Source: Oscillatoria salina IIICB1 (GTDB taxonomy: Bacteria; Cyanobacteriota; Cyanobacteriia; Cyanobacteriales; SIO1D9). From it: DNA of 64,000 nt. Below are positions 1 through 64,000 of this stretch, piece by piece (position 1 is the stretch's first letter; the number at the start of each line of letters is the position of its first letter). The translations under genes and the position numbers were made by a program. The notes below the pieces were generated by a model that searched no databases, had not been told where the DNA came from, and worked only from the letters and a program-made list of their open reading frames with translations. Where the stretch lies: assembly GCF_020144665.1 (NCBI RefSeq), contig NZ_JAAHBQ010000006.1, positions 1 through 64,000 of the forward strand. The letters are read 5' to 3'.

Positions 1-1260
1 ACGGATATTACAAGCATGACGTAGCTTGTGAGCAGTGAAAAGTTTAATATTCTCTCTCATCCACCCAGCGTACATATTTCCGGTTCTGTATCCTGCTCTA
101 GTTCTTTCTTGTGGATTTTTGTAGTCTGGTAAAACCTCAGTAAGCGGTTGGTTAACTAAGTCGAAAGTCTCAAACCAATTTTTACCTTTAGGCATGAATG
201 GTAGTGCTAAACGTTTACCTGTTTTACCTTTCTCAATTACTAGGATTTTCTCGGTGTTGTTCGGGTCGTTAATAGCAGGAATGATTTTGTCGTTACCTTG
301 ATACTCAATAGCCTCTTTTGGGTCATTTTCTCCGTCATCATCTATCACGATAAATTCACCGTTTTTGATAACAACTGGATTATCCCAATTCATGATAAAG
401 AATGCCTCGTGTACTCTTAATCCGTAAATGGCGAGTATTCCATAAAGACGGAGCGACTTCATGTTTCGTATTGCGTTGATTTTCCTGTAAGCTTCAATTA
501 CACATTTTTGCTTTGCTTCTTTCCAGACATTCTCAATCTCTTTATCATCTGGCAGATAACTATTGCGTTTTTGAGTAACAATACTTTCAGACTCTTTTTC
601 TATCCACGCTAAGTATTTATTTGGTAGTTCCAAGATAGCTGAATTTCGCTTTATTGCTAGCAGATGTCTTAATTTTATCCCTCCCTGAAGTTTGCTGTCT
701 GATAGCCACTGAGACAAGGCTTTAAGAGTGAATTCATTGCCATTATTTTGCCAACTTTCAAAGCGAGAAAAATTCTGGTAATAAACCGCACCTGGATTTT
801 TATTTTTCTTTTTACGTCCTTCCCAGTCGTTGTTAATTACTTCCCAGGCGTCATGAAATGTCACTTTGTCTTTTACCGACTGTACTGCTGGAGATTGTTG
901 ACGCTGCTTCGGTTTACGTCCGATTAACTCGTCTTTCCATTCATCGGTGTATGTGCCACTGGTTAAGGCTTGGGTAATCTTAGTTGCTACTGTCTCAGCT
1001 TCTACCAGATGGCGCGTGTTGATTGGGGTATTAGCACCTCCCCAGTTATTCCGGACAGATTGGCGTTTAGCTTTACCGTTACTGCCTAGCAGGGTAGGGT
1101 GACTAAACTGAATCTCTAGGCTACCTTTCTTGATGCAGATAGCGGCTGTGCTACCATACTCACCCGCTTTTTTAATGCGCTCGTTAGCTTCGGTCACTAG
1201 GTGTGGAATGTTGTAACTACCGTCTTTCCAGGCTTCTGAGGGCTTAACTGTATCACTCAT
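1..1260 (-). CDS. Tyrosine recombinase / phage-type integrase (3' end cut by window edge)
   Basis: The minus strand is open from an ATG at 1258-1260 to base 1, giving 420 residues without a stop; the C-terminus lies outside the window. The C-terminal half carries tyrosine recombinase box signatures: an arginine in YGLRVHEAF (box I) and HKLRHA (box II, HxxR) a few residues before the edge. The catalytic tyrosine would lie further out. The first 200 residues are polar and would be the core-binding (SAM-like) region. A purine-rich AAAGGA lies about 12 bases upstream of the chosen ATG. Such enzymes cut and rejoin DNA at attachment sites, so an integrated element or its remnant probably extends to the left. 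No tRNA or clear attachment repeat is visible between it and argD. The family call is good; the element type is unknown. Confidence 0.8.
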   Translation of the reverse strand, partial: MSDTVKPSEAWKDGSYNIPHLVTEANERIKKAGEYGSTAAICIKKGSLEIQFSHPTLLGSNGKAKRQSVRNNWGGANTPINTRHLVEAETVATKITQALTSGTYTDEWKDELIGRKPKQRQQSPAVQSVKDKVTFHDAWEVINNDWEGRKKKNKNPGAVYYQNFSRFESWQNNGNEFTLKALSQWLSDSKLQGGIKLRHLLAIKRNSAILELPNKYLAWIEKESESIVTQKRNSYLPDDKEIENVWKEAKQKCVIEAYRKINAIRNMKSLRLYGILAIYGLRVHEAFFIMNWDNPVVIKNGEFIVIDDDGENDPKEAIEYQGNDKIIPAINDPNNTEKILVIEKGKTGKRLALPFMPKGKNWFETFDLVNQPLTEVLPDYKNPQERTRAGYRTGNMYAGWMRENIKLFTAHKLRHACNIR

Positions 1261-1503
1261 CTGTCACTCATCCTTTATGTGCTTTTTTATGTAACTTTGA
1301 TGAGTAATAGTTTAACACGAATAACTTTAAAACTTTCTTTGATACACAACTTATCAGCGATCGCCTACCCGCATTTTTCAGTATCTCCTCTACCAGAGTG
1401 CCACAGTAGATACCACTCTGCTGCATTGAGTAAAACAGAAATTTTCGGCAATAGCGATTAACATTTGAAAGAAATAAGTGCAGAATTAGGAGTTGGAAAA
1501 ATA

Positions 1504-2793
1504 GTGAGTCCAGAAACTCTGGTTCAAGATAACGTTGCCGAAAACATCTCTAACACAGAAACCGAAGCAGCTACAACTGATTTCGATCGCGAACAGTTTG
1601 ATGCTAACGTGATGCACACCTACGGACGTTTTCCGATCGCGATCGCGCGAGGGGAAGGTTGTCGCGTCTGGGATACAGATGGAAAAGAGTATCTTGATTT
1701 TGTTGCGGGAATTGCTACTTGTACTCTCGGTCACGCGCATCCTGCTTTAATTGAAGCGGTGACTGAGCAAATTAAGAAGGTACATCACGTTTCTAATCTT
1801 TATTACATCCCCAAACAAGGTCAACTGGCAAAATGGTTGGTAGAACATTCTGGTTGCGATCGCGTGTTTTTCTGCAATTCTGGTGCGGAAGCGAATGAAG
1901 CGGCGATTAAATTAGCTCGTAAGTACGCTCATACGGTGTTAGATATTGCTGAACCTGTGATTTTAACGGCTAAGTCTAGCTTTCATGGACGGACTTTAGC
2001 GACGATTACTGCTACCGGACAGCCGAAATATCAAAAGGGTTTTGAGCCTTTGGTAGACGGATTCGAGTATATTCCTTATAACGATATCACCGCAGCAGAA
2101 GACGCGATCGGGGATTTGGATGAAGGTAATCGTCGGGTAGCGGCGATTTTAATCGAACCTTTACAAGGTGAAGGTGGTGTACGTCCTGGAGATTTAGAAT
2201 ATTTCCTGCGTTTGCGGAAAGTTTGCGATGAAACGGGTATTCTGCTGATTTTCGACGAAGTACAAACAGGTATGGGTCGTACTGGGAAGTATTGGGGACA
2301 CGAAAACCTGGGTGTAGAAGCAGATATTTTTACTTCTGCGAAAGGTTTAGGCGGCGGAATTCCCATTGGCGCAATGATGTGTAAGAAATTCTGCGATGTC
2401 TTCGAGCCTGGGAACCATGCTAGCACATTTGGCGGTAATCCCTTCGCTTGTGCTGCGGCGATCGCTGTTGCTGAAACTCTCGAAAAAGAGAATCTACTGC
2501 ATAATGTCGTCGAAAAAGGCGAACAGTTGCGTAAAAATCTCCGCGCGATCGCTCTTAACTATCCCGATCTTTTCGTTGATGTACGCGGTTGGGGTTTAAT
2601 CGATGGTATGGAACTTAATCGTGATGTCGAACTTACTTCGATCGATATTGTTAAAGCCGCAATGGAAGAAGGTTTGTTAATCGCTCCTGCTGGACCTAAA
2701 GTCTTACGCTTTGTACCACCTTTAATTGTCTCAAGTGACGAAGTAGAACAAGCTTCTGAAACTTTGTCCAAGGTGATTCAAGCACTAGTTTAG
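1504..2793 (+). CDS. argD: Acetylornithine aminotransferase
   Basis: PLP-dependent class III aminotransferase that converts N-acetylglutamate semialdehyde to N-acetylornithine in cytosolic arginine synthesis; family members can also act on succinyl-diaminopimelate. Visible family marks are FCNSGAEANEAAIKLARKYA (PLP phosphate-binding region), DEVQTGMGRTG (PLP pyridine contact) and the Schiff-base lysine in TSAKGLGGGIPIGAM. I chose the GTG at 1504 (protein starts VSPETLV): AGGAG at 1488-1492 sits 11 bases upstream, and cyanobacterial homologues begin close to this point. A TTG at 1465 in the same frame would add 13 residues but has no ribosome site. Length from 1504 is 429 residues, normal for the family. 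It is transcribed alone and ends in a hairpin terminator. Confidence 0.95.
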   Translation: MSPETLVQDNVAENISNTETEAATTDFDREQFDANVMHTYGRFPIAIARGEGCRVWDTDGKEYLDFVAGIATCTLGHAHPALIEAVTEQIKKVHHVSNLYYIPKQGQLAKWLVEHSGCDRVFFCNSGAEANEAAIKLARKYAHTVLDIAEPVILTAKSSFHGRTLATITATGQPKYQKGFEPLVDGFEYIPYNDITAAEDAIGDLDEGNRRVAAILIEPLQGEGGVRPGDLEYFLRLRKVCDETGILLIFDEVQTGMGRTGKYWGHENLGVEADIFTSAKGLGGGIPIGAMMCKKFCDVFEPGNHASTFGGNPFACAAAIAVAETLEKENLLHNVVEKGEQLRKNLRAIALNYPDLFVDVRGWGLIDGMELNRDVELTSIDIVKAAMEEGLLIAPAGPKVLRFVPPLIVSSDEVEQASETLSKVIQALV

Positions 2794-2811
2794 CTTTACG
2801 CACTCAATAAG

Positions 2812-2855
2812 GCGAGCATTCTTTGAGTTTTTGTTGGAGAATGCTCGCTATTTTT
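2812..2855 (+). terminator. Rho-independent terminator after argD
   Basis: GCGAGCATTCT (2812-2822) pairs perfectly with AGAATGCTCGC (2838-2848), with a 15-base loop, and is followed by TATTTTTAC. It begins 19 bases after the argD stop. The same GCGAGCA...TGCTCGC theme recurs in the terminator at 43451. Confidence 0.8.
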
Positions 2856-2925
2856 ACAGTTTTGGGAGAGATTATCGTCCTAATTGTACTCGCAGCGATC
2901 GCCTTTTTAGCTACTGTTACCCGGA

Positions 2926-4059
2926 TTAATTAATACTAGCGACAACTTCTCCAGTTTCGCTGGTATCATAACCACCGAGAGCAATTAACTGAGAATGTAA
3001 GCGTCGGTGTCCTAAAATATTGAGTAACTGCTGGACTGGTTTTTCTGGCAAATAATCTTGCAAAATTGCTAAATCGTATCGCGACTTTTTTAAGGGAACA
3101 AAATCTAAGCCAAAAGCTGTGGCTAAAGCTTTGGTACTCACTCCCGCATCAATATTTTCATTTTTTACTGCATGAGCAACTTCTCGATGACTGCGAACAA
3201 TATGAGAGAAACCTTGTATAGCATCGAAGGGGATTTTTGCTTTATTCAATAAATATTCTAAAAGTTGACGACTACCAGAGCCAATTTCGCGATTAACAAT
3301 AGTAATATCTGGGTCAGATAACTGAGCGATAGTAGTCAAATTTTGCGGATTTCCTGGTTTAACTAGTAAACCTTCCTCCCAAATACCTAAATTAATCAGA
3401 ACTGTAGGGCGATCGCCTAATACTTCTTTGACAAAACTGGTATTATAAGAATCAGTTTCGGGATCGTATAAATGCACGCCGGCAATATGTACTTCTCCCC
3501 GACGCAAACGGTGTAAGGCTTCCATACTGTTAGCAAAACTCCAATACACCCGTAAGTCAGGATACCAATGTTCGGCAACTTTTGCCCAAAGTGAAAGCAC
3601 TGGAGTGCAACCAGCGATCGCTACTGTCCGATTTAAGTTTTCTGGTGCTGTCCAAAGTTTAACCTGAATTGGAGAATCTTCGCTTTCACACCAACCTTCA
3701 CCATCGGCGGGAATCATCTCGGTGCGAAATGCGTCCTCTCCTAAAAGTGGATGAGCAATCAGTTTTCCCCCTACTTCCACTAAAGCAAGTCGGAAAGGGT
3801 AAGCAACCGGAACTGCTTGATTGGGTAGCGCTTCCAAGCTAAGATTTTCATTTTCTAACCAAAATAAATCTTCCACTCGACATCCTAATGCTTTCGCTAA
3901 ACGCAAAGCAACTGTAGCTGAGGGAGCATATTGTCCCGACTCCACACCGCTAATTGCTTGACGAGAAACGCCAGCAATTTGCGCTAAATCTTGTTGACTC
4001 AAGCCTAAGCGACTGCGGATTTGTTTGATATTATTGCGTAATTCACTCTCATTCTTCAT
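2926..4059 (-). CDS. XRE-type HTH regulator fused to a periplasmic-binding-protein-like ligand domain
   Basis: 377 residues. Residues about 8-65 form an HTH_3/XRE DNA-binding domain (LGLSQQDLAQIAGVSRQAIS, then GQYAPSATVALRLAKALG). Residues about 90-370 match the PBP-like domain (PF12727 type) found in molybdopterin- and molybdate-associated proteins, with features such as VAIAGCTPVLSLW, INLGIWEEGLLVKPGNPQN and REIGSGSRQLLEYLL. It is the last gene of a modA-modBC-regulator run on one strand, 39 bases after modBC. By context it should sense molybdate, tungstate or a related ligand and control the transporter; this is inference, since the sequence does not reveal the ligand. The gene converges on argD. 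Confidence 0.85.
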   Translation of the reverse strand: MKNESELRNNIKQIRSRLGLSQQDLAQIAGVSRQAISGVESGQYAPSATVALRLAKALGCRVEDLFWLENENLSLEALPNQAVPVAYPFRLALVEVGGKLIAHPLLGEDAFRTEMIPADGEGWCESEDSPIQVKLWTAPENLNRTVAIAGCTPVLSLWAKVAEHWYPDLRVYWSFANSMEALHRLRRGEVHIAGVHLYDPETDSYNTSFVKEVLGDRPTVLINLGIWEEGLLVKPGNPQNLTTIAQLSDPDITIVNREIGSGSRQLLEYLLNKAKIPFDAIQGFSHIVRSHREVAHAVKNENIDAGVSTKALATAFGLDFVPLKKSRYDLAILQDYLPEKPVQQLLNILGHRRLHSQLIALGGYDTSETGEVVASIN

Positions 4060-4098
4060 GGAAAATTGGCGCTTTCTTCGTCAAACTAGAAGGATTAT

Positions 4099-5970
4099 CT
4101 ACTTTTCCATCATAATTAACCGCAGTGGCTCTAATTGAATATACCAAGGAAAAGGTCGAGCTTTGATTTCCGTCCATTTTTCTTTATATACTTCGGCTTG
4201 CAGATGATATTCCTGAGAGTCGTAGGGTGGTTGATGTAGTTTCAGAAATAAAGTAACTCGGTGCTGAGTTTCGCTGGTAAAAACAAGCCAGCAAGGAAAA
4301 ACATTTTCTTGGCTTGATTCTAAACTAAAAGTCAAATGATGAGCGCGAATTCCTACACAACTTAGTTGTTCGGGAATGGGTTCGACAACGCGCAAGTTAC
4401 AGCCCCAATCAAGTGCTTTGATTCGTTGAGAGTCGATTTTTTGAGCGTGGGAAAAGTTTTTACATTCTGTCACCTGGGCAACTTTAAATGTTGGCGGTCG
4501 TTCAAAGATTTCTTGTTTCGATCCAGTCGCAATTACTTTTCCTTGGTCAAGAATTAATAAGTTATGGCAAAGACGATAAGCTTCTTCGAGTTTGTGGGTG
4601 ATAAATAAGGTGACTCCTGGATAATTAGCCAGAGTTTCATTTAGTAGTTGTTCGATTTGACTGCGAAGATAAGTATCTAATGCGGAAAGAGGTTCATCTA
4701 AAAGTAATGCTTCTGGTTCGATTGCTAAAGCCCTCGCTAAGGCTACTCGCTGTTGTTGTCCGCCTGAAATTTGCTGTGGGTAGCGTTGTTCTAAACCCTG
4801 TAATTGCATCATTTTCAGGTATTTATTAACTCTTTGGCTGCGTTCTCGTGGCGGTAAATTTTGTAAACCGAAGGCGATATTTTGGGCGATAGTAAGATGG
4901 GGAAAAAGGGCGTAATTCTGGAAAACAAAACCAATTCTACGCTTACGACTGGGAAGATTGATTTTTCGTTGGGAATCAAATAAAATTCGTCCATTTAAAA
5001 CAATTCGACCTTGATTTGGAGTTTCCAAACCAGCTAAACAACGTAAGGTCATGCTTTTTCCAGAACCGGATGCACCTAAAAGTCCTAAAGGTTTTTGAGC
5101 GCTAGTAAAGCTAACATTGAGTTGAAAGTTAGGTATGTTTTTTTGGAGATTGACTAAGAGTTCTGCTGGTTTTTGGGGAAGGGGCGATCGCGCGAATTTG
5201 CTAATCTGATTTTGGTTCGATATCTGAAAATCTTGAAACTGACCGAAAATTAGCAAATTGAGTAAACTTTTGCTAAAGGTACTTGATTTAAGCTGAGTAG
5301 TCTGCTTAGTATCTTGACGCTCGGACCAATAATTAATTGCCGCGATCGCACTTAAGGAAATTGCTACCATTACTAGTACCCAATTGAAAGCTTGACCCAT
5401 TTTCCCTGCTTCTGCGGCAAAAAAAATAGCGATCGGTATAGTCTGAGTTTTGCCAGGAATACTACCTGCTACCATTAAGGTTGCCCCAAATTCACCTAAT
5501 GCTCTCGCAAAGGCTAAAATAGTCCCAGCAACTACTCCTGACCCAGCTAAAGGTAGTAAAATTAACCAAAACAGTTTCCATTCAGAAACTCCCAAAGTAC
5601 GAGCGCAATTAATTAAATCATCATCAACTTGTTCAAAAGCACCTCGCACCGTTTTATACATCAAAGGAAAAGCAACTACAGTCGCCGCAATTACTGCGGC
5701 TGACCAAGTAAAAATAATATTAATTCCTTGTTGCTGCAAAAGTTTTCCTACCGGACTATTTCTCCCTAATAATAACAGCAGAAAAAACCCTATTACTGTT
5801 GGTGGCAACACTAAAGGTAAGGTGAAAATTCCATCAATAATTTCTTTTCCTTTTCCTTGATAGTTTACCATCCATCTTGCGGCAGTAATCCCTAAAAAAA
5901 AGGCAAAAATTGTCGCTACTAACGAAGTTTTTAGGGAAATCCATAAAGGAGATAAATCTATTTCTGTCAT
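4099..5970 (-). CDS. modBC: Molybdate ABC transporter permease-ATPase fusion (ModBC)
   Basis: 623 residues combining two ModABC subunits in one chain, as is usual in cyanobacteria. Residues about 1-215 are the membrane permease (several hydrophobic helices and the EFGATLMVAGSIPGKTQTIP coupling loop that meets the ATPase). After a polar linker, residues about 280-500 are the ATPase: Walker A GASGSGKS, signature ISGGQQQR, Walker B EALLLDEPLSALD, and the switch histidine in FITHKLEEA. The C-terminal 110 residues form a TOBE/Mop-like part. It moves molybdate inward using ATP, supplied by ModA. The start ATG (5968-5970) directly abuts a 150-bp heptamer array, so no ordinary Shine-Dalgarno sequence is present. 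The next in-frame Met would remove part of the first membrane helix, so this start is kept. Confidence 0.95.
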   Translation of the reverse strand: MTEIDLSPLWISLKTSLVATIFAFFLGITAARWMVNYQGKGKEIIDGIFTLPLVLPPTVIGFFLLLLLGRNSPVGKLLQQQGINIIFTWSAAVIAATVVAFPLMYKTVRGAFEQVDDDLINCARTLGVSEWKLFWLILLPLAGSGVVAGTILAFARALGEFGATLMVAGSIPGKTQTIPIAIFFAAEAGKMGQAFNWVLVMVAISLSAIAAINYWSERQDTKQTTQLKSSTFSKSLLNLLIFGQFQDFQISNQNQISKFARSPLPQKPAELLVNLQKNIPNFQLNVSFTSAQKPLGLLGASGSGKSMTLRCLAGLETPNQGRIVLNGRILFDSQRKINLPSRKRRIGFVFQNYALFPHLTIAQNIAFGLQNLPPRERSQRVNKYLKMMQLQGLEQRYPQQISGGQQQRVALARALAIEPEALLLDEPLSALDTYLRSQIEQLLNETLANYPGVTLFITHKLEEAYRLCHNLLILDQGKVIATGSKQEIFERPPTFKVAQVTECKNFSHAQKIDSQRIKALDWGCNLRVVEPIPEQLSCVGIRAHHLTFSLESSQENVFPCWLVFTSETQHRVTLFLKLHQPPYDSQEYHLQAEVYKEKWTEIKARPFPWYIQLEPLRLIMMEK

Positions 5971-6120
5971 CAGTTATCAGTTATCAGTTATCAGGGAACA
6001 GTTATCAGTTATCAGGGAACAGTTATCAGGGAACAGTTATCAGGGAACAGTTATCAGGGAACAGTTATCAGGGAACAGTTATCAGGGAATAGTTATCAGT
6101 TATCAGTTATCAGTTATCAG
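5971..6120. repeat. Heptameric tandem repeat array (STRR), 21 units
   Basis: An unbroken run of 7-bp units, mostly CAGTTAT and CAGGGAA, many alternating as a 14-bp higher-order repeat, followed by a final CAG. There are 21 whole units. The array fills the modA-modBC spacer next to the modBC start codon. It belongs to the short tandemly repeated repetitive sequences known from filamentous cyanobacteria. Read from the minus strand each CAGTTAT becomes ATAACTG, so the run is full of stop triplets. Confidence 0.95.
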
Positions 6121-6205
6121 TTTACTACTCACTTTTTCCAAGTATTCCTTGTCTCCAATCTCTACTGGTAACTGATAATTAACTGGTAACTAAAAACCAA
6201 AATTA

Positions 6206-7018
6206 CTAATTCCTTTTAAACCCGTACTCCTCAAATTTAGCTTGGGCTTTTTCGCTCAAAAGAAAGGCGACAAATTCCTTAGCTGCTTCTGTATTTTGAG
6301 TATTTTTAATTACCGCTACTGGATAAATAATTGGTTTGTGAGTATCTGCGGATGCAGTAGCAATTACCTTAACTTTGTCTGAAACTTTCGCATCTGTTCC
6401 ATAAACAATTCCCGCATCAACGTTACCTGTTTCGACATAAGAAAGAACTTGACGCACGTCTTTAGCAAACACAGTTTTGCTTTGAATTTCGTCGTAAATA
6501 TTCAGCGAAGTTAAAACTTCTTTACCATATTGTCCGGCGGGGACGCTTTCGGGTTCTCCTAAAGAAAATCGCTCTACTTTACTACTAGATAAATCTTGAA
6601 AATCAGTAATATCTAGCGAATTGTTAAGAGCAACAATTAAAACCACTTCGTTTTTGAGGAGATTTTGACGAGTTCCTTCTAGTAATAAACCTTTAGCTTC
6701 TAAAGCATTCATTTGCTTTTCTGCCGCCGAAATAAAGACATCTACAGGCGCTCCTTGTTCGATTTGTTGTTGTAAGGAACCAGAACTACCAAAGTTGTAA
6801 TTAATTATCGTATTGGGATGTTCCTGTTGATACATTTCTCCTACTGCTTTCATGGCATCTTGCATACTAGCTGCTGCTGAAACTGTCAGTTCTGATGGTT
6901 CTAATTGTGCATTTGAAGTCTCGGAGATAGCGTCTGGGCTGATTTGGTTACAACCGACTGCGATTAAAAAGGTCAGGATAAAACAAGTCAGCAAGCTAAG
7001 TACCCTTCTTCTGTTCAT
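6206..7018 (-). CDS. modA: Molybdate ABC transporter substrate-binding lipoprotein
   Basis: 270 residues, the normal length for ModA. The N-terminus MNRRRVLSLLTCFILTFL followed by IAVGC is a lipoprotein signal peptide with the lipobox cysteine near residue 23, so the mature protein is anchored outside the inner membrane. The mature part shows ModA features: LTVSAAASMQDAMKAVGE at the start of the fold, NFGSSGSLQQQIEQGAPVDV in the oxyanion site, and GNVDAGIVYGTDA. It binds molybdate (or tungstate) and delivers it to ModBC. It is the first gene of the operon; 236 bases, mostly heptamer repeats, separate it from modBC. A palindrome with an NtcA-type core lies upstream. Confidence 0.95.
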   Translation of the reverse strand: MNRRRVLSLLTCFILTFLIAVGCNQISPDAISETSNAQLEPSELTVSAAASMQDAMKAVGEMYQQEHPNTIINYNFGSSGSLQQQIEQGAPVDVFISAAEKQMNALEAKGLLLEGTRQNLLKNEVVLIVALNNSLDITDFQDLSSSKVERFSLGEPESVPAGQYGKEVLTSLNIYDEIQSKTVFAKDVRQVLSYVETGNVDAGIVYGTDAKVSDKVKVIATASADTHKPIIYPVAVIKNTQNTEAAKEFVAFLLSEKAQAKFEEYGFKRN

Positions 7019-7080
7019 GAAATTTTCTCGCTCCTGTTCGACATCTACGAGGAAGGCTGAAACGCTTTTGCCAGAATACT

Positions 7081-7127
7081 AGCATAATGCAAAAATCATG
7101 GCAAACAGTAGCAAACTATACTGTTTG
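7081..7127 (-). promoter_or_regulatory. NtcA-type palindrome and -10 box upstream of modA
   Basis: CAAACAGTA (7102-7110) and TACTGTTTG (7119-7127) form a perfect 9-bp inverted repeat with an 8-base spacer. Its centre reads GTA-N8-TAC, the NtcA core. On the minus strand a TATGCT box (TAN3T; 7081-7086) follows after 21 bases, close to the class II NtcA promoter layout. The site could instead be the operator of the HTH-PBP regulator encoded in the operon, because the symmetry extends beyond the NtcA core. NtcA control would fit the need for Mo cofactor in nitrate reductase. Confidence 0.55.
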
Positions 7128-7232
7128 GGATAGCTAGACTGCAAACTTGCCCAATTCGATGTCAGATTAGTGAACTAACTCAGCCCTTATGGTATGAGGC
7201 TTCCTATCGGCGATCGCCTAACTAATATAATC

Positions 7233-7272
7233 TTCTCAGTTGCCAAAAGGGGAGCATTTTGGCAACTGAGAA
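7233..7272 (-). terminator. Perfect 16-bp hairpin after the 93-residue gene
   Basis: TTCTCAGTTGCCAAAA (7233-7248) and its exact complement (7257-7272) enclose an 8-base loop, starting 4 bases past the stop of the gene at 7277-7558. On the minus strand the tail GATTATATTAG is not a strong U-run, so it may act in 3'-end protection as much as termination. Confidence 0.55.
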
Positions 7273-7276
7273 AAAA

Positions 7277-7558
7277 TTACACTGCGACTTTTTCGACTTG
7301 TTTAACTTTCTGCTCAGAGGGTTGTGCGGGTAAAGTAAGATTCTGGTTGAGGGTTGGAGAGGGGGAAGTTGGAGCTTGTTCCAAAACTTTGACTTCGAGA
7401 TTAACCGATACCAAATAAGAGCCGGGGATCTTGTCTACCTCATCAGCAATGAGAGTCGCCAAATCTGGGCGTTGTCCGGTGATGGGATCGCGCAAGCTCT
7501 GGCGATCCCACTCATATTCGGCATGGGGATTAATACTGAGGACGTAATGCTTAATCAT
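7277..7558 (-). CDS. Conserved-looking hypothetical protein, 93 residues
   Basis: I do not recognise a named family. The protein starts MIKHYVLSINPHAEYEWDRQ, has no membrane segment, and ends in a Pro/Ser/Gln-rich, probably disordered tail of about 30 residues. The front two thirds look like a small folded domain (phrases such as GQRPDLATLIADEVDKIPG and YLVSVNLEVKVLE). It lies in its own unit between modA and the MscS-type channel on the same strand, with a strong hairpin directly after its stop. Overlapping plus-strand frames at 7194-7418 and 7376-7564 look like shadows: they have no family features and would share the same bases. Confidence 0.65.
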   Translation of the reverse strand: MIKHYVLSINPHAEYEWDRQSLRDPITGQRPDLATLIADEVDKIPGSYLVSVNLEVKVLEQAPTSPSPTLNQNLTLPAQPSEQKVKQVEKVAV

Positions 7559-7588
7559 GGGTAAGTTTGCCGATCGATATTCTGACTT

Positions 7589-9268
7589 TTATTTTAGTAC
7601 AATTGTATTATTATTACCATTACTATCTTGATTTGGGGACAAATGTTTACTTAAGGAATCGTTAAACCAAATTTCTGTTTGAGGGAGAGAAAGAGGAATC
7701 CCAGCCTCATCAAAAGCAATCTTAATGCGACGGCGGAACTCACGCGACACATCCCACTGTTTGAGAGGTACAGTCATAATCCAAACGCGAACGATCGCGC
7801 CGCGATCGGAAAAATTATCCACACCCAAAACTTGTGGCGGATCTAAAATTTGCTTTTTCCAATCTTCTTCCTGAGCCATTTTTTCGGCAGTGGAACGAAC
7901 AATTGCAATACAGCGATCGATATCAGCATGATAAGGAACGGGAATATTCAAATCTGCTCGCGACCAACCATTAGAAAGATTAGCCACAATTTTGACTTCA
8001 CTATTGGGAATCGTGATTAATCTGCCTTCTGCATCGCGTAACTGAGTAATGCGAAGATTGAGATTTTCGACCAAACCACCATAATCGCCTACACCAATCA
8101 CGTCACCAACAGCATACTGATCTTCGAGGATGATAAAAAAGCCGTTGAGTGCATCTTTAATCAAGTTTTGCGAAGCAAAAGACACGGCGACGCCAACGAG
8201 TCCCGCACCAGCCAACAAAGGACCGATATCGACTCCGATCGCTGCTAGTGCAACTAAAGATGCTACCGTTACCCAGCTAATTGCGACGACACTTTTAGCC
8301 ACGCCAGAAATTGTCGATACCCGCAACTGCACGCGCCGATCTGCTTCTGGTGTCAACAAGTGATTGTCAGCGAGGGCAGAAGTAAACTTGTCTATTAAAG
8401 CAAAACTGAGTCGAATGATGACATAAGTTCCTAATCCAATAACGCCGAGACGCATGGGAACTTGCAAAGCGGTGATGACTAAAGTTTGTACCACCCTGGT
8501 ATAGGGAAATAGCCCCAAAATGTAGAGACTTCCGCCAGCTAAAACACTTCCTTCGCCTAACTGTAGTAAGCGATGCTGAACTTCTTTGAGGTTAAACTGC
8601 TGTCTGAGAGTTAGCTGAGTGGAGATCGATTCGTTCGTTTCTGCATTTGTAGATTCGATCTCCTCTTTTGACTGTTTCGATCTTCTTTCCCAACGAGTTA
8701 CCGCCAAAGTAACTAAGAGCATAGCGGCACCAGTCCCCGCAGCGATCGCGCCGTGGCGCATCAAGTATCTCGGTTGTCGCTCTTGCTTGGCTTGGATTAG
8801 CCCTTGTCTTAACTCTTCGGTAATTTGATCTGCTCTGGTGTCAACGTTAACTCCCGTTAGCCTTGCATCGAGATCGGTAACGCTCATTAAACGAATCGGT
8901 TCGCGATCGCCAACTTGCACGTAAATATCCGGGATCGCTTCATCTGACTCTCGCTCAGTCGTAATTTCTAACTCTTCAGCCTGATTTCTGAGATAACTGC
9001 GAGTAATCGCATCCAAACGATCTTGAATATCCGCAACTCGTCCAGGTAAATCTGACTCCTGAGTCGCAATTCTAAACAAACAGCGACCGTCAAGCCAAAT
9101 ACACTCGGCATCTAGTTCCTGAGTTGAGGACTCGGAGGATAAGCCGGGAGTAGGTAGATTGAAGTTGGGGACAATCGGCAACTGAGCTTTCACGGGGGAT
9201 ATGACTGCTCCAGTTATGAAAACCGAATTAGTTAAGATACCAAAAGCTAAGGCGCGAAATTTCAACAT
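7589..9268 (-). CDS. MscS-family mechanosensitive ion channel with exported N-terminal domain
   Basis: 559 residues. An N-terminal signal peptide (about residues 1-28, ending VISPVKA) is followed by a periplasmic region of about 130 residues with two cysteines (CIWLDGRC). A transmembrane helix lies near 172-190 and further helices near 235-345. The MscS core follows: pore-lining glycine/alanine-rich helix GPLLAGAGLVGVAVSFASQN at about 350, then the beta domain (FFIILEDQYAVGDVIGVGDY, ITIPNSEV) and a cytoplasmic alpha/beta domain to about residue 530. Members open under membrane tension and release solutes during osmotic downshock. The large exported front domain is typical of the longer cyanobacterial subgroup. 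It is followed on the same strand, 30 bases downstream, by the hypothetical gene at 7277-7558. Confidence 0.92.
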   Translation of the reverse strand: MLKFRALAFGILTNSVFITGAVISPVKAQLPIVPNFNLPTPGLSSESSTQELDAECIWLDGRCLFRIATQESDLPGRVADIQDRLDAITRSYLRNQAEELEITTERESDEAIPDIYVQVGDREPIRLMSVTDLDARLTGVNVDTRADQITEELRQGLIQAKQERQPRYLMRHGAIAAGTGAAMLLVTLAVTRWERRSKQSKEEIESTNAETNESISTQLTLRQQFNLKEVQHRLLQLGEGSVLAGGSLYILGLFPYTRVVQTLVITALQVPMRLGVIGLGTYVIIRLSFALIDKFTSALADNHLLTPEADRRVQLRVSTISGVAKSVVAISWVTVASLVALAAIGVDIGPLLAGAGLVGVAVSFASQNLIKDALNGFFIILEDQYAVGDVIGVGDYGGLVENLNLRITQLRDAEGRLITIPNSEVKIVANLSNGWSRADLNIPVPYHADIDRCIAIVRSTAEKMAQEEDWKKQILDPPQVLGVDNFSDRGAIVRVWIMTVPLKQWDVSREFRRRIKIAFDEAGIPLSLPQTEIWFNDSLSKHLSPNQDSNGNNNTIVLK

Positions 9269-9426
9269 ATTGCTTTGTCTTTGAGATTCACTGCTCGTTT
9301 ACTGAGTATATATGCTCAAAAATATGTAGCGTTGATTAATCGTGCGCTCGAAAGAGATTTCTAGCAAGAGTATATCTTACTTAAGATTAATGCCATGTTT
9401 GGCGATCGCTATTTTCTCAATAATTG

Positions 9427-10855
<1,429 letters not shown>

Positions 10856-10866
10856 AGGCAATTGAG

Positions 10867-10952
10867 GATTGGGGATTACCAGTTATCAGTGGGTAGTTGG
10901 TAGTAGGTAGTTGGTGTTAATCTCCTCTTCCCCCAATTACCAATCCCCAATC
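10867..10952. repeat. Inverted G-rich repeats between convergent genes
   Basis: GATTGGGGATT (10867-10877) and its exact complement AATCCCCAATC (10942-10952) flank heptamer-like CAGTTAT and GTAGTTG units. The arrangement could fold as a long hairpin and end transcription from both ahcY and the convergent porin gene. The units belong to the same STRR families seen elsewhere in the window. Confidence 0.5.
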
Positions 10953-10959
10953 TTTAAAG

Positions 10960-12804
10960 TTAAAAGCTAAATTGGGCGCGAAGGTTGCCGACATAAATTG
11001 TCCCGTTATCGCCAAAGTTGTTAGGATTACCAATAATGTAGAAGGCGGGGACTAGGGCGAGATTATTGGTAACTGGGTAGAAGTAAGTTGCTTCCACCTC
11101 AAACTGAGTAGCACCATCACCACCACCAGAAATCAGAAACTTGCGTCCGTCAACGACATCGAAGGGAATGACAAACGAGAGAGTTCCTAACGCACCTTCC
11201 TTGACTAAATCGGGAAAAGCAAGCCCAAATTGAAATGATTGGGCATTAATTTCGCCGTCATCTCGTCCCGATGTGAGCGGAAAAATATTCGTACTACCGT
11301 AACTGTAGCGTCCAAAGATGCCGAAACGCCTAGTAAGGCGCCAGTCGAAGTTAAAAGCAAAAGTGTCGGCAGTTGCATCTCCAACCGGACCGCCAAAACT
11401 GTCGTCAGCAAAACCATAAATTGGTTCGGCGATCGCTCCTCCAATTAAACCGTTACTTGCTTCAATATTCGAGCGATTGTAGATAAACCGTAAAGTAGCA
11501 TTGTCACTCGGTTCGTAGTCTAATTGAACTGTAGTCGTATTCGTCCCGCCAAACAAACCTTGAGTTGGATCGCTAGCAGTGTTAAACGGAGGACTAGGCA
11601 AAAATTCGGTATTTTCACCTAAATAACCGACTCTTAGCGTCAAGTTATCAGTCACATTCCAAATCGCTACTGCACCTGCACCTCGGTCAATAGAATTCAA
11701 TTGAGTGCTACCACTGGAGTTGAAACTACTAGCACCAGTCAGAAAAAACGTAAAAGCATTATTATCAAAATAGCGATACCAGTTTACTCGCGCTCCAACT
11801 ACAAACCGTAAGCGATCGCCCACCGGAAAATCATAAAATATTTCTCGCAAAATTATATCATTATTTACGGCGGGAGCGCCTCTTTGGTCGGTAAAAGGAG
11901 TTCCAAAAGTATTAAAAAGTCCCGCCGAAACAAATTGATTTGCTGGAGAGTTACCATTCCCCGCAGCGAGTTGCACGACTAAATTATCTCTGCCGGAAAA
12001 AGAGGTATTCAAAGTTAAAAAGATGTAGTCGCTAAGAGTAATTTCTGGATCGTCGGTAATGACTCTTTCTACATTTTCTCCGGTAACATCCCGTTGGGCG
12101 ATAAACGCATTTAATCCTTCGGCACGGATATCGCCGTTAGCAAATGCCCCAGTTAAATTAAGAAATACTTGACCTCTCAATTTTGTCGTTGTGGAAAACT
12201 GATTTTCTTCCAGGAAAACAACCTGCGTTTCGAGATTATCTACTCTGGTTCCTAAAGTAGCTAATTCTGCTTCAAATTCTTGGGTTAACCTTCTCAAGAT
12301 TTCTAAGTCTTCGGTTGGGATACCGGGATTACCTTCATTGGTGACATTTTCTCTTAGCAATACCTCAATTTGATTCAGACAAGCATTCAAACCCGCCGCA
12401 AATTCATAGCGAGTTATTGCTCGATTTCCTCGATAAGTTCCATCAGGATAACCCACAAGACAAGCATACTCTTCAACTAAATTTTGTAGCGCTTGAAATG
12501 CCCAGTCAGTGGGTCGAACGTCTCGAAGTTGAATCACTGAAGGAACTTGCATCATTGTCTCATTAGCTAGATTTTCCTCGACAAGCTCGCTTGTGTCTAT
12601 TTCTGTAACTGAGAAATCTAAAGTAGGGTTTGAGTCGAAATTTTCCCAGTTTTCGCTGCTAATTAATTCTGTCTCCTCTTCCCTGGCTGTAACAGCTTGT
12701 AACTCTTCCAATGGTTGATTTTCCCTAGCTCTTCCGTGAAAGGGAAAAAGTAAAATAGCTACCAGAAATACTGGTACTGTTGCAAGTATATTTCTAGTCA
12801 TCAA
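10960..12804 (-). CDS. SLH-domain outer-membrane porin (OprB / iron-uptake-porin family)
   Basis: 614 residues. A signal peptide (about residues 1-27, ending FPFHGRA) is followed by an acidic spacer, then one SLH domain at about 93-150 (VRPTDWAFQALQNLVEEYAC, GYPDGTYRGNRAITRYEFAA) that binds periplasmic wall polymer. A short coiled coil follows (about 165-200, LEILRRLTQEFEAELATLGT). The remainder, about 210-614, is a beta-barrel ending in the C-terminal aromatic signature NLRAQFSF. These are the major cyanobacterial outer-membrane channels; the family is annotated as carbohydrate-selective (OprB) or iron-uptake porin, and the actual solute cannot be read from sequence. The neighbouring purine permease is divergent, so a role in purine entry is only a possibility. 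Confidence 0.9.
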   Translation of the reverse strand: MMTRNILATVPVFLVAILLFPFHGRARENQPLEELQAVTAREEETELISSENWENFDSNPTLDFSVTEIDTSELVEENLANETMMQVPSVIQLRDVRPTDWAFQALQNLVEEYACLVGYPDGTYRGNRAITRYEFAAGLNACLNQIEVLLRENVTNEGNPGIPTEDLEILRRLTQEFEAELATLGTRVDNLETQVVFLEENQFSTTTKLRGQVFLNLTGAFANGDIRAEGLNAFIAQRDVTGENVERVITDDPEITLSDYIFLTLNTSFSGRDNLVVQLAAGNGNSPANQFVSAGLFNTFGTPFTDQRGAPAVNNDIILREIFYDFPVGDRLRFVVGARVNWYRYFDNNAFTFFLTGASSFNSSGSTQLNSIDRGAGAVAIWNVTDNLTLRVGYLGENTEFLPSPPFNTASDPTQGLFGGTNTTTVQLDYEPSDNATLRFIYNRSNIEASNGLIGGAIAEPIYGFADDSFGGPVGDATADTFAFNFDWRLTRRFGIFGRYSYGSTNIFPLTSGRDDGEINAQSFQFGLAFPDLVKEGALGTLSFVIPFDVVDGRKFLISGGGDGATQFEVEATYFYPVTNNLALVPAFYIIGNPNNFGDNGTIYVGNLRAQFSF

Positions 12805-12900
12805 TCCTCACACCTTTGCTTGCTAGCTAACTAAAGCTGCTTGCTGCACGCCGAACATAGCGATCGCTCTTGAGAATAACTTTTCTGTATACTGTATTCT

Positions 12901-12942
12901 GTATTCATTAATACAAACTCAAATCAGAAGTAGAGATAAAAT
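12901..12942 (+). promoter_or_regulatory. NtcA-activated (class II) promoter of the purine gene set
   Basis: GTATTCATTAATAC (12901-12914) is an exact GTA-N8-TAC NtcA site. It is followed after exactly 22 bases by TAAAAT (12937-12942), a TAN3T -10 box. This is the canonical geometry of NtcA-dependent promoters, where the NtcA site replaces the -35 element. Transcription would start near 12949, giving a 5' leader of about 116 bases before the permease. The rest of the 260-base spacer from the porin start shows no gene. Confidence 0.75.
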
Positions 12943-13064
12943 CAGTTAATCCTGGTCAGATTTTGGATAATAATCCGATGTAAAAATGAAGTTAATCTGT
13001 CTAAATTAAAGTTTAAAATTCCTAGAAAAATAAGCCTTTAAATTAAAGCAAAGTAGAGCAGAAA

Positions 13065-14465
13065 ATGATCCAACAAAATCAAACAATAACTCAAGAAACA
13101 GAAACCTTAGAAACCGTCCAGACATCAACTATAAGATCGGATTTAATCTATGGTTTAGAAGCTCGTCCACCATTTGTAGAATCAGTATTTGTCGCTTTGC
13201 AGCACGTTTTTGCTTGTTTTGTCGGCATTATTACACCTGGTTTAATTATTTGTGGAGCTTTAGAAGTAGAGCCAACAGACACAACTTTTATCCTCAGTAT
13301 GTCTTTGTTTGTTTCGGGAATTGCTACTTTTATTCAAGCGAAGAGATTTGGACCAGTAGGTTCGGGATTGCTAAGCGTTCAAGGAACAAGTTTTGCTTTT
13401 TTAGGTCCAATTATTGCCGCCGGGTTAGCCGTAAAAGAAGCAGGAGGAAGCCCAACTGAAGCATTAAGTTTGATTTTCGGCTTATGTTTATTTGGTGCTT
13501 TCGTCGAAATTTTAATTAGCCGCTTTCTGCATTTAGCTAACAAAATTATTACACCGTTGGTAACAGGAGTTGTCGTAACTTTAATTGGTTTAACTTTAAT
13601 TAAAGTAGGAATTACTAGCATTGGTGGCGGTGTGGTTGCTCAAAGAAATGAAACTTTTGGGAGTCCGGTTTATTTAGGTATTGCGGCTTTAGTTTTGATT
13701 GTGATTGTAGCGCTTAATAGCTTGAATAATAACTATTTGCGAATGTCATCTGTGGTGATTGGTTTAGCAGTGGGATATTTGGTTTCAATTCCTCTAGGAT
13801 TGGTGAGTTTTAGTAATTTGAGTGGCTTACCCTTAATTACGATTCCGATACCATTTCGTTATGGTTTGGGGTTTGATTTTGGTGCTTTTATTCCCTTCGC
13901 TTTTTTATATATGATTACTGCGATTGAATCGATTGGCGATTTGACTGCAACTTCAGCTATTTCTGGCGAACCCATTGAAGGAGCAAAATATTTTCGGCGA
14001 CTAAAAGGAGGAGTTTTAGGTGATGGGATAAACTCGATTATCGCAGCTTGTTTTAATACCTTTCCGAATACTACTTTTAGTCAAAATAATGGAGTGATTC
14101 AACTAACAGGAGTTGGTAGTCGTTATGTGGGCTACTTTATTTCGGTAATTTTTGTAATTCTGGGCTTGTTTCCGATTGTTGCAGGTGTTTTTCAGGCGTT
14201 ACCTCAACCAGTGTTAGGTGGTGCAACATTAGTAATGTTTGCCACAGTTGCCGTTGCGGGAATTAAAATTATTTCCTGCGTTGACTTAAGCAAACGGAAT
14301 TCGATTATTTTGGCGATCGCGTTAGGATTAGGTTTGGGTGTCACGTTTGAACCAACAATTCTCGATAGTTTACCAAATCTAATCAAAAGTATCTTCTCCT
14401 CCGGAATTTCCACAGGAGGGCTGACAGCTTTAGTTTTAAACCTCATTTTGCCAGGGAAAGAGTAG
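13065..14465 (+). CDS. Purine permease, NCS2 (nucleobase:cation symporter 2) family, likely urate/xanthine
   Basis: 466 residues with about 12-14 hydrophobic segments. NCS2 landmarks are present: QHVFACFVGIITPGLI in helix 1, the substrate helix around GSGLLSVQGTSFAFLGPIIA, ESIGDLTATSAISGEP in helix 8 carrying the signature glutamate, and the helix 10 motif NTFPNTTFSQNNGVIQLTGV. The TFSQNNGVI form is typical of the urate/xanthine rather than the uracil branch. It should import purines with protons across the inner membrane. It is the first gene behind the NtcA-type promoter, 14 bases before hpxO, and corresponds in role to HpxP in the Klebsiella hpx cluster. Exact specificity (urate, xanthine, hypoxanthine) is not decided by sequence. 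Confidence 0.9.
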   Translation: MIQQNQTITQETETLETVQTSTIRSDLIYGLEARPPFVESVFVALQHVFACFVGIITPGLIICGALEVEPTDTTFILSMSLFVSGIATFIQAKRFGPVGSGLLSVQGTSFAFLGPIIAAGLAVKEAGGSPTEALSLIFGLCLFGAFVEILISRFLHLANKIITPLVTGVVVTLIGLTLIKVGITSIGGGVVAQRNETFGSPVYLGIAALVLIVIVALNSLNNNYLRMSSVVIGLAVGYLVSIPLGLVSFSNLSGLPLITIPIPFRYGLGFDFGAFIPFAFLYMITAIESIGDLTATSAISGEPIEGAKYFRRLKGGVLGDGINSIIAACFNTFPNTTFSQNNGVIQLTGVGSRYVGYFISVIFVILGLFPIVAGVFQALPQPVLGGATLVMFATVAVAGIKIISCVDLSKRNSIILAIALGLGLGVTFEPTILDSLPNLIKSIFSSGISTGGLTALVLNLILPGKE

Positions 14466-14479
14466 GGAGAATAATCATC

Positions 14480-15643
14480 ATGTACGGACTAAAAGCGATC
14501 GTTATTGGTGCCGGAATGGGCGGCTTGACCGCAGGTATTGCCCTGCGTCAAGCTGGATATCAGGTAGAAATCTATGAAAAAACGAGCAAACTACGTCCGG
14601 CAGGGGCTGGTATTTCTCTGTGGTCGAATGGCATTAAAATATTAAATAAACTCGGACTGGGAAAGGAAATTGCCGCAATTGGCGGACAAATGAATCGGAT
14701 GGAATATCGCAGCCATACCGACGAACTTCTCAATCACGTTGATTTAGCAGCCTTAGTCGCAAAAGTCGGTGAAAAACCTTATCCCGTAGCGCGTACTGAC
14801 TTACAACAAATGATGTTAACTGCATTTGGCGAGTCAGATGTGCGTCTGGGGATGCGCTGCGTTAGCGTTAAAGAAGACGAAGATAGTGCTACAGCTATTT
14901 TTGAAGATGGTAGTACCGCCACAGGAGATATCATTATCGGTGCAGATGGGATTCATTCGGTGGTGCGAAGTTATGTCACCGGGAAAGAAACTCAGCCTCG
15001 TTATGCAGGTTACGTGAATTGGAACGGTTTAGTCCCAGCTAGCCCAGATTTGGCAGATAATGATGTTTGGGTTATCTATGTTGGAGAAGGTAAACGTGCT
15101 TCAATGATGCCTGTGGGGGGAAACCGTTTTTACTTTTTCTTTGGTTGTCCGATGTCTGAAGGGACGAGTGTTGAGCCAGAAAATCGGCGGGCAGAATTAA
15201 AGGAAATCTTTGCAGGTTGGGCGCAACCCGTACAAAATTTAATTGAGAAACTCGATCCTTACCAACTTAATCGTTTAGAGATTTGTGACCTCGATCCGCT
15301 ACCGAATTTGGTTAAAGGTAGAATTGCTTTATTGGGAGATTCCGCTCATGCAACTACGCCAACTTTAGGACAAGGAGGCTGTCAAGCGATGGAAGATGCG
15401 GAAGTTTTGTCTCGCTTTTTGGTGACAACTAATCTGAGTGTGGCAGATGCTTTACTACGTTATCAAGGGGAACGCAAAGAACGAACTGCAAATTTGGTCT
15501 TGAAAGCACGCAAACGCACAGATACAATTTATGGCAAAAATGCTGAAATTACCCAGGAATGGTACGAACAACTGAAAGCAGAAGAAGAAAAAGACGTAAC
15601 CGACGCGATCGCCAAAATTATTTTGGGAGGTCCGTTACGCTAA
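14480..15643 (+). CDS. hpxO: FAD-dependent urate hydroxylase
   Basis: 387-residue flavoprotein monooxygenase (group A). It converts urate to 5-hydroxyisourate with NADH and O2, replacing uricase. Visible: the FAD dinucleotide-binding motif IVIGAGMGGLTAGIALRQAG at the N-terminus, RTDLQQMM and IIGADGIHSVVR (DG motif), and ALLGDSAHATTPTLGQGGCQ (GD motif). The stretch YAGYVNWNGLV...VGEGKRASMMPVGG...RFYFFF closely resembles Klebsiella HpxO, including the positions of the urate-contacting arginine (GEGKR) and tyrosine (RFYFFF). The C-terminal LKARKRTD...WYEQL...ILGGPL also matches that enzyme. The stop is directly followed by the uraH start. Confidence in HpxO over a generic monooxygenase is high because of the neighbours. 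Confidence 0.93.
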   Translation: MYGLKAIVIGAGMGGLTAGIALRQAGYQVEIYEKTSKLRPAGAGISLWSNGIKILNKLGLGKEIAAIGGQMNRMEYRSHTDELLNHVDLAALVAKVGEKPYPVARTDLQQMMLTAFGESDVRLGMRCVSVKEDEDSATAIFEDGSTATGDIIIGADGIHSVVRSYVTGKETQPRYAGYVNWNGLVPASPDLADNDVWVIYVGEGKRASMMPVGGNRFYFFFGCPMSEGTSVEPENRRAELKEIFAGWAQPVQNLIEKLDPYQLNRLEICDLDPLPNLVKGRIALLGDSAHATTPTLGQGGCQAMEDAEVLSRFLVTTNLSVADALLRYQGERKERTANLVLKARKRTDTIYGKNAEITQEWYEQLKAEEEKDVTDAIAKIILGGPLR

Positions 15644-16006
15644 ATGATAGGTAAGTTGACTACTCATGTTTTAGATACAGCCCACGGTTGTCCAGCCGCA
15701 GGAATCGAAATTGAACTCTGGGTTGTTGCGGCTGACTCACAAGAAAGAAATTTACTGAAAACGACCAAAACTAATTATGACGGACGCACTGATGTCCCTT
15801 TGTTAGCCGATGAGCAATTCAAGAAGGGCGTATACGAGTTAGTTTTTGCCGTGGGAGAGTATTTTGGTCAATTTGCGGAAACTGAGGCAGCGCTGCCCTT
15901 TTTAGACCGCGTTCCGATTCAATTTGGAATTGCCGATCCCACCGTTCACTATCACGTTCCCTTGTTGGTTTCACCTTGGTCTTACAGTACCTATCGAGGT
16001 AGCTAA
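15644..16006 (+). CDS. uraH: 5-hydroxyisourate hydrolase (transthyretin-like)
   Basis: 120 residues, full length. It hydrolyses 5-hydroxyisourate, the HpxO product, to OHCU. The family signatures are complete: [20 protein letters not shown] at the N-terminus (catalytic His), the mid-chain Asn-Tyr-Asp-Gly-Arg segment ([11 protein letters not shown]), and the C-terminal [19 protein letters not shown] with the diagnostic YRGS end. The ATG follows the hpxO TAA with no gap; GGGAGG inside the end of hpxO, about 10 bases upstream, serves as ribosome site. No signal peptide, so it is cytosolic like HpxO. It is equivalent to HpxT of Klebsiella. Confidence 0.96.
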
Positions 16007-16010
16007 TTAT

Positions 16011-16045
16011 CAGTAAACAGTAAACAGTTATCAGTTACCAGTTTA
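16011..16045. repeat. Short heptamer array (5 units)
   Basis: CAGTAAA, CAGTAAA, CAGTTAT, CAGTTAC, CAGTTTA in tandem, starting 5 bases after the uraH stop. Member of the CAGTNNN STRR family dispersed in this window. Confidence 0.85.
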
Positions 16046-16198
16046 CTAAGTACAAGACAAAATCCGTTCTTTTGCTGGAAATCTAAGAACAAAATGTCAA
16101 AAAATTGAAGCTATGGCATGAGTTGAAATAAAATAGACAAATTGAAGTTTTCGTAAAATAATCAAGTTAAACGGAAAACTCTAACAAATCTCTAAATA

Positions 16199-16352
16199 AT
16201 ATCAAATCCGTTTGATTAATCAGACAACGAGCAAGATGTTTAGGCATTCGCCTACGCTTCGCGAACGTACTACGAAGCAATTTTTACGCTCGGAGTGGGA
16301 GCGTCTCGCTCCCTAAACTAATAAACAATGGTCGATTATTCGGATTTGATAT
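16199..16352. mobile_element. MITE-like element with terminal inverted repeats
   Basis: ATATCAAATCCG at 16199-16210 is exactly complementary to CGGATTTGATAT at 16341-16352, and the similarity extends inward (ATTAATC on the left, GATTAT on the right). The 154-bp interior has no ORF but holds a hairpin (GGGAGCG TCT CGCTCCC) and a GCATTCGCCTACGCTTCGCG stretch typical of small dispersed cyanobacterial repeats. I could not identify a target-site duplication. It lies in the 385-base gap (16007-16391) that splits the purine gene set, between uraH and the DUF1993 gene. Confidence 0.6.
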
Positions 16353-16391
16353 AACTTTCACTAGAGAAGTTAACTCTTAAGGAAAGATCGA

Positions 16392-16904
16392 ATGTCAAGG
16401 CAAAAGATAGATTCAATTCAAACCTTATTCCAAAGCCGCTTAGAAACTCTTGAGCATCTTTTCAAGACAGGACAGACTTATTTCTCTGATGATGAATCTT
16501 TGCTGCAAAAGCGTATTGCACCTGATATGTTTCCCTTTGGTACTCAGATTGCTTTCACCTGCAATCAACCATACAACTTTTCTCTGTGGTGCGAGGGAAA
16601 ACCTTTGCATAACCTAAACCCAGAAGTTGTCTCTCTCGCGCAGGGATACGAACACATAGCAAACACAAAAAAGCTTCTTTCAAACATTAAAGTTGAAGAT
16701 GAAAAGCTAACTGAGGAAATCCGTCTTGAATTGGGAGAGGGACTTTATATGGAGTTGACGGGTAGCGTCTATGTCAACGAATTTTTAATTCCCAACTTCT
16801 ACTTTCATCTTATCACTGCTTACGATATTCTGCGTATGGCTGGTGTACCAATTGGCAAAAAAGATTATATGATACACTTGATGCCTTTAGTCAGAAAAAA
16901 ATGA
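16392..16904 (+). CDS. DUF1993 family protein
   Basis: 170 residues. The motif set is that of DUF1993, a probable DinB-like four-helix fold: KRIAPDMFPFGTQIAFTCNQ near residue 55, a polar middle, and the C-terminal signature IPNFYFHLITAYDILRMAGV followed by IGKKDYM. No biochemical function is established for the family to my knowledge. It sits inside the purine-catabolism set, on the same strand, between uraH and the Rieske oxygenase, separated from each by a repeat-bearing spacer. The start ATG follows AGGAAAG with close spacing. A link to purine use is only suggested by position. Confidence 0.8.
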   Translation: MSRQKIDSIQTLFQSRLETLEHLFKTGQTYFSDDESLLQKRIAPDMFPFGTQIAFTCNQPYNFSLWCEGKPLHNLNPEVVSLAQGYEHIANTKKLLSNIKVEDEKLTEEIRLELGEGLYMELTGSVYVNEFLIPNFYFHLITAYDILRMAGVPIGKKDYMIHLMPLVRKK

Positions 16905-17069
16905 AGATATATTTTTAATTAATTCACAGTAGTTGTTGAGTTCTTTTCGAGCAAACTCCTTCTTCATCATCCTTTGAAAGTTTCGAGACTAAGTACATAA
17001 CAAAAGTTGAAAAATCCAGTTTATTCTCCTAACCCCCAATTCCTAATCACCAATCCCTAATCACCAATT

Positions 17070-18089
17070 ATGTTAGTTACAAAACAACCTCTTTTCCGTA
17101 AATTCTGGTATCCAGTTATTCCTCTAAGTGAATTATCCGAACAACCGCAAGCTTTTGAGTTGTTAGGTGAACCTTTGGTACTTTGGTTAGATAGAGAAGG
17201 TAAACCTGCGGCTGTACGCGATCGCTGCTGTCATCGTAGTGCAAAACTTTCTTTAGGGAAAGTTGTTGAGGGTAATATTTGTTGTCCTTATCACGGTTGG
17301 ACATTCAATTCGTCAGGAATTTGCGTTTGCGTTCCTCAAAACAAGCATAATTCAATTTCTCCTAGTTATAAAGTCCCAGCTTATCGTTGTGTCGAAAAAT
17401 ATGGCTATGTTTGGGTATGTTTAGACGAACCATTGATAAATATTCCTGACATTCCTGAAGCTGAAGATTCTGAATATCGCTTAATTCCTGAATTTTACGA
17501 ACGCTGGAATTGTGCGGGTTTGCGAGTGATGGAAAATGAATTAGATATGGCTCATCCTACATTTGTTCATACTACAACTTTTGGTAGTGAAGAGCATCCG
17601 ATTCCCGATGTTATGGAGTTCCAAGAAACCGAATGGGAATTATATTATCATAGCGTTCTCGGTGTCGAAAATCCTCAACAACAACAGCAAAACTTAAACC
17701 TTGAAGAAACGAAAACACTGCGTACTATTGACGGAACTTGGTTTGTGCCGTTTACTGTTAAACTACGCATAGCTTACCCAAATGGTAAAGTACATATCAT
17801 CGTTAATACGATGACACCGATTAATGATTCGGCTTCGCAAATGGTACAATTTTGCTTGCGTAATGATACAGAAGCTGAAGTAAAAAGTAGTGAAGTTATT
17901 GCTTTCGATCGCGCGGTGACTTTGGAGGATAAGCGTATTTTAGAATCAACTGATTATGATGTACCCCTCGATGTTAGTCAAGAACAACACATGATTACTG
18001 ATAAACCAGGAATTATTATCCGACGGAAAATAGCAGCGCTTTTGAAAAAATATGGTGAGGTTGAACAAACTAGAATAAGATTTTTATGA
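17070..18089 (+). CDS. Rieske non-heme iron oxygenase, candidate HpxD-like purine oxygenase
   Basis: 339 residues. An N-terminal Rieske domain (about 7-110) has the 2Fe-2S ligands C-x-H in DRCCHRSAKLS and C-x2-H in CCPYHGW. The catalytic domain carries the mononuclear iron motif NELDMAHPTFVH (Asp, His-x4-His). It resembles ring-hydroxylating oxygenase alpha subunits of the short PaO/VanA type. Its last four bases overlap the start of uraD (ATGA), so the two are co-translated. In Klebsiella the Rieske enzyme HpxD, with reductase HpxE, is implicated in hypoxanthine oxidation within a comparable cluster; that function is my best inference here. No reductase gene is present, so electrons would come from a general ferredoxin or an enzyme encoded elsewhere. 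A role on another purine intermediate cannot be excluded. Confidence 0.85.
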   Translation: MLVTKQPLFRKFWYPVIPLSELSEQPQAFELLGEPLVLWLDREGKPAAVRDRCCHRSAKLSLGKVVEGNICCPYHGWTFNSSGICVCVPQNKHNSISPSYKVPAYRCVEKYGYVWVCLDEPLINIPDIPEAEDSEYRLIPEFYERWNCAGLRVMENELDMAHPTFVHTTTFGSEEHPIPDVMEFQETEWELYYHSVLGVENPQQQQQNLNLEETKTLRTIDGTWFVPFTVKLRIAYPNGKVHIIVNTMTPINDSASQMVQFCLRNDTEAEVKSSEVIAFDRAVTLEDKRILESTDYDVPLDVSQEQHMITDKPGIIIRRKIAALLKKYGEVEQTRIRFL

Positions 18090-18589
18090 GTAAATATTCT
18101 TTGACTGAACTTAATCAAATGAATCGAGAAGAATTTGTGGATGCGTTGGGTGAAGTATTTGAAGATACTCCCGCGATCGCGCAGAAAGTTTGGGAGCAAA
18201 AACCGTTTACCGATCTTAGCCAATTGCATCAAAAAATGGTAAACATAGTTGAAAATTTTAGCCCAGATCGACAGCTAAAATTAATTCGAGCGCATCCGGA
18301 TCTTGGTAGTAAAGCTAAAATGGCTCCTGCTTCGGTAAATGAGCAAGCTGGAGTCGGTTTAGATCGATTGGATTTGGCTGAATACGATCGCTTTCAGTTA
18401 CTCAATCAAGCTTATAAAAATAAGTTTGGTTTTCCTTTTATTCTTGCGGTAAAAGATCGCGACAAGGATAGTATTCTAGAAGAGTTCGAGCGTCGTTTAG
18501 GAAACAGTTTATTAGCCGAAAAACAGCAAGCACTAAAGGAAATATTTACGATCGCTTGGTTTCGCTTGAAAGCAATGATTAGAGAATAA
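18086..18589 (+). CDS. uraD: OHCU decarboxylase
   Basis: 167 residues, full length. It decarboxylates 2-oxo-4-hydroxy-4-carboxy-5-ureidoimidazoline to S-allantoin, the step after UraH. Family marks: LNQMNREEFVDALGEVFEDT at the N-terminus, the active-site histidine in LIRAHPDLGSKA, a central segment around LDLAEYDRFQLLNQAYKNKF, and GFPFILAVK near the C-terminal third (transition-state contact). The start overlaps the Rieske oxygenase stop by 4 bases, indicating translational coupling. It is equivalent to HpxQ of Klebsiella. Allantoin-degrading genes are not in this window. Confidence 0.96.
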   Translation: MSKYSLTELNQMNREEFVDALGEVFEDTPAIAQKVWEQKPFTDLSQLHQKMVNIVENFSPDRQLKLIRAHPDLGSKAKMAPASVNEQAGVGLDRLDLAEYDRFQLLNQAYKNKFGFPFILAVKDRDKDSILEEFERRLGNSLLAEKQQALKEIFTIAWFRLKAMIRE

Positions 18590-18677
18590 AATATTATTGG
18601 AATACTTTGTTTATGAAAAAGCGTTTTAATTTTGGGGAATTAGTGCAAGCTTGCTCTGGTAGCTCCCTATGCTTCTA

Positions 18678-18733
18678 AATTAGGGTTATTATTCTGAATT
18701 AGGGTTGACAAAGGTAATTTAATCTAATATAAA
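18678..18733 (+). promoter_or_regulatory. Sigma70 promoter with upstream direct repeat before the deaminase gene
   Basis: TTGACA (18705-18710), 17 bases, TATAAA (18728-18733) form a consensus-grade promoter; a start near 18740 leaves a leader of about 220 bases. AATTAGGGTT occurs twice (18678-18687 and 18697-18706), 19 bp apart, the second copy running into the -35 box, as expected for a regulator site. A weak GTA-N8-TAA match lies inside the spacer. Confidence 0.65.
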
Positions 18734-18739
18734 ATAAAA

Positions 18740-18960
18740 AATGCTACAGATATTTTCTAGAAACGTTGCAGACAACGTCTTTACAAATTGAGGAAAACAC
18801 CAGCAAGTGCACGAATAAATAAGGGAGGATGATTAGCGAGACGCTCGCACTACCAAGGTAAGCTAACTATCTTTGAAAGTAAATAAACAAACGAAAAAAA
18901 CAAGAAATATAAATCAAGAAAGCTAATTCGACAAATAATAACTGGTAACTGATAACTAAG
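18740..18960 (+). other. Long untranslated leader of the deaminase gene
   Basis: No ORF of note. Two short hairpins are visible: ACGTTG CAGA CAACGT (around 18762-18778) and GCGAG ACG CTCGC (around 18837-18849), followed by heptamer-like ACTGGTAACTGATAACT just before the start codon. I could not match it to a known riboswitch class. Confidence 0.35.
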
Positions 18961-20328
18961 ATGACAACTCTGCTAGTAAAAAACATTCACACTTTAGTAA
19001 CAATGGATGCAGCGCGACGAGAAATTCGTGACGGTGCTTTATTCATTCGCGATAATGTAATCGAACAAGTGGGAACAACTTCGGAACTTCCTCAAACAGC
19101 CGAGGAAATGTTAGACTTGGAAGGAAAATATGTCGTACTTCCCGGATTTGTTAATACTCATCATCACTTCTTTCAAACATTAACACGGACAGTTCCGGCT
19201 GCACAAAATTGCGATTTGTTTCACTGGCTAAAAAATTTATATCCAATTTGGGCAAATCTTACTCCTGAAGGAGTGTATATTAGCACGAAAATGGCAGTGG
19301 CAGAGTTAATTCTTTCTGGCTGTACAACTGCTAGCGATCATCTCTACCTTTACCCGAATAATTGTACCCTGGATGATGAAATTCGTGCCGCTCAAGAAAT
19401 AGGAATTAGGTTTCATGCTAGTCGAGGAAGCATGAGTGTGGGTGAAAGTTTAGGTGGGCTACCTCCTGATTCTATAGTAGAAAAAGAAACGGCAATTTTG
19501 CAAGATTCGCAGCGAATTATCGAGCAATATCACGATAATTCTCGTCATTCAATGTTACGCATTACTTTAGCTCCTTGCTCCCCATTTTCGGTTTCCCAAG
19601 ATTTGATGCGAGAATCAGCAGCAATGGCTCGTAATTATCCGGGAGTGAGGTTACATACTCATTTAGCAGAAAATGAGACAGATGTCAAGTATAGTTTAGA
19701 AAAATTTGGTTTAATTCCCGGCGATTATGCGGAATCTGTAGGTTGGTTGGGAGAGGATGTTTGGCACGCTCATTGTGTAAAATTGAGCGATCGCGCGATC
19801 GCCAAATTTGGCAAAACTGGTACAGGAGTTGCTCATTGTCCCTGTAGCAATATGCGTCTAGCTAGCGGGATCGCCCCGATTCGCAAAATGCTCGATCGTA
19901 ATGTACCAGTGGGTTTAGGAGTCGATGGTGCTGCTTCTAACGATGGCACAAATTTGCTTTATGAAGCCAAAATGGCAATGCTTTTAGCTCGTGTCGGTAG
20001 CTGCGAAGCTAGTGCGATGACAGCCCGCGACGTTTTAGAATTGGCAACCCTAGGGGGTGCAAAAGTTCTCGGAAGAGACGATATTGGCTATCTCGCACCG
20101 GGAATGTCAGCAGATTTTATAGCAATTAATAGCGATCGCCCCCAATTTGCCGGAGCTCAAGATCGGATCGCAGCTTTAGTCTTTTGTCAAGCCGAGCGAG
20201 TCGATTATAGCTTTATTAATGGTAAAAAAGTAGTCGATCGCGGTCAATTAACTACAGTTGACTTAGGTCAATTGGTGGAGAAAACTAACCAAATGTCTCA
20301 GAAAATGAGGAGTGGATCTCGTATGTGA
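18961..20328 (+). CDS. 8-oxoguanine / guanine deaminase (amidohydrolase superfamily)
   Basis: 455 residues. Metal-dependent TIM-barrel amidohydrolase: the HxH motif in GFVNTHHHFFQTLTRTVP, metal histidine in LHTHLAEN, HAHCVKLS, and the metal aspartate in LGVDGAASNDGTN. The segment NTHHHFFQTLTR...DLFHWLKNLYPIWANLTPEG is characteristic of the 8-oxoguanine deaminase group, which turns 8-oxoguanine into urate; guanine to xanthine is the related alternative. Both products feed HpxO directly or after oxidation. It is the last gene of the purine set but has its own strong promoter and a long leader. Cytosolic; no signal peptide. The ATG at 18961 is the only reasonable start. Confidence 0.85.
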   Translation: MTTLLVKNIHTLVTMDAARREIRDGALFIRDNVIEQVGTTSELPQTAEEMLDLEGKYVVLPGFVNTHHHFFQTLTRTVPAAQNCDLFHWLKNLYPIWANLTPEGVYISTKMAVAELILSGCTTASDHLYLYPNNCTLDDEIRAAQEIGIRFHASRGSMSVGESLGGLPPDSIVEKETAILQDSQRIIEQYHDNSRHSMLRITLAPCSPFSVSQDLMRESAAMARNYPGVRLHTHLAENETDVKYSLEKFGLIPGDYAESVGWLGEDVWHAHCVKLSDRAIAKFGKTGTGVAHCPCSNMRLASGIAPIRKMLDRNVPVGLGVDGAASNDGTNLLYEAKMAMLLARVGSCEASAMTARDVLELATLGGAKVLGRDDIGYLAPGMSADFIAINSDRPQFAGAQDRIAALVFCQAERVDYSFINGKKVVDRGQLTTVDLGQLVEKTNQMSQKMRSGSRM

Positions 20329-20403
20329 CTCGATTTCCGGTGATTTACACTCGAATTAGTAAAAAAGAGTATAATTGAATACAGACACAAGTTTAATCGT
20401 TCA

Positions 20404-20431
20404 TCTCTTTTTCGACCCCTAGAAAAAGAGA
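20404..20431. other. 10-bp inverted repeat
   Basis: TCTCTTTTTC (20404-20413) and GAAAAAGAGA (20422-20431) with the 8-base loop GACCCCTA. It lies between the deaminase stop and the gene at 20498. It may be a terminator-like hairpin or an operator of the small downstream gene; no U-run follows. Confidence 0.45.
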
Positions 20432-20497
20432 CGGAAGTAGGAAAATAGTCCCAAGGAACGCACCTCAAACCACTACACAAATAGAGGTAAGTCACCC

Positions 20498-20782
20498 ATG
20501 AAGAAATCGTTAATTCACAACGTCGCCAACCAATTGCAATGGCAAACTTATCAGCAATTAGAATTACTTCCTAATTCAGTGGAGAATCCTCAAGCCAAAA
20601 CAGCCAAATTTGCCTTGGGACTAGATTTAGTCTGGCGGCTGTTAATCATCGCCTTAACTAAAGAACTGATTTACCAAGACCAACAAGTAGAATATTTAGA
20701 GCGGTGTTGGGCGTTTGATTTCGAGGAAAATAACTCAACTAATTCTCAGACACTGCAAAAACTGTGGACGCTGATCAAGTAA
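20498..20782 (+). CDS. Small hypothetical protein, 94 residues
   Basis: I do not recognise a family. The sequence is helical and amphipathic, with a moderately hydrophobic centre (GLDLVWRLLIIALTKELIYQ) too charged at its end to be a clear membrane helix, and an acidic C-terminal third. A possible ribosome site AGAGG lies about 8 bases upstream of the ATG. It lies downstream of the purine set on the same strand but beyond a hairpin and 170 bases, so it is probably a separate unit. Function unknown. Confidence 0.6.
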   Translation: MKKSLIHNVANQLQWQTYQQLELLPNSVENPQAKTAKFALGLDLVWRLLIIALTKELIYQDQQVEYLERCWAFDFEENNSTNSQTLQKLWTLIK

Positions 20783-21062
20783 CTTACTCAAACAGCTTAA
20801 AAGAGATTCGCTATGCTTGTTATGGCAGAAATTGAGGAAAAATATCCTCGTAGTTTCTCATCAGGCGACGATGCTCCTTATTTGATGCAATTTGTTAGAA
20901 ATTGGCTTAGGGCGCGATCGCCTTACCGCTTTGGTTGCTTCACCTGAGTATTGTCAAGTTTGACGTTCGCAGTTCTTTCCTAGAAGTGTTAGGCGATCGC
21001 TATCATTTACCGAAACACTTGCGTAACTTACCGGGTACATTAGTTGTCAACAGGAGATCGCA
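20783..21062 (+). other. Spacer with fragmentary reading frames
   Basis: A 44-codon ORF (20813-20947, starting MLVMAEIEEKYP) and, in another frame, an open stretch across about 20912-21062 (with FDVRSSFLEVLGDRYHLPKH) overlap around 20912-20947. Both have protein-like composition. They may be pieces of one decayed gene joined by a frameshift, but I recognise no family. Confidence 0.3.
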
Positions 21063-21305
21063 GTGAAAATTGAAAGATTTAATCAAAAAGATCTTTCACC
21101 AGAAGAAAAAGTACAACTTGAAAAGCTCAAAATTTTAATGAAAAATGCTACTGCTAATGGCAAAATTTCTAAAGATGAGTTGGAATATATTCGCATTGCT
21201 ATGTGGGCTCATAAAAATATTTCTCTTGCCGAACTGAAATTATACAGAAAGTTAATCTTAGATAAAATTGATTCTGGTGAGTTAGAAATGGATTATTGGG
21301 CTTAA
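21063..21305 (+). CDS. Small hypothetical protein, 80 residues
   Basis: GTG start at 21063 with AGGAG at 21051-21055, seven bases upstream, so the start is well supported. The protein is strongly charged and helical (DLSPEEKVQLEKLKILMKNA, then NGKISKDELEYIRIAMWAH), rich in Lys and Glu, without membrane segments. I do not recognise a family; the GKISKDELEYI phrase is only loosely like an EF-hand and lacks its spacing. It stands alone between short spacers and is followed by heptamer repeats. Confidence 0.65.
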   Translation: MKIERFNQKDLSPEEKVQLEKLKILMKNATANGKISKDELEYIRIAMWAHKNISLAELKLYRKLILDKIDSGELEMDYWA

Positions 21306-21307
21306 GA

Positions 21308-21335
21308 CAGTTAGCAGTAAACAGTTAGCAGTTTA
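21308..21335. repeat. Short heptamer array (4 units)
   Basis: CAGTTAG, CAGTAAA, CAGTTAG, CAGTTTA in tandem directly after the stop of the 80-residue gene. The rest of the spacer to pstB continues with degenerate units (CACTGTTCACTGATAACT, CCCAGTCCCG). Confidence 0.8.
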
Positions 21336-21448
21336 CCCAATAATCCTCAGTTATTCTAATTCTACCTTTTTGAATCTCTCCCATTAACTACTCACTGTTC
21401 ACTGATAACTCAAAAACCCAATCCCAAATCCCCAGTCCCGATAACTAT

Positions 21449-22447
21449 TTATCCAAAACGACCGCTAACGTATTCTTGTGTCGCTTTTTCTTGGGGATTT
21501 TGAAAGACTTTCTCCGTGCGATCGTATTCAACTAAGTAACCGAAACGGTTGCCACTTTCGGCTTCTTCAGCGTTGAAAAAAGCAGTCAAATCAGCTACTC
21601 GTTGTGCTTGTTGCATATTGTGAGTAACAATGACAATTGTATAATTTTGCTTGAGTTCGTGAATTAAATCTTCTACTTTGTTCGTAGAAACCGGATCGAG
21701 AGAAGAACAAGGTTCATCCATTAAAACAACATCTGGTTTAAGTGCAACTGCACGTGCAATACACAAACGTTGTTGTTGTCCGCCAGAGAGAGATAAACCA
21801 TTTTCTTTTAGTTTATCTTTAACTTCATTCCACAATGCTGCTTGTTTGAGCGAGGTTTCAACTAACTCGTCCATATCGCCTTTGTAGCCATTAATTCTCG
21901 CTCCGTAGGCGATATTTTCATAAATAGATTTAGGAAAAGGATTGGGTTTTTGAAAGACCATTCCAATGCGTCGGCGCACTTCAACCGGGTCAATTTTTTT
22001 CGAGTAAAGGTCTTTATCATCGTAGATTACTTTTCCTTCAACTCGACAACTATCGATCAAATCGTTGAGACGATTAAAACAGCGTAATAAGGTACTTTTC
22101 CCGCAACCAGAAGGACCGACAAAAGCGGTAACTTGATGTTGGGGAATATCCATATAAACATCTCGCAGCGCCATAAAATCGCCGTAGTAGACTTTTAATT
22201 TTTCGGTGTGCAAAATGGTTTCGGTGTTCTTCTGTTGGTTAGTGGGTTGGCGATTTTTAGGTTGATGATTCTCATTTCGATCTCGCTGGGAACTTAGTGA
22301 ATTGTGAGATCGAGTTTCCTCATTCTCGTCAGACATCATTTTTCGCGATCGCTCTTGTCTCAAATTTGTGTCAGAATTATTGGGGAGCTTTTCGCGATCG
22401 ATTTCTTGGGGAAGATTGTAATTTAAATTTTTATCTCTAGCTGACAT
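21449..22447 (-). CDS. pstB: Phosphate ABC transporter ATP-binding protein with N-terminal extension
   Basis: 332 residues; PstB is normally about 260. Residues about 80-332 are the ATPase: Walker [11 protein letters not shown]-loop [20 protein letters not shown], signature LSGGQQQR, Walker [15 protein letters not shown], switch His in [11 protein letters not shown], and the PstB end QEYVSGRFG. The first 75 residues are polar (Asn, Arg, Glu, Gln), probably disordered. The long form is supported by AAGGAG six bases before the ATG at 22447; internal Met codons at 22339/22336 could give a shorter protein. It hydrolyses ATP to drive phosphate import through PstCA and follows pstA by 59 bases. Confidence 0.95.
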
Positions 22448-22506
22448 AATTACTCCTTGATTAATTAACAGTAAATTGACTATTTTTTTTGCTTGATTCC
22501 GTCAAA

Positions 22507-23391
22507 TTAATAAATACTCTTCCGGGTTGCCCAACGAGAAATGATGCTAGTAAGTAGAATTAGTAACACCAAAATCAAAGAAGCTGCCCAAGCAAGTTCA
22601 TTTTGAGCTTGATAAGGAACAGTGGCATAGCGATAAATTAAAACCGATAAAGATGGATAAGGTCCAATTAAATCTTGGGGCCAAAACTGCGTAAATAATA
22701 CTGTAAAAAGTAAAGGTGCAGTCTCTCCAGCAGCGCGGGCAACTGCTAAAGTTGTTCCAGTGAGAATTGCTGGTAAAGCAGCAGGTAAAACAATTTTCAA
22801 AACAGTATGAAAGTTAGAAGCACCTACTCCTGCTGATGCCCAACGTACTTCTTGCGGTACAATTTGTAACGCTTCGTAAGTAGTTCTTACCACAATTGGT
22901 AACATCAAAATTGCTAAGGCAAAACCCCCTGCATAAGCTGAATAAGTATTAGTTGTTAAGACAATTACCCCATAAGCAAATACGCCCATAATAATTGAGG
23001 GAACGCCGCTTAAAACATTGTTCATAAAGCTAATAAAGCCATAGACTTTGCGCGAGCTAAATTCAGACAAATAAATGCCTGCGAGAACGCCAATAGGAAT
23101 CGCAATTAAAGCAGCAATTCCGACTAAAACTAGCGTCCCGACGATCGCATTAGCAATCCCTCCTCCTTCTTGTAAAGCTGCTGGTGGTAATTCAGTAAAT
23201 AAGGCGAGATTAAAGCGACTAGCTCCTTTATAAATTACGTAGGTAATGACTAATCCTAGGGGCAGTAAGGCAATACCTAAAAGGGTAAAAGCGATGGCGG
23301 TAAGTAACTTTCCTATCCACGTTCGGGGACGTGAATTATTATACTCCATGCTATGATTTTTGAAGTTATGTTCTTGATTTCGATCGGTCAT
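22507..23391 (-). CDS. pstA: Phosphate ABC transporter permease PstA
   Basis: 294 residues with six membrane helices starting at about residue 28. The BPD_transp_1 domain spans about 75-290, with the coupling loop EALQIVPQEVRWASAGVGAS that contacts PstB. It forms the inner-membrane channel with PstC. No clear ribosome site precedes the ATG at 23391; a second Met at residue 15 (23349) is an alternative start. It lies 27 bases after pstC and 59 before pstB, one operon. No phoU or pstS gene accompanies the set here. Confidence 0.95.
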   Translation of the reverse strand: MTDRNQEHNFKNHSMEYNNSRPRTWIGKLLTAIAFTLLGIALLPLGLVITYVIYKGASRFNLALFTELPPAALQEGGGIANAIVGTLVLVGIAALIAIPIGVLAGIYLSEFSSRKVYGFISFMNNVLSGVPSIIMGVFAYGVIVLTTNTYSAYAGGFALAILMLPIVVRTTYEALQIVPQEVRWASAGVGASNFHTVLKIVLPAALPAILTGTTLAVARAAGETAPLLFTVLFTQFWPQDLIGPYPSLSVLIYRYATVPYQAQNELAWAASLILVLLILLTSIISRWATRKSIY

Positions 23392-23418
23392 AATTTCGGC
23401 TAAAATGACAATAATTAA

Positions 23419-24369
23419 TTAGTATTTTTTGACTTTACGAATTATCGATTCAGCAAGAATGTTGACTAGCAAAGTGATGGCAAATAAAATCAGTCCGGCA
23501 TACATTAAAGCGTCTTTTTGTAAACCGCTTGATTCGGGAAATTGATTTGCCATTAGGGAAGCAATGGTGTTGGCTGGTGCAAGTAGGGAAAAGTCTAAAT
23601 CGTTGCTATTCCCAATTACTAGAGTGACGGCCATTGTTTCTCCTAAAGCGCGACCTAGTGCTAACATTAAACCGCCGATAATTCCTGAAAAAGCGGCGGG
23701 AATTAGGACGCTAAAAATTGTTTGCCAACGACTCGAACCAACTGCATAAGAACCCGAACGCAAGTCTCCTGGTAAGGAAGCTAAAGAGTCGCGAGAAATA
23801 GTAGTAAAAATTGGCAAAATCATAATTGACAAAATCACTCCGGCGGGTAGCATTCCCGGACCTCTGTAGGGTGTAGAAAATAAAGGTATCCAAGCGAAAT
23901 TATTATGAAGAAATGAGCCAATTGGTTTGAGAAAGGGAATTAAAACGTAAATGCCCCATAAACCGTAAACAACACTAGGAATTGCGGCTAATAATTCGAC
24001 CATAAAGACAAATACGGTACGAATCGATTTAGGTAAAAAATTCTCGCTGAGGACGATCGCGATCGCTAAACCAATCGGAAAGGCGATTAAAAGTGCAATT
24101 AACGAACTGACAATGGTTCCGTAGATCGTCGGTAGCACTCCGTAGTTGTCTTCTACGGGATTCCAAGCGCTGGTAGACAAAAATGACCAACCAAACTCGC
24201 GGATGGCGGGAAATGCCTGAATTCCTACTTCTACAGCGATCCAAAGTAAAATAGCGGCGATCGCAAAGGCAAAAATGAGTGTTAGCCAAAAAAAGCCTTT
24301 GTCAATGGATTTTTCCGATCCCGAACGATGTTTGTTTTCGGTTTGGGTGTTATTGGTTGCTGTCGTCAT
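23419..24369 (-). CDS. pstC: Phosphate ABC transporter permease PstC
   Basis: 316 residues, six membrane helices, with a polar N-terminal tail of about 25 residues. The PstC pattern is visible: FLSTSAWNPVEDNYGVLPTI in the first outer loop, FPIGLAIAIVLSE, ELLAAIPSVVYGLWGIY and the cytoplasmic coupling loop SLPGDLRSGSYAVGSSRWQT. It partners with PstA in the phosphate channel. It is the first gene of pstCAB; the periplasmic binding protein gene pstS, normally upstream, is absent, where glgP begins divergently after 368 bases. PstS must be encoded elsewhere. Confidence 0.95.
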   Translation of the reverse strand: MTTATNNTQTENKHRSGSEKSIDKGFFWLTLIFAFAIAAILLWIAVEVGIQAFPAIREFGWSFLSTSAWNPVEDNYGVLPTIYGTIVSSLIALLIAFPIGLAIAIVLSENFLPKSIRTVFVFMVELLAAIPSVVYGLWGIYVLIPFLKPIGSFLHNNFAWIPLFSTPYRGPGMLPAGVILSIMILPIFTTISRDSLASLPGDLRSGSYAVGSSRWQTIFSVLIPAAFSGIIGGLMLALGRALGETMAVTLVIGNSNDLDFSLLAPANTIASLMANQFPESSGLQKDALMYAGLILFAITLLVNILAESIIRKVKKY

Positions 24370-24627
24370 GGTAGTTTAATTATTTAATTGTTTCCGATTC
24401 GCAATTATCATAAAATTAGATAGATTTCCGGATATGTTAGCAATCAACTGGTAACAATAGCTATTTTCAACTTCTTAACTAACATCTAGCTTTTTGTTAA
24501 TTTTGGTCGTTGCCACAAGCTCTCTCCAAAAATTTAAATCTGTTTGCCAACTACTGTTTATCTCTTAAGAAGTATTTCTGCGAATTTTTTTGATTTTTTT
24601 CTCTTACTTAAGAACGATATTTATTTA

Positions 24628-24668
24628 CTTAAACTAAACTTAATTTTTTGTTTAATTTTAATTAACCT
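24628..24668 (+). promoter_or_regulatory. Pho-box-like array in the pstC-glgP spacer
   Basis: Four TTAA-centred octamers follow at 10-12 bp steps: CTTAAACT (24628), CTTAATTT (24639), TTTAATTT (24651), ATTAACCT (24661). Cyanobacterial PhoB/SphR boxes are tandem PyTTAAPyPyT octamers about 11 bp apart. Two units fit that pattern fully. Their orientation points to glgP, 70 bases downstream. The region is very A/T-rich, so chance is a real alternative. The rest of this 368-base spacer shows nothing else. Confidence 0.35.
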
Positions 24669-24737
24669 AAAATCGTAAAAACTTGAATTGGAAAGTAGAA
24701 AAAATATTAAATATTCTTGACAATTGAGAACAAGACA

Positions 24738-26936
24738 ATGACGAAAAGCGAACTAAAAACCAAACTACCAGATCCGCTTCAGCCCCTAGCAGAAATTGCC
24801 TTTAATTTTTGGTGGAGTTGGTCGCCAGAGCGACTGTCAATTTTTCACAGCATCAATAGCGATCGCTGGGAAGAATACAACTATAACCCAGTGAAATTGC
24901 TAGGATCGATTTCTGAAAAAAGACTAGCTCAACTAGCTACCGATCCTGATTACATTCAGCGAGTTAACAAGCTTGCAAGCGAATTTCAGCAATATTTAGC
25001 AGCAAAAGATACTTGGGCAAGTCGGGAAGCACCGCAGTTTAGTCACGAAAAGCCAATTGCTTATTTTTCAATTGAATACGGCTTTCATTCTTGCATTCCT
25101 CTTTATGCAGGAGGCTTAGGAATTCTGGCGGCGGATTACTTCAAATCTGCTTCAGATTTAGGCTTACCAGTAGTAGGAATTGGTTTGCTTTATCATCAAG
25201 GTTACTGTCAGCAACGCCTCAACAGCAAAGGTTGGCAAGAAGAAGATTATCCCGAAACTAAATTTGCAGAATTACCCCTCGAATTGTGCCAAGACGAAAA
25301 TAATCAAACCCTGACAATTCAACTGGAAATTGACGATCGCCAAGTAAATTTGCAAATTTGGCAACTGTGCGTGGGACGTTTATCAGTTTACTTGTTAGAT
25401 AGCAACCGAGACGATAACGAAACTCGCGATCGCGGCTTAACTGCTCGTCTTTATGGTGGCAACCAAGACACTCGCCTTGCTCAAGAATTTTTGTTGGGTA
25501 TTGGCGGAGTTAAAGCTTTGGAAAAATTGGCAATTAAACCCCAAATTTACCACCTTAATGAAGGTCATGCTGCTTTTGCTATGCTTGAAGTTGCTCGTCA
25601 GGAAAGCGAACGCACAGGTAAAAGTTTTGCTGAACTAAAAGAGGTAATAAAAAATCGAGGTATTTTTACTACTCATACGCCAGTTCCCGCAGGTCACGAT
25701 ACTTTTTCTCGCGAACAGATCGAACATTATTTTTATCACTATTGGTTAGAATTAGGACTAAATAAAGAGGAATTTTTTGCTCTCGGAAGCAGAAAACCTG
25801 GAGATCCGTTTGAGCCATTTAATATGACCGTGCTAGCCTTAAGAGCGACTAAAGCAGCCAACGGAGTTAGTAAACTTAATGGCGCAGTTTGTCGGCGAAT
25901 GTGGTCGGATTTATATCCCGATCGCCAGAGCGAAAATGTTCCCATTGGTTACATTACTAACGGCGTTCACCATCGCACTTGGACTGCTCCTTTAATAGCT
26001 GATTTATACAAGCAATATTTAGGTGAAGATTGGGCAGATCGGGTGACTGATGAGCAAATGTGGGCAAAGATTAATAAAATTCCTAATTCAGAAATTTGGT
26101 GGCGTCATCAACGGTTAAAAGAAAGATTAATTGCTTACATTCGCCTTCAAGTTCAGCAAGCAAGAATTAGACGAGGTGAGTCGGAAGATTTAATTACCGC
26201 CGCCGCTAATATTTTCGATTCCAATGCTTTAACAATTGGTTTTGCTCGTCGTTTTAGTACCTACAAACGAGGAGATTTAATTATTCGGGACTTAGAACGA
26301 GTAAAACACATTTTTACTAACCAAGAAAGACCAGTACAAATAGTTTTTGCGGGGAAAGCGCACCCGGCTGATGAAGAAAGTAAGCGGATTATGCAAAGAT
26401 TATTTGCTTGGAGTCGCCAACCAGAATTTGGCGATCGCGTGGTTTTGTTAGAAAACTATAACATTAACCTCGCCGAAAAATTAATTCAAGGTGTAGATTT
26501 GTGGTTAAATAATCCTCGGCGATCGCAAGAAGCTTCGGGAACTAGCGGTCAAAAAGTTGCTTTCAATGGCGGGATCAATTGCAGTATCTTGGACGGTTGG
26601 TGGTGCGAGGGTTATCGAAGCAATTCTGAAGATCGCGGGATCGATGGTTGGGCGATCGGTGATGGTTGTCAAGCAGAAGTTTCCCAGCTAGAAACTCAAC
26701 AAGATGCCGAATCTCTCTACCATTTGTTAGAGGAAGAAATTATTCCTTGTTACTACGATCGGGATGACGACGGGTTGCCCCAAAGCTGGATAGAAAAGAT
26801 GAAAGCCTCAATTAAAACTATTGCCCCGTATTTTAATAGCGATCGCATGGTGAAAGAGTATGTCAACCAGATGTATTTGCCTCAGCCGCAGGTTTCTCAA
26901 ACGCAAGCAGAAAAGGAGTTAGCATTTAGTAACTAA
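24738..26936 (+). CDS. glgP: Alpha-glucan (glycogen) phosphorylase, GT35
   Basis: 732 residues from the ATG at 24738 (MTKSELKTKL); a TTG at 24717 would add 7 residues. Member of the shorter TIGR02094-type phosphorylases with a DUF3417-like front (IAFNFWWSWSPERL). It releases glucose-1-phosphate from glycogen using phosphate and PLP. Visible: AYFSIEYGFHSCIPLYAGGL, GLLYHQGYCQQ, HLNEGHAAFAMLE, TTHTPVPAGHDTF, GFARRFSTYKRGDL, and the PLP lysine region EASGTSGQKVAFNGGINCSI. Cytosolic. It is followed by gap and gpmA on the same strand, a glycogen-to-glycolysis grouping. Its spacer with pstC carries Pho-box-like repeats. Confidence 0.95.
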   Translation: MTKSELKTKLPDPLQPLAEIAFNFWWSWSPERLSIFHSINSDRWEEYNYNPVKLLGSISEKRLAQLATDPDYIQRVNKLASEFQQYLAAKDTWASREAPQFSHEKPIAYFSIEYGFHSCIPLYAGGLGILAADYFKSASDLGLPVVGIGLLYHQGYCQQRLNSKGWQEEDYPETKFAELPLELCQDENNQTLTIQLEIDDRQVNLQIWQLCVGRLSVYLLDSNRDDNETRDRGLTARLYGGNQDTRLAQEFLLGIGGVKALEKLAIKPQIYHLNEGHAAFAMLEVARQESERTGKSFAELKEVIKNRGIFTTHTPVPAGHDTFSREQIEHYFYHYWLELGLNKEEFFALGSRKPGDPFEPFNMTVLALRATKAANGVSKLNGAVCRRMWSDLYPDRQSENVPIGYITNGVHHRTWTAPLIADLYKQYLGEDWADRVTDEQMWAKINKIPNSEIWWRHQRLKERLIAYIRLQVQQARIRRGESEDLITAAANIFDSNALTIGFARRFSTYKRGDLIIRDLERVKHIFTNQERPVQIVFAGKAHPADEESKRIMQRLFAWSRQPEFGDRVVLLENYNINLAEKLIQGVDLWLNNPRRSQEASGTSGQKVAFNGGINCSILDGWWCEGYRSNSEDRGIDGWAIGDGCQAEVSQLETQQDAESLYHLLEEEIIPCYYDRDDDGLPQSWIEKMKASIKTIAPYFNSDRMVKEYVNQMYLPQPQVSQTQAEKELAFSN

Positions 26937-27040
26937 ATTCGCTACTAATTAATAATTTAGTAACAACTGCGAAATGGTTAATCGAGCAACTTTTCATTTG
27001 CAAAAAAAGTTAATTGTAGCATAAAAGGAGAGCGAATAAA

Positions 27041-28039
27041 ATGGCAAAAGTCGCAATTAATGGCTTAGGAAGAATTGGCAGAGCAGTCTTAAAAATTGTT
27101 GTTAATAACCCAGCATTAGAATTAGTCGCTGTTAACGATTTAGTACCACCAGATAATCTAGCTTATTTGCTCAAATATGATACAGTTTATGGTCGCTACG
27201 ATAAACAAGTTGAAAGTAGCGAAAACAGCTTAAAAATTGATGGCAAAGAGTATAAAGTATTTTCTGAAAAAGACCCTAGTCAACTACCTTGGGGAAATCT
27301 CGGCATTGATTTAGTGTTTGAATGTACGGGAGTTTTTACTAAGAAAGAAGGTTTAGAAAAACATCTGCAAGGAGGTGCCAAAAAAGTCATTCTTTCTGCA
27401 CCAGCAAAAAGTGATGGAGTCGAAACAATTGTCCACGGTGTAAATCACGCACCCGAATCAGCAGAATACTTTTCTTGTGCTAGTTGTACCACCAATTGCA
27501 TCACGCCAGTAGTAGAAATTATGGGTCGTCGGATTGGGGTGAAAAAAGCAATTATGACCACAATTCACGCTTATACTTCGACCCAAGCAATTGTCGATGG
27601 TCCTAGTAGTAAATATCGTCGGGGACGTGCCGCAGCCGCTAATTTTGTCCCCACATCCACCGGTGCGGCGATCGCCACTACTAAAGTATTAACACAATTC
27701 CAAGGTAAATTCGACGGCGTAGCAGTGCGCGGACCCATTCCCGTTGGTTCGATTAGCGATATCATATTAGTAACTGAAAAAGCCACTAACGTTACAGAAA
27801 TTAATAACATTTTCACTGAAGAAGCCAACAGCGATCGCTATCGAGATATTATTGGCGTTTCCACCGAACCTATCGTTTCTGCTGATATTATCGGCGATCC
27901 CCGTGCCTCAATCGTCGATCTCACCATGACGCAAGTTGTCGATGGTGACTTGGTTAAAGTTATGAGTTGGTACGATAACGAATGGGGTTACGCAAATCAA
28001 ATGGTGCGAGAAGCCTTGCATATTAGTAAAGCAATGTAG
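27041..28039 (+). CDS. gap: Glyceraldehyde-3-phosphate dehydrogenase, type I
   Basis: 332 residues. N-terminal Rossmann motif INGLGRIGRAVLKI, and the catalytic cysteine in CASCTTNCITPV (the usual ASCTTN motif). The catalytic histidine is in TTIHAYTSTQAIVDGPS, the phosphate site in RRGRAAAANFVPTSTGAA, and the C-terminal WYDNEWGYANQMV is present. It interconverts glyceraldehyde-3-phosphate and 1,3-bisphosphoglycerate. Cyanobacteria have several paralogues (Gap1, NAD glycolytic; Gap2, Calvin cycle; Gap3). The sequence differs from the Gap2 pattern; I leave the subtype open, favouring a catabolic role because glgP and gpmA flank it. AAAGGAG lies upstream of the ATG, and a strong terminator follows. 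Confidence 0.93.
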   Translation: MAKVAINGLGRIGRAVLKIVVNNPALELVAVNDLVPPDNLAYLLKYDTVYGRYDKQVESSENSLKIDGKEYKVFSEKDPSQLPWGNLGIDLVFECTGVFTKKEGLEKHLQGGAKKVILSAPAKSDGVETIVHGVNHAPESAEYFSCASCTTNCITPVVEIMGRRIGVKKAIMTTIHAYTSTQAIVDGPSSKYRRGRAAAANFVPTSTGAAIATTKVLTQFQGKFDGVAVRGPIPVGSISDIILVTEKATNVTEINNIFTEEANSDRYRDIIGVSTEPIVSADIIGDPRASIVDLTMTQVVDGDLVKVMSWYDNEWGYANQMVREALHISKAM

Positions 28040-28047
28040 ATTTTTTT

Positions 28048-28073
28048 GGGGCGCTATTTGCGCTCCTTTTTTT
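28048..28073 (+). terminator. Rho-independent terminator after gap
   Basis: GGGGCGC (28048-28054), loop TATTT, GCGCTCC (28060-28066) with one G-U pair, then seven T. It starts 8 bases after the stop codon. Confidence 0.9.
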
Positions 28074-28092
28074 GAGAAATAAGGGAAAAAGT

Positions 28093-28122
28093 AACCACAG
28101 ATGGACACAGATAAACGCGGAT
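28093..28122 (+). repeat. 30-bp dispersed repeat, copy 1
   Basis: Starts AACCACAGATGGACACAG and continues ATAAACGCGGAT. A second copy, in inverse orientation and differing at two positions, lies at 29216-29245. This ACCACAGATG-ACACAGAT motif is a common dispersed sequence in cyanobacteria and other bacteria, often next to GxxExxY genes. Confidence 0.85.
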
Positions 28123-28188
28123 AATTAGTTTTAAAGATAAAAATTGTGGCTGAGTTTTTGAGTAAGTAATTATTAGTAATAAATAAAA

Positions 28189-28884
28189 ATGGCAAAGCTA
28201 ATTTTAGTGCGTCACGGTCAAAGTACGTGGAATGCAGCTAACCGTTTTAGTGGCTGGGTGGACGTTCCTCTTAATCATCAAGGTCGCCAAGAAGCAATGG
28301 AAGCAGCGAAAAAAGTTAGTCCTTATCAAATCGATATTTGTTTTACAAGTTTGCTAGTGAGAGCATTAGAAACTACAGCCATTTGTTTGACCGAAGGCGA
28401 AGGTTCTTGTCGAGATAAAAGTCCCGTTTTTAAACACGATGCAGACGATCCCAAGTGGCATGGTTGGGATAAATATGAAGGGAATAAAGAAGAAGAAATA
28501 CCGATCTTTCTTTCACAAGCTTTAGACGAACGTTACTATGGAGAATTGCAGGGATACAACAAAGCAAAAATGGCTCAAAAGGTAGGTAAAGAAACAGTGC
28601 ATCAGTGGCGGCGATCGTATTCTACCAGACCTCCCGGTGGTGAAAGCCTCGAAGACACTGCCGCGAGGACGATTCCCTTTTTCCAAAATCGCATTTTACC
28701 CCACCTCAAAGAAGGAGATTGTGTGTTAGTATCCGCTCACGGGAACTCCCTGCGATCGATTATTATGTATTTGGATAAACTCTCCGAAGCAGAAGTACCC
28801 AACCTCGAACTCGCGACTGGAGTTCCCCTCGTTTACGACATTGACAGCGAAGGAGAAATTACTGATAAAATGACTTTAGAATAA
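28189..28884 (+). CDS. gpmA: 2,3-bisphosphoglycerate-dependent phosphoglycerate mutase
   Basis: 231 residues. Histidine phosphatase superfamily: LVRHGQSTWN with the phosphorylated histidine at residue 8, RALETTAICL, ALDERYYGELQGYNKA (catalytic Glu), WRRSYSTRPPGGESLEDT, and the second catalytic histidine in LVSAHGNSLRSI. The length and GYNKA / RRSY features mark the GpmA rather than GpmB branch. It interconverts 3- and 2-phosphoglycerate. It follows gap but lies beyond a strong terminator, so it should have its own promoter in 28074-28188. Its stop is directly followed by the end of the convergent GxxExxY gene. Confidence 0.93.
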   Translation: MAKLILVRHGQSTWNAANRFSGWVDVPLNHQGRQEAMEAAKKVSPYQIDICFTSLLVRALETTAICLTEGEGSCRDKSPVFKHDADDPKWHGWDKYEGNKEEEIPIFLSQALDERYYGELQGYNKAKMAQKVGKETVHQWRRSYSTRPPGGESLEDTAARTIPFFQNRILPHLKEGDCVLVSAHGNSLRSIIMYLDKLSEAEVPNLELATGVPLVYDIDSEGEITDKMTLE

Positions 28885-29217
28885 CTAATTTTTGTTGTCA
28901 ATATTATTTGAAGGTGTGTGTAAAATGCGTTTATATTGCACTCTTGGATTACCAAAATTAAGCAACAAACAAATAGTTAAATTAGTTGCTTTTAAGTAGT
29001 TTAAACATTGGGCAAAATGAATATTATCTAGTGACTTGACTGCTTTTAATTCGATCAAAACTACTTTTTCAATCAATAAATCAGCTTGGTATTTGCCAAC
29101 AACAACACCATCATATAAAACTTCAATTTCCTGTTGTTGCTGAACGAATAAACCTGTTTTGCGTAATTCATGTGCTAAAGCATTTTCATAAACTTTCTCC
29201 AAAAATCCACATCCCAT
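28885..29217 (-). CDS. GxxExxY family protein, N-terminally short
   Basis: 110 residues. It begins at the family signature itself (CGFLEKVYENALAHELRKTG), so about 20-25 residues normally ahead of it (the first helix) are missing; a TAA lies in frame three codons upstream of the ATG. The rest is intact: KYQADLLIEKVVLIELKAVK is the conserved core, with spacing like PD-(D/E)XK nuclease folds, and LNYLKATNLTICLLLNFGNP follows. The ATG sits inside a dispersed 30-bp repeat. No function is established for the family. It starts 7 bases past the eboF stop on the same strand, likely by chance of insertion rather than as an ebo gene. Confidence 0.75.
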   Translation of the reverse strand: MGCGFLEKVYENALAHELRKTGLFVQQQQEIEVLYDGVVVGKYQADLLIEKVVLIELKAVKSLDNIHFAQCLNYLKATNLTICLLLNFGNPRVQYKRILHTPSNNIDNKN

Positions 29218-29245
29218 CTGCGTTTATCTGTGTTCATCTGTGGTT
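29216..29245 (-). repeat. 30-bp dispersed repeat, copy 2 (inverted)
   Basis: Minus-strand copy of the element at 28093-28122. It supplies the last codons and stop of eboF (ending GTTDEHR) and the start codon of the GxxExxY gene. The two copies bracket about 1.1 kb containing gpmA and the GxxExxY gene. Confidence 0.85.
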
Positions 29246-30615
29246 CCTTTTAAACATTGCAACAATAAACCGCAAACATCCTTAGCTTCAATTACATCAC
29301 TTGCTAATAAATCTGGCTTTTGAGTCACAAATAAAGGGCTTTCTCCTGGGGAATTTGTCACGCAACCGTGGGAACCTTGGACTAAATTAGCATCGAGAGG
29401 GATAACATCCATTAAATAGCGAAAACCAAGCTGTTTTTGCAGTAATTTACTAGCAATTTTTACTTTTGGTAGCTTGAGTTGGGGATCGAGAAATAACTCG
29501 ACGGGATCGTAACCTGGTTTACGGTGAATATCGACAGTTCTCGCAAAATCTGGTGCAGAATTATCATCTAACCAATAATAATAAGTAAACCACGCATTTG
29601 AGTCCGCGATCGCGACTAATTCCCCAGATCTGGGATGATCTAAATGATACTTTTGTTTCCCTTCCCTGTCTAAAACTTCTGCAATTCCGTCAGTGGCTTC
29701 GAGTAGCGATCGCACTTTCGGGATATACTCAGAATCATTCACATAAACATGGGCTAACTGATGATCTGCGACTGCAAAAGCTACACTCGCACCTGCATCC
29801 AGCAATTCTCTTCCTAATTCTTCTCGTACCGCTAGCAAACCGTTTTCCCGCAGCATACGGTTCAAATGTACTGGTTTCGACACCGGACTAATCCCATATT
29901 CCGAAAGTAAAATTACTTGAGCATTTTTCGCTGCATAAAAATCAATTAAATCGCCACAAACTTCATCAATTTCTCGTAAATCTTTTCCTATTTTTTCCGC
30001 ATCAGTACCAATTTTCTGCAAACAATAATCTAAATGAGGTAAATAAATTAAAGTTAAAGTAGGATTATATCTTTCTTCGATCCATTTTGCCGAATTAGCA
30101 ATCCATTGACTCGACACAATTGAAGTATTCGGACCCCAAAAATTAAATAAGGGAAATTGACCTAACTCAGCCTGAATTTTAGGGCGAATATCTGCTGGTT
30201 GCGTGTAAATATCCGGCAATTTTCTCCCATCAGCCGGATACATTGGTCGAGGTGTAATTGCATAATCCACTGATGAATACATATTGTACCACCAAAACAC
30301 ATTAGCACAAGTAAAATTAGGGTCAATTGCTTTCGCCATTGACCAAATTTTCTCACTTTGAACTAACTTATTCGACTGTCGCCAAAACTTGACTTCACAC
30401 TCGTCGCGGAAATACCACCCATTCCCAACAATACCATGTTCATTGGGCATTTTTCCAGTTAAATACGTCGCTTGGGCTGCACAAGTTACCGCAGGTAAAA
30501 CTGGCTTAATCGCAGCCATTTTTCCTTGTTCAATCCACCGAGACAATCGCGGTGTATATTTACCCAATAAACTCGGAGTTAAACCAACAACATTAATAAC
30601 AACTGTTTTCTGCAT
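29224..30615 (-). CDS. eboF: EboF, alkaline-phosphatase-superfamily (nucleotide pyrophosphatase-like) protein
   Basis: 463 residues. Type I phosphodiesterase/nucleotide pyrophosphatase fold: VVINVVGLTPSLLGKYTPRL at the N-terminus and the nucleophile threonine in LPAVTCAAQATYLTGKMPNE. Metal residues appear in LIYLPHLDYCLQKIGTDAEK, LSEYGISPV and VQGSHGCVTNSP. It is the sixth gene of a six-gene ebo run on the minus strand, 16 bases after eboE. Ebo genes are known from Yurchenko and colleagues as a horizontally shared bacterial/eustigmatophyte operon, tied in scytonemin producers to moving a precursor to the periplasm. The substrate of EboF is unknown. The last seven codons come from a dispersed repeat, so the original C-terminus may have been altered. 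Confidence 0.85.
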   Translation of the reverse strand: MQKTVVINVVGLTPSLLGKYTPRLSRWIEQGKMAAIKPVLPAVTCAAQATYLTGKMPNEHGIVGNGWYFRDECEVKFWRQSNKLVQSEKIWSMAKAIDPNFTCANVFWWYNMYSSVDYAITPRPMYPADGRKLPDIYTQPADIRPKIQAELGQFPLFNFWGPNTSIVSSQWIANSAKWIEERYNPTLTLIYLPHLDYCLQKIGTDAEKIGKDLREIDEVCGDLIDFYAAKNAQVILLSEYGISPVSKPVHLNRMLRENGLLAVREELGRELLDAGASVAFAVADHQLAHVYVNDSEYIPKVRSLLEATDGIAEVLDREGKQKYHLDHPRSGELVAIADSNAWFTYYYWLDDNSAPDFARTVDIHRKPGYDPVELFLDPQLKLPKVKIASKLLQKQLGFRYLMDVIPLDANLVQGSHGCVTNSPGESPLFVTQKPDLLASDVIEAKDVCGLLLQCLKGTTDEHR

Positions 30616-30631
30616 AAATAGCTACCATTAA

Positions 30632-31858
30632 CTAATTTTTTTGCGAATTTATGACTCCTAATACCCACTCATATTCTCTCTCAATTGATGCAAGTAAATC
30701 TATTTTAATTTCTGCTGGTAAAACATCCCAAGTATAAGTTTCAATTTCCAAATGATTGCAAACTGGATTATCTTGCAGTAAATTCAAAACAGTTACAATG
30801 TCATCTTGGGTAGATTGCAAAAGATGATAATCAGCAATAAAAATTGGCACATGAAAATGAGTCCGCCATTCTTTTGCTGACGTATTTTCCAGATAAGGTA
30901 AGGCTGTTACTAAATCCTGATAGTGGTAAAATTCTCTATCAGGTAAACGTTCGATTACTTGATGCAAATAAGTAGATTCGGCAAAAGGAGATAACCGTTG
31001 CTGTATTCTTTTTCTTCCTTCAGCTTCTGCTGGTAAACTTACTTTAATTGCCGCACTAATTTGAATTTTACCAATTTTAATTCCCGCAGCTTCTAAACGC
31101 TGAAAAACTCGGTTGGGATCTTCGTATTCTACGGCAAAATGACAAGTATCGTAGCAAATACGAATGTGTTCCCGTAAATGTTGTTCAGCTAATTCTGGGG
31201 AAATTGCTAATTTTTCAGCTAAAAATGAGCCTCCAATCGGCAAAAGATTCTTTTGAAAATAATCAATTACTTCCGCCGTATTTTCGATTTGTCCATCGGG
31301 TTCGGGTTCCAAATCGAGATGTAATAATTTTCCCGTTTCTTGACGGATGCGTACCATTTCCGCAGTTAATCTTGCCAGATTTAAACTGCTTTCTTTTAAG
31401 ACAATTTCGCCTAAATATTTTTCTTTTTGCCACCAAGGTTTATAAGACAAAGGGACAGTAGAAATACCGCCATCTATTCCTGCTGGTAAGAGACTAGCGA
31501 GAATTTTTACTAAGCGAATAGTATAGTCTAAACGTTCTGGTTTTGACCAATCTGGCGCATAAACTTTGTCCTTAACAACTTGTTGATGAAATCCGCCATA
31601 AGGAAAGCCATTTAACGTAAAAACATACAAGTTTTGTCCACTCAGCCACGACTGAAATGCAGCGAGATTATTTCCTGCTAATAATTCTCGTGTGGCTGCA
31701 TCTGCTAACCGCAAACCAATCCCAAATGGTTGTGTTGGCGAAAGTCGATTTTTAAGGACAGGAATGTATTGCTTGAGGTTAGTCAAAACTTCTGACCAAG
31801 TTTCGCCTGGGTGAATGTTCGTACAATAAGTTAAATGAAAGTTTTCGTCAATTTTCAT
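30632..31858 (-). CDS. eboE: EboE, xylose-isomerase-like TIM-barrel protein
   Basis: 408 residues. Typical EboE beginning LTYCTNIHPGETWSEVL. The TIM-barrel shows likely metal-binding residues in LHLDLEPEPDGQIENTAEVI (Glu), CYDTCHFAVEYEDP (Asp, His), IKIGKIQISAAIK and HFHVPIF (His pair). It is annotated as a metabolite traffic protein; the chemical reaction is not established. It starts 7 bases after the eboD stop, consistent with one operon. Cytosolic by lack of signal peptide. Confidence 0.88.
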   Translation of the reverse strand: MKIDENFHLTYCTNIHPGETWSEVLTNLKQYIPVLKNRLSPTQPFGIGLRLADAATRELLAGNNLAAFQSWLSGQNLYVFTLNGFPYGGFHQQVVKDKVYAPDWSKPERLDYTIRLVKILASLLPAGIDGGISTVPLSYKPWWQKEKYLGEIVLKESSLNLARLTAEMVRIRQETGKLLHLDLEPEPDGQIENTAEVIDYFQKNLLPIGGSFLAEKLAISPELAEQHLREHIRICYDTCHFAVEYEDPNRVFQRLEAAGIKIGKIQISAAIKVSLPAEAEGRKRIQQRLSPFAESTYLHQVIERLPDREFYHYQDLVTALPYLENTSAKEWRTHFHVPIFIADYHLLQSTQDDIVTVLNLLQDNPVCNHLEIETYTWDVLPAEIKIDLLASIEREYEWVLGVINSQKN

Positions 31859-31865
31859 TAATTAA

Positions 31866-33080
31866 TTAACTTGCTAGTTTGTATTCGATTTGTTGTAGAA
31901 ACGAAATTGCTTGTTGGTATAAATCTAAATCAACTTCGCTCACTTCTTTTCCTCGTCCCAATTTTGATAGCAGGGTGATAGTTAATTCTCCTCCTAAATG
32001 TTCTTGAAATTCGCTCAAACCTTTGAAGACGGAACGGGGATGTTCGGGACGTTCAATTTGTTCGACTAATTCGGGGACAAATAAGTCAAATCCAATCTCA
32101 GTTAGTGTCTTGATAATTTGCTGCCACTCAGCTAAAGAAAGCCAACCAAGCAAATAAGAATAGGTACTATCTAAAGCAATTCCGATCGCTACTGCCTCGC
32201 CGTGACGCAATTCATAGTTGGTTAAATATTCTAGACGATGGGCTGCCCAATGTCCGAAGTCGAGGGGACGAGAGGAACCCATTTCAAAAGGATCGCCACT
32301 GTTAGCAATATGATCTAAGTGTAACTGAGCGCAACGATAAATTAATTGTTCCATTGTTTCCATGTCTCGCTGCGCTAAAGCTGTGGCGTTGCTGCTGATA
32401 AAATCAAAGAAATTCTTGTCTTTAATTAAGGCAACTTTAACAGCTTCTGCTATGCCCGATCGCCAGTCTCTCTCGTCGAGGGTTTTGAGAAAGTCGAAGT
32501 CGTTTAACACGGCGTAGGGGGGCGCAAAACTACCGAGGAAGTTCTTTTTTCCAAAGGCATTAATCCCGTTTTTTACGCCGACTGCGGAATCATTCTGCGA
32601 TAAAACTGTGGTGGGGATGCGAATCAATCTGACACCTCGGTGGGCGGTTGCGGCTGCATATCCTGCCATATCTAATACTGCACCACCGCCGATCGCTAAT
32701 AAGTAAGAATGACGACATAAGCCGACTTCGTTAATTACGGAATGCAGTTTTTCGATTAGTTTGGGGTCGTTTTTCGAGGCTTCGCCACCGGGAACTATAA
32801 TTGGTTCGGTTGATAATTTGAGAATATTTTTATACCTTTTGGCGTAGGCAAAAATTTGCTCTGGTAAGTTAGGATGATTGGCAAATACGCCAGAGTCGAT
32901 AACGGCGATCGCGCGTTTTGGTCCTCTCTCTCCATCATCGGTAATTACTTGGGCTAATAAGGAATTATCTAACTCAAATAAGCCGTTGGTGAAATGTACG
33001 CCGTAGTTAAAAGTAACGCGAACTTGTTGCTGAATTGGCTGAATCTGAAATTGTTTTTTCTTAGCGATGGCAAGTGTCAT
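31866..33080 (-). CDS. eboD: EboD, 3-dehydroquinate-synthase-like sugar phosphate cyclase
   Basis: 404 residues, AroB/sugar phosphate cyclase superfamily. Visible: VPGGEASKNDPKLIEKLHSV, the NAD-binding SYLLAIGGGAVLDMAGYAAA, RGVRLIRIPTTVLSQNDSAV, and the zinc ligands in RHGEAVAIGI and LDFGHWAAHRLE. It differs from true AroB in the N-terminal 50 residues and context. Sister enzymes close linear sugar phosphates to cyclitols, so EboD may make a cyclitol-type intermediate; its substrate in ebo is unknown. It sits between eboC (21 bases) and eboE. Confidence 0.9.
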   Translation of the reverse strand: MTLAIAKKKQFQIQPIQQQVRVTFNYGVHFTNGLFELDNSLLAQVITDDGERGPKRAIAVIDSGVFANHPNLPEQIFAYAKRYKNILKLSTEPIIVPGGEASKNDPKLIEKLHSVINEVGLCRHSYLLAIGGGAVLDMAGYAAATAHRGVRLIRIPTTVLSQNDSAVGVKNGINAFGKKNFLGSFAPPYAVLNDFDFLKTLDERDWRSGIAEAVKVALIKDKNFFDFISSNATALAQRDMETMEQLIYRCAQLHLDHIANSGDPFEMGSSRPLDFGHWAAHRLEYLTNYELRHGEAVAIGIALDSTYSYLLGWLSLAEWQQIIKTLTEIGFDLFVPELVEQIERPEHPRSVFKGLSEFQEHLGGELTITLLSKLGRGKEVSEVDLDLYQQAISFLQQIEYKLAS

Positions 33081-33101
33081 AATTTTTCCTAAAAAAGTAT
33101 C

Positions 33102-34034
33102 TTAAGTTACTGAAAAAAGCTTTGCTAATCCGAGCGAAATCGGTAATAAAATTAATACTGCTAAACCGTAAAAAGAATTAGTAAATCCGGCGGCAACTGC
33201 GGCATCTAACACAATCAGAGATAAGACTCCAGCCATCACTGCGGTGCGAATTTTTTCGGGGATTGGTTCGCGGGCAGCTTGGAAAAAAGGAGGTATAATT
33301 CGCCCTGCTAGAAATGCAGCAAAAGGCAGGGCGACGAGTGACTGATAGTTGGGTAATAATCCTAATAAGAGAATACTACTAATTACCCAAAAAATTAAGC
33401 CTAAAGCGACATATCCGGTAATTTTTTTTCCGCCTGTTACTTCTCCTTGACTAATCGCAGTAATTGCGGCAATATAGACAATGGGAATGAAAGCTAAATA
33501 CCATCTTTCGGTTAGCATTGTATTGACAACACTAACACCAAGTAGTAAATTAGCGCCGCGACACAAACCCATATTTAAAGGTCCGAAAAAAACATGATGT
33601 TTAGCAACTGCATCGTAAAATAAAGCAGCCAAAGCGATGAAAGCTGCTAAACCTGCGCTAATTAAAGAAACTTGCACCGCAGCCACAATTCCCATCACTA
33701 AAAGTAGACTACCCAAAATAATTGCACCGGTGAGAGAAGCGCGATCGCTAGGAATTGGTCTTTCGGGACGTTCTTTTGCGTCGAGTTCGGCATCAAAAAC
33801 ATCGTTAAATACCACACCGCCGCCATATAATCCCGTAGTTGCTAACAGTAACCAACCCAGAGGTAACAAACTAGCAATTGTGGTTTCTTGGTTAATAATT
33901 TGAGGAAAAATAATTGCCGATCCCGAAGCAGCAAAACCAACTAAAATATCTGCCCAAGCAGTCACAATATTAGCAGGGCGCATTAATTGTAAATATGCCC
34001 ACCAACGATTAGTTGTTAAACTTGCTGCTTTCAT
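33102..34034 (-). CDS. eboC: EboC, UbiA-like prenyltransferase family membrane protein
   Basis: 310 residues with about eight membrane helices. The UbiA-type aspartate motif is NDVFDAELDAKERPERPIPS (first Asp-rich motif, N-D-x3-D). The second motif is seen in FYDAVAKHHVFFGPLNMGLC. It should bind a prenyl or similar lipid-like substrate in the membrane; no reaction is proven for Ebo members. It lies after eboB, separated by 130 bases with a G-rich heptamer array, the only large gap in the cluster. Confidence 0.88.
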   Translation of the reverse strand: MKAASLTTNRWWAYLQLMRPANIVTAWADILVGFAASGSAIIFPQIINQETTIASLLPLGWLLLATTGLYGGGVVFNDVFDAELDAKERPERPIPSDRASLTGAIILGSLLLVMGIVAAVQVSLISAGLAAFIALAALFYDAVAKHHVFFGPLNMGLCRGANLLLGVSVVNTMLTERWYLAFIPIVYIAAITAISQGEVTGGKKITGYVALGLIFWVISSILLLGLLPNYQSLVALPFAAFLAGRIIPPFFQAAREPIPEKIRTAVMAGVLSLIVLDAAVAAGFTNSFYGLAVLILLPISLGLAKLFSVT

Positions 34035-34051
34035 TTGTTAGCCTCTGGATT

Positions 34052-34093
34052 GGGGATTAGGGACTGGGGACTGGGGACTGGGGATTGGGGATT
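34052..34093. repeat. G-rich heptamer array (6 units)
   Basis: GGGGATT, AGGGACT, GGGGACT, GGGGACT, GGGGATT, GGGGATT in tandem, in the eboB-eboC spacer. Second STRR family of the window, also at 41711. Confidence 0.9.
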
Positions 34094-34164
34094 AGGAAAC
34101 AAGAAGGAAAAATTGATAACTGGTAAATGCGGGTACTTGCTAATAAAAATCGATTTATTTATTT

Positions 34165-35088
34165 CTATTCAATAACTAAAAAGTCGTTAACTGATTCGAT
34201 ACCAGGTTTTTGTCCGCGTAAAACCGAATTACCATCGTATAATTGAGATTGATCGGCTTTCGCTGCTTCACTCCAATCTGATGCTTGCATTTGTCCGGTT
34301 TGACTGTATGCAGCGAGGGCATTTTCATAGCAAACAGCGCGAACTTGGTCTTCGGGAATGCCTTTTTCTAACATTAATTTGGCGGTTTTCGGGACAGCTA
34401 AAGGATCGCTTACTCCCCAGTCGGCACTACTATCAACAATGATGCGATTTTTGCCGTATTTCCGTACAACTTCAACCATTCGGGCGTTGCCCATTTTGGT
34501 CATGGGATAAATAGTAAAAGCTGCCCAAAAACCCCGATTTAAAACTTCTTCAACAGTTTCTTCGTTGTTGTGGTCGATAATAACTTGGGAGGGATCTAAA
34601 CCATGTTCTAAACAGCGATCCATACTGCGACTCGCGCCAGCTTTTTTGTTGCGATGGGGTGTATGAATTAAGACTAAAGTATCTAATTCTTTGGCGAGTT
34701 CGAGTTGCTGACGAAAATATTTATCTTCAGTTTCCGTCATGTCATCGTAACCAATTTCACCGATCGCCACTACTCCTTCTTTACAAGCATAAAGCGGCAG
34801 CAGTTCCATGACTTGTTCGGCTAATTCAGCATTGTTAGCTTCTTTGGGGTTCAAGCCGATTGTGCAATAATGTTTGATGCCAAACTGACTCGCCCGAAAG
34901 CGTTCCCAACCAACCAAAGTGCTAAAGTAATCCTTGAAACTACCTAAAGTAGTGCGCGGTTGTCCTAACCAGAAAGAAGGTTCAATGACCGCCACAATGC
35001 CATATTCTCGCATGATTAAGTAATCATAAGTAGTGCGAGAAGTCATGTGAATATGGGGATCGATAAAAATTAGGTTATCGTTTGCCAT
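34165..35088 (-). CDS. eboB: EboB, TatD-like metal-dependent hydrolase
   Basis: 307 residues. TatD/amidohydrolase fold: the N-terminal metal pair in FIDPHIHMTSRTT, GLNPKEANNAELAEQVMELL, the metal glutamate in VVAIGEIGYDDMTE, His residues in LVLIHTPHRNK and VIIDHNNEETVEEVL, and the terminal Asp in IIVDSSADWGV. The conserved TSRTTYDY tail after HIH is typical of this ebo branch. Substrate unknown. It starts 34 bases after eboA. Confidence 0.88.
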   Translation of the reverse strand: MANDNLIFIDPHIHMTSRTTYDYLIMREYGIVAVIEPSFWLGQPRTTLGSFKDYFSTLVGWERFRASQFGIKHYCTIGLNPKEANNAELAEQVMELLPLYACKEGVVAIGEIGYDDMTETEDKYFRQQLELAKELDTLVLIHTPHRNKKAGASRSMDRCLEHGLDPSQVIIDHNNEETVEEVLNRGFWAAFTIYPMTKMGNARMVEVVRKYGKNRIIVDSSADWGVSDPLAVPKTAKLMLEKGIPEDQVRAVCYENALAAYSQTGQMQASDWSEAAKADQSQLYDGNSVLRGQKPGIESVNDFLVIE

Positions 35089-35122
35089 GATTTAGGTTTC
35101 CTGGTTGAACAACATTTACTTG

Positions 35123-36031
35123 CTAGCTAGCGGTGAGATGCTTTTGGCTAAAACTTTCCCAAGTGAGAGATCCAGCAGCGATCGCCGCTTTTAATTGCGG
35201 ATGACGAGCTAAAATTGCTTGGGCTGCGGGCGAATTAGACTGAGAACAAGCTAAAGCGGCGGCTTCTTGTTGAACTGGATCGCGATCGCTAATTACTTTT
35301 TCAAGATCCTGCGCTAATCTTTCATCAATAAAAAGCCCCACAGATCGCCATAACTCCGGCGATACGGTACGTCCAGCCGCCCAACGTTCGTGAGCGTAAT
35401 CAGACAACATCTTCGCTAACTCTGGATTCGCGCGATCGTCAAGTCCGTAAATTAAGTACAAAGGACTACCGACAAATAAAGCCTTTAACACCATTTGATT
35501 CCAGGCAATCTTATCGAAATAATCTGCTGGATAAGGATTGCATTGCGCTACAGCATTAAATACTGTCGTCATATTACTACGCACACCTTCAGAAGCCTGT
35601 CCTTTGTGCAATTCGGGATGAGGTAATAAAGGTAAACTTTGATAAAGCGCCACCAACTCACCTTCATCAGCAGTAGTAAAAACTTTACGGAGAGTTAGCA
35701 AATATTTCTCCGGGCTATTACTAGGTAAAGCTAAAATCAGCAAAGTACGACCAACTTCATCCACCCGCCAATTACCCGGAAACCAACCCGATCGTAACTT
35801 ATTTGCTGCTTGTAAATCTTCCTCAGTTAAGTTTAAATCTGCTTTGCCCAAATAGCGAGGTACTGCACTAAAAGAAGTGAAAAATACCCTTTCCGGCGCA
35901 CCTTCAGCAATTTTTTGCCGCTTTTGTTCCAACCATTGTAAACCTTCTTGACTAGCGCGAAATTCTAACCAGTCTAGCAATAGTTGAGTAACACTTTCGA
36001 TCTCGACCTGAGTTACAGTAGACATTTTCAC
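35123..36031 (-). CDS. eboA: EboA, metabolite traffic protein
   Basis: 302 residues and the first gene of the ebo run. It is an all-helical, HEAT/armadillo-like protein with no catalytic motif that I can see. Recognisable family stretches are FFTSFSAVPRYLGKADLNLT, WRVDEVGRTLLILALP, NPYPADYFDKIAWNQMVLKA and SPLYLIYGLDDRANPELAKM. No signal peptide or membrane segment. In scytonemin producers the ebo genes are needed to move a precursor to the periplasm; EboA could be the scaffold or carrier, but this is not known. Identification rests on sequence and on the complete eboA-F order. Confidence 0.88.
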   Translation of the reverse strand: MKMSTVTQVEIESVTQLLLDWLEFRASQEGLQWLEQKRQKIAEGAPERVFFTSFSAVPRYLGKADLNLTEEDLQAANKLRSGWFPGNWRVDEVGRTLLILALPSNSPEKYLLTLRKVFTTADEGELVALYQSLPLLPHPELHKGQASEGVRSNMTTVFNAVAQCNPYPADYFDKIAWNQMVLKALFVGSPLYLIYGLDDRANPELAKMLSDYAHERWAAGRTVSPELWRSVGLFIDERLAQDLEKVISDRDPVQQEAAALACSQSNSPAAQAILARHPQLKAAIAAGSLTWESFSQKHLTAS

Positions 36032-36339
36032 CCAGTTTGGACAACAACAGACCTCATTTTACATTTCCTTCCCCGGTAATTTCTTTCTCCCTCAGTACAA
36101 ATACTTATGTAAAGTTCTGCAAACTAGGAGAATAATTAAATTCTCCCAATCTTGAAGTATTGAGGGAATAAGCCACAGGGACAATATTTAAGTTATTTCC
36201 CTGAGCTTACATAGTCAACTAAAATCGCTCTACTTCACCAAATCTTCAATCATTTGCGTGGTTTTATTAAGTTACGATGAAGCATTTTCTGCCCGATTAC
36301 GTGGTTAATTACCAAATTCCCCATCCAAGGGTCCCCAAT
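36032..36339. other. Spacer between eboA and recG
   Basis: 308 bases without a supportable gene. A near-palindrome GGAGAATAATTAAATTCTCC (around 36129) and CCCTCA/TGAGGG half-sites (around 36091 and 36155-36164) could form a hairpin and may hold the eboA promoter or an operator. Confidence 0.35.
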
Positions 36340-38799
36340 TTAAGTTAAAATTTCCCTACCTGCCATCATTCTTTGATAGCGCAACTCTAACTCTTTTTTC
36401 AACGAAGACATCCCTGGTAAATTTTTATCCGCAAGCATAATTTTTTCCGCCGCATCTCTCGCTAAGACTAACACTTCTTGGTCTTCAACTAAACTTGCTA
36501 AAGCAAAATCTGGCAACCCTGACTGACGACTACCTAACACTTCTCCCGGACCTCGGAAACGCATATCCATTTCTGAGATAAAAAAGCCATCTTGGGATTG
36601 TTCCAAAACTGTTAAACGCTGACGCGCATCGGGATTTTTACTACTACTCATTAACAAACAATAAGAGTTATGAGAACCGCGCCCAACTCGACCGCGCAAT
36701 TGATGCAATTGTGACAATCCAAAACGTTCGGCATTTTCAATCATCATGACTGTGGCATTTGGTACATCAACTCCGACTTCAATTACCGTTGTTGACACAA
36801 TAATTTGCATTTGATTATCGCGAAATTTATTCAGTGATTCGTCTTTTTCTGCCGAACTCATTTTGCCATGTAGTAAACCCACTTCAAAGTTAGGAAAAAT
36901 ACTTTTTTGCAATCGTTTTTGTTCTTCTACAGCCGCCCGAACGTCTAATTTTTCTGACTCTTCAATCATGGGAAAAACAATATAAGCTTGTCTTCCTTGG
37001 GCTACTTCTCGCCGAATTAATTCATAAGCATTATTGCGTTGTTTGCCCGTTAAAACTGAGGTAGTAATTGGCTGTCTTCCTGGTGGTAATTCGTCAATTT
37101 GGGAAACATCCAAATCGCCGTGGACGGTTAACGCTAATGTCCGAGGGATAGGAGTTGCAGTCATGGTTAAAACATGAGGAGATTGTCCTTTTGCTAGCAA
37201 ACGCGCTCGTTGTTGGACGCCAAAACGATGTTGTTCGTCAATAACAACTAAACCAAGTTGTTGAAAGTTAACTGGATCTTGAATTAAAGCATGAGTTCCT
37301 ACTAATAAAGGTAGTTCGCCAGTTTCTAATTGATTATGAATTTCGCGACGTTTAGAAACTTTTGTCGAACCTGTGAGTAATTCTACTGGTAAATGGAGTA
37401 AATTAAACCAACCAACTAACTTCCGATAATGTTGTTCGGCTAATACTTCAGTTGGAGCCATTAAAGCAGCTTGATAACCAGATTGAATCGCTGCTAAAAT
37501 AGCAAAAACGGCGACAACAGTTTTCCCGGAACCGACATCTCCTTGGACAAGACGATTCATCGGTGTAGTTGATTCTAAGTCTTGTAAAATATCAGAAACA
37601 ACACGCTTTTGAGCATTTGTCAAGGCAAAAGGCAAAACTTTTTTAAATTGGTCAATAAGTTTACCTGTAGGAGCCAAAATAGCACTTTGTTGAGTTTGTT
37701 TTTGCTCTTGACGACGTTGGAGAAATCCTAACTGGAGAAAGAAGAATTCATCGAAAACTAAACGTCGTCGTGCATGGGCGAGAATTTCCGGATTATCGGG
37801 GAAATGAATATTCGCGATCGCGTCTTGCAAGCCAATTAACCCATACTGACTTCTTAAACCCTTTGGTAGCGGATCTTGAAGCTGTTTAATAGCCGGAAGT
37901 GCAGCAATTACTGCTTTTCTCACCACATCCGCATCCACACCTTCAGTCAAAGGATAAACAGGCAATACCCGCCCAATTTTAAGAGAATCTATACTTGCCC
38001 CAGGACTCTCTAAAACCTCAATTTCTGGCTTGTCTAAGGTTAAACCATATTTATTCTTTTTTACTAACCCAGAAGCCGCAACGATCGCGCCAACCGGATA
38101 ACGACGCTTATGAGTTTCTTGCCAACCGCGATTACTGAAATAAGTACCATTAAAAAAACGATTAAGCTTAATTTGTCCAGTTTTATCTTTAATATGCAGT
38201 CCAAAAATTGTTAACTTCTTATTCTTCGGGCTAGTAAAACACTCACAGCGCTTTACCATCCCCACAATCGTTACCGTTTCCCCTGCTTCCAATTCACTAA
38301 TATTAACTTGACGGGAATAATCAATATGTTGGCGAGGATAGTAAAACAAAACATCTCGCACCGTTGCTAAACCTAAACGTTGCAAAAGTAGACTTTTTGT
38401 TCTGCCAATATTTTTAATTTCGCTGACAAGTTGGTCAAGTTTGATAACTTCATCTTCACTCTTAACTTCCGCCACAATTGAAGTAGTAACCGCTTGTTGA
38501 GGTTGAGAAAATAGAGACGGTGTTTCTAGAGATTGCTGAAACTCTTTGAGGAAATCACGTACTTGCAAAAGCAGATTTTGCCGTTGTTGGGTAGTCATTT
38601 GCGGATAATTAGCAAAGTGAATGGCAAAATTCCGCCAGCGTTGTTTTTGGCTTGACGTTCCTTCTGGAGGCGGTTGTTGGAAGTTTAACTCAAAAAACTC
38701 GCTAAAGCGATACTGATTCCCTTGTAAGTCAGTAAAGCCCCTTTCTGCTTCGACTGCCAGGGCTTTGTGCAATCGCGCCCAATCTGGTGAATTAGTCAT
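36340..38799 (-). CDS. recG: ATP-dependent DNA helicase RecG
   Basis: 819 residues from the ATG at 38797-38799 (MTNSPDWARL). The frame is open to 38922, but those 41 extra residues come from repeat-rich spacer. The wedge/OB domain (about 160-330) contains LLQRLGLATVRDVLFYYPRQ. The helicase domains follow with motif I VQGDVGSGKTVVAVFA, motif II VVIDEQHRFG, motif III TMTATPIPRTL, and motif VI HQLRGRVGRGSHNSYC. The N-terminal 120-residue extension is usual in cyanobacteria. RecG remodels stalled replication forks and branches. The ribosome site is AAGGGGAAG about 12 bases upstream. Confidence 0.96.
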   Translation of the reverse strand: MTNSPDWARLHKALAVEAERGFTDLQGNQYRFSEFFELNFQQPPPEGTSSQKQRWRNFAIHFANYPQMTTQQRQNLLLQVRDFLKEFQQSLETPSLFSQPQQAVTTSIVAEVKSEDEVIKLDQLVSEIKNIGRTKSLLLQRLGLATVRDVLFYYPRQHIDYSRQVNISELEAGETVTIVGMVKRCECFTSPKNKKLTIFGLHIKDKTGQIKLNRFFNGTYFSNRGWQETHKRRYPVGAIVAASGLVKKNKYGLTLDKPEIEVLESPGASIDSLKIGRVLPVYPLTEGVDADVVRKAVIAALPAIKQLQDPLPKGLRSQYGLIGLQDAIANIHFPDNPEILAHARRRLVFDEFFFLQLGFLQRRQEQKQTQQSAILAPTGKLIDQFKKVLPFALTNAQKRVVSDILQDLESTTPMNRLVQGDVGSGKTVVAVFAILAAIQSGYQAALMAPTEVLAEQHYRKLVGWFNLLHLPVELLTGSTKVSKRREIHNQLETGELPLLVGTHALIQDPVNFQQLGLVVIDEQHRFGVQQRARLLAKGQSPHVLTMTATPIPRTLALTVHGDLDVSQIDELPPGRQPITTSVLTGKQRNNAYELIRREVAQGRQAYIVFPMIEESEKLDVRAAVEEQKRLQKSIFPNFEVGLLHGKMSSAEKDESLNKFRDNQMQIIVSTTVIEVGVDVPNATVMMIENAERFGLSQLHQLRGRVGRGSHNSYCLLMSSSKNPDARQRLTVLEQSQDGFFISEMDMRFRGPGEVLGSRQSGLPDFALASLVEDQEVLVLARDAAEKIMLADKNLPGMSSLKKELELRYQRMMAGREILT

Positions 38800-38945
38800 T
38801 TTTCTGTTCGTCTTCCCCTTATGCGTTTTTATGTTAGCTTTAGTTTTGGTTAGTACATTCGTACATAGTAAATGATTAGGGATTGGGATTGGCGATCGTT
38901 TATCAGTAGAGATTGGAGACAAGGGAGATAAGGGGATAAACTTTT

Positions 38946-39009
38946 AACTGATCCCTGGTAACTGTAACTGGTAACTGGTAACTGGTAACTGATAACTGAT
39001 AACTGATAA
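38946..39009. repeat. Heptamer array (about 9 units)
   Basis: Tandem AACTGAT/AACTGGT units (the complement of the CAGTTAT/CCAGTTA class), with one six-base unit, in the spacer between the coiled-coil gene and recG. Confidence 0.85.
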
Positions 39010-39012
39010 TCC

Positions 39013-39873
39013 CTAATCCTCGTACCAACAAGAGCGCCAAGCCGCCTCAGCTTGGGCAACAGAGCGCTCTCGATGCTTTTGGGAATACTGTTTTTGCAGT
39101 TTAGCGACTTTCGCTTGTAATTCGCGAATTTGGTTGCGTTGAGCGCTTAAAGCGGGAGCGGCGAATTCAATTTCTGCTAGCCGCAAACAAACCGCCATGA
39201 GTTGGGTGATTTGAGCATCCTTGGCTGAGTCAGGTGCTTCGGTTTCCACGACTAATTTTAAGAGATTTGGTTGTCCGCCACCGATCGCCTCAGTAGATTC
39301 TTCTGCTTGTACCGCCGCTTCTAAAAGTTTGTTAGGTAACTTATTGGAAAGAATACCAGTTTCTTGAAGTAAACGGTTAGCTTCGCTAGAAGCAGCTTGG
39401 AGAATTTCCGCGATCGCAGCTTCGAGTCGGGTAATCCATTGAATTAAATTTTCGGGAGTGAGATCCTCAGTTTCCGAGGCTGAGGAAGGTGATTTTTCCT
39501 CAGTTTCTTGAGTTTCTTGAGTTTCCTCGCTATTAGTTTCTGCTTCTGAGGAAGCCTCATCAAGTTCAGCGATCGCTGGATTAACTTTTTTGCTAGTTTC
39601 CAGAACAAGTTCTAACTGTGCTTTAACTTGCTTTCCTACCTCTCGTAAGCTTTGCTGAAGCTTTTGTCGCTGATTAAAAGATAAACCCAAAAACGAGTCC
39701 GGATAAGCTTGAGTGCAAATCTGGTAACTAGCCAGAGCAATCTGACGTTGTACCGACTCCCCCAAAAGCTGAAAATACTTACCATAAGCGCTACTAATTT
39801 CCTCAGCAACCGTAGCTACAGTTGCCGAAAGCATTGCCAAATCTGCTTCAATTTGCTTAATTGGTCGTGTCAT
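39013..39873 (-). CDS. Conserved-looking coiled-coil protein, unknown function
   Basis: 286 residues. No named family recognised. N-terminal helices (about 1-95, starting TRPIKQIEADLAMLSATVAT) are followed by an acidic Glu/Thr/Ser-rich linker at about 105-140 (repeats of EETQ and ETEE). A second helical domain (about 145-215) and a C-terminal coiled coil (NQIRELQAKVAKLQKQYSQK) come next, and the end AAWRSCWYED is unusual. No signal peptide or membrane segment. It sits between recG and tsf on the same strand, separated from recG by repeats. The layout suggests a structural or adaptor protein, but no function can be assigned. Confidence 0.7.
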   Translation of the reverse strand: MTRPIKQIEADLAMLSATVATVAEEISSAYGKYFQLLGESVQRQIALASYQICTQAYPDSFLGLSFNQRQKLQQSLREVGKQVKAQLELVLETSKKVNPAIAELDEASSEAETNSEETQETQETEEKSPSSASETEDLTPENLIQWITRLEAAIAEILQAASSEANRLLQETGILSNKLPNKLLEAAVQAEESTEAIGGGQPNLLKLVVETEAPDSAKDAQITQLMAVCLRLAEIEFAAPALSAQRNQIRELQAKVAKLQKQYSQKHRERSVAQAEAAWRSCWYED

Positions 39874-39909
39874 AACTGCTTGAAATACTTACACCAAATA
39901 ATTAAGCCC

Positions 39910-39942
39910 AAAATAGCAAAGACGCGATCGCGATCGCGTCTC
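39910..39942 (-). terminator. Probable terminator of rpsB-tsf
   Basis: GACGCGATCGCGATCGCGTC (39921-39940) is a perfect 20-bp palindrome made of two overlapping HIP1 octamers. On the minus strand it is followed by TTTGCTATTTT, and it lies about 38 bases past the tsf stop. Confidence 0.6.
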
Positions 39943-39977
39943 CACCAAAATTGAAACTTACCCTTCAGACTGTTAGC

Positions 39978-40637
39978 TTACTTTTTTCCAGTCTGTTCTG
40001 CCACTTCATCAGCAAAGTTCTTTTCTTCTTTCTCAATACCTTCGCCCAAGACAAAACGGCTAAAGCGACGCACTTGGATATTTTCACCCAACTCAGCCAC
40101 CTTATTCTTAACCAACTCTTCAATCGTAATGCTTTGGTCTTTAATATAAGGCTGATCCATCAAGGAAATTTCCTTCAGACGCTTCTCAATGCGACCCTGA
40201 ACGATTTTTTCCTTAATATTGTCAGGTTTTTTGCTCAAGTCATCCCTACCCATTTCGATTTCTTTTTCTTTTTCCACCATCGCGGTAGGGATCTCATCCA
40301 CATTAACGTATTCCACATTCGGGCAGGCAGCAATTTGCATCGCAATATCGCGTACCAGAGTTTGAAACGCCTCGTTGCGGGCAACAAAATCTGTTTCGCA
40401 ATTAACTTCCACCAGAACGCCAATCCGTCCCCCGGTGTGGATATAACTATCTACCAAACCTTCTGCTGCTACGCGACCTGCTTTTTTCTCAGCCGAGGCG
40501 ATGCCCTTCTTACGCAACCATTCTGCTGCTTTGGTCATGTCGCCACCGCTTTCTTGCAGCGCTTTTTTACAGTCCATCATGCCTGCGCCTGTTTTTTCGC
40601 GCAGTTCTTTGACGAGTTTCGCCGAGATTTCTGCCAT
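39978..40637 (-). CDS. tsf: Translation elongation factor Ts
   Basis: 219 residues, the short cyanobacterial/plastid form. N-terminal UBA-like domain with [20 protein letters not shown], then the TDF motif region [20 protein letters not shown], which inserts into EF-Tu to expel GDP, and IAMQIAA. C-terminal [20 protein letters not shown] completes the core. The stop is TAA at 39978-39980. It lies 163 bases after rpsB on the same strand, the usual rpsB-tsf pair. The long plus-strand frame at 39951-40667 is an antisense shadow. Confidence 0.97.
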
Positions 40638-40719
40638 CTTGTCTTTTTTCCCTACACTTATCTTTAAGATAACAAGAACAATTTACAACTCATAAGTAAC
40701 ATCTCGTGAGTTAGGTGCG

Positions 40720-40795
40720 ATTGGCGCGCTCAAACGCCAGCGCCGCAAGCGGCGATTGGGCAAAGCCCAGCGCCCAGTCTGGCGATCGCGAAAAC
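40720..40795. repeat. Stem-loop cluster in the rpsB-tsf spacer
   Basis: CGCCGC AA GCGGCG (40741-40754) and TGGGC AAA GCCCA (40757-40769) are adjacent hairpins, preceded by TGGCG...CGCCA. The G/C-rich block differs from the surrounding spacer and resembles small dispersed palindromic elements; it may adjust tsf expression. Confidence 0.55.
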
Positions 40796-40800
40796 GATGA

Positions 40801-41604
40801 CTATTCTTCGTCATCATCATCCGAATCTTGGAAATCCCCAGAGGAATTTTCTTCGTCTTCGTCTTCGTAATCCATCTCATCTACAGCTTCGTCAAATTCT
40901 TCATAGTCCTCTGTATCTAGTTGACCATGACGACCTTCATAGACTGCATCAGCTAATTTCCCAACTATTAGCTTAATCGAGCGAATAGCGTCATCGTTAG
41001 CTGGAATTGGAATATCTACCACATCAGGATCGCAGTTAGTATCTAACATGGAGACAATCGCAATACCAAGTTTTTGGCATTCGAGAATCGCGTTATACTC
41101 CCGTCGTTGGTCTACAATTATTACCACATCGGGAACGCGGCGCATCATTTTAATTCCGCCCAAATATTTCTGAAGTTTAGCTAATTCGCGACGCAAAACC
41201 GCAGCTTCTTTTTTGGGTCGTCTGTCGATACTGCCATTTTCTTCTAAACGTTCCAATTCTTTGAGACGTTCGACCCTGGTTTTAATTGTCTCCCAGTTAG
41301 TCAACATTCCGCCCAACCAACGTTGGTTGATATAGTAAGAACCACAACGAGCAGCTTCTTGCGCGATAATACCCGCAGCTTGGCGTTTTGTTCCTACAAA
41401 CAGAAACTTCTTACCCTGTTCCGATGCTGTACGCATATAGGTGTAAGCATCTTCCATCAATTGGGCTGTTTGCACCAAATCGATGATGTGAACGCCATTA
41501 CGGGAAGTATAGATATACTGAGACATTCGCGGATTCCAACGGCGAGTTTGATGACCGAAGTGAACCCCTGACTCTAACAATTCTGCTAAAGATACAACTG
41601 GCAT
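40801..41604 (-). CDS. rpsB: 30S ribosomal protein S2
   Basis: 267 residues. Family features: [20 protein letters not shown] at the N-terminus, [59 protein letters not shown], and [20 protein letters not shown]. The C-terminal 40 residues are an acidic tail (runs of Asp/Glu), longer than in many bacteria. It binds at the back of the 30S subunit. The ribosome site AAAGGAG is unusually close to a predicted RNA pseudoknot (separate entry), suggesting autogenous control. First gene of rpsB-tsf. Confidence 0.97.
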
Positions 41605-41676
41605 ATTTTTTTTCTCCTTTCGGGTTTAGCCTCCATCCAGGTGGATTTCCCAAAGAAACACCCGAAATCCTGGATG
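41605..41676 (-). promoter_or_regulatory. rpsB leader RNA with H-type pseudoknot over the ribosome binding site
   Basis: On the transcript (minus strand) stem 1 is CATCCAGG (41676-41669) with CCTGGATG (41641-41634). Stem 2 is TTTCGGGT (41667-41660) with ACCCGAAA (41625-41618). Both are perfect 8-bp matches and they interlock, as in an H-type pseudoknot with loops of 1, 18 and 8 bases. The 3' arm of stem 2 runs directly into GGAG, the Shine-Dalgarno core, nine bases before the ATG. The E. coli rpsB leader (t44 RNA) is a known S2-responsive pseudoknot; I infer a similar role here. Confidence 0.7.
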
Positions 41677-41710
41677 TGCGATTTTAGACAACTTTTATAC
41701 AGTAGCACAA

Positions 41711-41822
41711 GGGGAGTGGGGATTGGGGATTGGGGATTGGGGATTGGGGACTGGGGACTGGGGACTGGGGACTGGGGACAAGGAAGACAAGGGAGACAAG
41801 GAAGACAAGGGGGACAAGGAAG
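41711..41822. repeat. G-rich heptamer array followed by 9-bp repeats
   Basis: One GGGGAGT, four GGGGATT, four GGGGACT and one GGGGACA in tandem (41711-41780), then five 9-bp units of the ACAAGGAAG / ACAAGGGAG / ACAAGGGGG type to about 41822. It lies upstream of the rpsB leader, between it and the glycosyltransferase gene. Confidence 0.9.
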
Positions 41823-41886
41823 AATTGGTAACGGTAACTGATACCTGATAACTGTTAAATGCGGCTACGTGCTAACTGATAACTGT

Positions 41887-42837
41887 TCACTTTTCGCTGA
41901 TTTGTTGCTGGATCTCTGCGTAAGCAGCGTAAACACCTTGGACGTTATACCAATTCAGAAAAATCCGGGCAATTTCTAAGGCTAATTGTGGCTTTCCTTG
42001 AGCTATTAACCATTGCAAGAAAGGAGCCATTGTTTTTTCATTCAATCTGCCACCAAAAGAAAGAATTCCCCACAGTAAGCGATGCAAAACAGTCATTTGA
42101 ATCATCATTCTTACTTCCCAGGTAGGATGTTTTCGATAGAAAATTACACCCATCCGTCCCCGTTGGATTTCTTTATCAATTAGTTGGGGAATGTCAGCTA
42201 AACTAAAAGCGGGATGCCAATGATATCCTACTGCTTCGGGACATTTAATCAGTTTTAGTCCTAATTTTTTGAGCCTCACGCCTAATTCTAAATCTTCCCA
42301 ACCGTAGAGTTGAAATTGAGTGTCGAAAAGTCCTGCTTCGAGTAGCCATTTTCGCGCGATCGCCACATTCCCAGTAGCAAAATAAGCGGCAGAAAAATCA
42401 GTGATCTTATACGGTTCTGAGGTAGGATTCTCAAAGTTACAAGTGTTAATCACCCAACCATAAGTAAAAACTCGATCTGTTTCTTCATACCCCTTGACTA
42501 AAGCGTCCGCGTGTGCTTGTAAAAACTTTTCCGTGACAACTAAGTCGCTATCAATAAAAATAATTGTCTCACCCTGTGCCTTTTCTACGCCTAAATTTCG
42601 TGCCGCAGCCGCACCTTGATGACTTTGCAAATAAGTAGTAACATGAGGAAACTCAACTGAATATTTAGCCAACCAATCTAAAGTCCCATCAGTTGAACCA
42701 TCATCAACCACCACAACTTCATAACCCTCAACAACACTATCAGATTTTAGTTGTTGATTCTCCAAAGATCGCAAACACTTTTCGAGAATTGGGAGACGAT
42801 TATAAGTAGGAATAACAACACTAAAAAACAAAGACAC
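41887..42837 (-). CDS. Family 2 glycosyltransferase
   Basis: 316 residues. GT2/GT-A fold: FFSVVIPTYNRLPILEKCL at the N-terminus, VVVDDGSTDGTLDWL for nucleotide-sugar binding, and the metal-binding DxD-like motif in IIFIDSDLVVTEKFL. The acceptor-side region is FQLYGWEDLELGVRLKKLG (ED motif of GT2). No membrane helices, so it acts on the cytoplasmic face. It probably transfers a sugar in cell-surface polysaccharide or glycolipid synthesis; substrate and product cannot be told. Stand-alone gene. Confidence 0.9.
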   Translation of the reverse strand: MSLFFSVVIPTYNRLPILEKCLRSLENQQLKSDSVVEGYEVVVVDDGSTDGTLDWLAKYSVEFPHVTTYLQSHQGAAAARNLGVEKAQGETIIFIDSDLVVTEKFLQAHADALVKGYEETDRVFTYGWVINTCNFENPTSEPYKITDFSAAYFATGNVAIARKWLLEAGLFDTQFQLYGWEDLELGVRLKKLGLKLIKCPEAVGYHWHPAFSLADIPQLIDKEIQRGRMGVIFYRKHPTWEVRMMIQMTVLHRLLWGILSFGGRLNEKTMAPFLQWLIAQGKPQLALEIARIFLNWYNVQGVYAAYAEIQQQISEK

Positions 42838-42996
42838 CTCGACAATTTAACTAACAAATAATTGTAACCCTTATCTTTCTTTGCGCCTACTCGAAGCGAG
42901 AACGGCTAACGCCGAATGCGCCTTTGCGAGAGGGAACATTATAATTCCTGCTAACGTCAGATAACTAATACATTTCAGTCAACAAAAACCAGCTTT

Positions 42997-43398
42997 ATGT
43001 CCAAATTATTTTTAGCGATCGCCACGCTCTCAACTCTCGCCATTAGCACTACCGTTACTGTAGCAGAAGGCATCTCAGTCGCTCAAGCCCCCAACTGTAA
43101 CAACCCTCAAACCCAAAGCGAAATTAATCAATGTGCAGCGATCGCCTATCGAAACAGCGATCGGCGCCTTAATCAAGTTTATCAACAATTAGTGCCGCGT
43201 TTGTCAAGCTCCCGTAAACAAAAATTAATCCAAGCCCAACGCGCTTGGATAACCTTCCGAGACGCAAGTTGCGAATTCGAGAGAAGCGAATTTCAAGGTG
43301 GAACGATCGCACCTGCGATTTACAATGGTTGTTTAGCAGACTTAACTGAAAGACGCACCCAAGAATTAGAAGAATATTTGCAAAATACCCAAAGATAA
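42997..43398 (+). CDS. Exported LprI-like (DUF1311) protein
   Basis: 133 residues. Signal peptide about 1-30 (ATLSTLAISTTVTVAEGISV, cleavage near SVAQA). The mature protein has the LprI/DUF1311 pattern: CNNPQTQSEINQCAAIAYRN, LNQVYQQLV, QAQRAWITFRDASCEFE, and a late cysteine in YNGCLADLTERRTQEL. Four cysteines would form two disulfides. Family members act as lysozyme inhibitors or are of unknown role in the periplasm. It is a stand-alone gene ending in a good terminator. Confidence 0.88.
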   Translation: MSKLFLAIATLSTLAISTTVTVAEGISVAQAPNCNNPQTQSEINQCAAIAYRNSDRRLNQVYQQLVPRLSSSRKQKLIQAQRAWITFRDASCEFERSEFQGGTIAPAIYNGCLADLTERRTQELEEYLQNTQR

Positions 43399-43450
43399 GA
43401 ATTCAATAATATTTTCGCCCCTATTCCGTGAAATGGTTTAATATTGTAGT

Positions 43451-43475
43451 GCGAGCAAAATGCTCGCTTTTAATT
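43451..43475 (+). terminator. Rho-independent terminator
   Basis: GCGAGCA (43451-43457), loop AAA, TGCTCGC (43461-43467), then TTTTAATT. It ends the LprI-like gene and lies 23 bases before the next start codon. Confidence 0.8.
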
Positions 43476-43497
43476 ATGGCTAATTATTAGGACTGGA

Positions 43498-44808
43498 ATG
43501 TTAGAAAAAGCGCTACAACTTAAAGAAGATTTAGTCAATTTTGTCCTCGATGCAGAAGGAGATTTAGCTGTTGCATTAGAATCTTATGCTGCGGCTAATG
43601 CAGCGAAAACTTCAGCTAATCCTTTAGCCCAGCGTCAAATGACAATTGATGCTTTTACTTGTGAAGGAAAAGTTGGCGACAAAACACCAATTGATTTATT
43701 CATCTCTGAGTCAGAATTATCCCCAGAAGAACAAAATTTAGTTAATAATTGGCAACGCAGTTTCGCTGGTTTATTTGAGATCATTAAAAGCTTACCTGAT
43801 GGTTTTGAATTAATGAATTGGCTAACTGCCAAAAAATACATCGTTAAGCAACCAGACAAGCAAAAACTAAAAGAAATGGAGCGTTTTAAGCCAGGAGAAA
43901 TCTTGCTTACTCGCATTGCACCACTTAACGAAAAAGAATGGTTTTTCTTTAGCCCCTATGTCGCAATGGGTAAATTAGGAAAACCTAAATTAGCAGTTGC
44001 AATTGGTAATTTCAAAGAAAATTATAAAAGTAATCTCTATGGTGATGCACCAGAATTGTTAGAAGAAGCTTGGGAATCAGTTGCTCGTTATCATCAAGAA
44101 TTTCTCAACTTTTTTGATGCAGAAAAAATCACAATTTCCGGTCATGAATTAAACAAAAAATTGGCAGAAATCCAAGATAAAATGGTCAAAGATCGCTTAA
44201 AAGCGGCGGGAATTGACGAATCAACATCTTTAGGAGAATTAGCCGCAGAAGCAGGAATTTCCGAAGCAGAAATTACCGCAGCCGCAGCCGAATCTGGCGC
44301 AGACACCAAAGAAGTTGCGAAAATGTTCAAAAGTGGTAGTAAAATGGTGCTACCCAAAGTAGAATTACCCGAAGAGATTAAAAGAGCAAACGAAGTAACA
44401 GCATTTTCTCATCCGCATTGGGGACAAATGTTTATCCCAACTTATACAGAATTTACCCAAATTCTTACTGATTCCGACTGGAAAAATAATCCTCAAGCTG
44501 CTTCCTTAGTAAGACAATATTTACAAAACCCGAAAATTAATTACTTTGTTTGGCAACAATTAGCCGAAAAATATCCGACGCAATTAGAGCAACTTTTGCA
44601 AGCAATTTTAGAGCGCCCGAATTTTAATTTAAAGCAAGATTTACCAGGTTTACTCAAAGAATATGATAAACCCTTAGAACCAGAACTGCCAGAATCAGCT
44701 AGCGTCCCCGTCCATTTACACAATTTATTTCAAGAAGCCGTCGCGCAACTTAATAAGTCCAAGTCAAAATCAAAGGGTAAAAAGAAAAAAAGTAAAGGTT
44801 TTCAATAG
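43498..44808 (+). CDS. Hypothetical protein, 436 residues
   Basis: No named family recognised. The protein is soluble, without signal peptide or membrane segment. Residues 1-200 look like a folded alpha/beta domain (EWFFFSPYVAMGKLGKPKLA, NFKENYKSNLYGDAPELLEE). Residues about 210-280 are helical and alanine/glutamate-rich (KDRLKAAGIDESTSLGELAA). Residues 290-410 form another helical part, and the last 18 residues are a Lys/Ser-rich basic tail that could bind nucleic acid or membranes. The ATG at 43498 is the first codon after the terminator of the preceding gene. Function unknown. Confidence 0.7.
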   Translation: MLEKALQLKEDLVNFVLDAEGDLAVALESYAAANAAKTSANPLAQRQMTIDAFTCEGKVGDKTPIDLFISESELSPEEQNLVNNWQRSFAGLFEIIKSLPDGFELMNWLTAKKYIVKQPDKQKLKEMERFKPGEILLTRIAPLNEKEWFFFSPYVAMGKLGKPKLAVAIGNFKENYKSNLYGDAPELLEEAWESVARYHQEFLNFFDAEKITISGHELNKKLAEIQDKMVKDRLKAAGIDESTSLGELAAEAGISEAEITAAAAESGADTKEVAKMFKSGSKMVLPKVELPEEIKRANEVTAFSHPHWGQMFIPTYTEFTQILTDSDWKNNPQAASLVRQYLQNPKINYFVWQQLAEKYPTQLEQLLQAILERPNFNLKQDLPGLLKEYDKPLEPELPESASVPVHLHNLFQEAVAQLNKSKSKSKGKKKKSKGFQ

Positions 44809-44838
44809 ATATTCTGTAGAGACATTTCATGCAACTAA

Positions 44839-44950
44839 AAACCTCTCCCCCAACCCCTCTCCTACAAGGAGAGGGGAGCAGAATTACCGACTCAAAATGT
44901 TAACTACTCCCCCTTCGGTTGTAGGGAAGGGGGTTGGGGGGTTAGGTTAG
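44839..44950. repeat. Palindromic C/G-rich dispersed repeat
   Basis: CCCCTCTCCT ACA AGGAGAGGGG (44854-44876) is a perfect 10-bp hairpin. It is framed by ACCTCTCCCCCAACCCC on the left and, on the right, GGGGGTTGGGGGGTTAGGT, which is its approximate complement. The whole 110 bp can fold on itself. This is the kind of small mobile palindrome common in cyanobacterial spacers. Confidence 0.75.
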
Positions 44951-44982
44951 ACAATTCTTGATTATTAAGGCTTAATTTTCCT

Positions 44983-45075
44983 AAAAAAAACGCTCCCTCC
45001 CAAGACTAGGAGAGAGAGCTTAGTTGAAATGGTTGGTATGGTGTGAGGAGCAAACAACGTAATTCTTGTTTGCGT
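44983..45075 (-). ncRNA. yfr1: Yfr1 small RNA
   Basis: On the minus strand a 5' hairpin, GCAAACAA / TTGTTTGC (45073-45066 with 45057-45050), leads into CTCCTCACAC (45050-45041), the core of the ultraconserved single-stranded Yfr1 motif. An unpaired A/C-rich stretch follows, then a strong terminator: GCTCTCTCTCC paired with GGGAGGGAGC, then GTTTTTTTT (44990-44983). A -10 box TATAGT lies at 45082-45077; the -35 region is not clear. Yfr1 is a trans-acting regulator found across cyanobacteria that pairs through this motif with mRNAs of outer-membrane proteins and others. It is an independent gene in the spacer downstream of the dioxygenase. The 5' end is estimated. Confidence 0.82.
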
Positions 45076-45155
45076 TACTATACAGCATAATCAGTCGATG
45101 TGACGCAGATTTGACAACTAGATGACAATTTTGTCACGGTGTTGGGGACTGGGTT

Positions 45156-45197
45156 CAGTGAACAGTTAGCAGTGAACAGTGAACAGTTAGCAGTTTA
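45156..45197. repeat. Heptamer array (6 units)
   Basis: CAGTGAA, CAGTTAG, CAGTGAA, CAGTGAA, CAGTTAG, CAGTTTA in tandem between yfr1 and the dioxygenase gene. Confidence 0.9.
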
Positions 45198-45272
45198 TTC
45201 GCTAATTGCTTCTTGTCGGCAATATCTACTGATAACTGATAACTGCTCACTGAAAACCCCCTCTCCCAAGTC

Positions 45273-46025
45273 TCATCCCCGTAACCCAACATCGAATGTA
45301 GAAACAAAACCTGACTCAGCCTGGGATAATTCCAGTGTAAGTTGCTTTCCAGAACTGCGATAAAGCCCATCTTGAGGATTTTTAACTAATTGACTTCGCT
45401 TGCTAGCGTAGGGCTGACGGTTAAATACTTGTTCTGTCAAAGAATCATCAAAATACAACTGTGAGGAAAATTCCCGTCCTTGATTTGATGTGGGCGACGT
45501 GCGAACCTGGAAATGAATATGTACGGCTCGACCTGGATAGCAACCAGGATAAATCGTTCTAAACTGGACGGTTCCATTCTCGTCTGTTAATTGATAGCCG
45601 CGCAAGAAATTTTCTGCGGAGGTATTCAAGTTTTGGTAGCTATCTTGTACGCCCGAATAAACGCCTAAAGCATTACAATGCCAAATATCGACAACTGCGT
45701 CTGAGACGGGTACGCATTGGCTGCCGTTGACATCAAAGACGCGCAGTGTCAAGATTAGGGGTACTCCGGCTTGGGTGGAAATGACATCGGAACGGTTGAG
45801 TCGCTCATCGAGAAAGTAAGGTCCTGGGGTCTGGCGTGGAGTTACGATACATCTAGGGGCTTGAGTGAGAGTAGTTGTCTGGGAGGTTAGGGTTTCTGGG
45901 TTTGGGGTGGCTTTTGGTGTTGGAGTGGTCAACTCGGTGGAAGTAGATTGTTGACGGAAACACCCTAAAATTGATGTGGCTGTGGTTGCAGCCATGAAGC
46001 TGATTATTTCTCGTCGTTTGAGCAT
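45273..46025 (-). CDS. Exported intradiol ring-cleavage dioxygenase-like lipoprotein
   Basis: 250 residues from the ATG at 46025 (MLKRREIISFMAA). The frame is open to 46241, but the extra 72 residues are encoded by repeats. The N-terminus has a twin-arginine-like KRREIIS followed by a lipobox-like SILGC, so it is probably exported and lipid-anchored. The mature domain (about 70-245) matches the catechol/protocatechuate 3,4-dioxygenase fold with the Fe(III) ligands: Tyr in TPGPYFLDE, Tyr in WHCNALGVYSG, and two His in GRAVHIHFQV. Such secreted forms are known in bacteria without full aromatic pathways; the natural substrate is unknown. No other aromatic degradation gene is near. Confidence 0.85.
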   Translation of the reverse strand: MLKRREIISFMAATTATSILGCFRQQSTSTELTTPTPKATPNPETLTSQTTTLTQAPRCIVTPRQTPGPYFLDERLNRSDVISTQAGVPLILTLRVFDVNGSQCVPVSDAVVDIWHCNALGVYSGVQDSYQNLNTSAENFLRGYQLTDENGTVQFRTIYPGCYPGRAVHIHFQVRTSPTSNQGREFSSQLYFDDSLTEQVFNRQPYASKRSQLVKNPQDGLYRSSGKQLTLELSQAESGFVSTFDVGLRG

Positions 46026-46098
46026 TTTCTTCACGATGTCTAGTTTCCTTTCTCTACTTTTACACCTAGTGTAGTTCACTGGTTTTGGTGTAGCATTC

Positions 46099-46149
46099 AT
46101 TGTCTCTGGTTCCCTGGCTATGGCATTTATTGTCTCTGGTTCCCTGGCT
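46099..46149. repeat. Two 21-bp direct repeats
   Basis: The unit beginning ATTGTCTCTGGTTCCC occurs at 46099-46119 and 46129-46149, 30 bp apart, in the spacer upstream of the dioxygenase gene. It is followed by GGAGGCTCCGCCTCC (around 46209), another small palindrome. Confidence 0.8.
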
Positions 46150-46236
46150 GGAGCCGGGGAACGTGGTTTCGAGGCTCCTGCCTCGATGCTAAGATAATTG
46201 GAGGAATGGAGGCTCCGCCTCCAGGGGGCAGAGAAT

Positions 46237-46291
46237 GTCATCCTGAGCGAAGCGAAGGATCTCGGAGATCCTTCGCTTCGCTCAGGATGAC
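46237..46291. repeat. 55-bp perfect palindrome (27-bp arms)
   Basis: GTCATCCTGAGCGAAGCGAA continuing to position 46263, one spacer base at 46264, then the exact complement to 46291. The arms are 27 bp without mismatch. Such CATCCTGAGCGAAGCGAAGGATC elements are dispersed in many bacteria. Here it forms the end of the truncated gene at 46238-46750. Confidence 0.92.
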
Positions 46292-46750
46292 GTGACTTTC
46301 GTGTTTTCCCCCGAGAAAAGTACCTGCGGGTTGAAGATATTGTAGGGAGTCACCAAAGTGTGCTTCCTGTTGACGACAATTTAACGTCCAGAGTAAATCA
46401 GTGATTACGCGATCGGGAGAACCCGGAGATGGTGTAGACTTAGTGTGTGTCTTAGACTTGGGGCGAGGTGGAAATCGAGCTTCTTCAAAATAACTATTTT
46501 TTAGCTGTAAATTTCCTAATTTTCTTTCTTTTAATTCCTCATCAATTTTTTCAAATAGACAGACTATTTTGCTGCGGAATACTGCATATTCTGGTGGTCG
46601 CTGTAATATTTTTGGAATTGTTGCACCACGATCTAGTCCAGTAATAGTGGTCAACTGCGTAATCTCATATCCATTTGGATACAATTTATTGAGAGCATCA
46701 GACAAAGCTTTCCAACCTTCATCAGTTAAGCAATACCGATTATTACCCAT
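46238..46750 (-). CDS. Truncated N-terminal (effector-associated-type) domain protein
   Basis: 170 residues from the ATG at 46750 (MGNNRYCLTDEGWKAL); a TTG two codons upstream is possible. The first 75 residues resemble the small helical domains found at the N-terminus of cyanobacterial NACHT, AAA or vWA conflict proteins. The segment LLWTLNCRQQEAHFGDSLQY followed by LQPAGTFL looks like the lead-in to the ATPase domain of such proteins. The expected ATPase is missing: after GTFL the frame runs into the palindrome at 46237-46291, which encodes the last residues (HVILSEAKDLRDPSLRSG). It is most likely a gene remnant cut by repeat insertion or deletion. The family call is moderate. Confidence 0.55.
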   Translation of the reverse strand: MGNNRYCLTDEGWKALSDALNKLYPNGYEITQLTTITGLDRGATIPKILQRPPEYAVFRSKIVCLFEKIDEELKERKLGNLQLKNSYFEEARFPPRPKSKTHTKSTPSPGSPDRVITDLLWTLNCRQQEAHFGDSLQYLQPAGTFLGGKHESHVILSEAKDLRDPSLRSG

Positions 46751-46774
46751 TAACAAGCCGTATTAGAAATACCC

Positions 46775-46919
46775 TTGATTATCGACACAGTACGTTTGTC
46801 GATAATCAACACTAAGAATTTATTCTACTATATCAACCTAAAATCCTTTGCTGACAAGGCTTGCGGAAATTACCTAATTTTTTAAGGAAAGTTGTCGATC
46901 TTCGTGTCGATCTTCGACA
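46775..46919. promoter_or_regulatory. Inverted repeats with shared TGTCGA half-sites
   Basis: TTGATTATCGACA (46775-46787) and TGTCGATAATCAA (46797-46809) form a perfect 13-bp inverted repeat 25 bases upstream of the truncated gene. TGTCGA TCT TCGACA (46905-46919) is a second inverted repeat, and one further TGTCGA lies at 46893. All share the TGTCGA half-site in the 238-bp divergent spacer between the truncated gene and the small secreted protein gene, as expected for an operator array. Confidence 0.5.
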
Positions 46920-46988
46920 CCAACGTGAGGACAACCGTAATAAAACTGGGTTATAGACAAAATTCAGTTTACACCCAGGAGAAGACTT

Positions 46989-47180
46989 ATGGAAAGTAAA
47001 AATTCCCCGGATTCTCGACAATGCAAGCGTGGCTTTTGCTTCACTATCGCCTTATTTTTAATCGTGGAAACTCCACAAGCTTTGGCTGCTTGGGTTACGC
47101 TGTCGGATTTTGTCCCGCGCTTCTTTGCACCGAAAATTGAGGTTGTTCAGCCAGAATGTCAAATCGGCGAACTTGAGTAG
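46989..47180 (+). CDS. Small secreted protein candidate, 63 residues
   Basis: AGGAG lies seven bases before the ATG, a strong ribosome site. Residues about 13-34 (KRGFCFTIALFLIVETPQAL, then AA) are a signal peptide with a likely cleavage site after ALA. The mature part would be about 30 residues, hydrophobic and acidic at the end (IEVVQPECQIGELE) with one cysteine. I recognise no family. It is divergent from the truncated effector-type gene and upstream of a second small secreted protein on the same strand. Confidence 0.5.
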   Translation: MESKNSPDSRQCKRGFCFTIALFLIVETPQALAAWVTLSDFVPRFFAPKIEVVQPECQIGELE

Positions 47181-47404
47181 CAAAAACGGAAAACGTAGGG
47201 GCAAACGCCCTGTGGCTGCCCCTGGAAAACGCATAATTTTTCTTTTCTCGACCAAAGATAAATATAGGAAGTCCGATGAAAACTGCATCAGTACAACACT
47301 GAACAGCTTATTAACTCTTAGCTATCTTTTTCAGACTTCCTCTTGCAAGCAGTAGTTGGTACCAACTCGCTTTTCCTTCATTTGTCAATCGGAGAAACGA
47401 GTTC

Positions 47405-47572
47405 ATGAAAGCAATAACTTTAATTTTTTCGCTCCTGATTTTGTTCGTTGCGGAGCCTAGCTTTGCTATGTCGGTAGTAGCAAATTCAGCCTCACTACCA
47501 CCACAAATTAATAATCAGGAATCTGAGCCAAGATGTGAGGATAAGGATGGCAATCTTATCTGTCCTCAATAA
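47405..47572 (+). CDS. Small secreted protein candidate, 55 residues
   Basis: Starts MKAITLIFSLLILFVAEPSF with AM next, a classic signal peptide cleaved near residue 21. The mature peptide is about 34 residues, polar, with two cysteines close to the end (EPRCEDKDGNLICPQ) that could form a disulfide. The DKDGN run resembles a calcium-binding loop fragment but is too short to call. A GGAG lies about 10 bases before the ATG. It converges on the CHAT-TPR gene with 16 bases between stops. Same small-secreted design as the gene at 46989, no sequence similarity otherwise. Function unknown. Confidence 0.55.
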   Translation: MKAITLIFSLLILFVAEPSFAMSVVANSASLPPQINNQESEPRCEDKDGNLICPQ

Positions 47573-47588
47573 ACAGCAACAAGGGAAT

Positions 47589-49361
47589 TTACTGTTCCCT
47601 GGCTATAGATTTCAGTCGTTTCTGTGCCATCCCAATCCAGATATCTTCATCCTCATCTTCTGGGTTGGCTGCCTCTAAGCAACTATGCCAAATATCTAAT
47701 GCTACTACACCTTGAGCTTCTTTTACCTGGGCGAGGAGACAAAGAGCGTCAGCGCGTTGACTATCTATTTCTATTGCTTTTTCTAAGTTTTCTAAAGCTT
47801 CTTGATGGCGACCTTGTAACAGTCTTGCCCAACCTAAGTTTTTCCACAACGCATACTTAACTGGATCTTGTTCGGCTAAATCTAAACCATCGAGTAGTAA
47901 CTCGACAGCTTTAGTGTAATCTTGTTTGTGAATGATGTACAAACGACCTAATTGGCTATAAGCAGCAGGTAAACCTAATTCTGCCGATCGCCAATATTTT
48001 TCCATTGCACAATCAAAGTCTTGGCGCTTTTGACAATGCCATGCTTGATTGTAAAGAACGGCGCGATTGTTTGGGTTAATTCTTGTAGCAAGATTAAATT
48101 TTTCTAACCCTTTAGCTAATTCCCCTTGAGTATAATCTTCTAAACCTTTATTGTTAATAAATTTAGCTAACTGGGGCGAAACAAAATACCATGAAGGTAA
48201 ACCAATAGTTACTAATAACAAGGCTGCCCAAATTAACTTTATTGTCGGTAAATTAATTGTCGGCAAGAACTGAGTTTTTCTCGGCTGTAATTCCCAATTA
48301 AAAGTTGCTGTGCCAGGATTTTGGCAGATTGTTGGTAGCCAACTTGCACAAGGAAATTCGTCTTCTAATCCTTGTAATCTTTCTCTTGCTTCTCGCACTG
48401 CTTGATAAAAAGGTTTACCTTTAGCAAAAGCTTGAAGAAAATGCAATAAAAATTCTTGGGCAACTCGATCTGGTACTAATTCACGCATGACAATCATTTG
48501 CGGAATGTTTAAGTCATCGAGTTGTTTGGCTAAACCTAAACCATCGCAAGAGTTAAAAATTGCGAGTTTCAAACCATTGTTAACTGCTTTTCTTAAGCCG
48601 TACCAAAGTTCGTCGATAGTTAAACTATCATGAGGGTTAATATAAATTCGACCTGTTTCTCCTTCGGTTTCGCTATGTCCGGCAAAAAAGATAATATCCC
48701 AAGGTTGTTCCCATAATTGGTCGTTGATTTCTTGCCGTGTTTTCTCAATTAAAAAAACGGTTTCTATATTGGTTAGATTTAACAAAATTTCTCGATCTTT
48801 TTCTGTATCAATTCCTTGACTGTTACCGATAATTGCTAAGATTTTTACTTTATTTTTAGTTGGGATAGTAGCTAAGGTTAACGAGCGTTCAAAGTTGGTA
48901 GAACCAATTGCTACTTCTGCTTTATTATAGCGTTCAAAAAAGTCCCATAAATGCCAAGGAAGCTTCTGAAGATTATTGTCTTCAGTACGAATTAAGACGC
49001 GAATTTCTTCGTCCCGGCTTAGTTCTTCTCGCAAACGAGTATTGATTTCGCGAAAATCTGGGGAAAGTAGCCAGTTATTTAACTCTTTTGCAATTTTTTT
49101 CGCTGATTCACGACATTCGCGAATGCGTTTGTTGATACTGCCATTGTATTTGATTTTTTTCGGTTTAATGCGAGTGGGCGATCCTAATGTGCGATATTTT
49201 TCTTGCCAATGATGGACAATTTCGGTAGCTAATTCTTGGTTGGCGGGTAAATAACCAGCAATTTCGGTTTCGGGGTGCGAATTTTCTGCTTGAATCTGCA
49301 AAGTTACTCGCAATGTCTGGGTTAAATCACCATCTAGCTTGAGGACAACTAACTTACTCAT
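47589..49361 (-). CDS. CHAT-domain protein with membrane helix and TPR repeats
   Basis: 590 residues. An N-terminal domain of about 150 residues (MSKLVVLKLDGDLTQTLRVT) precedes the CHAT caspase-like protease domain (about 165-370), with the catalytic His in DIIFFAGHSETEGETG and Cys in LAIFNSCDGLGLAK. A transmembrane helix follows at about 388-408 (LIWAALLLVTIGLPSWYFV), then four to five TPR units (about 420-560, for example LYNQAWHCQKRQDFDCAMEK and YALWKNLGWARLLQGRHQEA). The protease would face the cytosol and the TPRs the other side if the helix spans once. CHAT proteases act in bacterial immunity and signalling; the target is unknown. Both catalytic residues are present. Confidence 0.88.
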   Translation of the reverse strand: MSKLVVLKLDGDLTQTLRVTLQIQAENSHPETEIAGYLPANQELATEIVHHWQEKYRTLGSPTRIKPKKIKYNGSINKRIRECRESAKKIAKELNNWLLSPDFREINTRLREELSRDEEIRVLIRTEDNNLQKLPWHLWDFFERYNKAEVAIGSTNFERSLTLATIPTKNKVKILAIIGNSQGIDTEKDREILLNLTNIETVFLIEKTRQEINDQLWEQPWDIIFFAGHSETEGETGRIYINPHDSLTIDELWYGLRKAVNNGLKLAIFNSCDGLGLAKQLDDLNIPQMIVMRELVPDRVAQEFLLHFLQAFAKGKPFYQAVREARERLQGLEDEFPCASWLPTICQNPGTATFNWELQPRKTQFLPTINLPTIKLIWAALLLVTIGLPSWYFVSPQLAKFINNKGLEDYTQGELAKGLEKFNLATRINPNNRAVLYNQAWHCQKRQDFDCAMEKYWRSAELGLPAAYSQLGRLYIIHKQDYTKAVELLLDGLDLAEQDPVKYALWKNLGWARLLQGRHQEALENLEKAIEIDSQRADALCLLAQVKEAQGVVALDIWHSCLEAANPEDEDEDIWIGMAQKRLKSIAREQ

Positions 49362-49427
49362 AATTAAGATTGATGAGATGAGCTATGATTATTTTAACTG
49401 ATTGAGACGGATCTGTTTCAAAAGGAG

Positions 49428-49450
49428 ACCCTCTCTTTTTCAGAGAGGGT
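49428..49450. repeat. Hairpin ACCCTCTCT-TTTTC-AGAGAGGGT
   Basis: Perfect 9-bp stem in the 190-base spacer between the two minus-strand genes, followed by TTGGAGGAATGG. It is of the AGAGAGGGTTTGGAG type dispersed in cyanobacteria and may double as a terminator. Confidence 0.6.
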
Positions 49451-49551
49451 TTGGAGGAATGGTTAATTTGGTTACAATCAGCTTGCTAGAAACTGACTAC
49501 TTTAACTTATTGACAATTTACAAGTAATTTTGTACTAAAAAGGAAGGGTTG

Positions 49552-49750
49552 TTAAACAGTTATTTTTGGTGGTATTGGGGAATGAGGATAATCAAGTTCG
49601 GGAGCAAGAGCAAAAGATTGTTTGTTTGGTTGAGATAAAAGTAAATGATTTTGTTTTAATTCCCAAAGTTTGAGTAAAATCAAATATTCGTAAAAAGCTT
49701 GGAGGGTACACCAAACAAAACCAGCTTGTCCATCGAAAATTCCGCGAGAA
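49552..49750 (-). pseudogene. Displaced C-terminal end of the frameshifted glycosyltransferase
   Basis: From about 49750 the minus strand is open in another frame to a TAA at 49552-49554. It encodes RGIFDGQAGFVWCTLQAFYE, then YLILLKLWELK and a tail. FxDGxAGF...AFYEYLILxKLWE is the standard end of WaaE-like GT2 enzymes, so it belongs to the gene at 49680-50453. One missing base near 49745-49750 (ATTCTCGCGG) would separate them. Confidence 0.75.
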
Positions 49751-50453
49751 TGTACATATAAAACCAGCGCAGAAAAGGTCGAAATGGTAAGCGTAAAGAT
49801 AAATCTTTTAAAGCGCGTCGTCTTTCGATTTCGGTGCGTCCCGAAAATAAGTTACGCCAGTTAATTGTTTGATGTTGAAGTTGATAAAGGGTTTCTACGG
49901 CTTCGTCTGTAGAATAACGGTTGTGTTTTTCGATCCAGCGACTAAAGCCTTTACTACAGGTATAGTGAGGATAGGTTTGGGTGAGGAAATTAGTTGCACC
50001 ATTGCAAACTTCTCTTTCTGCATGACCGTAGTCGGTAAAGTAAACTTTGTCTTTGTGTAATAAGCGCAGTTGGTAGCGAGGATATTGGGTACTGCGACGT
50101 ATCCATTTATTCATAAAGATGACTCGTTCGGCGACATAGTAACCGACGTATTGGGGGTTTTGAATTGCTTGCAAACATTCGTTATATAATGCTGGGGTCA
50201 TGCGTTCGTCGGCTTCGAGGATGTAAACCCATTTGTGTTTGGTGGGAACATTTTTTAACATCCAGGTACGTTGTTTGCCGTGGGATTCAAAGGTATGCTG
50301 TACGATGGTTACGGGACAAAGACTGGCGATGTCGATGGTGCGATCGCTACTGAATGAGTCTACGATGATGACATCGTCGGATAAGAGTGCGGATTTGATA
50401 CAAGCGCCGATGTCTTGTTCTTCGTTGTGGGTAAGGATAATAATTGAGATCAT
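49680..50453 (-). CDS. Family 2 glycosyltransferase, WaaE-like, frameshifted near its end
   Basis: 257 residues as read. N-terminal GT2 motif ISIIILTHNEEQDIGACIKS, DDVIIVDSFSSDRTIDIASL, the KQRTWMLKN segment and ILEADERMTPAL (DxD-like metal motif). QYPRYQLRLLHKDKVYFTDY is typical of WaaE/KdtX-like and capsule-type transferases. Reading through LPFRPFLRWFYMYI the protein then departs from the family and ends in EFSMDKLVLFGVPSKLFTNI. The true C-terminus continues in another frame (49552-49750). It is a real frameshift or a sequencing error; repaired, the protein would be about 300 residues. It likely adds a sugar to a surface glycan. Confidence 0.8.
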   Translation of the reverse strand: MISIIILTHNEEQDIGACIKSALLSDDVIIVDSFSSDRTIDIASLCPVTIVQHTFESHGKQRTWMLKNVPTKHKWVYILEADERMTPALYNECLQAIQNPQYVGYYVAERVIFMNKWIRRSTQYPRYQLRLLHKDKVYFTDYGHAEREVCNGATNFLTQTYPHYTCSKGFSRWIEKHNRYSTDEAVETLYQLQHQTINWRNLFSGRTEIERRRALKDLSLRLPFRPFLRWFYMYILAEFSMDKLVLFGVPSKLFTNI

Positions 50454-50513
50454 CTTTCTGAGATAGGGAAAATGTTTAGTCTGATTACACTACGAATTAT
50501 GTCTAGCGATCGC

Positions 50514-50879
50514 TTAATTATACGTTTTTTGTGCCATGTTTCTTACTCGTTGGAAAGCGGCAAAATATTCACTGTGGGTAGATAAACTCAGAGGATTGGG
50601 GAAGCGAGTATGTTTTTTTTGAGCGGCTTTGATTCCCCAATGAGCGGCTTTGAAAATTTGTGGGAGTAGGGTTTCTTTGGCTTGAGCTTGTTGCCAATAC
50701 CATCCTTCTTCGGTGGTAGCATATAAAGGAGGTAAACGATTGAGTGCATAGGCGATCGCCTCAGCTTGGTTAATCGATTCCACTACACTTAGAGGTAGGG
50801 TTTGAAGCAACTGTTCGACTGCTTCTGTTACCAATGGTTCCATTGCATTTGTGTAAGTAGAAAGTTGTGGTAGTTGCAC
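50514..50879 (-). CDS. ComFB family protein, candidate c-di-GMP receptor
   Basis: 121 residues, slightly longer than ComFB of Bacillus. The family region is about residues 12-65: NAMEPLVTEAVEQLLQTLPL followed by INQAEAIAYALNRLPPLYAT. Cyanobacterial ComFB (CdgR) has been reported as a c-di-GMP receptor linked to cell size and motility; I have not verified the binding residues here. The C-terminal 40 residues (AAHWGIKAAQKKHTRFPNPL) are an extra helical part. Stand-alone gene, cytosolic. Confidence 0.85.
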   Translation of the reverse strand: MQLPQLSTYTNAMEPLVTEAVEQLLQTLPLSVVESINQAEAIAYALNRLPPLYATTEEGWYWQQAQAKETLLPQIFKAAHWGIKAAQKKHTRFPNPLSLSTHSEYFAAFQRVRNMAQKTYN

Positions 50880-51206
50880 GATCGAAATTCCTCAATTAAT
50901 CTCTTTGACGATGAATTTAATTTGGCGATCGCCTTTTTTTGGCGATCTCTGTAACTCTCAAGCTCGAACGTAATTTTACTGAGCCTTTAATTACCTCTCG
51001 CTAGAGAACAAGGTTTTTTATGCGTAATTACGGATTTTGTTACAAAAATTTACCTTTTGCGGTAGTTAATGCTCGCGACTTTCACAGATCTCCCAACAGT
51101 AGGAGATTTACGATACAGACAACATCAGAATCGATCGAGTATTGTTATTTAATCAAGTCACGGTCGCAATTTGAGTTGTGACTTGCGGACAAAACTACCG
51201 AAACAG
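50880..51206. other. Divergent spacer comFB - antiporter
   Basis: 327 bases without a supportable gene. It holds the HIP1 palindrome GGCGATCGCC followed by T7 (around 50922-50939), GCGTAATTACG (around 51020) and a small hairpin ATCTCC/GGAGAT (around 51092-51110). Any of these could be control sites for the two divergent genes; none is diagnostic. Confidence 0.35.
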
Positions 51207-52418
51207 ATGATTATTACCACACAATTTGCCCAAGTTAGCAGCAGTTTACCCGTCAAAGATCCAGTTTATATTTTCTGCATAATACTACTAGCAATTTGGC
51301 TTGCACCAGCGATCGCTTATCGCTTGCGTCTTCCTCCTTTGGTAGTATTAATTCTATTTGGGATGATTTTAGGTACAAATGTTTTAGGAGTCCTGGAGAG
51401 AGACGCACAACTGATTTTATTAGAAAAAGTCGGCTTACTATACATTATGCTTGCCGCAGGGATGCAAATGGACTTAGGAAATTTGCAGAAAGTCGGTATG
51501 CGATCGCTAATTTTTGGTTTACTTACATTTAGCGTTCCTTTGACAATTGGCGTAATCTCAGGTCAATTGCTTGGTTATACTCTCCTAGCTGCGATTTTAC
51601 TAGGTATAATTTATTCTCCCCATACGTTGCTATCTTATCCGATTATGACTAATTTGGGTATCTCTCAAAAAGAACCTGTAGGTGTAGCGGTGGGAAGTAC
51701 CGTTGTTACCTCAATTTTAACCTTAATTGGCTTATCGATCGTTCAGGCGATCGCGAGCGGTAATGTCGGTATTTTGCTCGGGATTAAACTATTAATTTTT
51801 CTTCCTTTATTAACTTTATTTGCTTTCTGGATTATTCCCCTATTAGGACGCCAAATTTTAGACCCTTTTGCTACATTTCTGACACCTCATTTTGTCTTTG
51901 TTCTCGCTTGTTTATTTGTTACAGCTAGCGCCACTTTATTACTAGGAGTTGATTCAATTGTCGGTGCTTTTATTGCCGGATTAGCACTCAACCCCTTAAT
52001 TCCTTTAAGTAGTCCCTTAATGAAACAAATAGAATTTGTCGGCAACAGTTTATTTATCCCTGCCTTTTTAATTTCTGTCGGAATTCTCTCTAATCCGAGC
52101 ATTTTATTTAGTAACCGAGAAAACCTCAGTATTATTGTTATTGTCGTAATTGGCGCAGTAATTGCCAAATTTATTGCCGCCTGGCTAGCAGGTCAATTGT
52201 TTAAATACCATTTTGATGAGATAATGATAATGTTTAGTCTAACTGTATCTCGCGCCGCTTTAGTCTTAGTAATTGCCTTATTCGGCAAAGATGCAGGTTT
52301 ACTCAATGAAGGAATTTTTAATGCTGTAATTATCTACATTTTAGTCACTTGTTTAGCAGGACCGATCGCCGCCGAGATTTTTGGAAAGCGCATCGCTACT
52401 AAAATTGAGCTTCTTTAG
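51207..52418 (+). CDS. CPA2-type cation:proton antiporter
   Basis: 403 residues from the ATG at 51207 (MIITTQFAQV); a TTG at 51171 would add 12 residues. About 12 membrane helices. The Na+/H+ exchanger domain is clear: FCIILLAIWLAPAIAYRLRL, VVLILFGMILGTNVLG in the inverted-repeat core, YIMLAAGMQMDLGNLQKVG, and the essential Asp in LLGVDSIVGAFIAGLALNP. It should exchange Na+ or K+ for protons across the membrane. There is no C-terminal TrkA/KTN domain, so it is the short form. Stand-alone gene followed at 46 bases by a glycosyltransferase gene. Confidence 0.88.
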   Translation: MIITTQFAQVSSSLPVKDPVYIFCIILLAIWLAPAIAYRLRLPPLVVLILFGMILGTNVLGVLERDAQLILLEKVGLLYIMLAAGMQMDLGNLQKVGMRSLIFGLLTFSVPLTIGVISGQLLGYTLLAAILLGIIYSPHTLLSYPIMTNLGISQKEPVGVAVGSTVVTSILTLIGLSIVQAIASGNVGILLGIKLLIFLPLLTLFAFWIIPLLGRQILDPFATFLTPHFVFVLACLFVTASATLLLGVDSIVGAFIAGLALNPLIPLSSPLMKQIEFVGNSLFIPAFLISVGILSNPSILFSNRENLSIIVIVVIGAVIAKFIAAWLAGQLFKYHFDEIMIMFSLTVSRAALVLVIALFGKDAGLLNEGIFNAVIIYILVTCLAGPIAAEIFGKRIATKIELL

Positions 52419-52463
52419 ACTGACTTTTTCCAGCTTGCCCGATCTTTTAGAGATTTTAATCGA

Positions 52464-53150
52464 ATGACATTAGCAACAATTTCGGTTATAATTCCAGTTT
52501 TAAACGAAGCAAACACGATAGAAAATACTTTACTAAAACTGCAAAAATCCCCAAATAGAGAGATAATTGTTGTTGATGGTGGTAGTCAAGATGATACAGT
52601 CCAATTAGCGCAAAATTTCCCCGTAAAAGTTATTTCTCGTCCGAATGTTGGTCGCGCCAATCAAATGAATGCTGGTGCAAAAATTGCTTCTGGGGAGATT
52701 TTACTATTTCTCCACGCCGATACTTACTTACCTGCTGGTTACGAAAAATTTGTCCGAGAAACCATATCTCAACCAGGAATCATTGCTGGCGCATTTGAAT
52801 TAGGAATTGATGCCCCAGGATTAGGCTTGCGGGCGATCGAAAAAATGGTAAACTGGCGATCGCATTTCTTTGCCATGCCTTACGGAGATCAAGCGATCTT
52901 CGTGAAAACTACCGTATTTCAAGACATGGGCGGCTTTCCCAATTTACCAATTATGGAAGACTTTGAACTGATCCTGCGTCTCAAACGCCAAGGAAAAATC
53001 GCGATCGCGCCCGCAGCAGTGCAAACCTCTGCCCGTCGCTGGCAAAAATTAGGAATCTTCAAAACTACCTTAATTAATCAACTAATTATTATTGGTTACT
53101 ACTTAAAAATTCCACCCACCCAATTGAAAAACTGGTATCGCAAATTGTAG
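52464..53150 (+). CDS. TIGR04283-type glycosyltransferase
   Basis: 228 residues. GT2 fold: ISVIIPVLNEANTIENTLLK, EIIVVDGGSQDDTVQLAQNF, the glycosyltransferase segment SRPNVGRANQMNAGAKIASG and the DxD-like LLFLHADTYLP. The family mark is FFAMPYGDQAIFVKTTVFQD followed by PIMEDFELILRLKRQG. The TIGR04283 family is annotated as arsenosugar biosynthesis glycosyltransferase; no arsenic gene is nearby, so the substrate may differ. Same strand as the antiporter. Confidence 0.88.
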   Translation: MTLATISVIIPVLNEANTIENTLLKLQKSPNREIIVVDGGSQDDTVQLAQNFPVKVISRPNVGRANQMNAGAKIASGEILLFLHADTYLPAGYEKFVRETISQPGIIAGAFELGIDAPGLGLRAIEKMVNWRSHFFAMPYGDQAIFVKTTVFQDMGGFPNLPIMEDFELILRLKRQGKIAIAPAAVQTSARRWQKLGIFKTTLINQLIIIGYYLKIPPTQLKNWYRKL

Positions 53151-53181
53151 AGACATTATCTTCAACGTCTCTACTAAATAT

Positions 53182-54957
53182 TTACTTTTTCAACCAACCA
53201 GAATACAAATCTACTTGCTCCTTACTTGGCGACTTAATCCTCACAACTTGATAACTACTTGGTTGCGGTTTGCCCAACTTAACCTGATAAGTTTTCAACT
53301 CATCCTGATGGAAAACCGTCACCGAAATTTTATCCCCAGCTTGATAATCCTTCAAACGTTCATTAAGTCGATCCGCAGTTACTCGCATTCGGGCGATCGC
53401 CAATAACTCATCATCAGCATCAATTCCCGCAATAGCCGCCGGAGAATTATTTTCCACAAACTCGATCGTATCCTTGCCATTTTTGGTAACAACTTTGGCG
53501 CCAAAATATGGTACAGGTTCGCTATCTTCAATCTGTTTAATTTTCAAACCAAAAGGTTGCAGATACTCATCAAAAGGTAACTCATCCAAACCATCAATGT
53601 AGCGATCGCTAAAGGAGCTTAAATCTGTCTCGGCTACTGATTCTAGCACTTCTAGTAACTCTTCGGGAGTAAAACCCACCTCATCCTTACCAAAACGCTG
53701 CCACATAATCTTCATCACATCATCCAGCGATCGCTGATTTTGATGCCGTTTCCGAATCAGCAAATCCAACAACAACGACACCATTTGTCCTTTCAAATAA
53801 TAAGAAATCTGCGAATTATCGCTATTTGCATCCCGCCGATACAACTTAATCCAAGCATCAAAACTCGACTCACTTAACGGCTGCACTTTGCGCCCTGGTG
53901 TCGTCAAATACTTCGTCAAATCTTTACTCAATGCTTCTAAAAAACCATCCGGATCGTAAACTTTTGCTCGCAAAGGAATCAACAGATCGTAATAACTTGT
54001 CGTTCCCTCACAAAACCACAACGAAGTCGTATAATTTTCCCCTTCGTAATCAAACTTTTCCAAGGCCTTCGGGCGAATCCTTTTCACATTCCACAAGTGA
54101 AAAAACTCATGTGCCACCAACTGCATAAAACGGTCATATTTATCCTTAGCCCGAAAACCAAAACGAGGATAATTCAAAGAAGTCGAATTTTTATGTTCTA
54201 ACCCACCAAATCCACTACCCGATAAATGCAATAAAAACAAATAACTTTCATAAGGCAAACCACCATAAATCTTCGCTTCCGCTTCAATAATTTTCCTCGT
54301 ATCAGCAATTATTTTAGTAGGATTTGCATTACCCTTACCCCAAATTGCTAATTGATGAGGTTTACCTAACACTTCAAAATCATAAACTTGGTGAGTCCCA
54401 ATCTCAAAAGGACTATCAACCAAAGTATCAAAATCTTCTGCCCAAAAACTATTGACTTTATCCTTAATTTCCGGTAAAGCCGTGCTAACTAGCCAATCAG
54501 ACTTTGGCGGTACAATCCGAACAGTTATCGATTCTTGCTCCCAACCAGGAATAAAAAAGAACAAAGCCGCCCCATTAAAATAGCCGTGGGTAGCATCCAA
54601 ATGATTCGTCCGTACCGTCAAATCATTGGCAAAAACCCGGTATTTCACCTTAATTTCCGCAACACTTTCCGTCTCAATTTGCCAATGATTTTTGCTCAGT
54701 TTTCGGCTAAATAAAATTTTCTTCTCATCACTTGTCTGCGCCCGAAAATCCTGTATTTGTTTCGCATACTCGCGCACCAAATAAGATCCCGGAGTCCAAA
54801 CAGGCATTTTCAAATCCAATACAGCTGCTTGCCAGTTTGTCACCTGTAACGTCACCTCAAATAAATGCGATTCCGGCACAGACATCGCCACTTCATAATG
54901 AATAATCGGAGTAGTTTTTACGGTCAAAGGTTTGTGAATAGCTGTAGCTTTAGTCAT
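53182..54957 (-). CDS. M61 family metallopeptidase with PDZ domain
   Basis: 591 residues. Zinc motif HEFFH in LVAHEFFHLWNVKRIRPKAL, with the third ligand glutamate in LWFCEGTTSYYDLL. N-terminal beta domain (about 15-180) with PVWTPGSYLVREYAKQIQDF, typical of M61 (glycyl aminopeptidase group). C-terminal PDZ domain about 480-560 (VPYFGAKVVTKNGKDTIEFV, AAIAGIDADDELLAIA). No signal peptide, so it is predicted cytosolic. It hydrolyses N-terminal peptides; the natural substrate is unknown. Stand-alone, convergent with the glycosyltransferase. Confidence 0.92.
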   Translation of the reverse strand: MTKATAIHKPLTVKTTPIIHYEVAMSVPESHLFEVTLQVTNWQAAVLDLKMPVWTPGSYLVREYAKQIQDFRAQTSDEKKILFSRKLSKNHWQIETESVAEIKVKYRVFANDLTVRTNHLDATHGYFNGAALFFFIPGWEQESITVRIVPPKSDWLVSTALPEIKDKVNSFWAEDFDTLVDSPFEIGTHQVYDFEVLGKPHQLAIWGKGNANPTKIIADTRKIIEAEAKIYGGLPYESYLFLLHLSGSGFGGLEHKNSTSLNYPRFGFRAKDKYDRFMQLVAHEFFHLWNVKRIRPKALEKFDYEGENYTTSLWFCEGTTSYYDLLIPLRAKVYDPDGFLEALSKDLTKYLTTPGRKVQPLSESSFDAWIKLYRRDANSDNSQISYYLKGQMVSLLLDLLIRKRHQNQRSLDDVMKIMWQRFGKDEVGFTPEELLEVLESVAETDLSSFSDRYIDGLDELPFDEYLQPFGLKIKQIEDSEPVPYFGAKVVTKNGKDTIEFVENNSPAAIAGIDADDELLAIARMRVTADRLNERLKDYQAGDKISVTVFHQDELKTYQVKLGKPQPSSYQVVRIKSPSKEQVDLYSGWLKK

Positions 54958-55097
54958 TTGCAGTTTCAGCGTAGTTATCTATTCTTTTAACAATCCCAAA
55001 AGCGCCGATGCACCAACTGAAAATTGCTATTAACTTGTCTATTAAACTTGAAACCAAAGGGCTTATTTTTTGCCTTTGGTTAGGAGTAAAAACCTAA

Positions 55098-55784
55098 CTA
55101 TACTCGCCCAGCCAAATGAGTTAACTGTTTGAGATTAATCAAACACAAAGTTCGACGTGAAGGATCTATGTCAACCCAGCCTTTACTTTGTAGTTTCTCC
55201 ATAATTTTTTTCGTTTCTTCAACACCAATCCCAGAAACATCAGCTAAATCTTGATGGGGAATATTTAATATTTGCGTCCCCTTTTCCGTCGCTTCGCCAT
55301 AGCTTTCTGCTAGGTAAACCAGGGTATTAGCCAACTTCACGGCGGGCGGTTGATTTCGCAGTTGGAAACGGGCATTAGTTTGCCGCAGACGCCGCACCAT
55401 TAACTGTAACATTCGGTGATGTAGCTGAGGATCTTTAAACAAAGTTTGGATAAAGCGCTGGGCGGAAACACTGAGTAGCTTCACGTCCGAGAGGGCTACC
55501 ACATCATTCGATCGCGGCGACTCATCGAGAATCGCCATTTCCCCAAAAAAATCACCCCGACCCATAAGTGCCAGCGTGACAGGCTTTTCCTTAGACAAGC
55601 GTCGGACTTTCACCCAACCAGAGATAATGAAATACACCGCGTTGCCCCAAGAATCTTCCATTACCACAGCCCGGTCTTCTGGGTATTCATGTTCTACAGC
55701 CACAGAAAGCAGCCAGTCAAGGGTTTCTGGGTTGGCGGTGTTAAATAGCGGGAAAAGCTCGCTAAAAGCTTTAGTCTCCATCAA
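55098..55784 (-). CDS. Crp/Fnr-family transcription regulator
   Basis: 228 residues. N-terminal cyclic-nucleotide-binding-like beta roll (about 10-125): YPEDRAVVMEDSWGNAVYFI, GDFFGEMAILDESPRSNDVV. The last is the cNMP phosphate-binding cassette with GEMAIL and the Arg that usually contacts cAMP. Then the dimer helix and a C-terminal winged HTH (about 150-225) with IPHQDLADVSGIGVEETKKI. It may bind cAMP and regulate genes; the target is unknown. Another small gene and a hairpin terminator lie upstream on the same strand. Confidence 0.9.
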   Translation of the reverse strand: MMETKAFSELFPLFNTANPETLDWLLSVAVEHEYPEDRAVVMEDSWGNAVYFIISGWVKVRRLSKEKPVTLALMGRGDFFGEMAILDESPRSNDVVALSDVKLLSVSAQRFIQTLFKDPQLHHRMLQLMVRRLRQTNARFQLRNQPPAVKLANTLVYLAESYGEATEKGTQILNIPHQDLADVSGIGVEETKKIMEKLQSKGWVDIDPSRRTLCLINLKQLTHLAGRV

Positions 55785-55964
55785 AGGTTAAATCGCGAGA
55801 AAATACAAAGTTAGTGACGCTCACTTGCTCCTAGTTAGCACTCAGAAACTTCTGAAACCAACTCGAACAGCTTTTGAGACGTTCACCAGTATATGCTAGC
55901 GGGTTAGAGGTTCCCATGCTTCCATTAGACCACAGGATTCTTGACAACTCCAAGCAACTGACCA

Positions 55965-55998
55965 CAAAAATTAGTGGAGGACTAGCTCTTCCTCCACT
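55965..55998 (-). terminator. Terminator of the 50-residue gene
   Basis: AGTGGAGG (55973-55980) pairs with CCTCCACT (55991-55998), 10-base loop. On the minus strand it is followed by AATTTTTGTGG. It lies about 55 bases after the stop of the small gene at 56052. Confidence 0.7.
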
Positions 55999-56051
55999 TA
56001 AATCTTATCAACTGACCAGGGTTAGACGAAAAAAGAAATATTTTAGTAAAA

Positions 56052-56204
56052 TTACCAATCTGACTCTTGCTTTTTCTGAACTGGGTCGCCAGAAAATGGT
56101 TGAACGCCCGTCGCTGGATAGCGATCGTCATTCGGTCCAAAAATGCGAGCAACTGCTTCGGAAATGTAGTTACCGATTGTGTTGAAAAATTTGGAGATAC
56201 CCAT
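56052..56204 (-). CDS. Overlooked conserved-looking 50-residue protein
   Basis: ATG at 56204, TAA at 56052-56054. GGAGG lies eight bases upstream of the start, the best ribosome site in this region, and a terminator follows, so it is a proper monocistronic gene. The protein starts MGISKFFNTIGNYISEAVAR: an amphipathic helix, then IFGPNDDRYPATGVQPFSGD, a strongly patterned loop, then a polar tail. I do not recognise a named family. Its 5' leader carries a 15-bp hairpin (separate entry). The opposite-strand frame at 55874-56185 is a shadow of this gene. Confidence 0.75.
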   Translation of the reverse strand: MGISKFFNTIGNYISEAVARIFGPNDDRYPATGVQPFSGDPVQKKQESDW

Positions 56205-56235
56205 AAAATTAACCTCCGTTGATTAAGATATTGAA

Positions 56236-56272
56236 TGCAGTCAATTTAAAAGTTGTCTTTAAATTAACTGCA
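56236..56272. promoter_or_regulatory. Strong hairpin in the leader of the 50-residue gene
   Basis: TGCAGTCAATTTAAA (56236-56250) pairs with TTTAAATTAACTGCA (56258-56272), 15 bp with one mismatch, loop AGTTGTC. It lies about 32-68 bases upstream of the start codon and could be a 5' stability element or an operator. Confidence 0.5.
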
Positions 56273-56416
56273 CACTTTCATTATCTCTAAAAATAAATCG
56301 AAGAGATTTATTTTTCTGGTTTTGCAATATATTTTTGAAGATGTTTGCAAGAGTTTGTTCAACTTATAATTTCTTGGTATTAGTTAAAGTTTCTCAATGT
56401 TGGGGGTTGGGGTTTT

Positions 56417-56479
56417 CAGTTAACAGTTAGCAGTTATCAGTTAGCAGTTAGCAGTGAACAGTTAGCAGTTAGCAGTTAG
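56417..56479. repeat. Heptamer array (9 units)
   Basis: CAGTTAA, CAGTTAG, CAGTTAT, CAGTTAG, CAGTTAG, CAGTGAA, then three CAGTTAG in tandem, between the MFS gene and the 50-residue gene. The remaining 321-base spacer (56205-56525) is A/T-rich and has no other gene. Confidence 0.9.
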
Positions 56480-56525
56480 CAGTAGTTCTGTGAATTTAAT
56501 GCTAAACAATCAAATCGAGGGATAA

Positions 56526-57749
56526 TTAAGATTTTAGCTTTAATTGGGCAATAATGATGCCAGCGATCGCGAAAATCGCGGTGGGATAGAAAGCAACTGT
56601 ATAGCTGCCAAACAAATCTCGGAGTTGTCCGGTAGCGATAGTACCTAAAAAAGCTCCTGTACCATAGGCGGTGAAGACAATGCCATAATTTTTCGCATAA
56701 TCGTGTGGGTCAAAAAGTTTTAAAGTGGCTGTAGGTGCGATCGCCAACCAACCCCCTAAACAAAGCCAAAATAGAGAAAAGGCAACTAAATAGGTCAAAG
56801 TTTGCCCCTCTGTAGCATTGAGCATCAAAATCGAAGCAATGAGAATTAAGATATAGGAGATAGTTGCTGCTCCCTTCGGCTGAAGGCGATCGGTCAACCA
56901 ACCAAACAAAGGACGACCGATACCATTAAATACGGCAAAGAGCGAAACTGTTATCGCGGCGGTGGTAGCATCTAATTGGATAATTTCCTCAGCTACGGGG
57001 CTAGAAATACCGATCGCTGATAGCCCCACAAAGGTGCCGATAGTGTAGCAAAACCAGAGAGCATAAAACAAAGGAGATTCCCAGATTGGTTTTTGCTGAT
57101 TTCCGGATTTTTGATTACTAACTTTGGGAGTCCAACCCGGAGGAGTCCAGCCGGGAGGAGGTAATTTAAGAGTAGTAGAAATCACCAGAATAATCGCCGT
57201 TAAACTAATCCCCAGAATCGTAAAAGTAGGTAGAACTCCATAAGTAGCAATCAAAACTCTCGCCAAAGGTGCAGTCACCAACGGAGAAAGTCCAAACCCC
57301 ACCGCAGTTAATCCTACAGCAAGTCCAGGGCGATCGGGAAACCATTGGGCTGAAACTGCCAGAGGAACACCATAAGCAATCCCAACTCCCGCACCTGCAA
57401 TGATTCCATAGGTAATCGTTAAAAAAAAGATATTTGTAGTTAAGCTGGAAAGAATATAGCCAACTCCCGTGACTATCCCACCAATCGCGGTAATTTTGCC
57501 CACACCAATCCGCTTAAGATAAAATCCCGTAATCGGCATCAACAGGGCATAAAGGACTAACAAAAATGTGAATGGTAACAAACTTTGAGTTGCACTGATG
57601 CCAAATAAGTCTTCTAGAGGTTTGCGAAAAATACTCCAAGAATAAACTGTTCCTAAACACAGTAAGACAACTGAGCCTAACGCGATTAAAAACCATCTGC
57701 CTTTAGCTGCGGGTAAGCCAAAAAGCTGAACTGATTGCCTGTTAATCAT
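56526..57749 (-). CDS. MFS transporter, OFA (oxalate/formate antiporter-like) family
   Basis: 407 residues with 12 membrane helices in two bundles. The OFA start pattern is FLIALGSVVLLCLGTVYSWS followed by IFRKPLEDLFGISATQS. The loop 2-3 MFS motif is seen in ITGFYLKRIGVGKITAIGG, and NGIGRPLFGWLTDRL appears in the second half. It moves an organic acid or similar anion across the inner membrane; the substrate cannot be told. A cytoplasmic insert around PPPGWTPPGWTPKV is a short duplicated PPGWT unit. Confidence 0.88.
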   Translation of the reverse strand: MINRQSVQLFGLPAAKGRWFLIALGSVVLLCLGTVYSWSIFRKPLEDLFGISATQSLLPFTFLLVLYALLMPITGFYLKRIGVGKITAIGGIVTGVGYILSSLTTNIFFLTITYGIIAGAGVGIAYGVPLAVSAQWFPDRPGLAVGLTAVGFGLSPLVTAPLARVLIATYGVLPTFTILGISLTAIILVISTTLKLPPPGWTPPGWTPKVSNQKSGNQQKPIWESPLFYALWFCYTIGTFVGLSAIGISSPVAEEIIQLDATTAAITVSLFAVFNGIGRPLFGWLTDRLQPKGAATISYILILIASILMLNATEGQTLTYLVAFSLFWLCLGGWLAIAPTATLKLFDPHDYAKNYGIVFTAYGTGAFLGTIATGQLRDLFGSYTVAFYPTAIFAIAGIIIAQLKLKS

Positions 57750-57893
57750 AACGGGACTCTAGATATATTGACCAAGAAACTACCCACAACCTATTAAATC
57801 ACCTGTTGCTCGTTAATTAGGTACAGACTTTCAGTAGTTCGAGAATTAATGTCACCAGATAATAACTTTTGAGCAATCATTTTTCAGCCATAT

Positions 57894-59168
57894 CTAAGGA
57901 TTGCCACTGGTAATGCGAAGTATTTTATCCTTGTCCGGGGGGCAATTACCTCGTCCGTCGCAGTTGCTAGTAGTGACATAAAGTTCACCATCGGGTCCCA
58001 TAATTACTTCCCGAAGCCTACCGAACTCATTTTGAAAATATACCTCATGACTCTGAACCTGCGCGGGAGATTGGGGTTCAAACGTAACCCGATGTAGGTG
58101 TCTAGCACCCAAAACCCCCATTAACAAGCTACCTCGCCATTCTGGAATAGCGTCGCCAGTGTAAATTGCTGCGCCACCTGGAGGTACGGCTTCATCCCAA
58201 GTCAGAGAAGGAGGTATCATCCCTTCTCTATCTTGGCAACCGTAGATAGGGGGCCAACCTAGGTTAGCACCTGCACTGGCTACGCTAACTTCATCGTGTC
58301 CAGTTCTACCCAATTCCCCACTCGGACCGTGGTCAGTTATAACTAGGGTTGAGGGGTCTAACCAATCAAATCCTTGGGTATTGCGAATACCGATAATATA
58401 GGCAGGATTGCCCGGAAAGGGATTGTCTTCGGGAACTTCTCCTTCTGGAGTCACGCGCAAAATTTTTCCCGCAAGGCTGCTAACCTCTTGGGAACTTTGG
58501 GGATTTCTGGCATCGCCAGTGCCGATGTAGAGCATTCCCTCGGGTCCGAAGCGTAGACGACCGCCATTGTGGAAGCGTGCGACTGGTATATTATCAACAA
58601 TGATTTTATCGGGTGAGGCACTGGTGTTATCTGGCGATAGCTGCCACCTCTCAACTAAATTGACCGATGAGCCGTTGCGGTCTGCGGTGTAGTAAATGTA
58701 AAAGAGTCGATTACTAGCAAATTCAGGGTGAGGTACGATATCTAGCAATCCTCCTTCTCCTCTAGCTGTTACGGGAACAATGGCGACAGGTTCGCTTTGT
58801 AGTTGCCCGTTCTGTACTAAGCGAATTCGTCCAGGACGTTCAGTTACTAGCATATCTGTGGCTGAGATAAACAGTATTCCCCAAGGTATTTCTAAACCGG
58901 AGACGACTTCTTCGGCTTGCACGGCTACTTGTCCTGGGGAACCGTAACCATCTTCAATGAGAATACAGTTGCGGTTTGCTAATGCTACTGCTTGAGTTGG
59001 GGTTTGGGGTTGAGTGGGATTATTGGGTGCTGATGATGTTGGCGTGTCTCCGTTGTTGATGCGAGATACTTCCGGAGTTGAGGTGTTGCAGCCAGTCAGT
59101 GCTATGAAGCACAAAGCCATCCATAGCCTACCTGTGAGGGATTTCTTGCACTTGATTGTTTTACTCAT
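57894..59168 (-). CDS. PQQ-type sugar (glucose/sorbosone) dehydrogenase-like lipoprotein
   Basis: 424 residues. Lipoprotein signal peptide KSLTGRLWMALCFIALTGCN, with the lipobox LTGC at about residue 27; a Thr/Pro-rich linker follows. The six-bladed propeller domain (about 75-420) contains EIPWGILFISATDMLVTERP, GEGGLLDIVPHPEFASNRLF, HNGGRLRFGPEGMLYIGTGD and GANLGWPPIYGCQD. Soluble glucose dehydrogenases of this group oxidise sugars with PQQ. Whether this member binds PQQ or has another role is unknown; no PQQ synthesis genes are nearby. Exported, facing the periplasm. Confidence 0.9.
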   Translation of the reverse strand: MSKTIKCKKSLTGRLWMALCFIALTGCNTSTPEVSRINNGDTPTSSAPNNPTQPQTPTQAVALANRNCILIEDGYGSPGQVAVQAEEVVSGLEIPWGILFISATDMLVTERPGRIRLVQNGQLQSEPVAIVPVTARGEGGLLDIVPHPEFASNRLFYIYYTADRNGSSVNLVERWQLSPDNTSASPDKIIVDNIPVARFHNGGRLRFGPEGMLYIGTGDARNPQSSQEVSSLAGKILRVTPEGEVPEDNPFPGNPAYIIGIRNTQGFDWLDPSTLVITDHGPSGELGRTGHDEVSVASAGANLGWPPIYGCQDREGMIPPSLTWDEAVPPGGAAIYTGDAIPEWRGSLLMGVLGARHLHRVTFEPQSPAQVQSHEVYFQNEFGRLREVIMGPDGELYVTTSNCDGRGNCPPDKDKILRITSGNP

Positions 59169-59314
59169 CCTTTTCGCTGTTAATTTTGACGATCTTAGCG
59201 AAACAGCCCTGCCTGGGAAATCGGCTAGGCGGAGGGTTCCTTACTAATATTTTTGGTAAAATCTACTATAATTTTAAAAAGCTAGGCAATTGTAGATACT
59301 ATTAGGATTAAATC

Positions 59315-60676
59315 ATGATGAGAGAAAATCGGCAACTGAGCCTGCGTGCCGAGGATTACAGCCTGCTAACCGATCTGTACCAGTTGACAATGGGCGCTTG
59401 TTATGCAGGTGAGGGAATTGACTTGAAGAGGGCGAGTTTTGAGCTATTTGCGCGAAAGTTGCCCGATCGCTTCGGCTATATTATTGCGATGGGGCTGGAA
59501 CAGGCTTTGGATTATCTGGAGCAATGGTATTTTACGCCGAGTCAAATTGAGTCTTTGCAAGCTACGGGGATTTTTGCGGGCGCACCAGCCAGATTTTGGT
59601 CGATTTTAGAGTCCGGGCGCTTTTCTGGGGATGTTTGGGCGGTGCTGGAGGGAACGCCGATTTTCCCCAATGAGCCGTTTTTGCGGGTGGAAGCCCCGCT
59701 TTGGCAGGCGCAATTAGTCGAGACTTATTTGCTGAATACACTTAACTACCAAAGTTTAATTGCCACTAGAGCGGCACGGATGCGCGATGTGGCGGGCGAA
59801 AAGGCAAAGTTGTTGGAATTTGGCACGAGAAGGGCTTTTAGTCCTCAAGGGGCAATGTGGGCTGCTAGAGCGGCTTTGGCTGCGGGGATGGATTCGACAT
59901 CGAATGTGTTAGCAGCTTTACAGCTTGGGAGAAAGCCAAGTGGGACAATGGCTCATGCTTTGGTGATGGCGTTTGGGGCAATTTCGGGGAGTGAGGATGA
60001 GGCTTTTGCAGCTTTCAGTCGCTATTTTCCGGAGGCTGCATTGTTAATTGATACTTATGATACAGTCGCTGCCGCCGAACGTTTGGCAGAACAGGTAAAG
60101 AGAGGCGAACGAAAAGTTGCTGGGGTGAGGTTAGATTCTGGGGACTTAGCAAAATTATCGCAAAAAGTGCGATCGCTGCTGCCGCAAGCAACTATTTTCG
60201 CGAGTGGTGACATTGATGAGTGGGCGATCGCGCAATTAAAGCGAGAAAATGCTACCATCGACGGCTATGGTGTCGGGACGCGACTGGTGAGTGGAAAACC
60301 AGTTAATGGTGTCTACAAATTAGTGGAAATTGACGGTATTCCGACTATGAAGCAGTCTAGCTCAAAAGAAACTTATCCGGGACGCAAGCAAATCTTTCGT
60401 CATCAAAACAATCGCGACAGATTAGGTTTAGCTTCGGAAACTCCTACCAGCGAGGAAAAGCCACTGTTGGAGTTAGTCATGCAACAAGGTAAGCGAATCC
60501 AAGAAAGGGACAGTTTAGACGAGATTGCCGCGAGAGTTGCTGCTTCTGTAGCTAGTTTACCCCAGGAAACTCGTCAAATTGACGAACCTCAACCAATTAA
60601 AGTGGAAATTTCGTCAGGATTGCAACAGCTAAAAACCGAAGTCGAACAAAGATTAGAACAAGAAAGTTGTCGTTAG
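59315..60676 (+). CDS. pncB: Nicotinate phosphoribosyltransferase
   Basis: 453 residues. It makes nicotinate mononucleotide from nicotinate and PRPP, the entry to NAD salvage. Family marks: LLTDLYQLTMGACYAGEGID, FELFARKLPDRFGYIIAMGL, LEFGTRRAFSPQGAMWAARA (the phosphorylated-His-equivalent region), GTMAHALVMAFGAISGSEDE, and VRLDSGDLAKLSQKVR. The C-terminal 60 residues are a polar, charged tail. First gene of the run pncB-nadD-nrtR, 15 bases before nadD. The divergent spacer to the sugar dehydrogenase is 146 bases and would hold any NrtR operator. Confidence 0.94.
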   Translation: MMRENRQLSLRAEDYSLLTDLYQLTMGACYAGEGIDLKRASFELFARKLPDRFGYIIAMGLEQALDYLEQWYFTPSQIESLQATGIFAGAPARFWSILESGRFSGDVWAVLEGTPIFPNEPFLRVEAPLWQAQLVETYLLNTLNYQSLIATRAARMRDVAGEKAKLLEFGTRRAFSPQGAMWAARAALAAGMDSTSNVLAALQLGRKPSGTMAHALVMAFGAISGSEDEAFAAFSRYFPEAALLIDTYDTVAAAERLAEQVKRGERKVAGVRLDSGDLAKLSQKVRSLLPQATIFASGDIDEWAIAQLKRENATIDGYGVGTRLVSGKPVNGVYKLVEIDGIPTMKQSSSKETYPGRKQIFRHQNNRDRLGLASETPTSEEKPLLELVMQQGKRIQERDSLDEIAARVAASVASLPQETRQIDEPQPIKVEISSGLQQLKTEVEQRLEQESCR

Positions 60677-60691
60677 TCGTTCTGAGGATAT

Positions 60692-61282
60692 ATGAGCAGA
60701 ATAGCATTATTTGGCACCAGCGCCGATCCACCGACAGCCGCCCACCAAGCAATTATACGCTGGTTAGGAGAACATTACGATCGCATCGCAGTCTGGGCAT
60801 CCGATAATCCGATGAAAAGCCATCAAACTCCTTTGTCACACCGGATGAGGATGTTGCGATTGTTAATTGCTGATATCGACAGCGACGTTAAGAATATTAA
60901 ACTACATGAAGAGTTAAGCAATCCCAGAAGCTTACATACCGTCCGCAAAGCCCAGGAAATGTGGGGAAAGGAAAACGAATTTACCTTAGTAGTCGGTTCC
61001 GATTTAATTGCCCAAATGCCCAAATGGTACCAAATTGCAGAACTACTCGCACAGGTTAAAGTATTAGTAGTCCCTCGTCAAGGATATACGATCGCTGATG
61101 ACGATTTAGAGGAAGTGCGAAATTTGGGTGGAAACTGCGAAATCGCTGATTTCCAAGCCCCCCCAGTTTCCTCAACCGCTTATCGCGAACAAGGAGACAC
61201 GAATATTATTACCCAACCTGTTGAGGACTACATCCAACAAGAGCATTTGTACCTATGCCACAACCAGGCACAAACACGCTAA
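60692..61282 (+). CDS. nadD: Nicotinate-nucleotide adenylyltransferase
   Basis: 196 residues. Adenylyltransferase fold: the phosphate-binding IALFGTSADPPTAAHQAII (GTxxDPPxxxH, the HxGH-type site), VWASDNPMKSHQTPLSHRMR, FTLVVGSDLIAQMPKWYQ, and the C-terminal SSTAYREQGD (SxTxxR motif, ISSTxIR class). It turns nicotinate mononucleotide and ATP into deamido-NAD. Its stop lies inside the start of the next gene (28-bp overlap), so they are coupled. Confidence 0.92.
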   Translation: MSRIALFGTSADPPTAAHQAIIRWLGEHYDRIAVWASDNPMKSHQTPLSHRMRMLRLLIADIDSDVKNIKLHEELSNPRSLHTVRKAQEMWGKENEFTLVVGSDLIAQMPKWYQIAELLAQVKVLVVPRQGYTIADDDLEEVRNLGGNCEIADFQAPPVSSTAYREQGDTNIITQPVEDYIQQEHLYLCHNQAQTR

Positions 61283-61992
61283 GACAACAAACTTTAGCCA
61301 ACTTCAAAGTTGGGGTAGATAACGTCATTTTTTCCGTCGATACCAAGCATAACCGATTGCTGGCATTGTTGGTGAAACGCGATCGCGAACCGTTTTTTGG
61401 GAGTTGGAGTTTACCAGGAACTTTAGTCCGCGATGGGGAATCTTTAGAAGCTGCGGCGCATCGCATTCTAGCGGAAAAAATTCGCGTGAATAATCTCTAC
61501 CTCGAACAACTTTACACTTTTGGCGGTCCGGGACGCGACCCTAGAGAAGCCCCTGATAGTTACGGAGGGCGTTATCTTTCGGTAAGTTATTTTGCTTTAG
61601 TCCGTTATGAGGAAGCTGAGTTAATTAAGGAAAATTGTACGACGCGAAATTCTTGGTTCGATATTCAAAAAACACCTCGGTTAGCTTTTGACCATAATCG
61701 CATTTTAGATTATGGTTATCAACGTTTGCGGAATAAATTAGAATACAGTCCCATTGCTTTTGATGTGTTGCCGGAACTGTTTACTTTAAATGAAGTTTAC
61801 CAACTTTATACGACGGTTTTAGGTGAGAATTTTGCCGATTATTCTAATTTTCGTACTCGCTTATTGAAGCTAGGTTTTCTATCAGATACGGGGGAAAAAG
61901 TCAACCGAGGCGCAGGTCGTCCAGCTTCTTTATTTCGCTTTAATGCGGAAGCTTTTGCCCCATTGAAAGATAAAGCTTTAGTTTTTGTTTAA
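61255..61992 (+). CDS. nrtR: NrtR-type Nudix-winged-helix regulator of NAD metabolism
   Basis: 245 residues: an N-terminal Nudix domain (about 20-150) and a C-terminal winged helix (about 160-240). The Nudix part has FSVDTKHNRLLALLVKRDRE, SWSLPGTLVRDGESLEAAAH and RILAEKIRV. The Nudix box is degenerate compared with active hydrolases, as usual in NrtR, which binds ADP-ribose rather than cleaving it efficiently. The C-terminal part, including TLNEVYQLYTTVLGENFADY and VNRGAGRPASLFRF, is the NrtR DNA-binding domain. It overlaps nadD by 28 bp. Likely repressor of this operon and of nadE. Confidence 0.88.
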   Translation: MPQPGTNTLRQQTLANFKVGVDNVIFSVDTKHNRLLALLVKRDREPFFGSWSLPGTLVRDGESLEAAAHRILAEKIRVNNLYLEQLYTFGGPGRDPREAPDSYGGRYLSVSYFALVRYEEAELIKENCTTRNSWFDIQKTPRLAFDHNRILDYGYQRLRNKLEYSPIAFDVLPELFTLNEVYQLYTTVLGENFADYSNFRTRLLKLGFLSDTGEKVNRGAGRPASLFRFNAEAFAPLKDKALVFV

Positions 61993-62008
61993 AGGAGGAA
62001 TTTTAGTT

Positions 62009-62329
62009 ATGAGCGTTCTTTATCAAGATGATTATATTGTTTGCGATGATGACGGGATTACAATTAATTTTTACTATTTTCCTGTCGGGAGCAAACGAAT
62101 TCTTTATAGTGATATAATTAGTTACCAAGAAGATTCTCGGAACTTTTTTCCTAGTTCGGGACGGATTTGGGGTATGGGTTTCACTCCGGAATGGTTTAAT
62201 TTAGACCCTAAACGTTTCTGGAAAACTAAATATATCACCATTGAAGAAAAAAATAATTGGGTGAAATCAGTAATTACGCCGGACAATGGGGAAGCAGTCA
62301 TGGCTATTTTAAAAGAAAAAGTCAGTTGA
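62009..62329 (+). CDS. Small unknown protein in the NAD gene run
   Basis: 106 residues from the ATG at 62009, which has AAAGGAGG at 61991-61998, a near-perfect ribosome site; an in-frame TTG at 61985 is less likely. It begins MSVLYQDDYIVCDDDGITIN and looks beta-rich (YYFPVGSKRILYSDIISYQE), like a PH-type or SH3-like small barrel, then a tryptophan-rich middle (GRIWGMGFTPEWFNLDPKRF). No signal peptide. It follows nrtR by 16 bases on the same strand and precedes nadE by 147. I recognise no family. Confidence 0.7.
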   Translation: MSVLYQDDYIVCDDDGITINFYYFPVGSKRILYSDIISYQEDSRNFFPSSGRIWGMGFTPEWFNLDPKRFWKTKYITIEEKNNWVKSVITPDNGEAVMAILKEKVS

Positions 62330-62476
62330 TTAGCTTGAATTAAATTATCTCGGTTGAGTTAGAAAAAAGGTAATTTTATTAGATAAAAATTGAGTAATTA
62401 AATTTCAGTTAAATGAGCATACTTGATGAAGTAATTAACCGAAAAAATAACCGATAAAATCTAAATTTTAACCACA

Positions 62477-64000
62477 ATGAAAATCGCGATCGCACAACTT
62501 AATCCGATAATTGGCGACCTCAAACATAACGCAACCGAAATCCTTGCGGCGGCGGAAATAGCTGCAAAGCAAGGAACGCGGCTACTACTAACTCCGGAAT
62601 TATCATTATGTGGCTATCCCCCACGAGATTTACTGCTATATCCGGGCTTTGTGGAATTAATGTTAGCAGAATTAGAAAATTTAGCCGCAAAATTACCCAA
62701 AAAAATAGCAGTTTTAGTGGGAATCGTAGACCCAAATCCCCAAGCTGGGGAAATGGGTCAAAAACCTTTATTTAACAGTATAGCCTTCCTAGAAAATGGG
62801 CAAATAAAGCAAATATTTCACAAACGTTTATTACCCACTTACGACGTTTTCGACGAAGACCGTTATTTTGAACCAGGACGAGAAAGTAATACCTTTATTT
62901 TAGGAGAAAATGGTCAAGAAATCCGCGTCGGCGTGACTATTTGTGAAGACTTATGGAACGACGAAGAATTTTGGGGAAAACGCAGTTATGAACAAAATCC
63001 GCTTCAAGATTTAGTAGTAGCAGGAGTAGATTTAATTGTCAATTTATCCGCTTCTCCTTATAGCGTCAGCAAGCAAAAATTGCGAGAAGCAATGTTAGGT
63101 CATGCAGCCCGTCGCTATCAAAAAGCAATCATTTATACTAATCAGGTTGGCGCTAACGACGACCTGATTTTTGATGGAAGTTCAGTAGCATTTAACCAGG
63201 TAGGTGAGTTAGTATTAAGGGCAGTTAGCTTTGCCAAAGACTTGCAAATTATTGAGTGGGATTACGAGAAAAAAGACTTATTGAGTGCGACAATAACACC
63301 AGCACAAGAAAGCGAAGAAGAAGAAATTTGGTCAGCATTAGTCATGGGAGTCCGAGACTATGCAGCCAAATGTGGATTTCGTCAAGTAGTAATTGGTTTA
63401 AGTGGAGGGATAGACTCAGCATTAGTTGCCGCGATCGCCGTAGCCGCAATGGGAGTTAAAAACGTCCTCGGCGTCTTAATGCCCTCACCTTATAGTAGCG
63501 AACATTCCCTCGCCGATGCCCAAGCCTTAGTCAATAATTTAGGGATCGAAAGTCAAAAACTGCCCATCGGGGAGATAATGAAAACTTACGATCGCACCTT
63601 AGAACCCTTATTCGCAGGAAGCGAATTTGGCGTAGCCGAAGAAAACATTCAATCGCGAATTCGAGGTAACTTATTAATGGCGATCGCCAATAAATTCGGT
63701 CATCTTCTCCTGTCCACAGGAAACAAATCAGAAATCGCCGTCGGTTATTGTACATTGTATGGTGACATGAGTGGCGGACTAGCCGCGATCGCCGACGTTC
63801 CCAAAACCCGCGTTTATAGCCTCTGTCGCTGGTTAAACCGATCTCGCGAGGTCATCCCCGAAAACATCATTAACAAGCCCCCCAGTGCCGAATTAAAGCC
63901 CGATCAACTTGACCAAGATTCCCTCCCCCCCTACCACATCCTCGACGACATCCTTTACCGAATCATCCACAAACACGAATCATCCGCCCAAATCAGTGCC
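62477..64000 (+). CDS. nadE: Glutamine-dependent NAD+ synthase (3' end cut by window edge)
   Basis: 508 codons in the window, still open at the right edge. N-terminal nitrilase-type glutaminase: MKIAIAQLNPIIGDLKHNAT, the catalytic Glu in LLTPELSLCGYPPRDLL, Lys in HKRLLPTYDVFDEDRYF, and Cys in VGVTICEDLWND. The C-terminal synthetase domain begins near 290 with the PP-loop VIGLSGGIDSALVAAIAVAA, then LLLSTGNKSEIAVGYCTLYG. It amidates deamido-NAD using glutamine and ATP, the last step of NAD synthesis. Same strand as pncB-nadD-nrtR and presumably under the same regulator. The C-terminal part is missing only because of the window. Confidence 0.96.
   Translation, partial: MKIAIAQLNPIIGDLKHNATEILAAAEIAAKQGTRLLLTPELSLCGYPPRDLLLYPGFVELMLAELENLAAKLPKKIAVLVGIVDPNPQAGEMGQKPLFNSIAFLENGQIKQIFHKRLLPTYDVFDEDRYFEPGRESNTFILGENGQEIRVGVTICEDLWNDEEFWGKRSYEQNPLQDLVVAGVDLIVNLSASPYSVSKQKLREAMLGHAARRYQKAIIYTNQVGANDDLIFDGSSVAFNQVGELVLRAVSFAKDLQIIEWDYEKKDLLSATITPAQESEEEEIWSALVMGVRDYAAKCGFRQVVIGLSGGIDSALVAAIAVAAMGVKNVLGVLMPSPYSSEHSLADAQALVNNLGIESQKLPIGEIMKTYDRTLEPLFAGSEFGVAEENIQSRIRGNLLMAIANKFGHLLLSTGNKSEIAVGYCTLYGDMSGGLAAIADVPKTRVYSLCRWLNRSREVIPENIINKPPSAELKPDQLDQDSLPPYHILDDILYRIIHKHESSAQISA

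Follow-up and report, generated by a model that had tools for sequence, protein, structure and literature searches.

An NtcA-associated purine catabolism cluster of cyanobacteria with a Rieske oxygenase as candidate replacement for xanthine dehydrogenase

Background

Xanthine dehydrogenase (XDH), the textbook entry into purine catabolism, requires the molybdenum cofactor. The window analyzed here, a stretch of 64,000 nucleotides (64 kb) from the cyanobacterium Oscillatoria salina IIICB1, carries a cluster of genes for the use of purines, while no match to the XDH molybdenum domain (PF02738) was found in the genome to which it belongs (listed as 99.99% complete). A gene encoding a Rieske non-haem iron oxygenase within the cluster thereby becomes the key step. 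Among proteobacterial systems, an organism with a Klebsiella-type hpx cluster is said to oxidize purines via HpxDE (PMC7373994). Among titles and abstract beginnings in the open literature, a range with most subscription journals outside its scope, we found no paper on HpxO-dependent purine catabolism or on a Rieske xanthine hydroxylase in cyanobacteria.

Gene content and order of the cluster

The cluster spans positions 13065-20328 of the plus strand, with the promoter 12901-12942 in front of it (Table 1). Profile scores placed all six genes named in the original prediction (permease, HpxO, UraH, Rieske oxygenase, UraD and deaminase) on this one strand. Its account left out a DUF1993 gene within the cluster and the divergent porin gene, which has its NtcA box in common with the permease operon.

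Table 1. Features of the purine catabolism locus in the window
Feature	Position	Strand	Evidence or remark
Porin, OprB/por_somb type	10960..12804	-	Divergent from the permease gene
ATACAGAATA element	12895..12904	-	Overlaps the NtcA box by 4 nt
NtcA box GTA-N8-TAC, palindromic, GTATTCATTAATAC	12901..12914	both	Common to the permease operon (+) and the porin (-)
-10-like TAAAAT	12937..12942	+	22 nt 3' of the NtcA box
NCS2 xanthine/urate permease (PbuX type)	13065..14465	+	TIGR03173, 436 bits (cut-off 414)
HpxO, FAD-dependent urate hydroxylase	14480..15643	+	NF033623, 612 bits (cut-off 500); alignment with PDB 3rp6
UraH, 5-hydroxyisourate hydrolase	15644..16006	+	TIGR02962, 129 bits (cut-off 87)
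DUF1993 gene	16392..16904	+	Pathway membership improbable; blastp against other hpx loci
Rieske non-haem iron oxygenase	17070..18089	+	Pfam Rieske and VanA_C; ligands kept
UraD, OHCU decarboxylase	18086..18589	+	TIGR03164, 190 bits (cut-off 96)
8-oxoguanine deaminase (amidohydrolase)	18961..20328	+	NF006055, 689 bits (cut-off 532); PDB 3hpa, 7ww2

The Rieske and UraD frames overlap by 4 nt, and intergenic gaps of 385, 165 and 371 bp occur in the cluster, which may therefore comprise several transcripts; matches in a consensus scan for promoters and terminators were no higher than the chance level. The DUF1993 gene had no homologue in the other fetched hpx loci (blastp, 1e-8) and probably lies outside the pathway. 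A search for the conserved order in other cyanobacteria turned out as anticipated: HpxO, UraH, Rieske and UraD recur in Tychonema, Microcoleus, Kamptonema and others, with the deaminase sitting inside this order in Kamptonema, and the gene set is thus no chance grouping.

HpxO aligns over residues 4-386 of 387 with PDB 3rp6, and the arginine and tyrosine matching R204 and Y216, which we take to be active-site residues of the Klebsiella pneumoniae enzyme, are both kept by a count made by eye on this alignment. Its score exceeds the NF033623 equivalog cut-off, and the protein is predicted to convert urate to 5-hydroxyisourate. The earlier proposal that purines would be degraded to allantoin via a flavin-dependent urate hydroxylase agrees with this alignment and with the profile-based gene identities. 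Further steps are represented away from the cluster by an allantoate-amidohydrolase-like gene and, in our reading of the sequence, a UreC (urease) gene. The allantoinase PuuE scored above its cut-off in all 24 HpxO genomes found among 386 genomes (the first sample), including that of the window, and in none of three genomes having a relative of the Rieske protein without HpxO.

The deaminase fits the 8-oxoguanine deaminase model over the guanine deaminase model (689 vs 160 bits) and aligns over almost the full length with PDB 7ww2 and 3hpa. It is expected to convert 8-oxoguanine to urate or guanine to xanthine; it passes the equivalog cut-off of the known family but lies within a urate operon, and the activity is a predicted one. 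8-oxoguanine is known mainly as a DNA lesion, and the cluster might mainly dispose of it as a by-product of photosynthesis instead of scavenging nitrogen. We consider this very unlikely. The deaminase does score above the 8-oxoguanine cut-off, and all 12 close deaminases among the 386 genomes occur in genomes with HpxO, but a close deaminase is missing from 12 of the 24 first-sample HpxO genomes, and the import permease, the porin, the NtcA box and the downstream ureide genes better match nutrition. The porin is a possible outer-membrane entry route for purines. Of 73 hpx loci, 18 have a related porin no more than 8 kb from hpxO, compared with two of 68 loci without hpxO, where it was sought anywhere in the locus (L177 and L245, both with the porin beside purine genes); a control count of 0/37 had omitted these two, and 2/68 is the full count.

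Identity of the Rieske protein

No NCBIfam model matched the Rieske protein above its cut-off, and no HpxD model was among the NCBIfam matches of the cluster proteins. The residues C53, H55, C72, H75, D159, H162, H167 and D287 were invariant in sets of 10 and 18 sequences; we assume that they form the CxH/CxxH Rieske motif and the 2-His-1-carboxylate iron site. The original prediction had equated this protein with HpxD, and this part of it fails. Identity to the annotated HpxD of Klebsiella and Erwinia is 28-31%, and no HpxE-type reductase was recognized beside the Rieske gene among the genes at 9000-26000 (ten proteins scanned with HMMs). In the tree, HpxD joins Acinetobacter proteins and the cyanobacterial L020/L021 (support 93/82), whereas the window protein falls into a separate clade of 25 (88/96) with the backbone open. 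Without ten long rows, the 25 formed one clade (97), and a clade shared with HpxD was rejected (p-AU 4e-43, quick tree), so orthology with HpxD was discarded. HpxD-like proteins of other cyanobacteria are 47-51% identical to Klebsiella HpxD.

The locus nevertheless resembles the Klebsiella hpx system (hpxDE, hpxR, hpxO, hpxPQT) in that permease, HpxO, UraH, UraD and a Rieske protein stand together (L187). The differences are a Rieske protein of another clade, no HpxE or HpxR recognized beside it, and the added 8-oxoguanine deaminase and divergent porin. Although non-orthologous, HpxD and the window protein share the metal ligands, frequent linkage to hpxO and the proposed reaction in place of XDH; the PGAP name of HpxD is 'molybdenum cofactor-independent xanthine hydroxylase subunit HpxD'.

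Among genomes with close relatives of the Rieske protein, 17 of 27 have the gene at most 10 kb away from hpxO, uraH or uraD, and in the other ten it was unseen near hpx genes (in one of these, G039, it is at a contig end). One further genome (G091) has a close Rieske protein and lacks HpxO. A Variovorax relative (46% identity) has no match to any other window protein within 9 kb. Seven proteins of 53-61% identity (G005, G008, G011, G060, G175, G191, G330) were rejected as the same gene, with none of the seven seen near hpxO, uraH or uraD.

Mutual exclusion of the Rieske protein and xanthine dehydrogenase

We compared the occurrence of the two candidate routes to urate in the first sample and in a second sample of 50 other HpxO genomes, drawn from 54 new ones by leaving out the four least complete (G534, G598, G555, G497). 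The proteins with PF02738 could not all be counted as XDH, as they split into XdhB, PaoC-like and fused XdhA-like groups (NCBIfam, n=10; tree, n=23), and the PaoC-like aldehyde oxidoreductase group scores below the PaoC cut-off too. Assignment to XdhB in the first sample rests on TIGR02965 for G008 and G060 (both passed) and on clade for the other nine, and the fused and PaoC-like classes of the second sample rest on frame length and score. Not scored as close Rieske proteins in the second sample were those of 51-57% identity (G436, G470), weaker ones (G601, G547, G564) and a remnant in G491; three counted rows carry one flagged stop (G116, G437, G452; open frames of 338-381 aa).

A close Rieske protein was present in nine and XdhB in 11 of the 24 first-sample genomes, and in 18 and 14 (over cut-off), respectively, of the 50 in the second, with no genome having both. 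Altogether, the 74 HpxO cyanobacteria include 27 with the Rieske clade, 25 with XdhB, 13 others with a different fused molybdenum hydroxylase, and five with none of the sought routes. The hypergeometric chance of zero overlap is about 5e-4 in each sample, values that overstate independence because the genomes are related; the second sample includes at least four genomes (G557, G548, G561, G539) that repeat named loci checked before, and without them the chance becomes 0.002. With independent pairs on a quick HpxO tree, XdhB gave 0 concordant pairs, 3.9 discordant pairs and 4.1 showing no difference (median p 0.125, on its own above 0.05). The corresponding numbers for any alternative route were 0.1, 5.9 and 2.1 (median p 0.031), with a grouping of fused XdhA-like, HpxD-like and sub-cut-off XdhB proteins that was chosen after the data were seen and with G547 classed as HpxD-like on less strict grounds (32% identity to the Rieske protein of the window, adjoining a gene read as guanine deaminase).

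A probable trace of a route switch is found in G491, where an xdhABC operon coexists with an internally deleted Rieske remnant (residues 1-41 and ~224-330) in the place of the Rieske gene of its congener G121. No XdhB above cut-off or inside the XdhB clade core was found in the 17 named Rieske genomes. However, there are counter-cases: G548 (the same as G388) has the Rieske protein and an XdhB-like protein of 750 bits, below the cut-off of 849.5; G423 has it with a fused XdhA-like protein; and G400 has it with a fused hydroxylase, but with the Rieske frame split. Several Rieske genomes, G306 and G393 among them, encode PaoC-like proteins, and three XdhB genomes have an HpxD-like protein as well (G170, G191, G294). 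A role in place of XDH, like that of HpxD, is indicated by the missing PF02738 domain and the zero overlap with XdhB in the 74 genomes, and the Rieske protein appears to be a cyanobacterial molybdenum-free replacement of XDH that would form urate from (hypo)xanthine.

Substrate of the Rieske protein

The closest solved structures include the purine-acting NdmA, in line with a purine as substrate. By sequence, NdmA is matched at E 3e-36; by structure, the caffeine complex of NdmA (Z 32.4, 2.5 A over 313 residues) ranks level with SxtT, GxtA and dicamba monooxygenase. Methylxanthine demethylases are thus among the best solved matches, and the protein could be a demethylase or hydroxylase of methylated or modified purines in an operon using imported urate or 8-oxoguanine only, with xanthine oxidation then unneeded. 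Yet identity to NdmA/NdmB and SxtT/GxtA is ~23-30%, no methylxanthine pathway is seen here, and the exclusion of XdhB is hard to square with a peripheral Rieske step, as is the co-occurrence of an HpxD-like Rieske protein with a guanine deaminase in three genomes (G183, G288, G601). We judge such a role improbable.

A cyanobacterial Rieske protein recruited separately from the proteobacterial HpxD might also hydroxylate purines at C8, turning guanine into 8-oxoguanine as a normal intermediate that the deaminase would convert to urate without molybdenum. Besides the better match of the deaminase to the 8-oxoguanine model, the two genes adjoin in Kamptonema and G129 and share the cluster in the window, and no other PF01979 protein of the window genome was read as a guanine deaminase. 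The 12 close deaminases, however, are distributed over seven XdhB, four Rieske and one fused-enzyme genomes, and in G437, G284, G487 and L074 the Rieske gene has a true guanine deaminase (above the TIGR02967 cut-off) in its vicinity, which indicates xanthine as the substrate. Guanine hydroxylation seems unlikely.

NtcA control

The original prediction of an exact NtcA promoter 5' of the first gene holds: box, 22-nt spacing and TAAAAT agree with what we take to be the consensus (GTA-N8-TAC, ~22 nt, TAN3T). The match was not accepted as sufficient proof of control, as the full pattern occurs three times in the 64 kb, both strands counted together, against 2.0 expected; the GTA-N8-TAC core occurs 11 times against 9.2 expected from 60 simulated sequences. 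The motif goes beyond chance because it is placed 5' of the first gene and recurs before hpx operons elsewhere. In the stricter count, the core box precedes 34 of 72 hpx operons versus 60 of 424 control operons, and the full promoter 16 of 72 versus 22 of 424. An earlier count with looser operon borders and some genomes entered twice gave 16/64 versus 46/354 for the core (p 0.014) and p 0.017 for the full promoter; neither count allows for the relatedness of promoters. This recurrence backs the proposed NtcA control of the cluster, under which the operon and the divergent porin would be induced at nitrogen shortage. The overlapping ATACAGAATA element may belong to an extended NtcA site or act as a second operator. 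A TGTATACA palindrome, considered as a GntR operator, was set aside with its mild enrichment (22/146 versus 30/760). General nitrogen control is a further likeness to Klebsiella, where hpx activation goes through NtrC (PMC9240774), whereas the cyanobacterial cluster has an NtcA box.

Proposed pathway and its implications

Taken together, we consider it probable that the cluster is an NtcA-switched operon for scavenging purine nitrogen during nitrogen starvation in which a Rieske oxygenase replaces XDH. The model draws on gene identities and order, the missing XDH molybdenum domain, the mutual exclusion with XdhB across the other genomes and the recurrence of the NtcA box, all observed in sequence, and from these we infer the Rieske reaction and its electron donor, transport specificity and induction. 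Purines would be imported by the porin and the NCS2 permease, and the deaminase would supply the route with xanthine (from guanine) or urate (from 8-oxoguanine). With electrons from ferredoxin or an unlinked reductase, the Rieske oxygenase would convert hypoxanthine and xanthine to urate and would therefore replace XDH. HpxO, UraH and UraD would then carry urate to allantoin, and the unlinked PuuE, allantoate amidohydrolase and urease would release ammonia, with NtcA turning on both the operon and the divergent porin at nitrogen shortage.

The hpx pathway is known, and the cyanobacterial variant with a Rieske lineage other than HpxD is new. This second lineage appears to displace XDH, with several route switches within one phylum, and G491, with its XDH operon next to what is left of a Rieske gene after deletion, would capture one such switch. 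The matched relatives form a ready set for biochemistry. Purine scavenging would be tied to NtcA, and a few genomes would add a link to glutamine riboswitches. If the model is true, the use of purine nitrogen in these cyanobacteria would be independent of molybdenum.

Gene cluster and promoter

The hpx gene set named in the original prediction is present in the window, and the urate-to-allantoin part of the cluster is ordinary hpx biochemistry. The permease and HpxO genes are separated by 14 bp, the HpxO and UraH genes abut, and those for the Rieske oxygenase and UraD overlap by 4 nt; the remaining intergenic gaps are 385, 165 and 371 bp, and more than one transcript is therefore possible. The DUF1993 gene, whose homologues were absent from the other hpx loci fetched, is probably incidental to the cluster.

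Features of the hpx region in the window
Feature	Positions	Strand	Remarks
Porin gene	10960-12804	minus	Divergent from the hpx cluster; shares the NtcA box with the permease side
NtcA box, exact	12901-12914		Followed by TAAAAT 22 nt on
hpx cluster	13065-20328	plus	PbuX-type NCS2 permease, HpxO, UraH, DUF1993 gene, Rieske oxygenase, UraD, 8-oxoguanine deaminase
Rieske oxygenase gene	17070-18089	plus
Another GTA-N8-TAC	20369		Near the riboswitch
Glutamine riboswitch (RF01739)	20396-20464		55.7 bits, cut-off 35; directly behind the deaminase gene, ahead of the 94-aa gene
94-aa gene	20498-20782		No match in Pfam or NCBIfam

The predicted control of the hpx operon by NtcA is well supported by cross-genome comparison of operon promoter sequences. 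For 72 hpxO operons, one per genome, and 424 control operons drawn from the same loci, the core NtcA box was found upstream of 34 versus 60 operons (p 1.8e-9), and the full NtcA promoter upstream of 16 versus 22 (p 1.4e-5); an earlier count with looser criteria gave a weaker enrichment. On the opposite strand, TATTCT comes 22 nt after the same box of the window, ahead of the divergent porin gene. Of 73 hpx loci, 18 have a related porin no more than 8 kb from hpxO; among 68 hpxO-free loci, a related porin was found in 2, beside other purine genes in both.

The 10-mer ATACAGAATA occurs at 22 sites in 2.6 Mb of fetched DNA, and 18 of these, including the one in the window, precede purine genes by our own count. 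The compound pattern GT-N8-ATACAGAATA, in which a relaxed NtcA half site runs into the 10-mer, was found at 10 sites, the window's among them; all 10 precede purine genes, several come from identical or sister genomes, and the pattern itself was found post hoc. It may represent a second operator or an extension of the NtcA site.

Glutamine riboswitches

The riboswitch model matched 7 of 74 hpx loci versus 0 of 67 others, with 5 of the 7 matched loci representing the model's own sequences or the same genome. Additional glutamine riboswitches adjoin hpx genes in the fetched loci L197 (2669-2760), L198 (2175-2266), L081 (12068-12156) and L194 (8855-8943), the one in L197 lying ahead of a small gene of a kind other than the 94-aa gene of the window. 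Homologues of the latter (43-57%) were seen near hpxO in Kamptonema and in the compared genomes G129, G523, G494, G504, G532, G452 and G517. The gifB and DUF4278 genes are named among known type 1 glutamine riboswitch targets (PMC6316151).

The Rieske oxygenase lineage

The original assignment of the Rieske gene as HpxD was not sustained. The protein is 28-31% identical to the annotated HpxD of Klebsiella and Erwinia, and in a tree of 55 proteins, with an open backbone and some long branches, HpxD clusters with proteins of Acinetobacter and two from cyanobacteria, and the window protein falls in a separate clade of 25. After removal of ten long rows, the 25 form one clade (97), and a joint clade with HpxD is rejected (p-AU 4e-43). 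The HpxDE proteins of K. pneumoniae are described as involved in the oxidation of hypoxanthine to xanthine and of xanthine to uric acid (PMC7373994).

By sequence, the nearest solved structures are those of NdmA, SxtDIOX, SxtT and NdmB. A structure model built from 18 sequences (mean pLDDT 83, pTM 0.85) has NdmA with caffeine as its top match (Z 32.4, 2.5 Å, 313 residues); SxtT, GxtA and dicamba monooxygenase are about 1 Z unit or less away and are therefore tied with NdmA. No variation was seen in the ligands of the Rieske cluster and of the iron.

Outside any purine cluster, related Rieske genes (53-56% to the window) occur as tandem pairs in loci L091, L092 and L093, in genomes with XdhB or the fused enzyme (G005, G011, G191). 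Two Acinetobacter plasmids (L188, L189) carry HpxO, one or two Rieske genes and LysR regulators, as well as urease or allantoicase genes.

Substrate supply and downstream pathway

A true guanine deaminase (TIGR02967 above cut-off) was found near the Rieske gene in genomes G437, G284 and G487 and in locus L074, and it adjoins an HpxD-like gene in G183, G288 and G601. Within one genus, genomes with XdhB likewise carry, after uraD, proteins that blastp assigns to this kind (27-30% to the deaminase). Such gene neighborhoods suggest that xanthine is what the hydroxylase acts on, whichever type a genome carries. In place of the guanine deaminase, the window has the 8-oxoguanine deaminase, whose close relatives number 12 among 386 genomes, all in HpxO genomes (seven with XdhB, four with Rieske, and G070 with the fused enzyme). 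This deaminase is therefore linked with the breakdown of urate rather than with Rieske itself. A Pseudanabaena sp. ABRG5-3 plasmid (L190) carries an hpxO-uraD-puuE-uraH set, an iron-uptake-type porin and a ring-opening amidohydrolase.

The window's own genome (5.96 Mb, listed as 99.99% complete) encodes a PuuE allantoinase above cut-off on another contig, next to a GntR/FCD regulator, a protein similar to the allophanate-hydrolase C-terminal domain, and an M20 amidohydrolase scoring above the cut-off of NF006771 (allantoate amidohydrolase subfamily) and below that of the AllC model. A PF01979 search of this genome returned four proteins: besides the 8-oxoguanine deaminase, there were three that read from their sequences as UreC and two dihydroorotases; thus no second guanine deaminase of the amidohydrolase type was seen in it.

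Rieske and xanthine dehydrogenase genes across genomes

The molybdenum domain of xanthine dehydrogenase (XDH), PF02738, was unmatched in the window's own genome, the same search being positive in 5 of 14 control genomes. In an even sampling of the phylum (386 genomes), we found HpxO in 24 genomes, any Rieske relative (E 1e-30 or better) in 37, the close Rieske clade (at least 66%) in 10, nine of them with HpxO, and PF02738 proteins of several kinds in 60. XdhB, assigned by NCBIfam and tree, was present in 11 of the 24 HpxO genomes, and never together with close Rieske. The second sample comprised 50 further HpxO genomes of the same order (54 new, the four least complete dropped), at least 4 of them already seen through named loci; close Rieske (at least 64%) was present in 18, XdhB above cut-off in 14, and both in none. 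The chance of zero overlap is about 5e-4 in each sample, although the genomes are related, and 0.002 for the second without the four genomes previously seen as named loci.

On a quick HpxO tree of 74 genomes (23 of 71 inner branches starred), independent pairs differing in Rieske had XdhB opposite in 3.9 cases, the same in 0 and without difference in 4.1 (median p 0.125). When every alternative route was included, these numbers became 5.9, 0.1 and 2.1 (median p 0.031).

Rieske is present in 27 of the 74 HpxO genomes and XdhB in 25. Among genomes with neither, 13 have a fused XdhA-like molybdenum hydroxylase as the sole XDH-like enzyme seen, four an HpxD-like protein (G183, G288, G601 and, by a weaker criterion, G547), and five none of these routes. 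NtcA boxes were found across the Rieske, XdhB and fused classes without distinction. The fused enzyme, of about 910 aa (G005, G070, G423 and others; e.g. L144 2712-5429, L254 9910-12645), fell below NCBIfam cut-offs in the three examples scanned, and is a possible third route to urate.

Counterexamples, with a Rieske gene and another XDH-like enzyme, are G548/G388, G423 and perhaps G400; three XdhB genomes in which an HpxD-like protein also occurs (G170, G191, G294) are counterexamples as well. PF02738 proteins were detected in 5 of 17 named Rieske-bearing genomes: G388 has an XdhB-like protein below cut-off and a PaoC-like one, G400 has the fused enzyme and a Rieske frame split in two, and those in the three other genomes are PaoC-like.

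A probable replacement of the Rieske gene by XDH in one genome

The gene order in the cyanobacterial genome G121 is Rieske-permease-HpxO-(314 aa)-UraH-UraD-porin. Its congener G491 has the identical order, but its Rieske gene is reduced to residues 1-41 and approximately 224-330 and so lacks the Rieske cluster and some of the iron site. G491 carries xdhABC instead (XdhB 1248 bits); the contig with these genes is similar in G+C, and their neighbors read as ordinary cyanobacterial genes.

What is new is a Rieske lineage in cyanobacteria whose genetic pattern is that of a molybdenum-free stand-in for xanthine dehydrogenase, and whose reaction, electron donor and growth phenotype we infer.

Follow-up and report, generated by a model that had tools for sequence, protein, structure and literature searches.

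A Rieske oxygenase in cyanobacterial urate gene clusters is a candidate molybdenum-free xanthine hydroxylase

Xanthine is oxidized to urate by XdhAB, a molybdenum enzyme that uses water and NAD+, and in Klebsiella the Rieske oxygenase HpxD and its partner HpxE stand in for molybdenum xanthine dehydrogenase (XDH). Klebsiella HpxD combines Rieske and VanA_C domains and is encoded within an hpxO-uraD-uraH-permease cluster. We analysed a window of 64,000 nucleotides from the cyanobacterium Oscillatoria salina (the whole stretch of DNA under study; host genome code G000, 6.0 Mb, 99.99% complete) that holds a comparable arrangement, with a Rieske oxygenase proposed here to replace XDH in the same way. 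The cluster spans positions 13065–20328 on the + strand in the order permease-hpxO-uraH-DUF1993-Rieske-uraD-8-oxoguanine deaminase, and all of its genes except the DUF1993 and Rieske genes exceed curated NCBIfam cut-offs. It differs from the Klebsiella system in having neither HpxE nor an HpxR-type neighbour. The proposed reaction is that of XdhAB, but the two enzymes are unrelated and the Rieske protein would draw on O2 and ferredoxin. The features of the locus are as follows.

12901–12914, + strand: NtcA-like GTAN8TAC motif, intergenic, before the permease gene (11 such sites in the window versus 8.3 expected by chance)
13065–14465, + strand: NCS2 nucleobase permease, xanthine permease family (TIGR03173 pbuX, 436 bits, cut-off 414)
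14480–15643, + strand: hpxO, FAD-dependent urate hydroxylase, urate to 5-hydroxyisourate (NF033623, 612 bits, cut-off 500)
15644–16006, + strand: uraH, hydroxyisourate hydrolase (TIGR02962, 128.7, cut-off 87.45)
16392–16904, + strand: DUF1993 protein, encoded after uraH and before the oxygenase gene (PF09351, 2e-38)
17070–18089, + strand: Rieske non-haem iron oxygenase, 339 aa, candidate molybdenum-free xanthine hydroxylase (PF00355 and PF19112)
17226–17294, + strand: Rieske [2Fe-2S] motif, C53-x-H55 ... C72-x2-H75
17544–17570, + strand: mononuclear iron motif, D159-x2-H162-x4-H167
17907–17930, + strand: helix with D280 and T284, at the NdmA/NdmB specificity-pair positions, and the third iron ligand D287 (from the alignment)
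18086–18089, + strand: ATGA, 4 bases shared by the end of the oxygenase gene and the beginning of uraD
18086–18589, + strand: uraD, OHCU decarboxylase, 167 aa (TIGR03164, 190 bits, cut-off 96)
18961–20328, + strand: 8-oxoguanine deaminase, 8-oxoguanine to urate (NF006055, 689, cut-off 532; PDB 7ww2, 3hpa)

The oxygenase carries a Rieske domain (PF00355) and a VanA_C domain (PF19112) in Pfam, and all 58 aligned clade members share residues C53, H55, C72, H75, D159, H162, H167, D287 and E155, in agreement with an earlier sequence-only reading of this DNA that had reported complete Rieske and mononuclear iron ligands. An AlphaFold model (pLDDT 90.4) adopts the fold of Rieske oxygenases including GxtA/SxtT, NdmA and dicamba monooxygenase. 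GxtA and SxtT (PDB 7sze, 6wn3) are closest in fold, with TM about 0.8–0.85, but act on alkaloids and share 24–26% identity. By sequence, the top match in the Protein Data Bank is NdmA (3e-36), with NdmB also among the best; these enzymes (PDB 6ick, 6icl) likewise act on purines, but identity is 26–28% and the gene context in the window is one of urate rather than caffeine. The NdmA QL mutant is altered at two positions, where the window clade has D280 (58/58) and T284 (55/58), the HpxD clade has N and F (9/9), the same pair as NdmA, and NdmB has Q and L. NCBIfam assigns the window protein no function, and no HpxD model in NCBIfam was matched, even by Klebsiella HpxD itself.

In a tree of 42 rows including a relative from Variovorax, the window clade, which contains the Variovorax protein, and the Klebsiella HpxD clade each form separately with 100/100 support. 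Together with the 31% identity between Klebsiella HpxD and the window protein, these separate clades rule out HpxD orthology; the sequence-only reading had put the gene forward as a candidate hpxD, and of that proposal the purine-pathway Rieske oxygenase stands while the orthology falls. The data did not reject a single joint clade of the window type and HpxD (p-AU 0.17), which leaves parallel recruitment of two Rieske clades into one metabolic slot as a possibility only. The window protein probably works like HpxD without being its orthologue. True HpxD-type genes also exist in cyanobacteria, where those of genomes G183 and G288 fall within the 100/100 clade of Klebsiella HpxD. The protein is not one of the chlorophyll/pheophorbide oxygenases (CAO, PAO), grouping with which the earlier reading had named as evidence against itself: it has VanA_C and no PaO domain, and the host genome's own Rieske paralogues stand apart in the tree. 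NdmA and NdmB joined the window clade weakly (93/81, with a long-branch warning), which, with the top database match to NdmA, would be expected if the enzyme were an N-demethylase of methylated purines that supplies xanthine or guanine to the pathway. The D/T pair, distinct from both N/F and Q/L, argues against this function, and the distribution of XDH described below makes it very unlikely.

A scan of GTDB recovered 80 loci of the window-type Rieske gene, all cyanobacterial, and we scored linkage as lying within 8 kb of hpxO, uraH, uraD, puuE, guaD or 8-oxoguanine deaminase. Such linkage occurs at 25 of the 80 loci and at 12 of the 16 with more than 70% identity. Gene order varies, from Rieske-permease-hpxO-uraH-uraD-guaD in Xenococcus PCC 7305 (L145) to hpxO-uraH-Rieske-uraD in Microcoleus (L109) and hpxO-Rieske-guaD in G284, where guanine deaminase scores 590 bits (cut-off 375); this variation points to shared function beyond merely inherited order. 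The 4-base ATGA overlap with uraD was correctly described from the sequence, but it occurs in the window genome only, since eight other genomes with the Rieske gene directly before uraD have gaps of 103–283 bases. Coupling to uraD is thus not a general feature, and what is conserved of the proposed tie to a urate enzyme is membership of urate clusters. The DUF1993 protein had no counterpart among the neighbours of Rieske relatives in our survey of their loci. Guanine deaminase is close by at six GTDB loci as well as in G284, and its adjacency is common to the HpxD type in G183 and G288 and the window type in G284 and L123. At loci L195 (6852–9400) and L196 (9258–11948), cyanobacterial HpxD-type genes lie directly after guanine deaminase, without HpxE.

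We compared the distribution of these genes across 291 cyanobacterial genomes, using a MoCoBD_2 protein as the marker of XDH type. Rieske orthologues with at least 53% identity occur in 14 genomes and HpxO in 21. Of the 14 genomes with the Rieske gene, 12 have HpxO, as do 9 of the 277 without it (p = 4e-14, uncorrected for kinship). Among the 21 HpxO genomes, 12 encode an XDH-type MoCoBD_2 protein. Ten of these proteins score 330–352 bits, and the three checked belong to TIGR02965 XdhB; the other two score close to 235 bits, and the one checked, from G005, is XdhA-like. The remaining nine genomes have none, and all nine carry a Rieske gene, of the window type in seven and of the true HpxD type in two (G183 and G288). 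None of the 12 HpxO genomes with XDH encodes a window-type protein of at least 64% identity (Fisher p = 3e-4, uncorrected for kinship); five of them have members at 53–61%. The same contrast appears within families: in family f7, G039 and G129 have the Rieske gene without XDH and G157, G253 and G261 have XDH without the Rieske gene, and in family f26 G213 and G170 differ likewise. Among 20 further named genomes with HpxO and the Rieske gene, some of which may duplicate the 291-genome sample, 11 lack any MoCoBD_2 protein, three have XdhB-type XDH (two by NCBIfam, one by domain score) and six have a lower-scoring MoCoBD_2 protein, which in the two cases examined is a PaoC-like aldehyde oxidoreductase. 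Leptolyngbya PCC 6406 and Xenococcus PCC 7305 are culturable strains that lack XDH. The search for xdh homologues suggested earlier found no MoCoBD_2 protein in the host genome, hence no xanthine dehydrogenase of known type. N-demethylation by the Rieske protein would leave XDH-less genomes without a xanthine oxidase, and in other XDH-less genomes the same slot is taken by HpxD-type genes.

Several observations bear on the substrate. The nearest non-cyanobacterial relative, encoded on an unannotated Variovorax plasmid (46% identity), is preceded by a xanthine riboswitch (RF03054, 48 bits) that ends 35 bases 5′ of the start codon, and a second, divergent xanthine riboswitch (54.8 bits) precedes an NMT1-type transporter gene; the divergent pair lies between the two genes at 9899–9965 and 9720–9787 of locus L009. 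RF03054 riboswitches bind xanthine and uric acid and have been seen before HpxD-like dioxygenases (PMC7373994). Both Rieske types repeatedly have guanine deaminase, which produces xanthine, as a neighbour, the NCBI name for Klebsiella HpxD is molybdenum cofactor-independent xanthine hydroxylase, and a Moraxella plasmid carries a gene set much like that of the window with xdhABC in place of the Rieske gene. As a whole this evidence favours a conversion of xanthine to urate. From the riboswitch, the deaminase and the NCBI name, xanthine is also a likelier substrate than hypoxanthine, with which the earlier reading had linked Klebsiella HpxD. The 8-oxoguanine deaminase gene raises another route, in which the oxygenase would hydroxylate guanine at C8 and the neighbouring deaminase would turn the resulting 8-oxoguanine into urate. 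The family assignment of the deaminase is strong, and the window, G129 and Kamptonema (L117) each have an orthologue of it in one cluster with the Rieske gene. However, G039, G116 and G284 encode HpxO and the window-type Rieske protein with neither XDH nor an orthologous deaminase, which is evidence against the 8-oxoguanine route; guanine deaminase is the nearby gene instead at the six GTDB loci and in G284, and 8-oxoguanine deaminase also occurs with XDH and without the window-type Rieske gene in G070, G133, G170 and the Moraxella plasmid. We therefore regard guanine hydroxylation as distinctly unlikely.

No full-length match to an HpxE/VanB-type reductase was found anywhere in the host genome with Pantoea VanB-type and Klebsiella HpxE queries, extending to the whole genome what had been noted for the window; the only matches are three plant-type ferredoxins of about 100 aa. 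HpxE was likewise not found in the cyanobacterial HpxD-type genomes G170, G183 and G288, and a neighbouring reductase is also missing beside hpxO-linked HpxD-type genes on Acinetobacter and Pseudomonas plasmids. The wiring without a dedicated reductase thus holds for this genome, but a missing neighbouring reductase is not unique to the window Rieske gene, being common to cyanobacterial HpxD-type systems. The plant-type Rieske oxygenases PAO, CAO and choline monooxygenase are supplied with electrons by plant-type ferredoxin and need no dedicated reductase, although they belong to other branches of the family. Because the genome encodes no dedicated HpxE-like reductase, we propose a general plant-type ferredoxin as donor, and a photosynthetic ferredoxin is a plausible one.

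The explanation that we consider best, and hold to be somewhat probable, is that the oxygenase is a molybdenum-free purine C8-hydroxylase, most likely converting xanthine to urate, that replaces XDH and is fed by a general ferredoxin. It draws on gene content, linkage, the absence of XDH and HpxE, phylogeny and conserved ligands; substrate, regiochemistry and electron donor are what we infer. Electrons would pass from photosystem I or FNR through a general plant-type ferredoxin to the oxygenase, which would hydroxylate the purine base at C8, yielding urate from xanthine in place of molybdenum XDH; HpxO, UraH and UraD encoded in the cluster would carry urate on to allantoin, with 8-oxoguanine deaminase providing a parallel second entry to urate. 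Such an enzyme would fill a gap in cyanobacteria whose genomes encode urate hydroxylase and the enzymes that follow it while lacking a recognisable xanthine dehydrogenase, and it predicts urate formation that depends on O2 and ferredoxin and is free of molybdenum, in a family whose members and marker residues are now named. More tentatively, at rather less than an even chance, a second Rieske lineage of molybdenum-free xanthine hydroxylases, independent of HpxD and drawing electrons directly from photosynthetic ferredoxin, may have arisen in cyanobacteria; purine nitrogen scavenging would then be wired to the light reactions and not to NAD(P)H and molybdenum.

Other features of the family speak against xanthine hydroxylation, beside the D/T pair unlike that of HpxD and NdmA and the lack of an NCBIfam function. 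Eleven genomes carry the window-type Rieske gene without UraH (seven Calothrix-type or allied heterocystous strains, Scytonema NIES-4073, Synechococcus M44, G091 and G175), and none of the 11 has HpxO. Such strains would either release urate, use another route or employ the enzyme in a different role. At seven Calothrix-type loci (L125, L126, L128–L132) the Rieske gene and a nifE/nifN-like pair are arranged divergently, and HpxO and UraH were not found in those genomes searched. Members of more diverged sequence, some of them tandem copies and some beside NMT1 transporters, also occur in genomes with XDH and may have another specificity. The Calothrix-type genomes, and the guanidinium-alkaloid hydroxylases as closest solved folds, would fit an enzyme acting on another purine-derived or guanidino compound and only indirectly linked to the urate genes. 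We judge this unlikely, as it leaves both the Variovorax xanthine riboswitch and the pattern of HpxO and XDH unaccounted for.

The surroundings of the cluster contain further elements. The GTAN8TAC motif before the permease gene is a possible, weak sign of nitrogen control of the cluster, and another NtcA-like site lies at position 20369. Molybdate-type ABC transport genes, named by eye from the sequence, occupy positions 2926–7018, about 10 kb upstream of the oxygenase, and comprise a modA-like gene, a modBC-like fusion and a regulator with a binding-protein domain. The window contains no purine riboswitch; its sole riboswitch is of the glutamine type (RF01739, 20396–20464, + strand, 55.7 bits), downstream, followed by a 94-aa open reading frame at 20498–20782 with no family assigned. 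This pair also lies beside hpxO in Kamptonema L117 (6136–6219, − strand, reading frame 57% identical) and Chlorogloea L119 (10693–10769, + strand, 40%), and a homologue of the 94-aa frame is present in genome G129.
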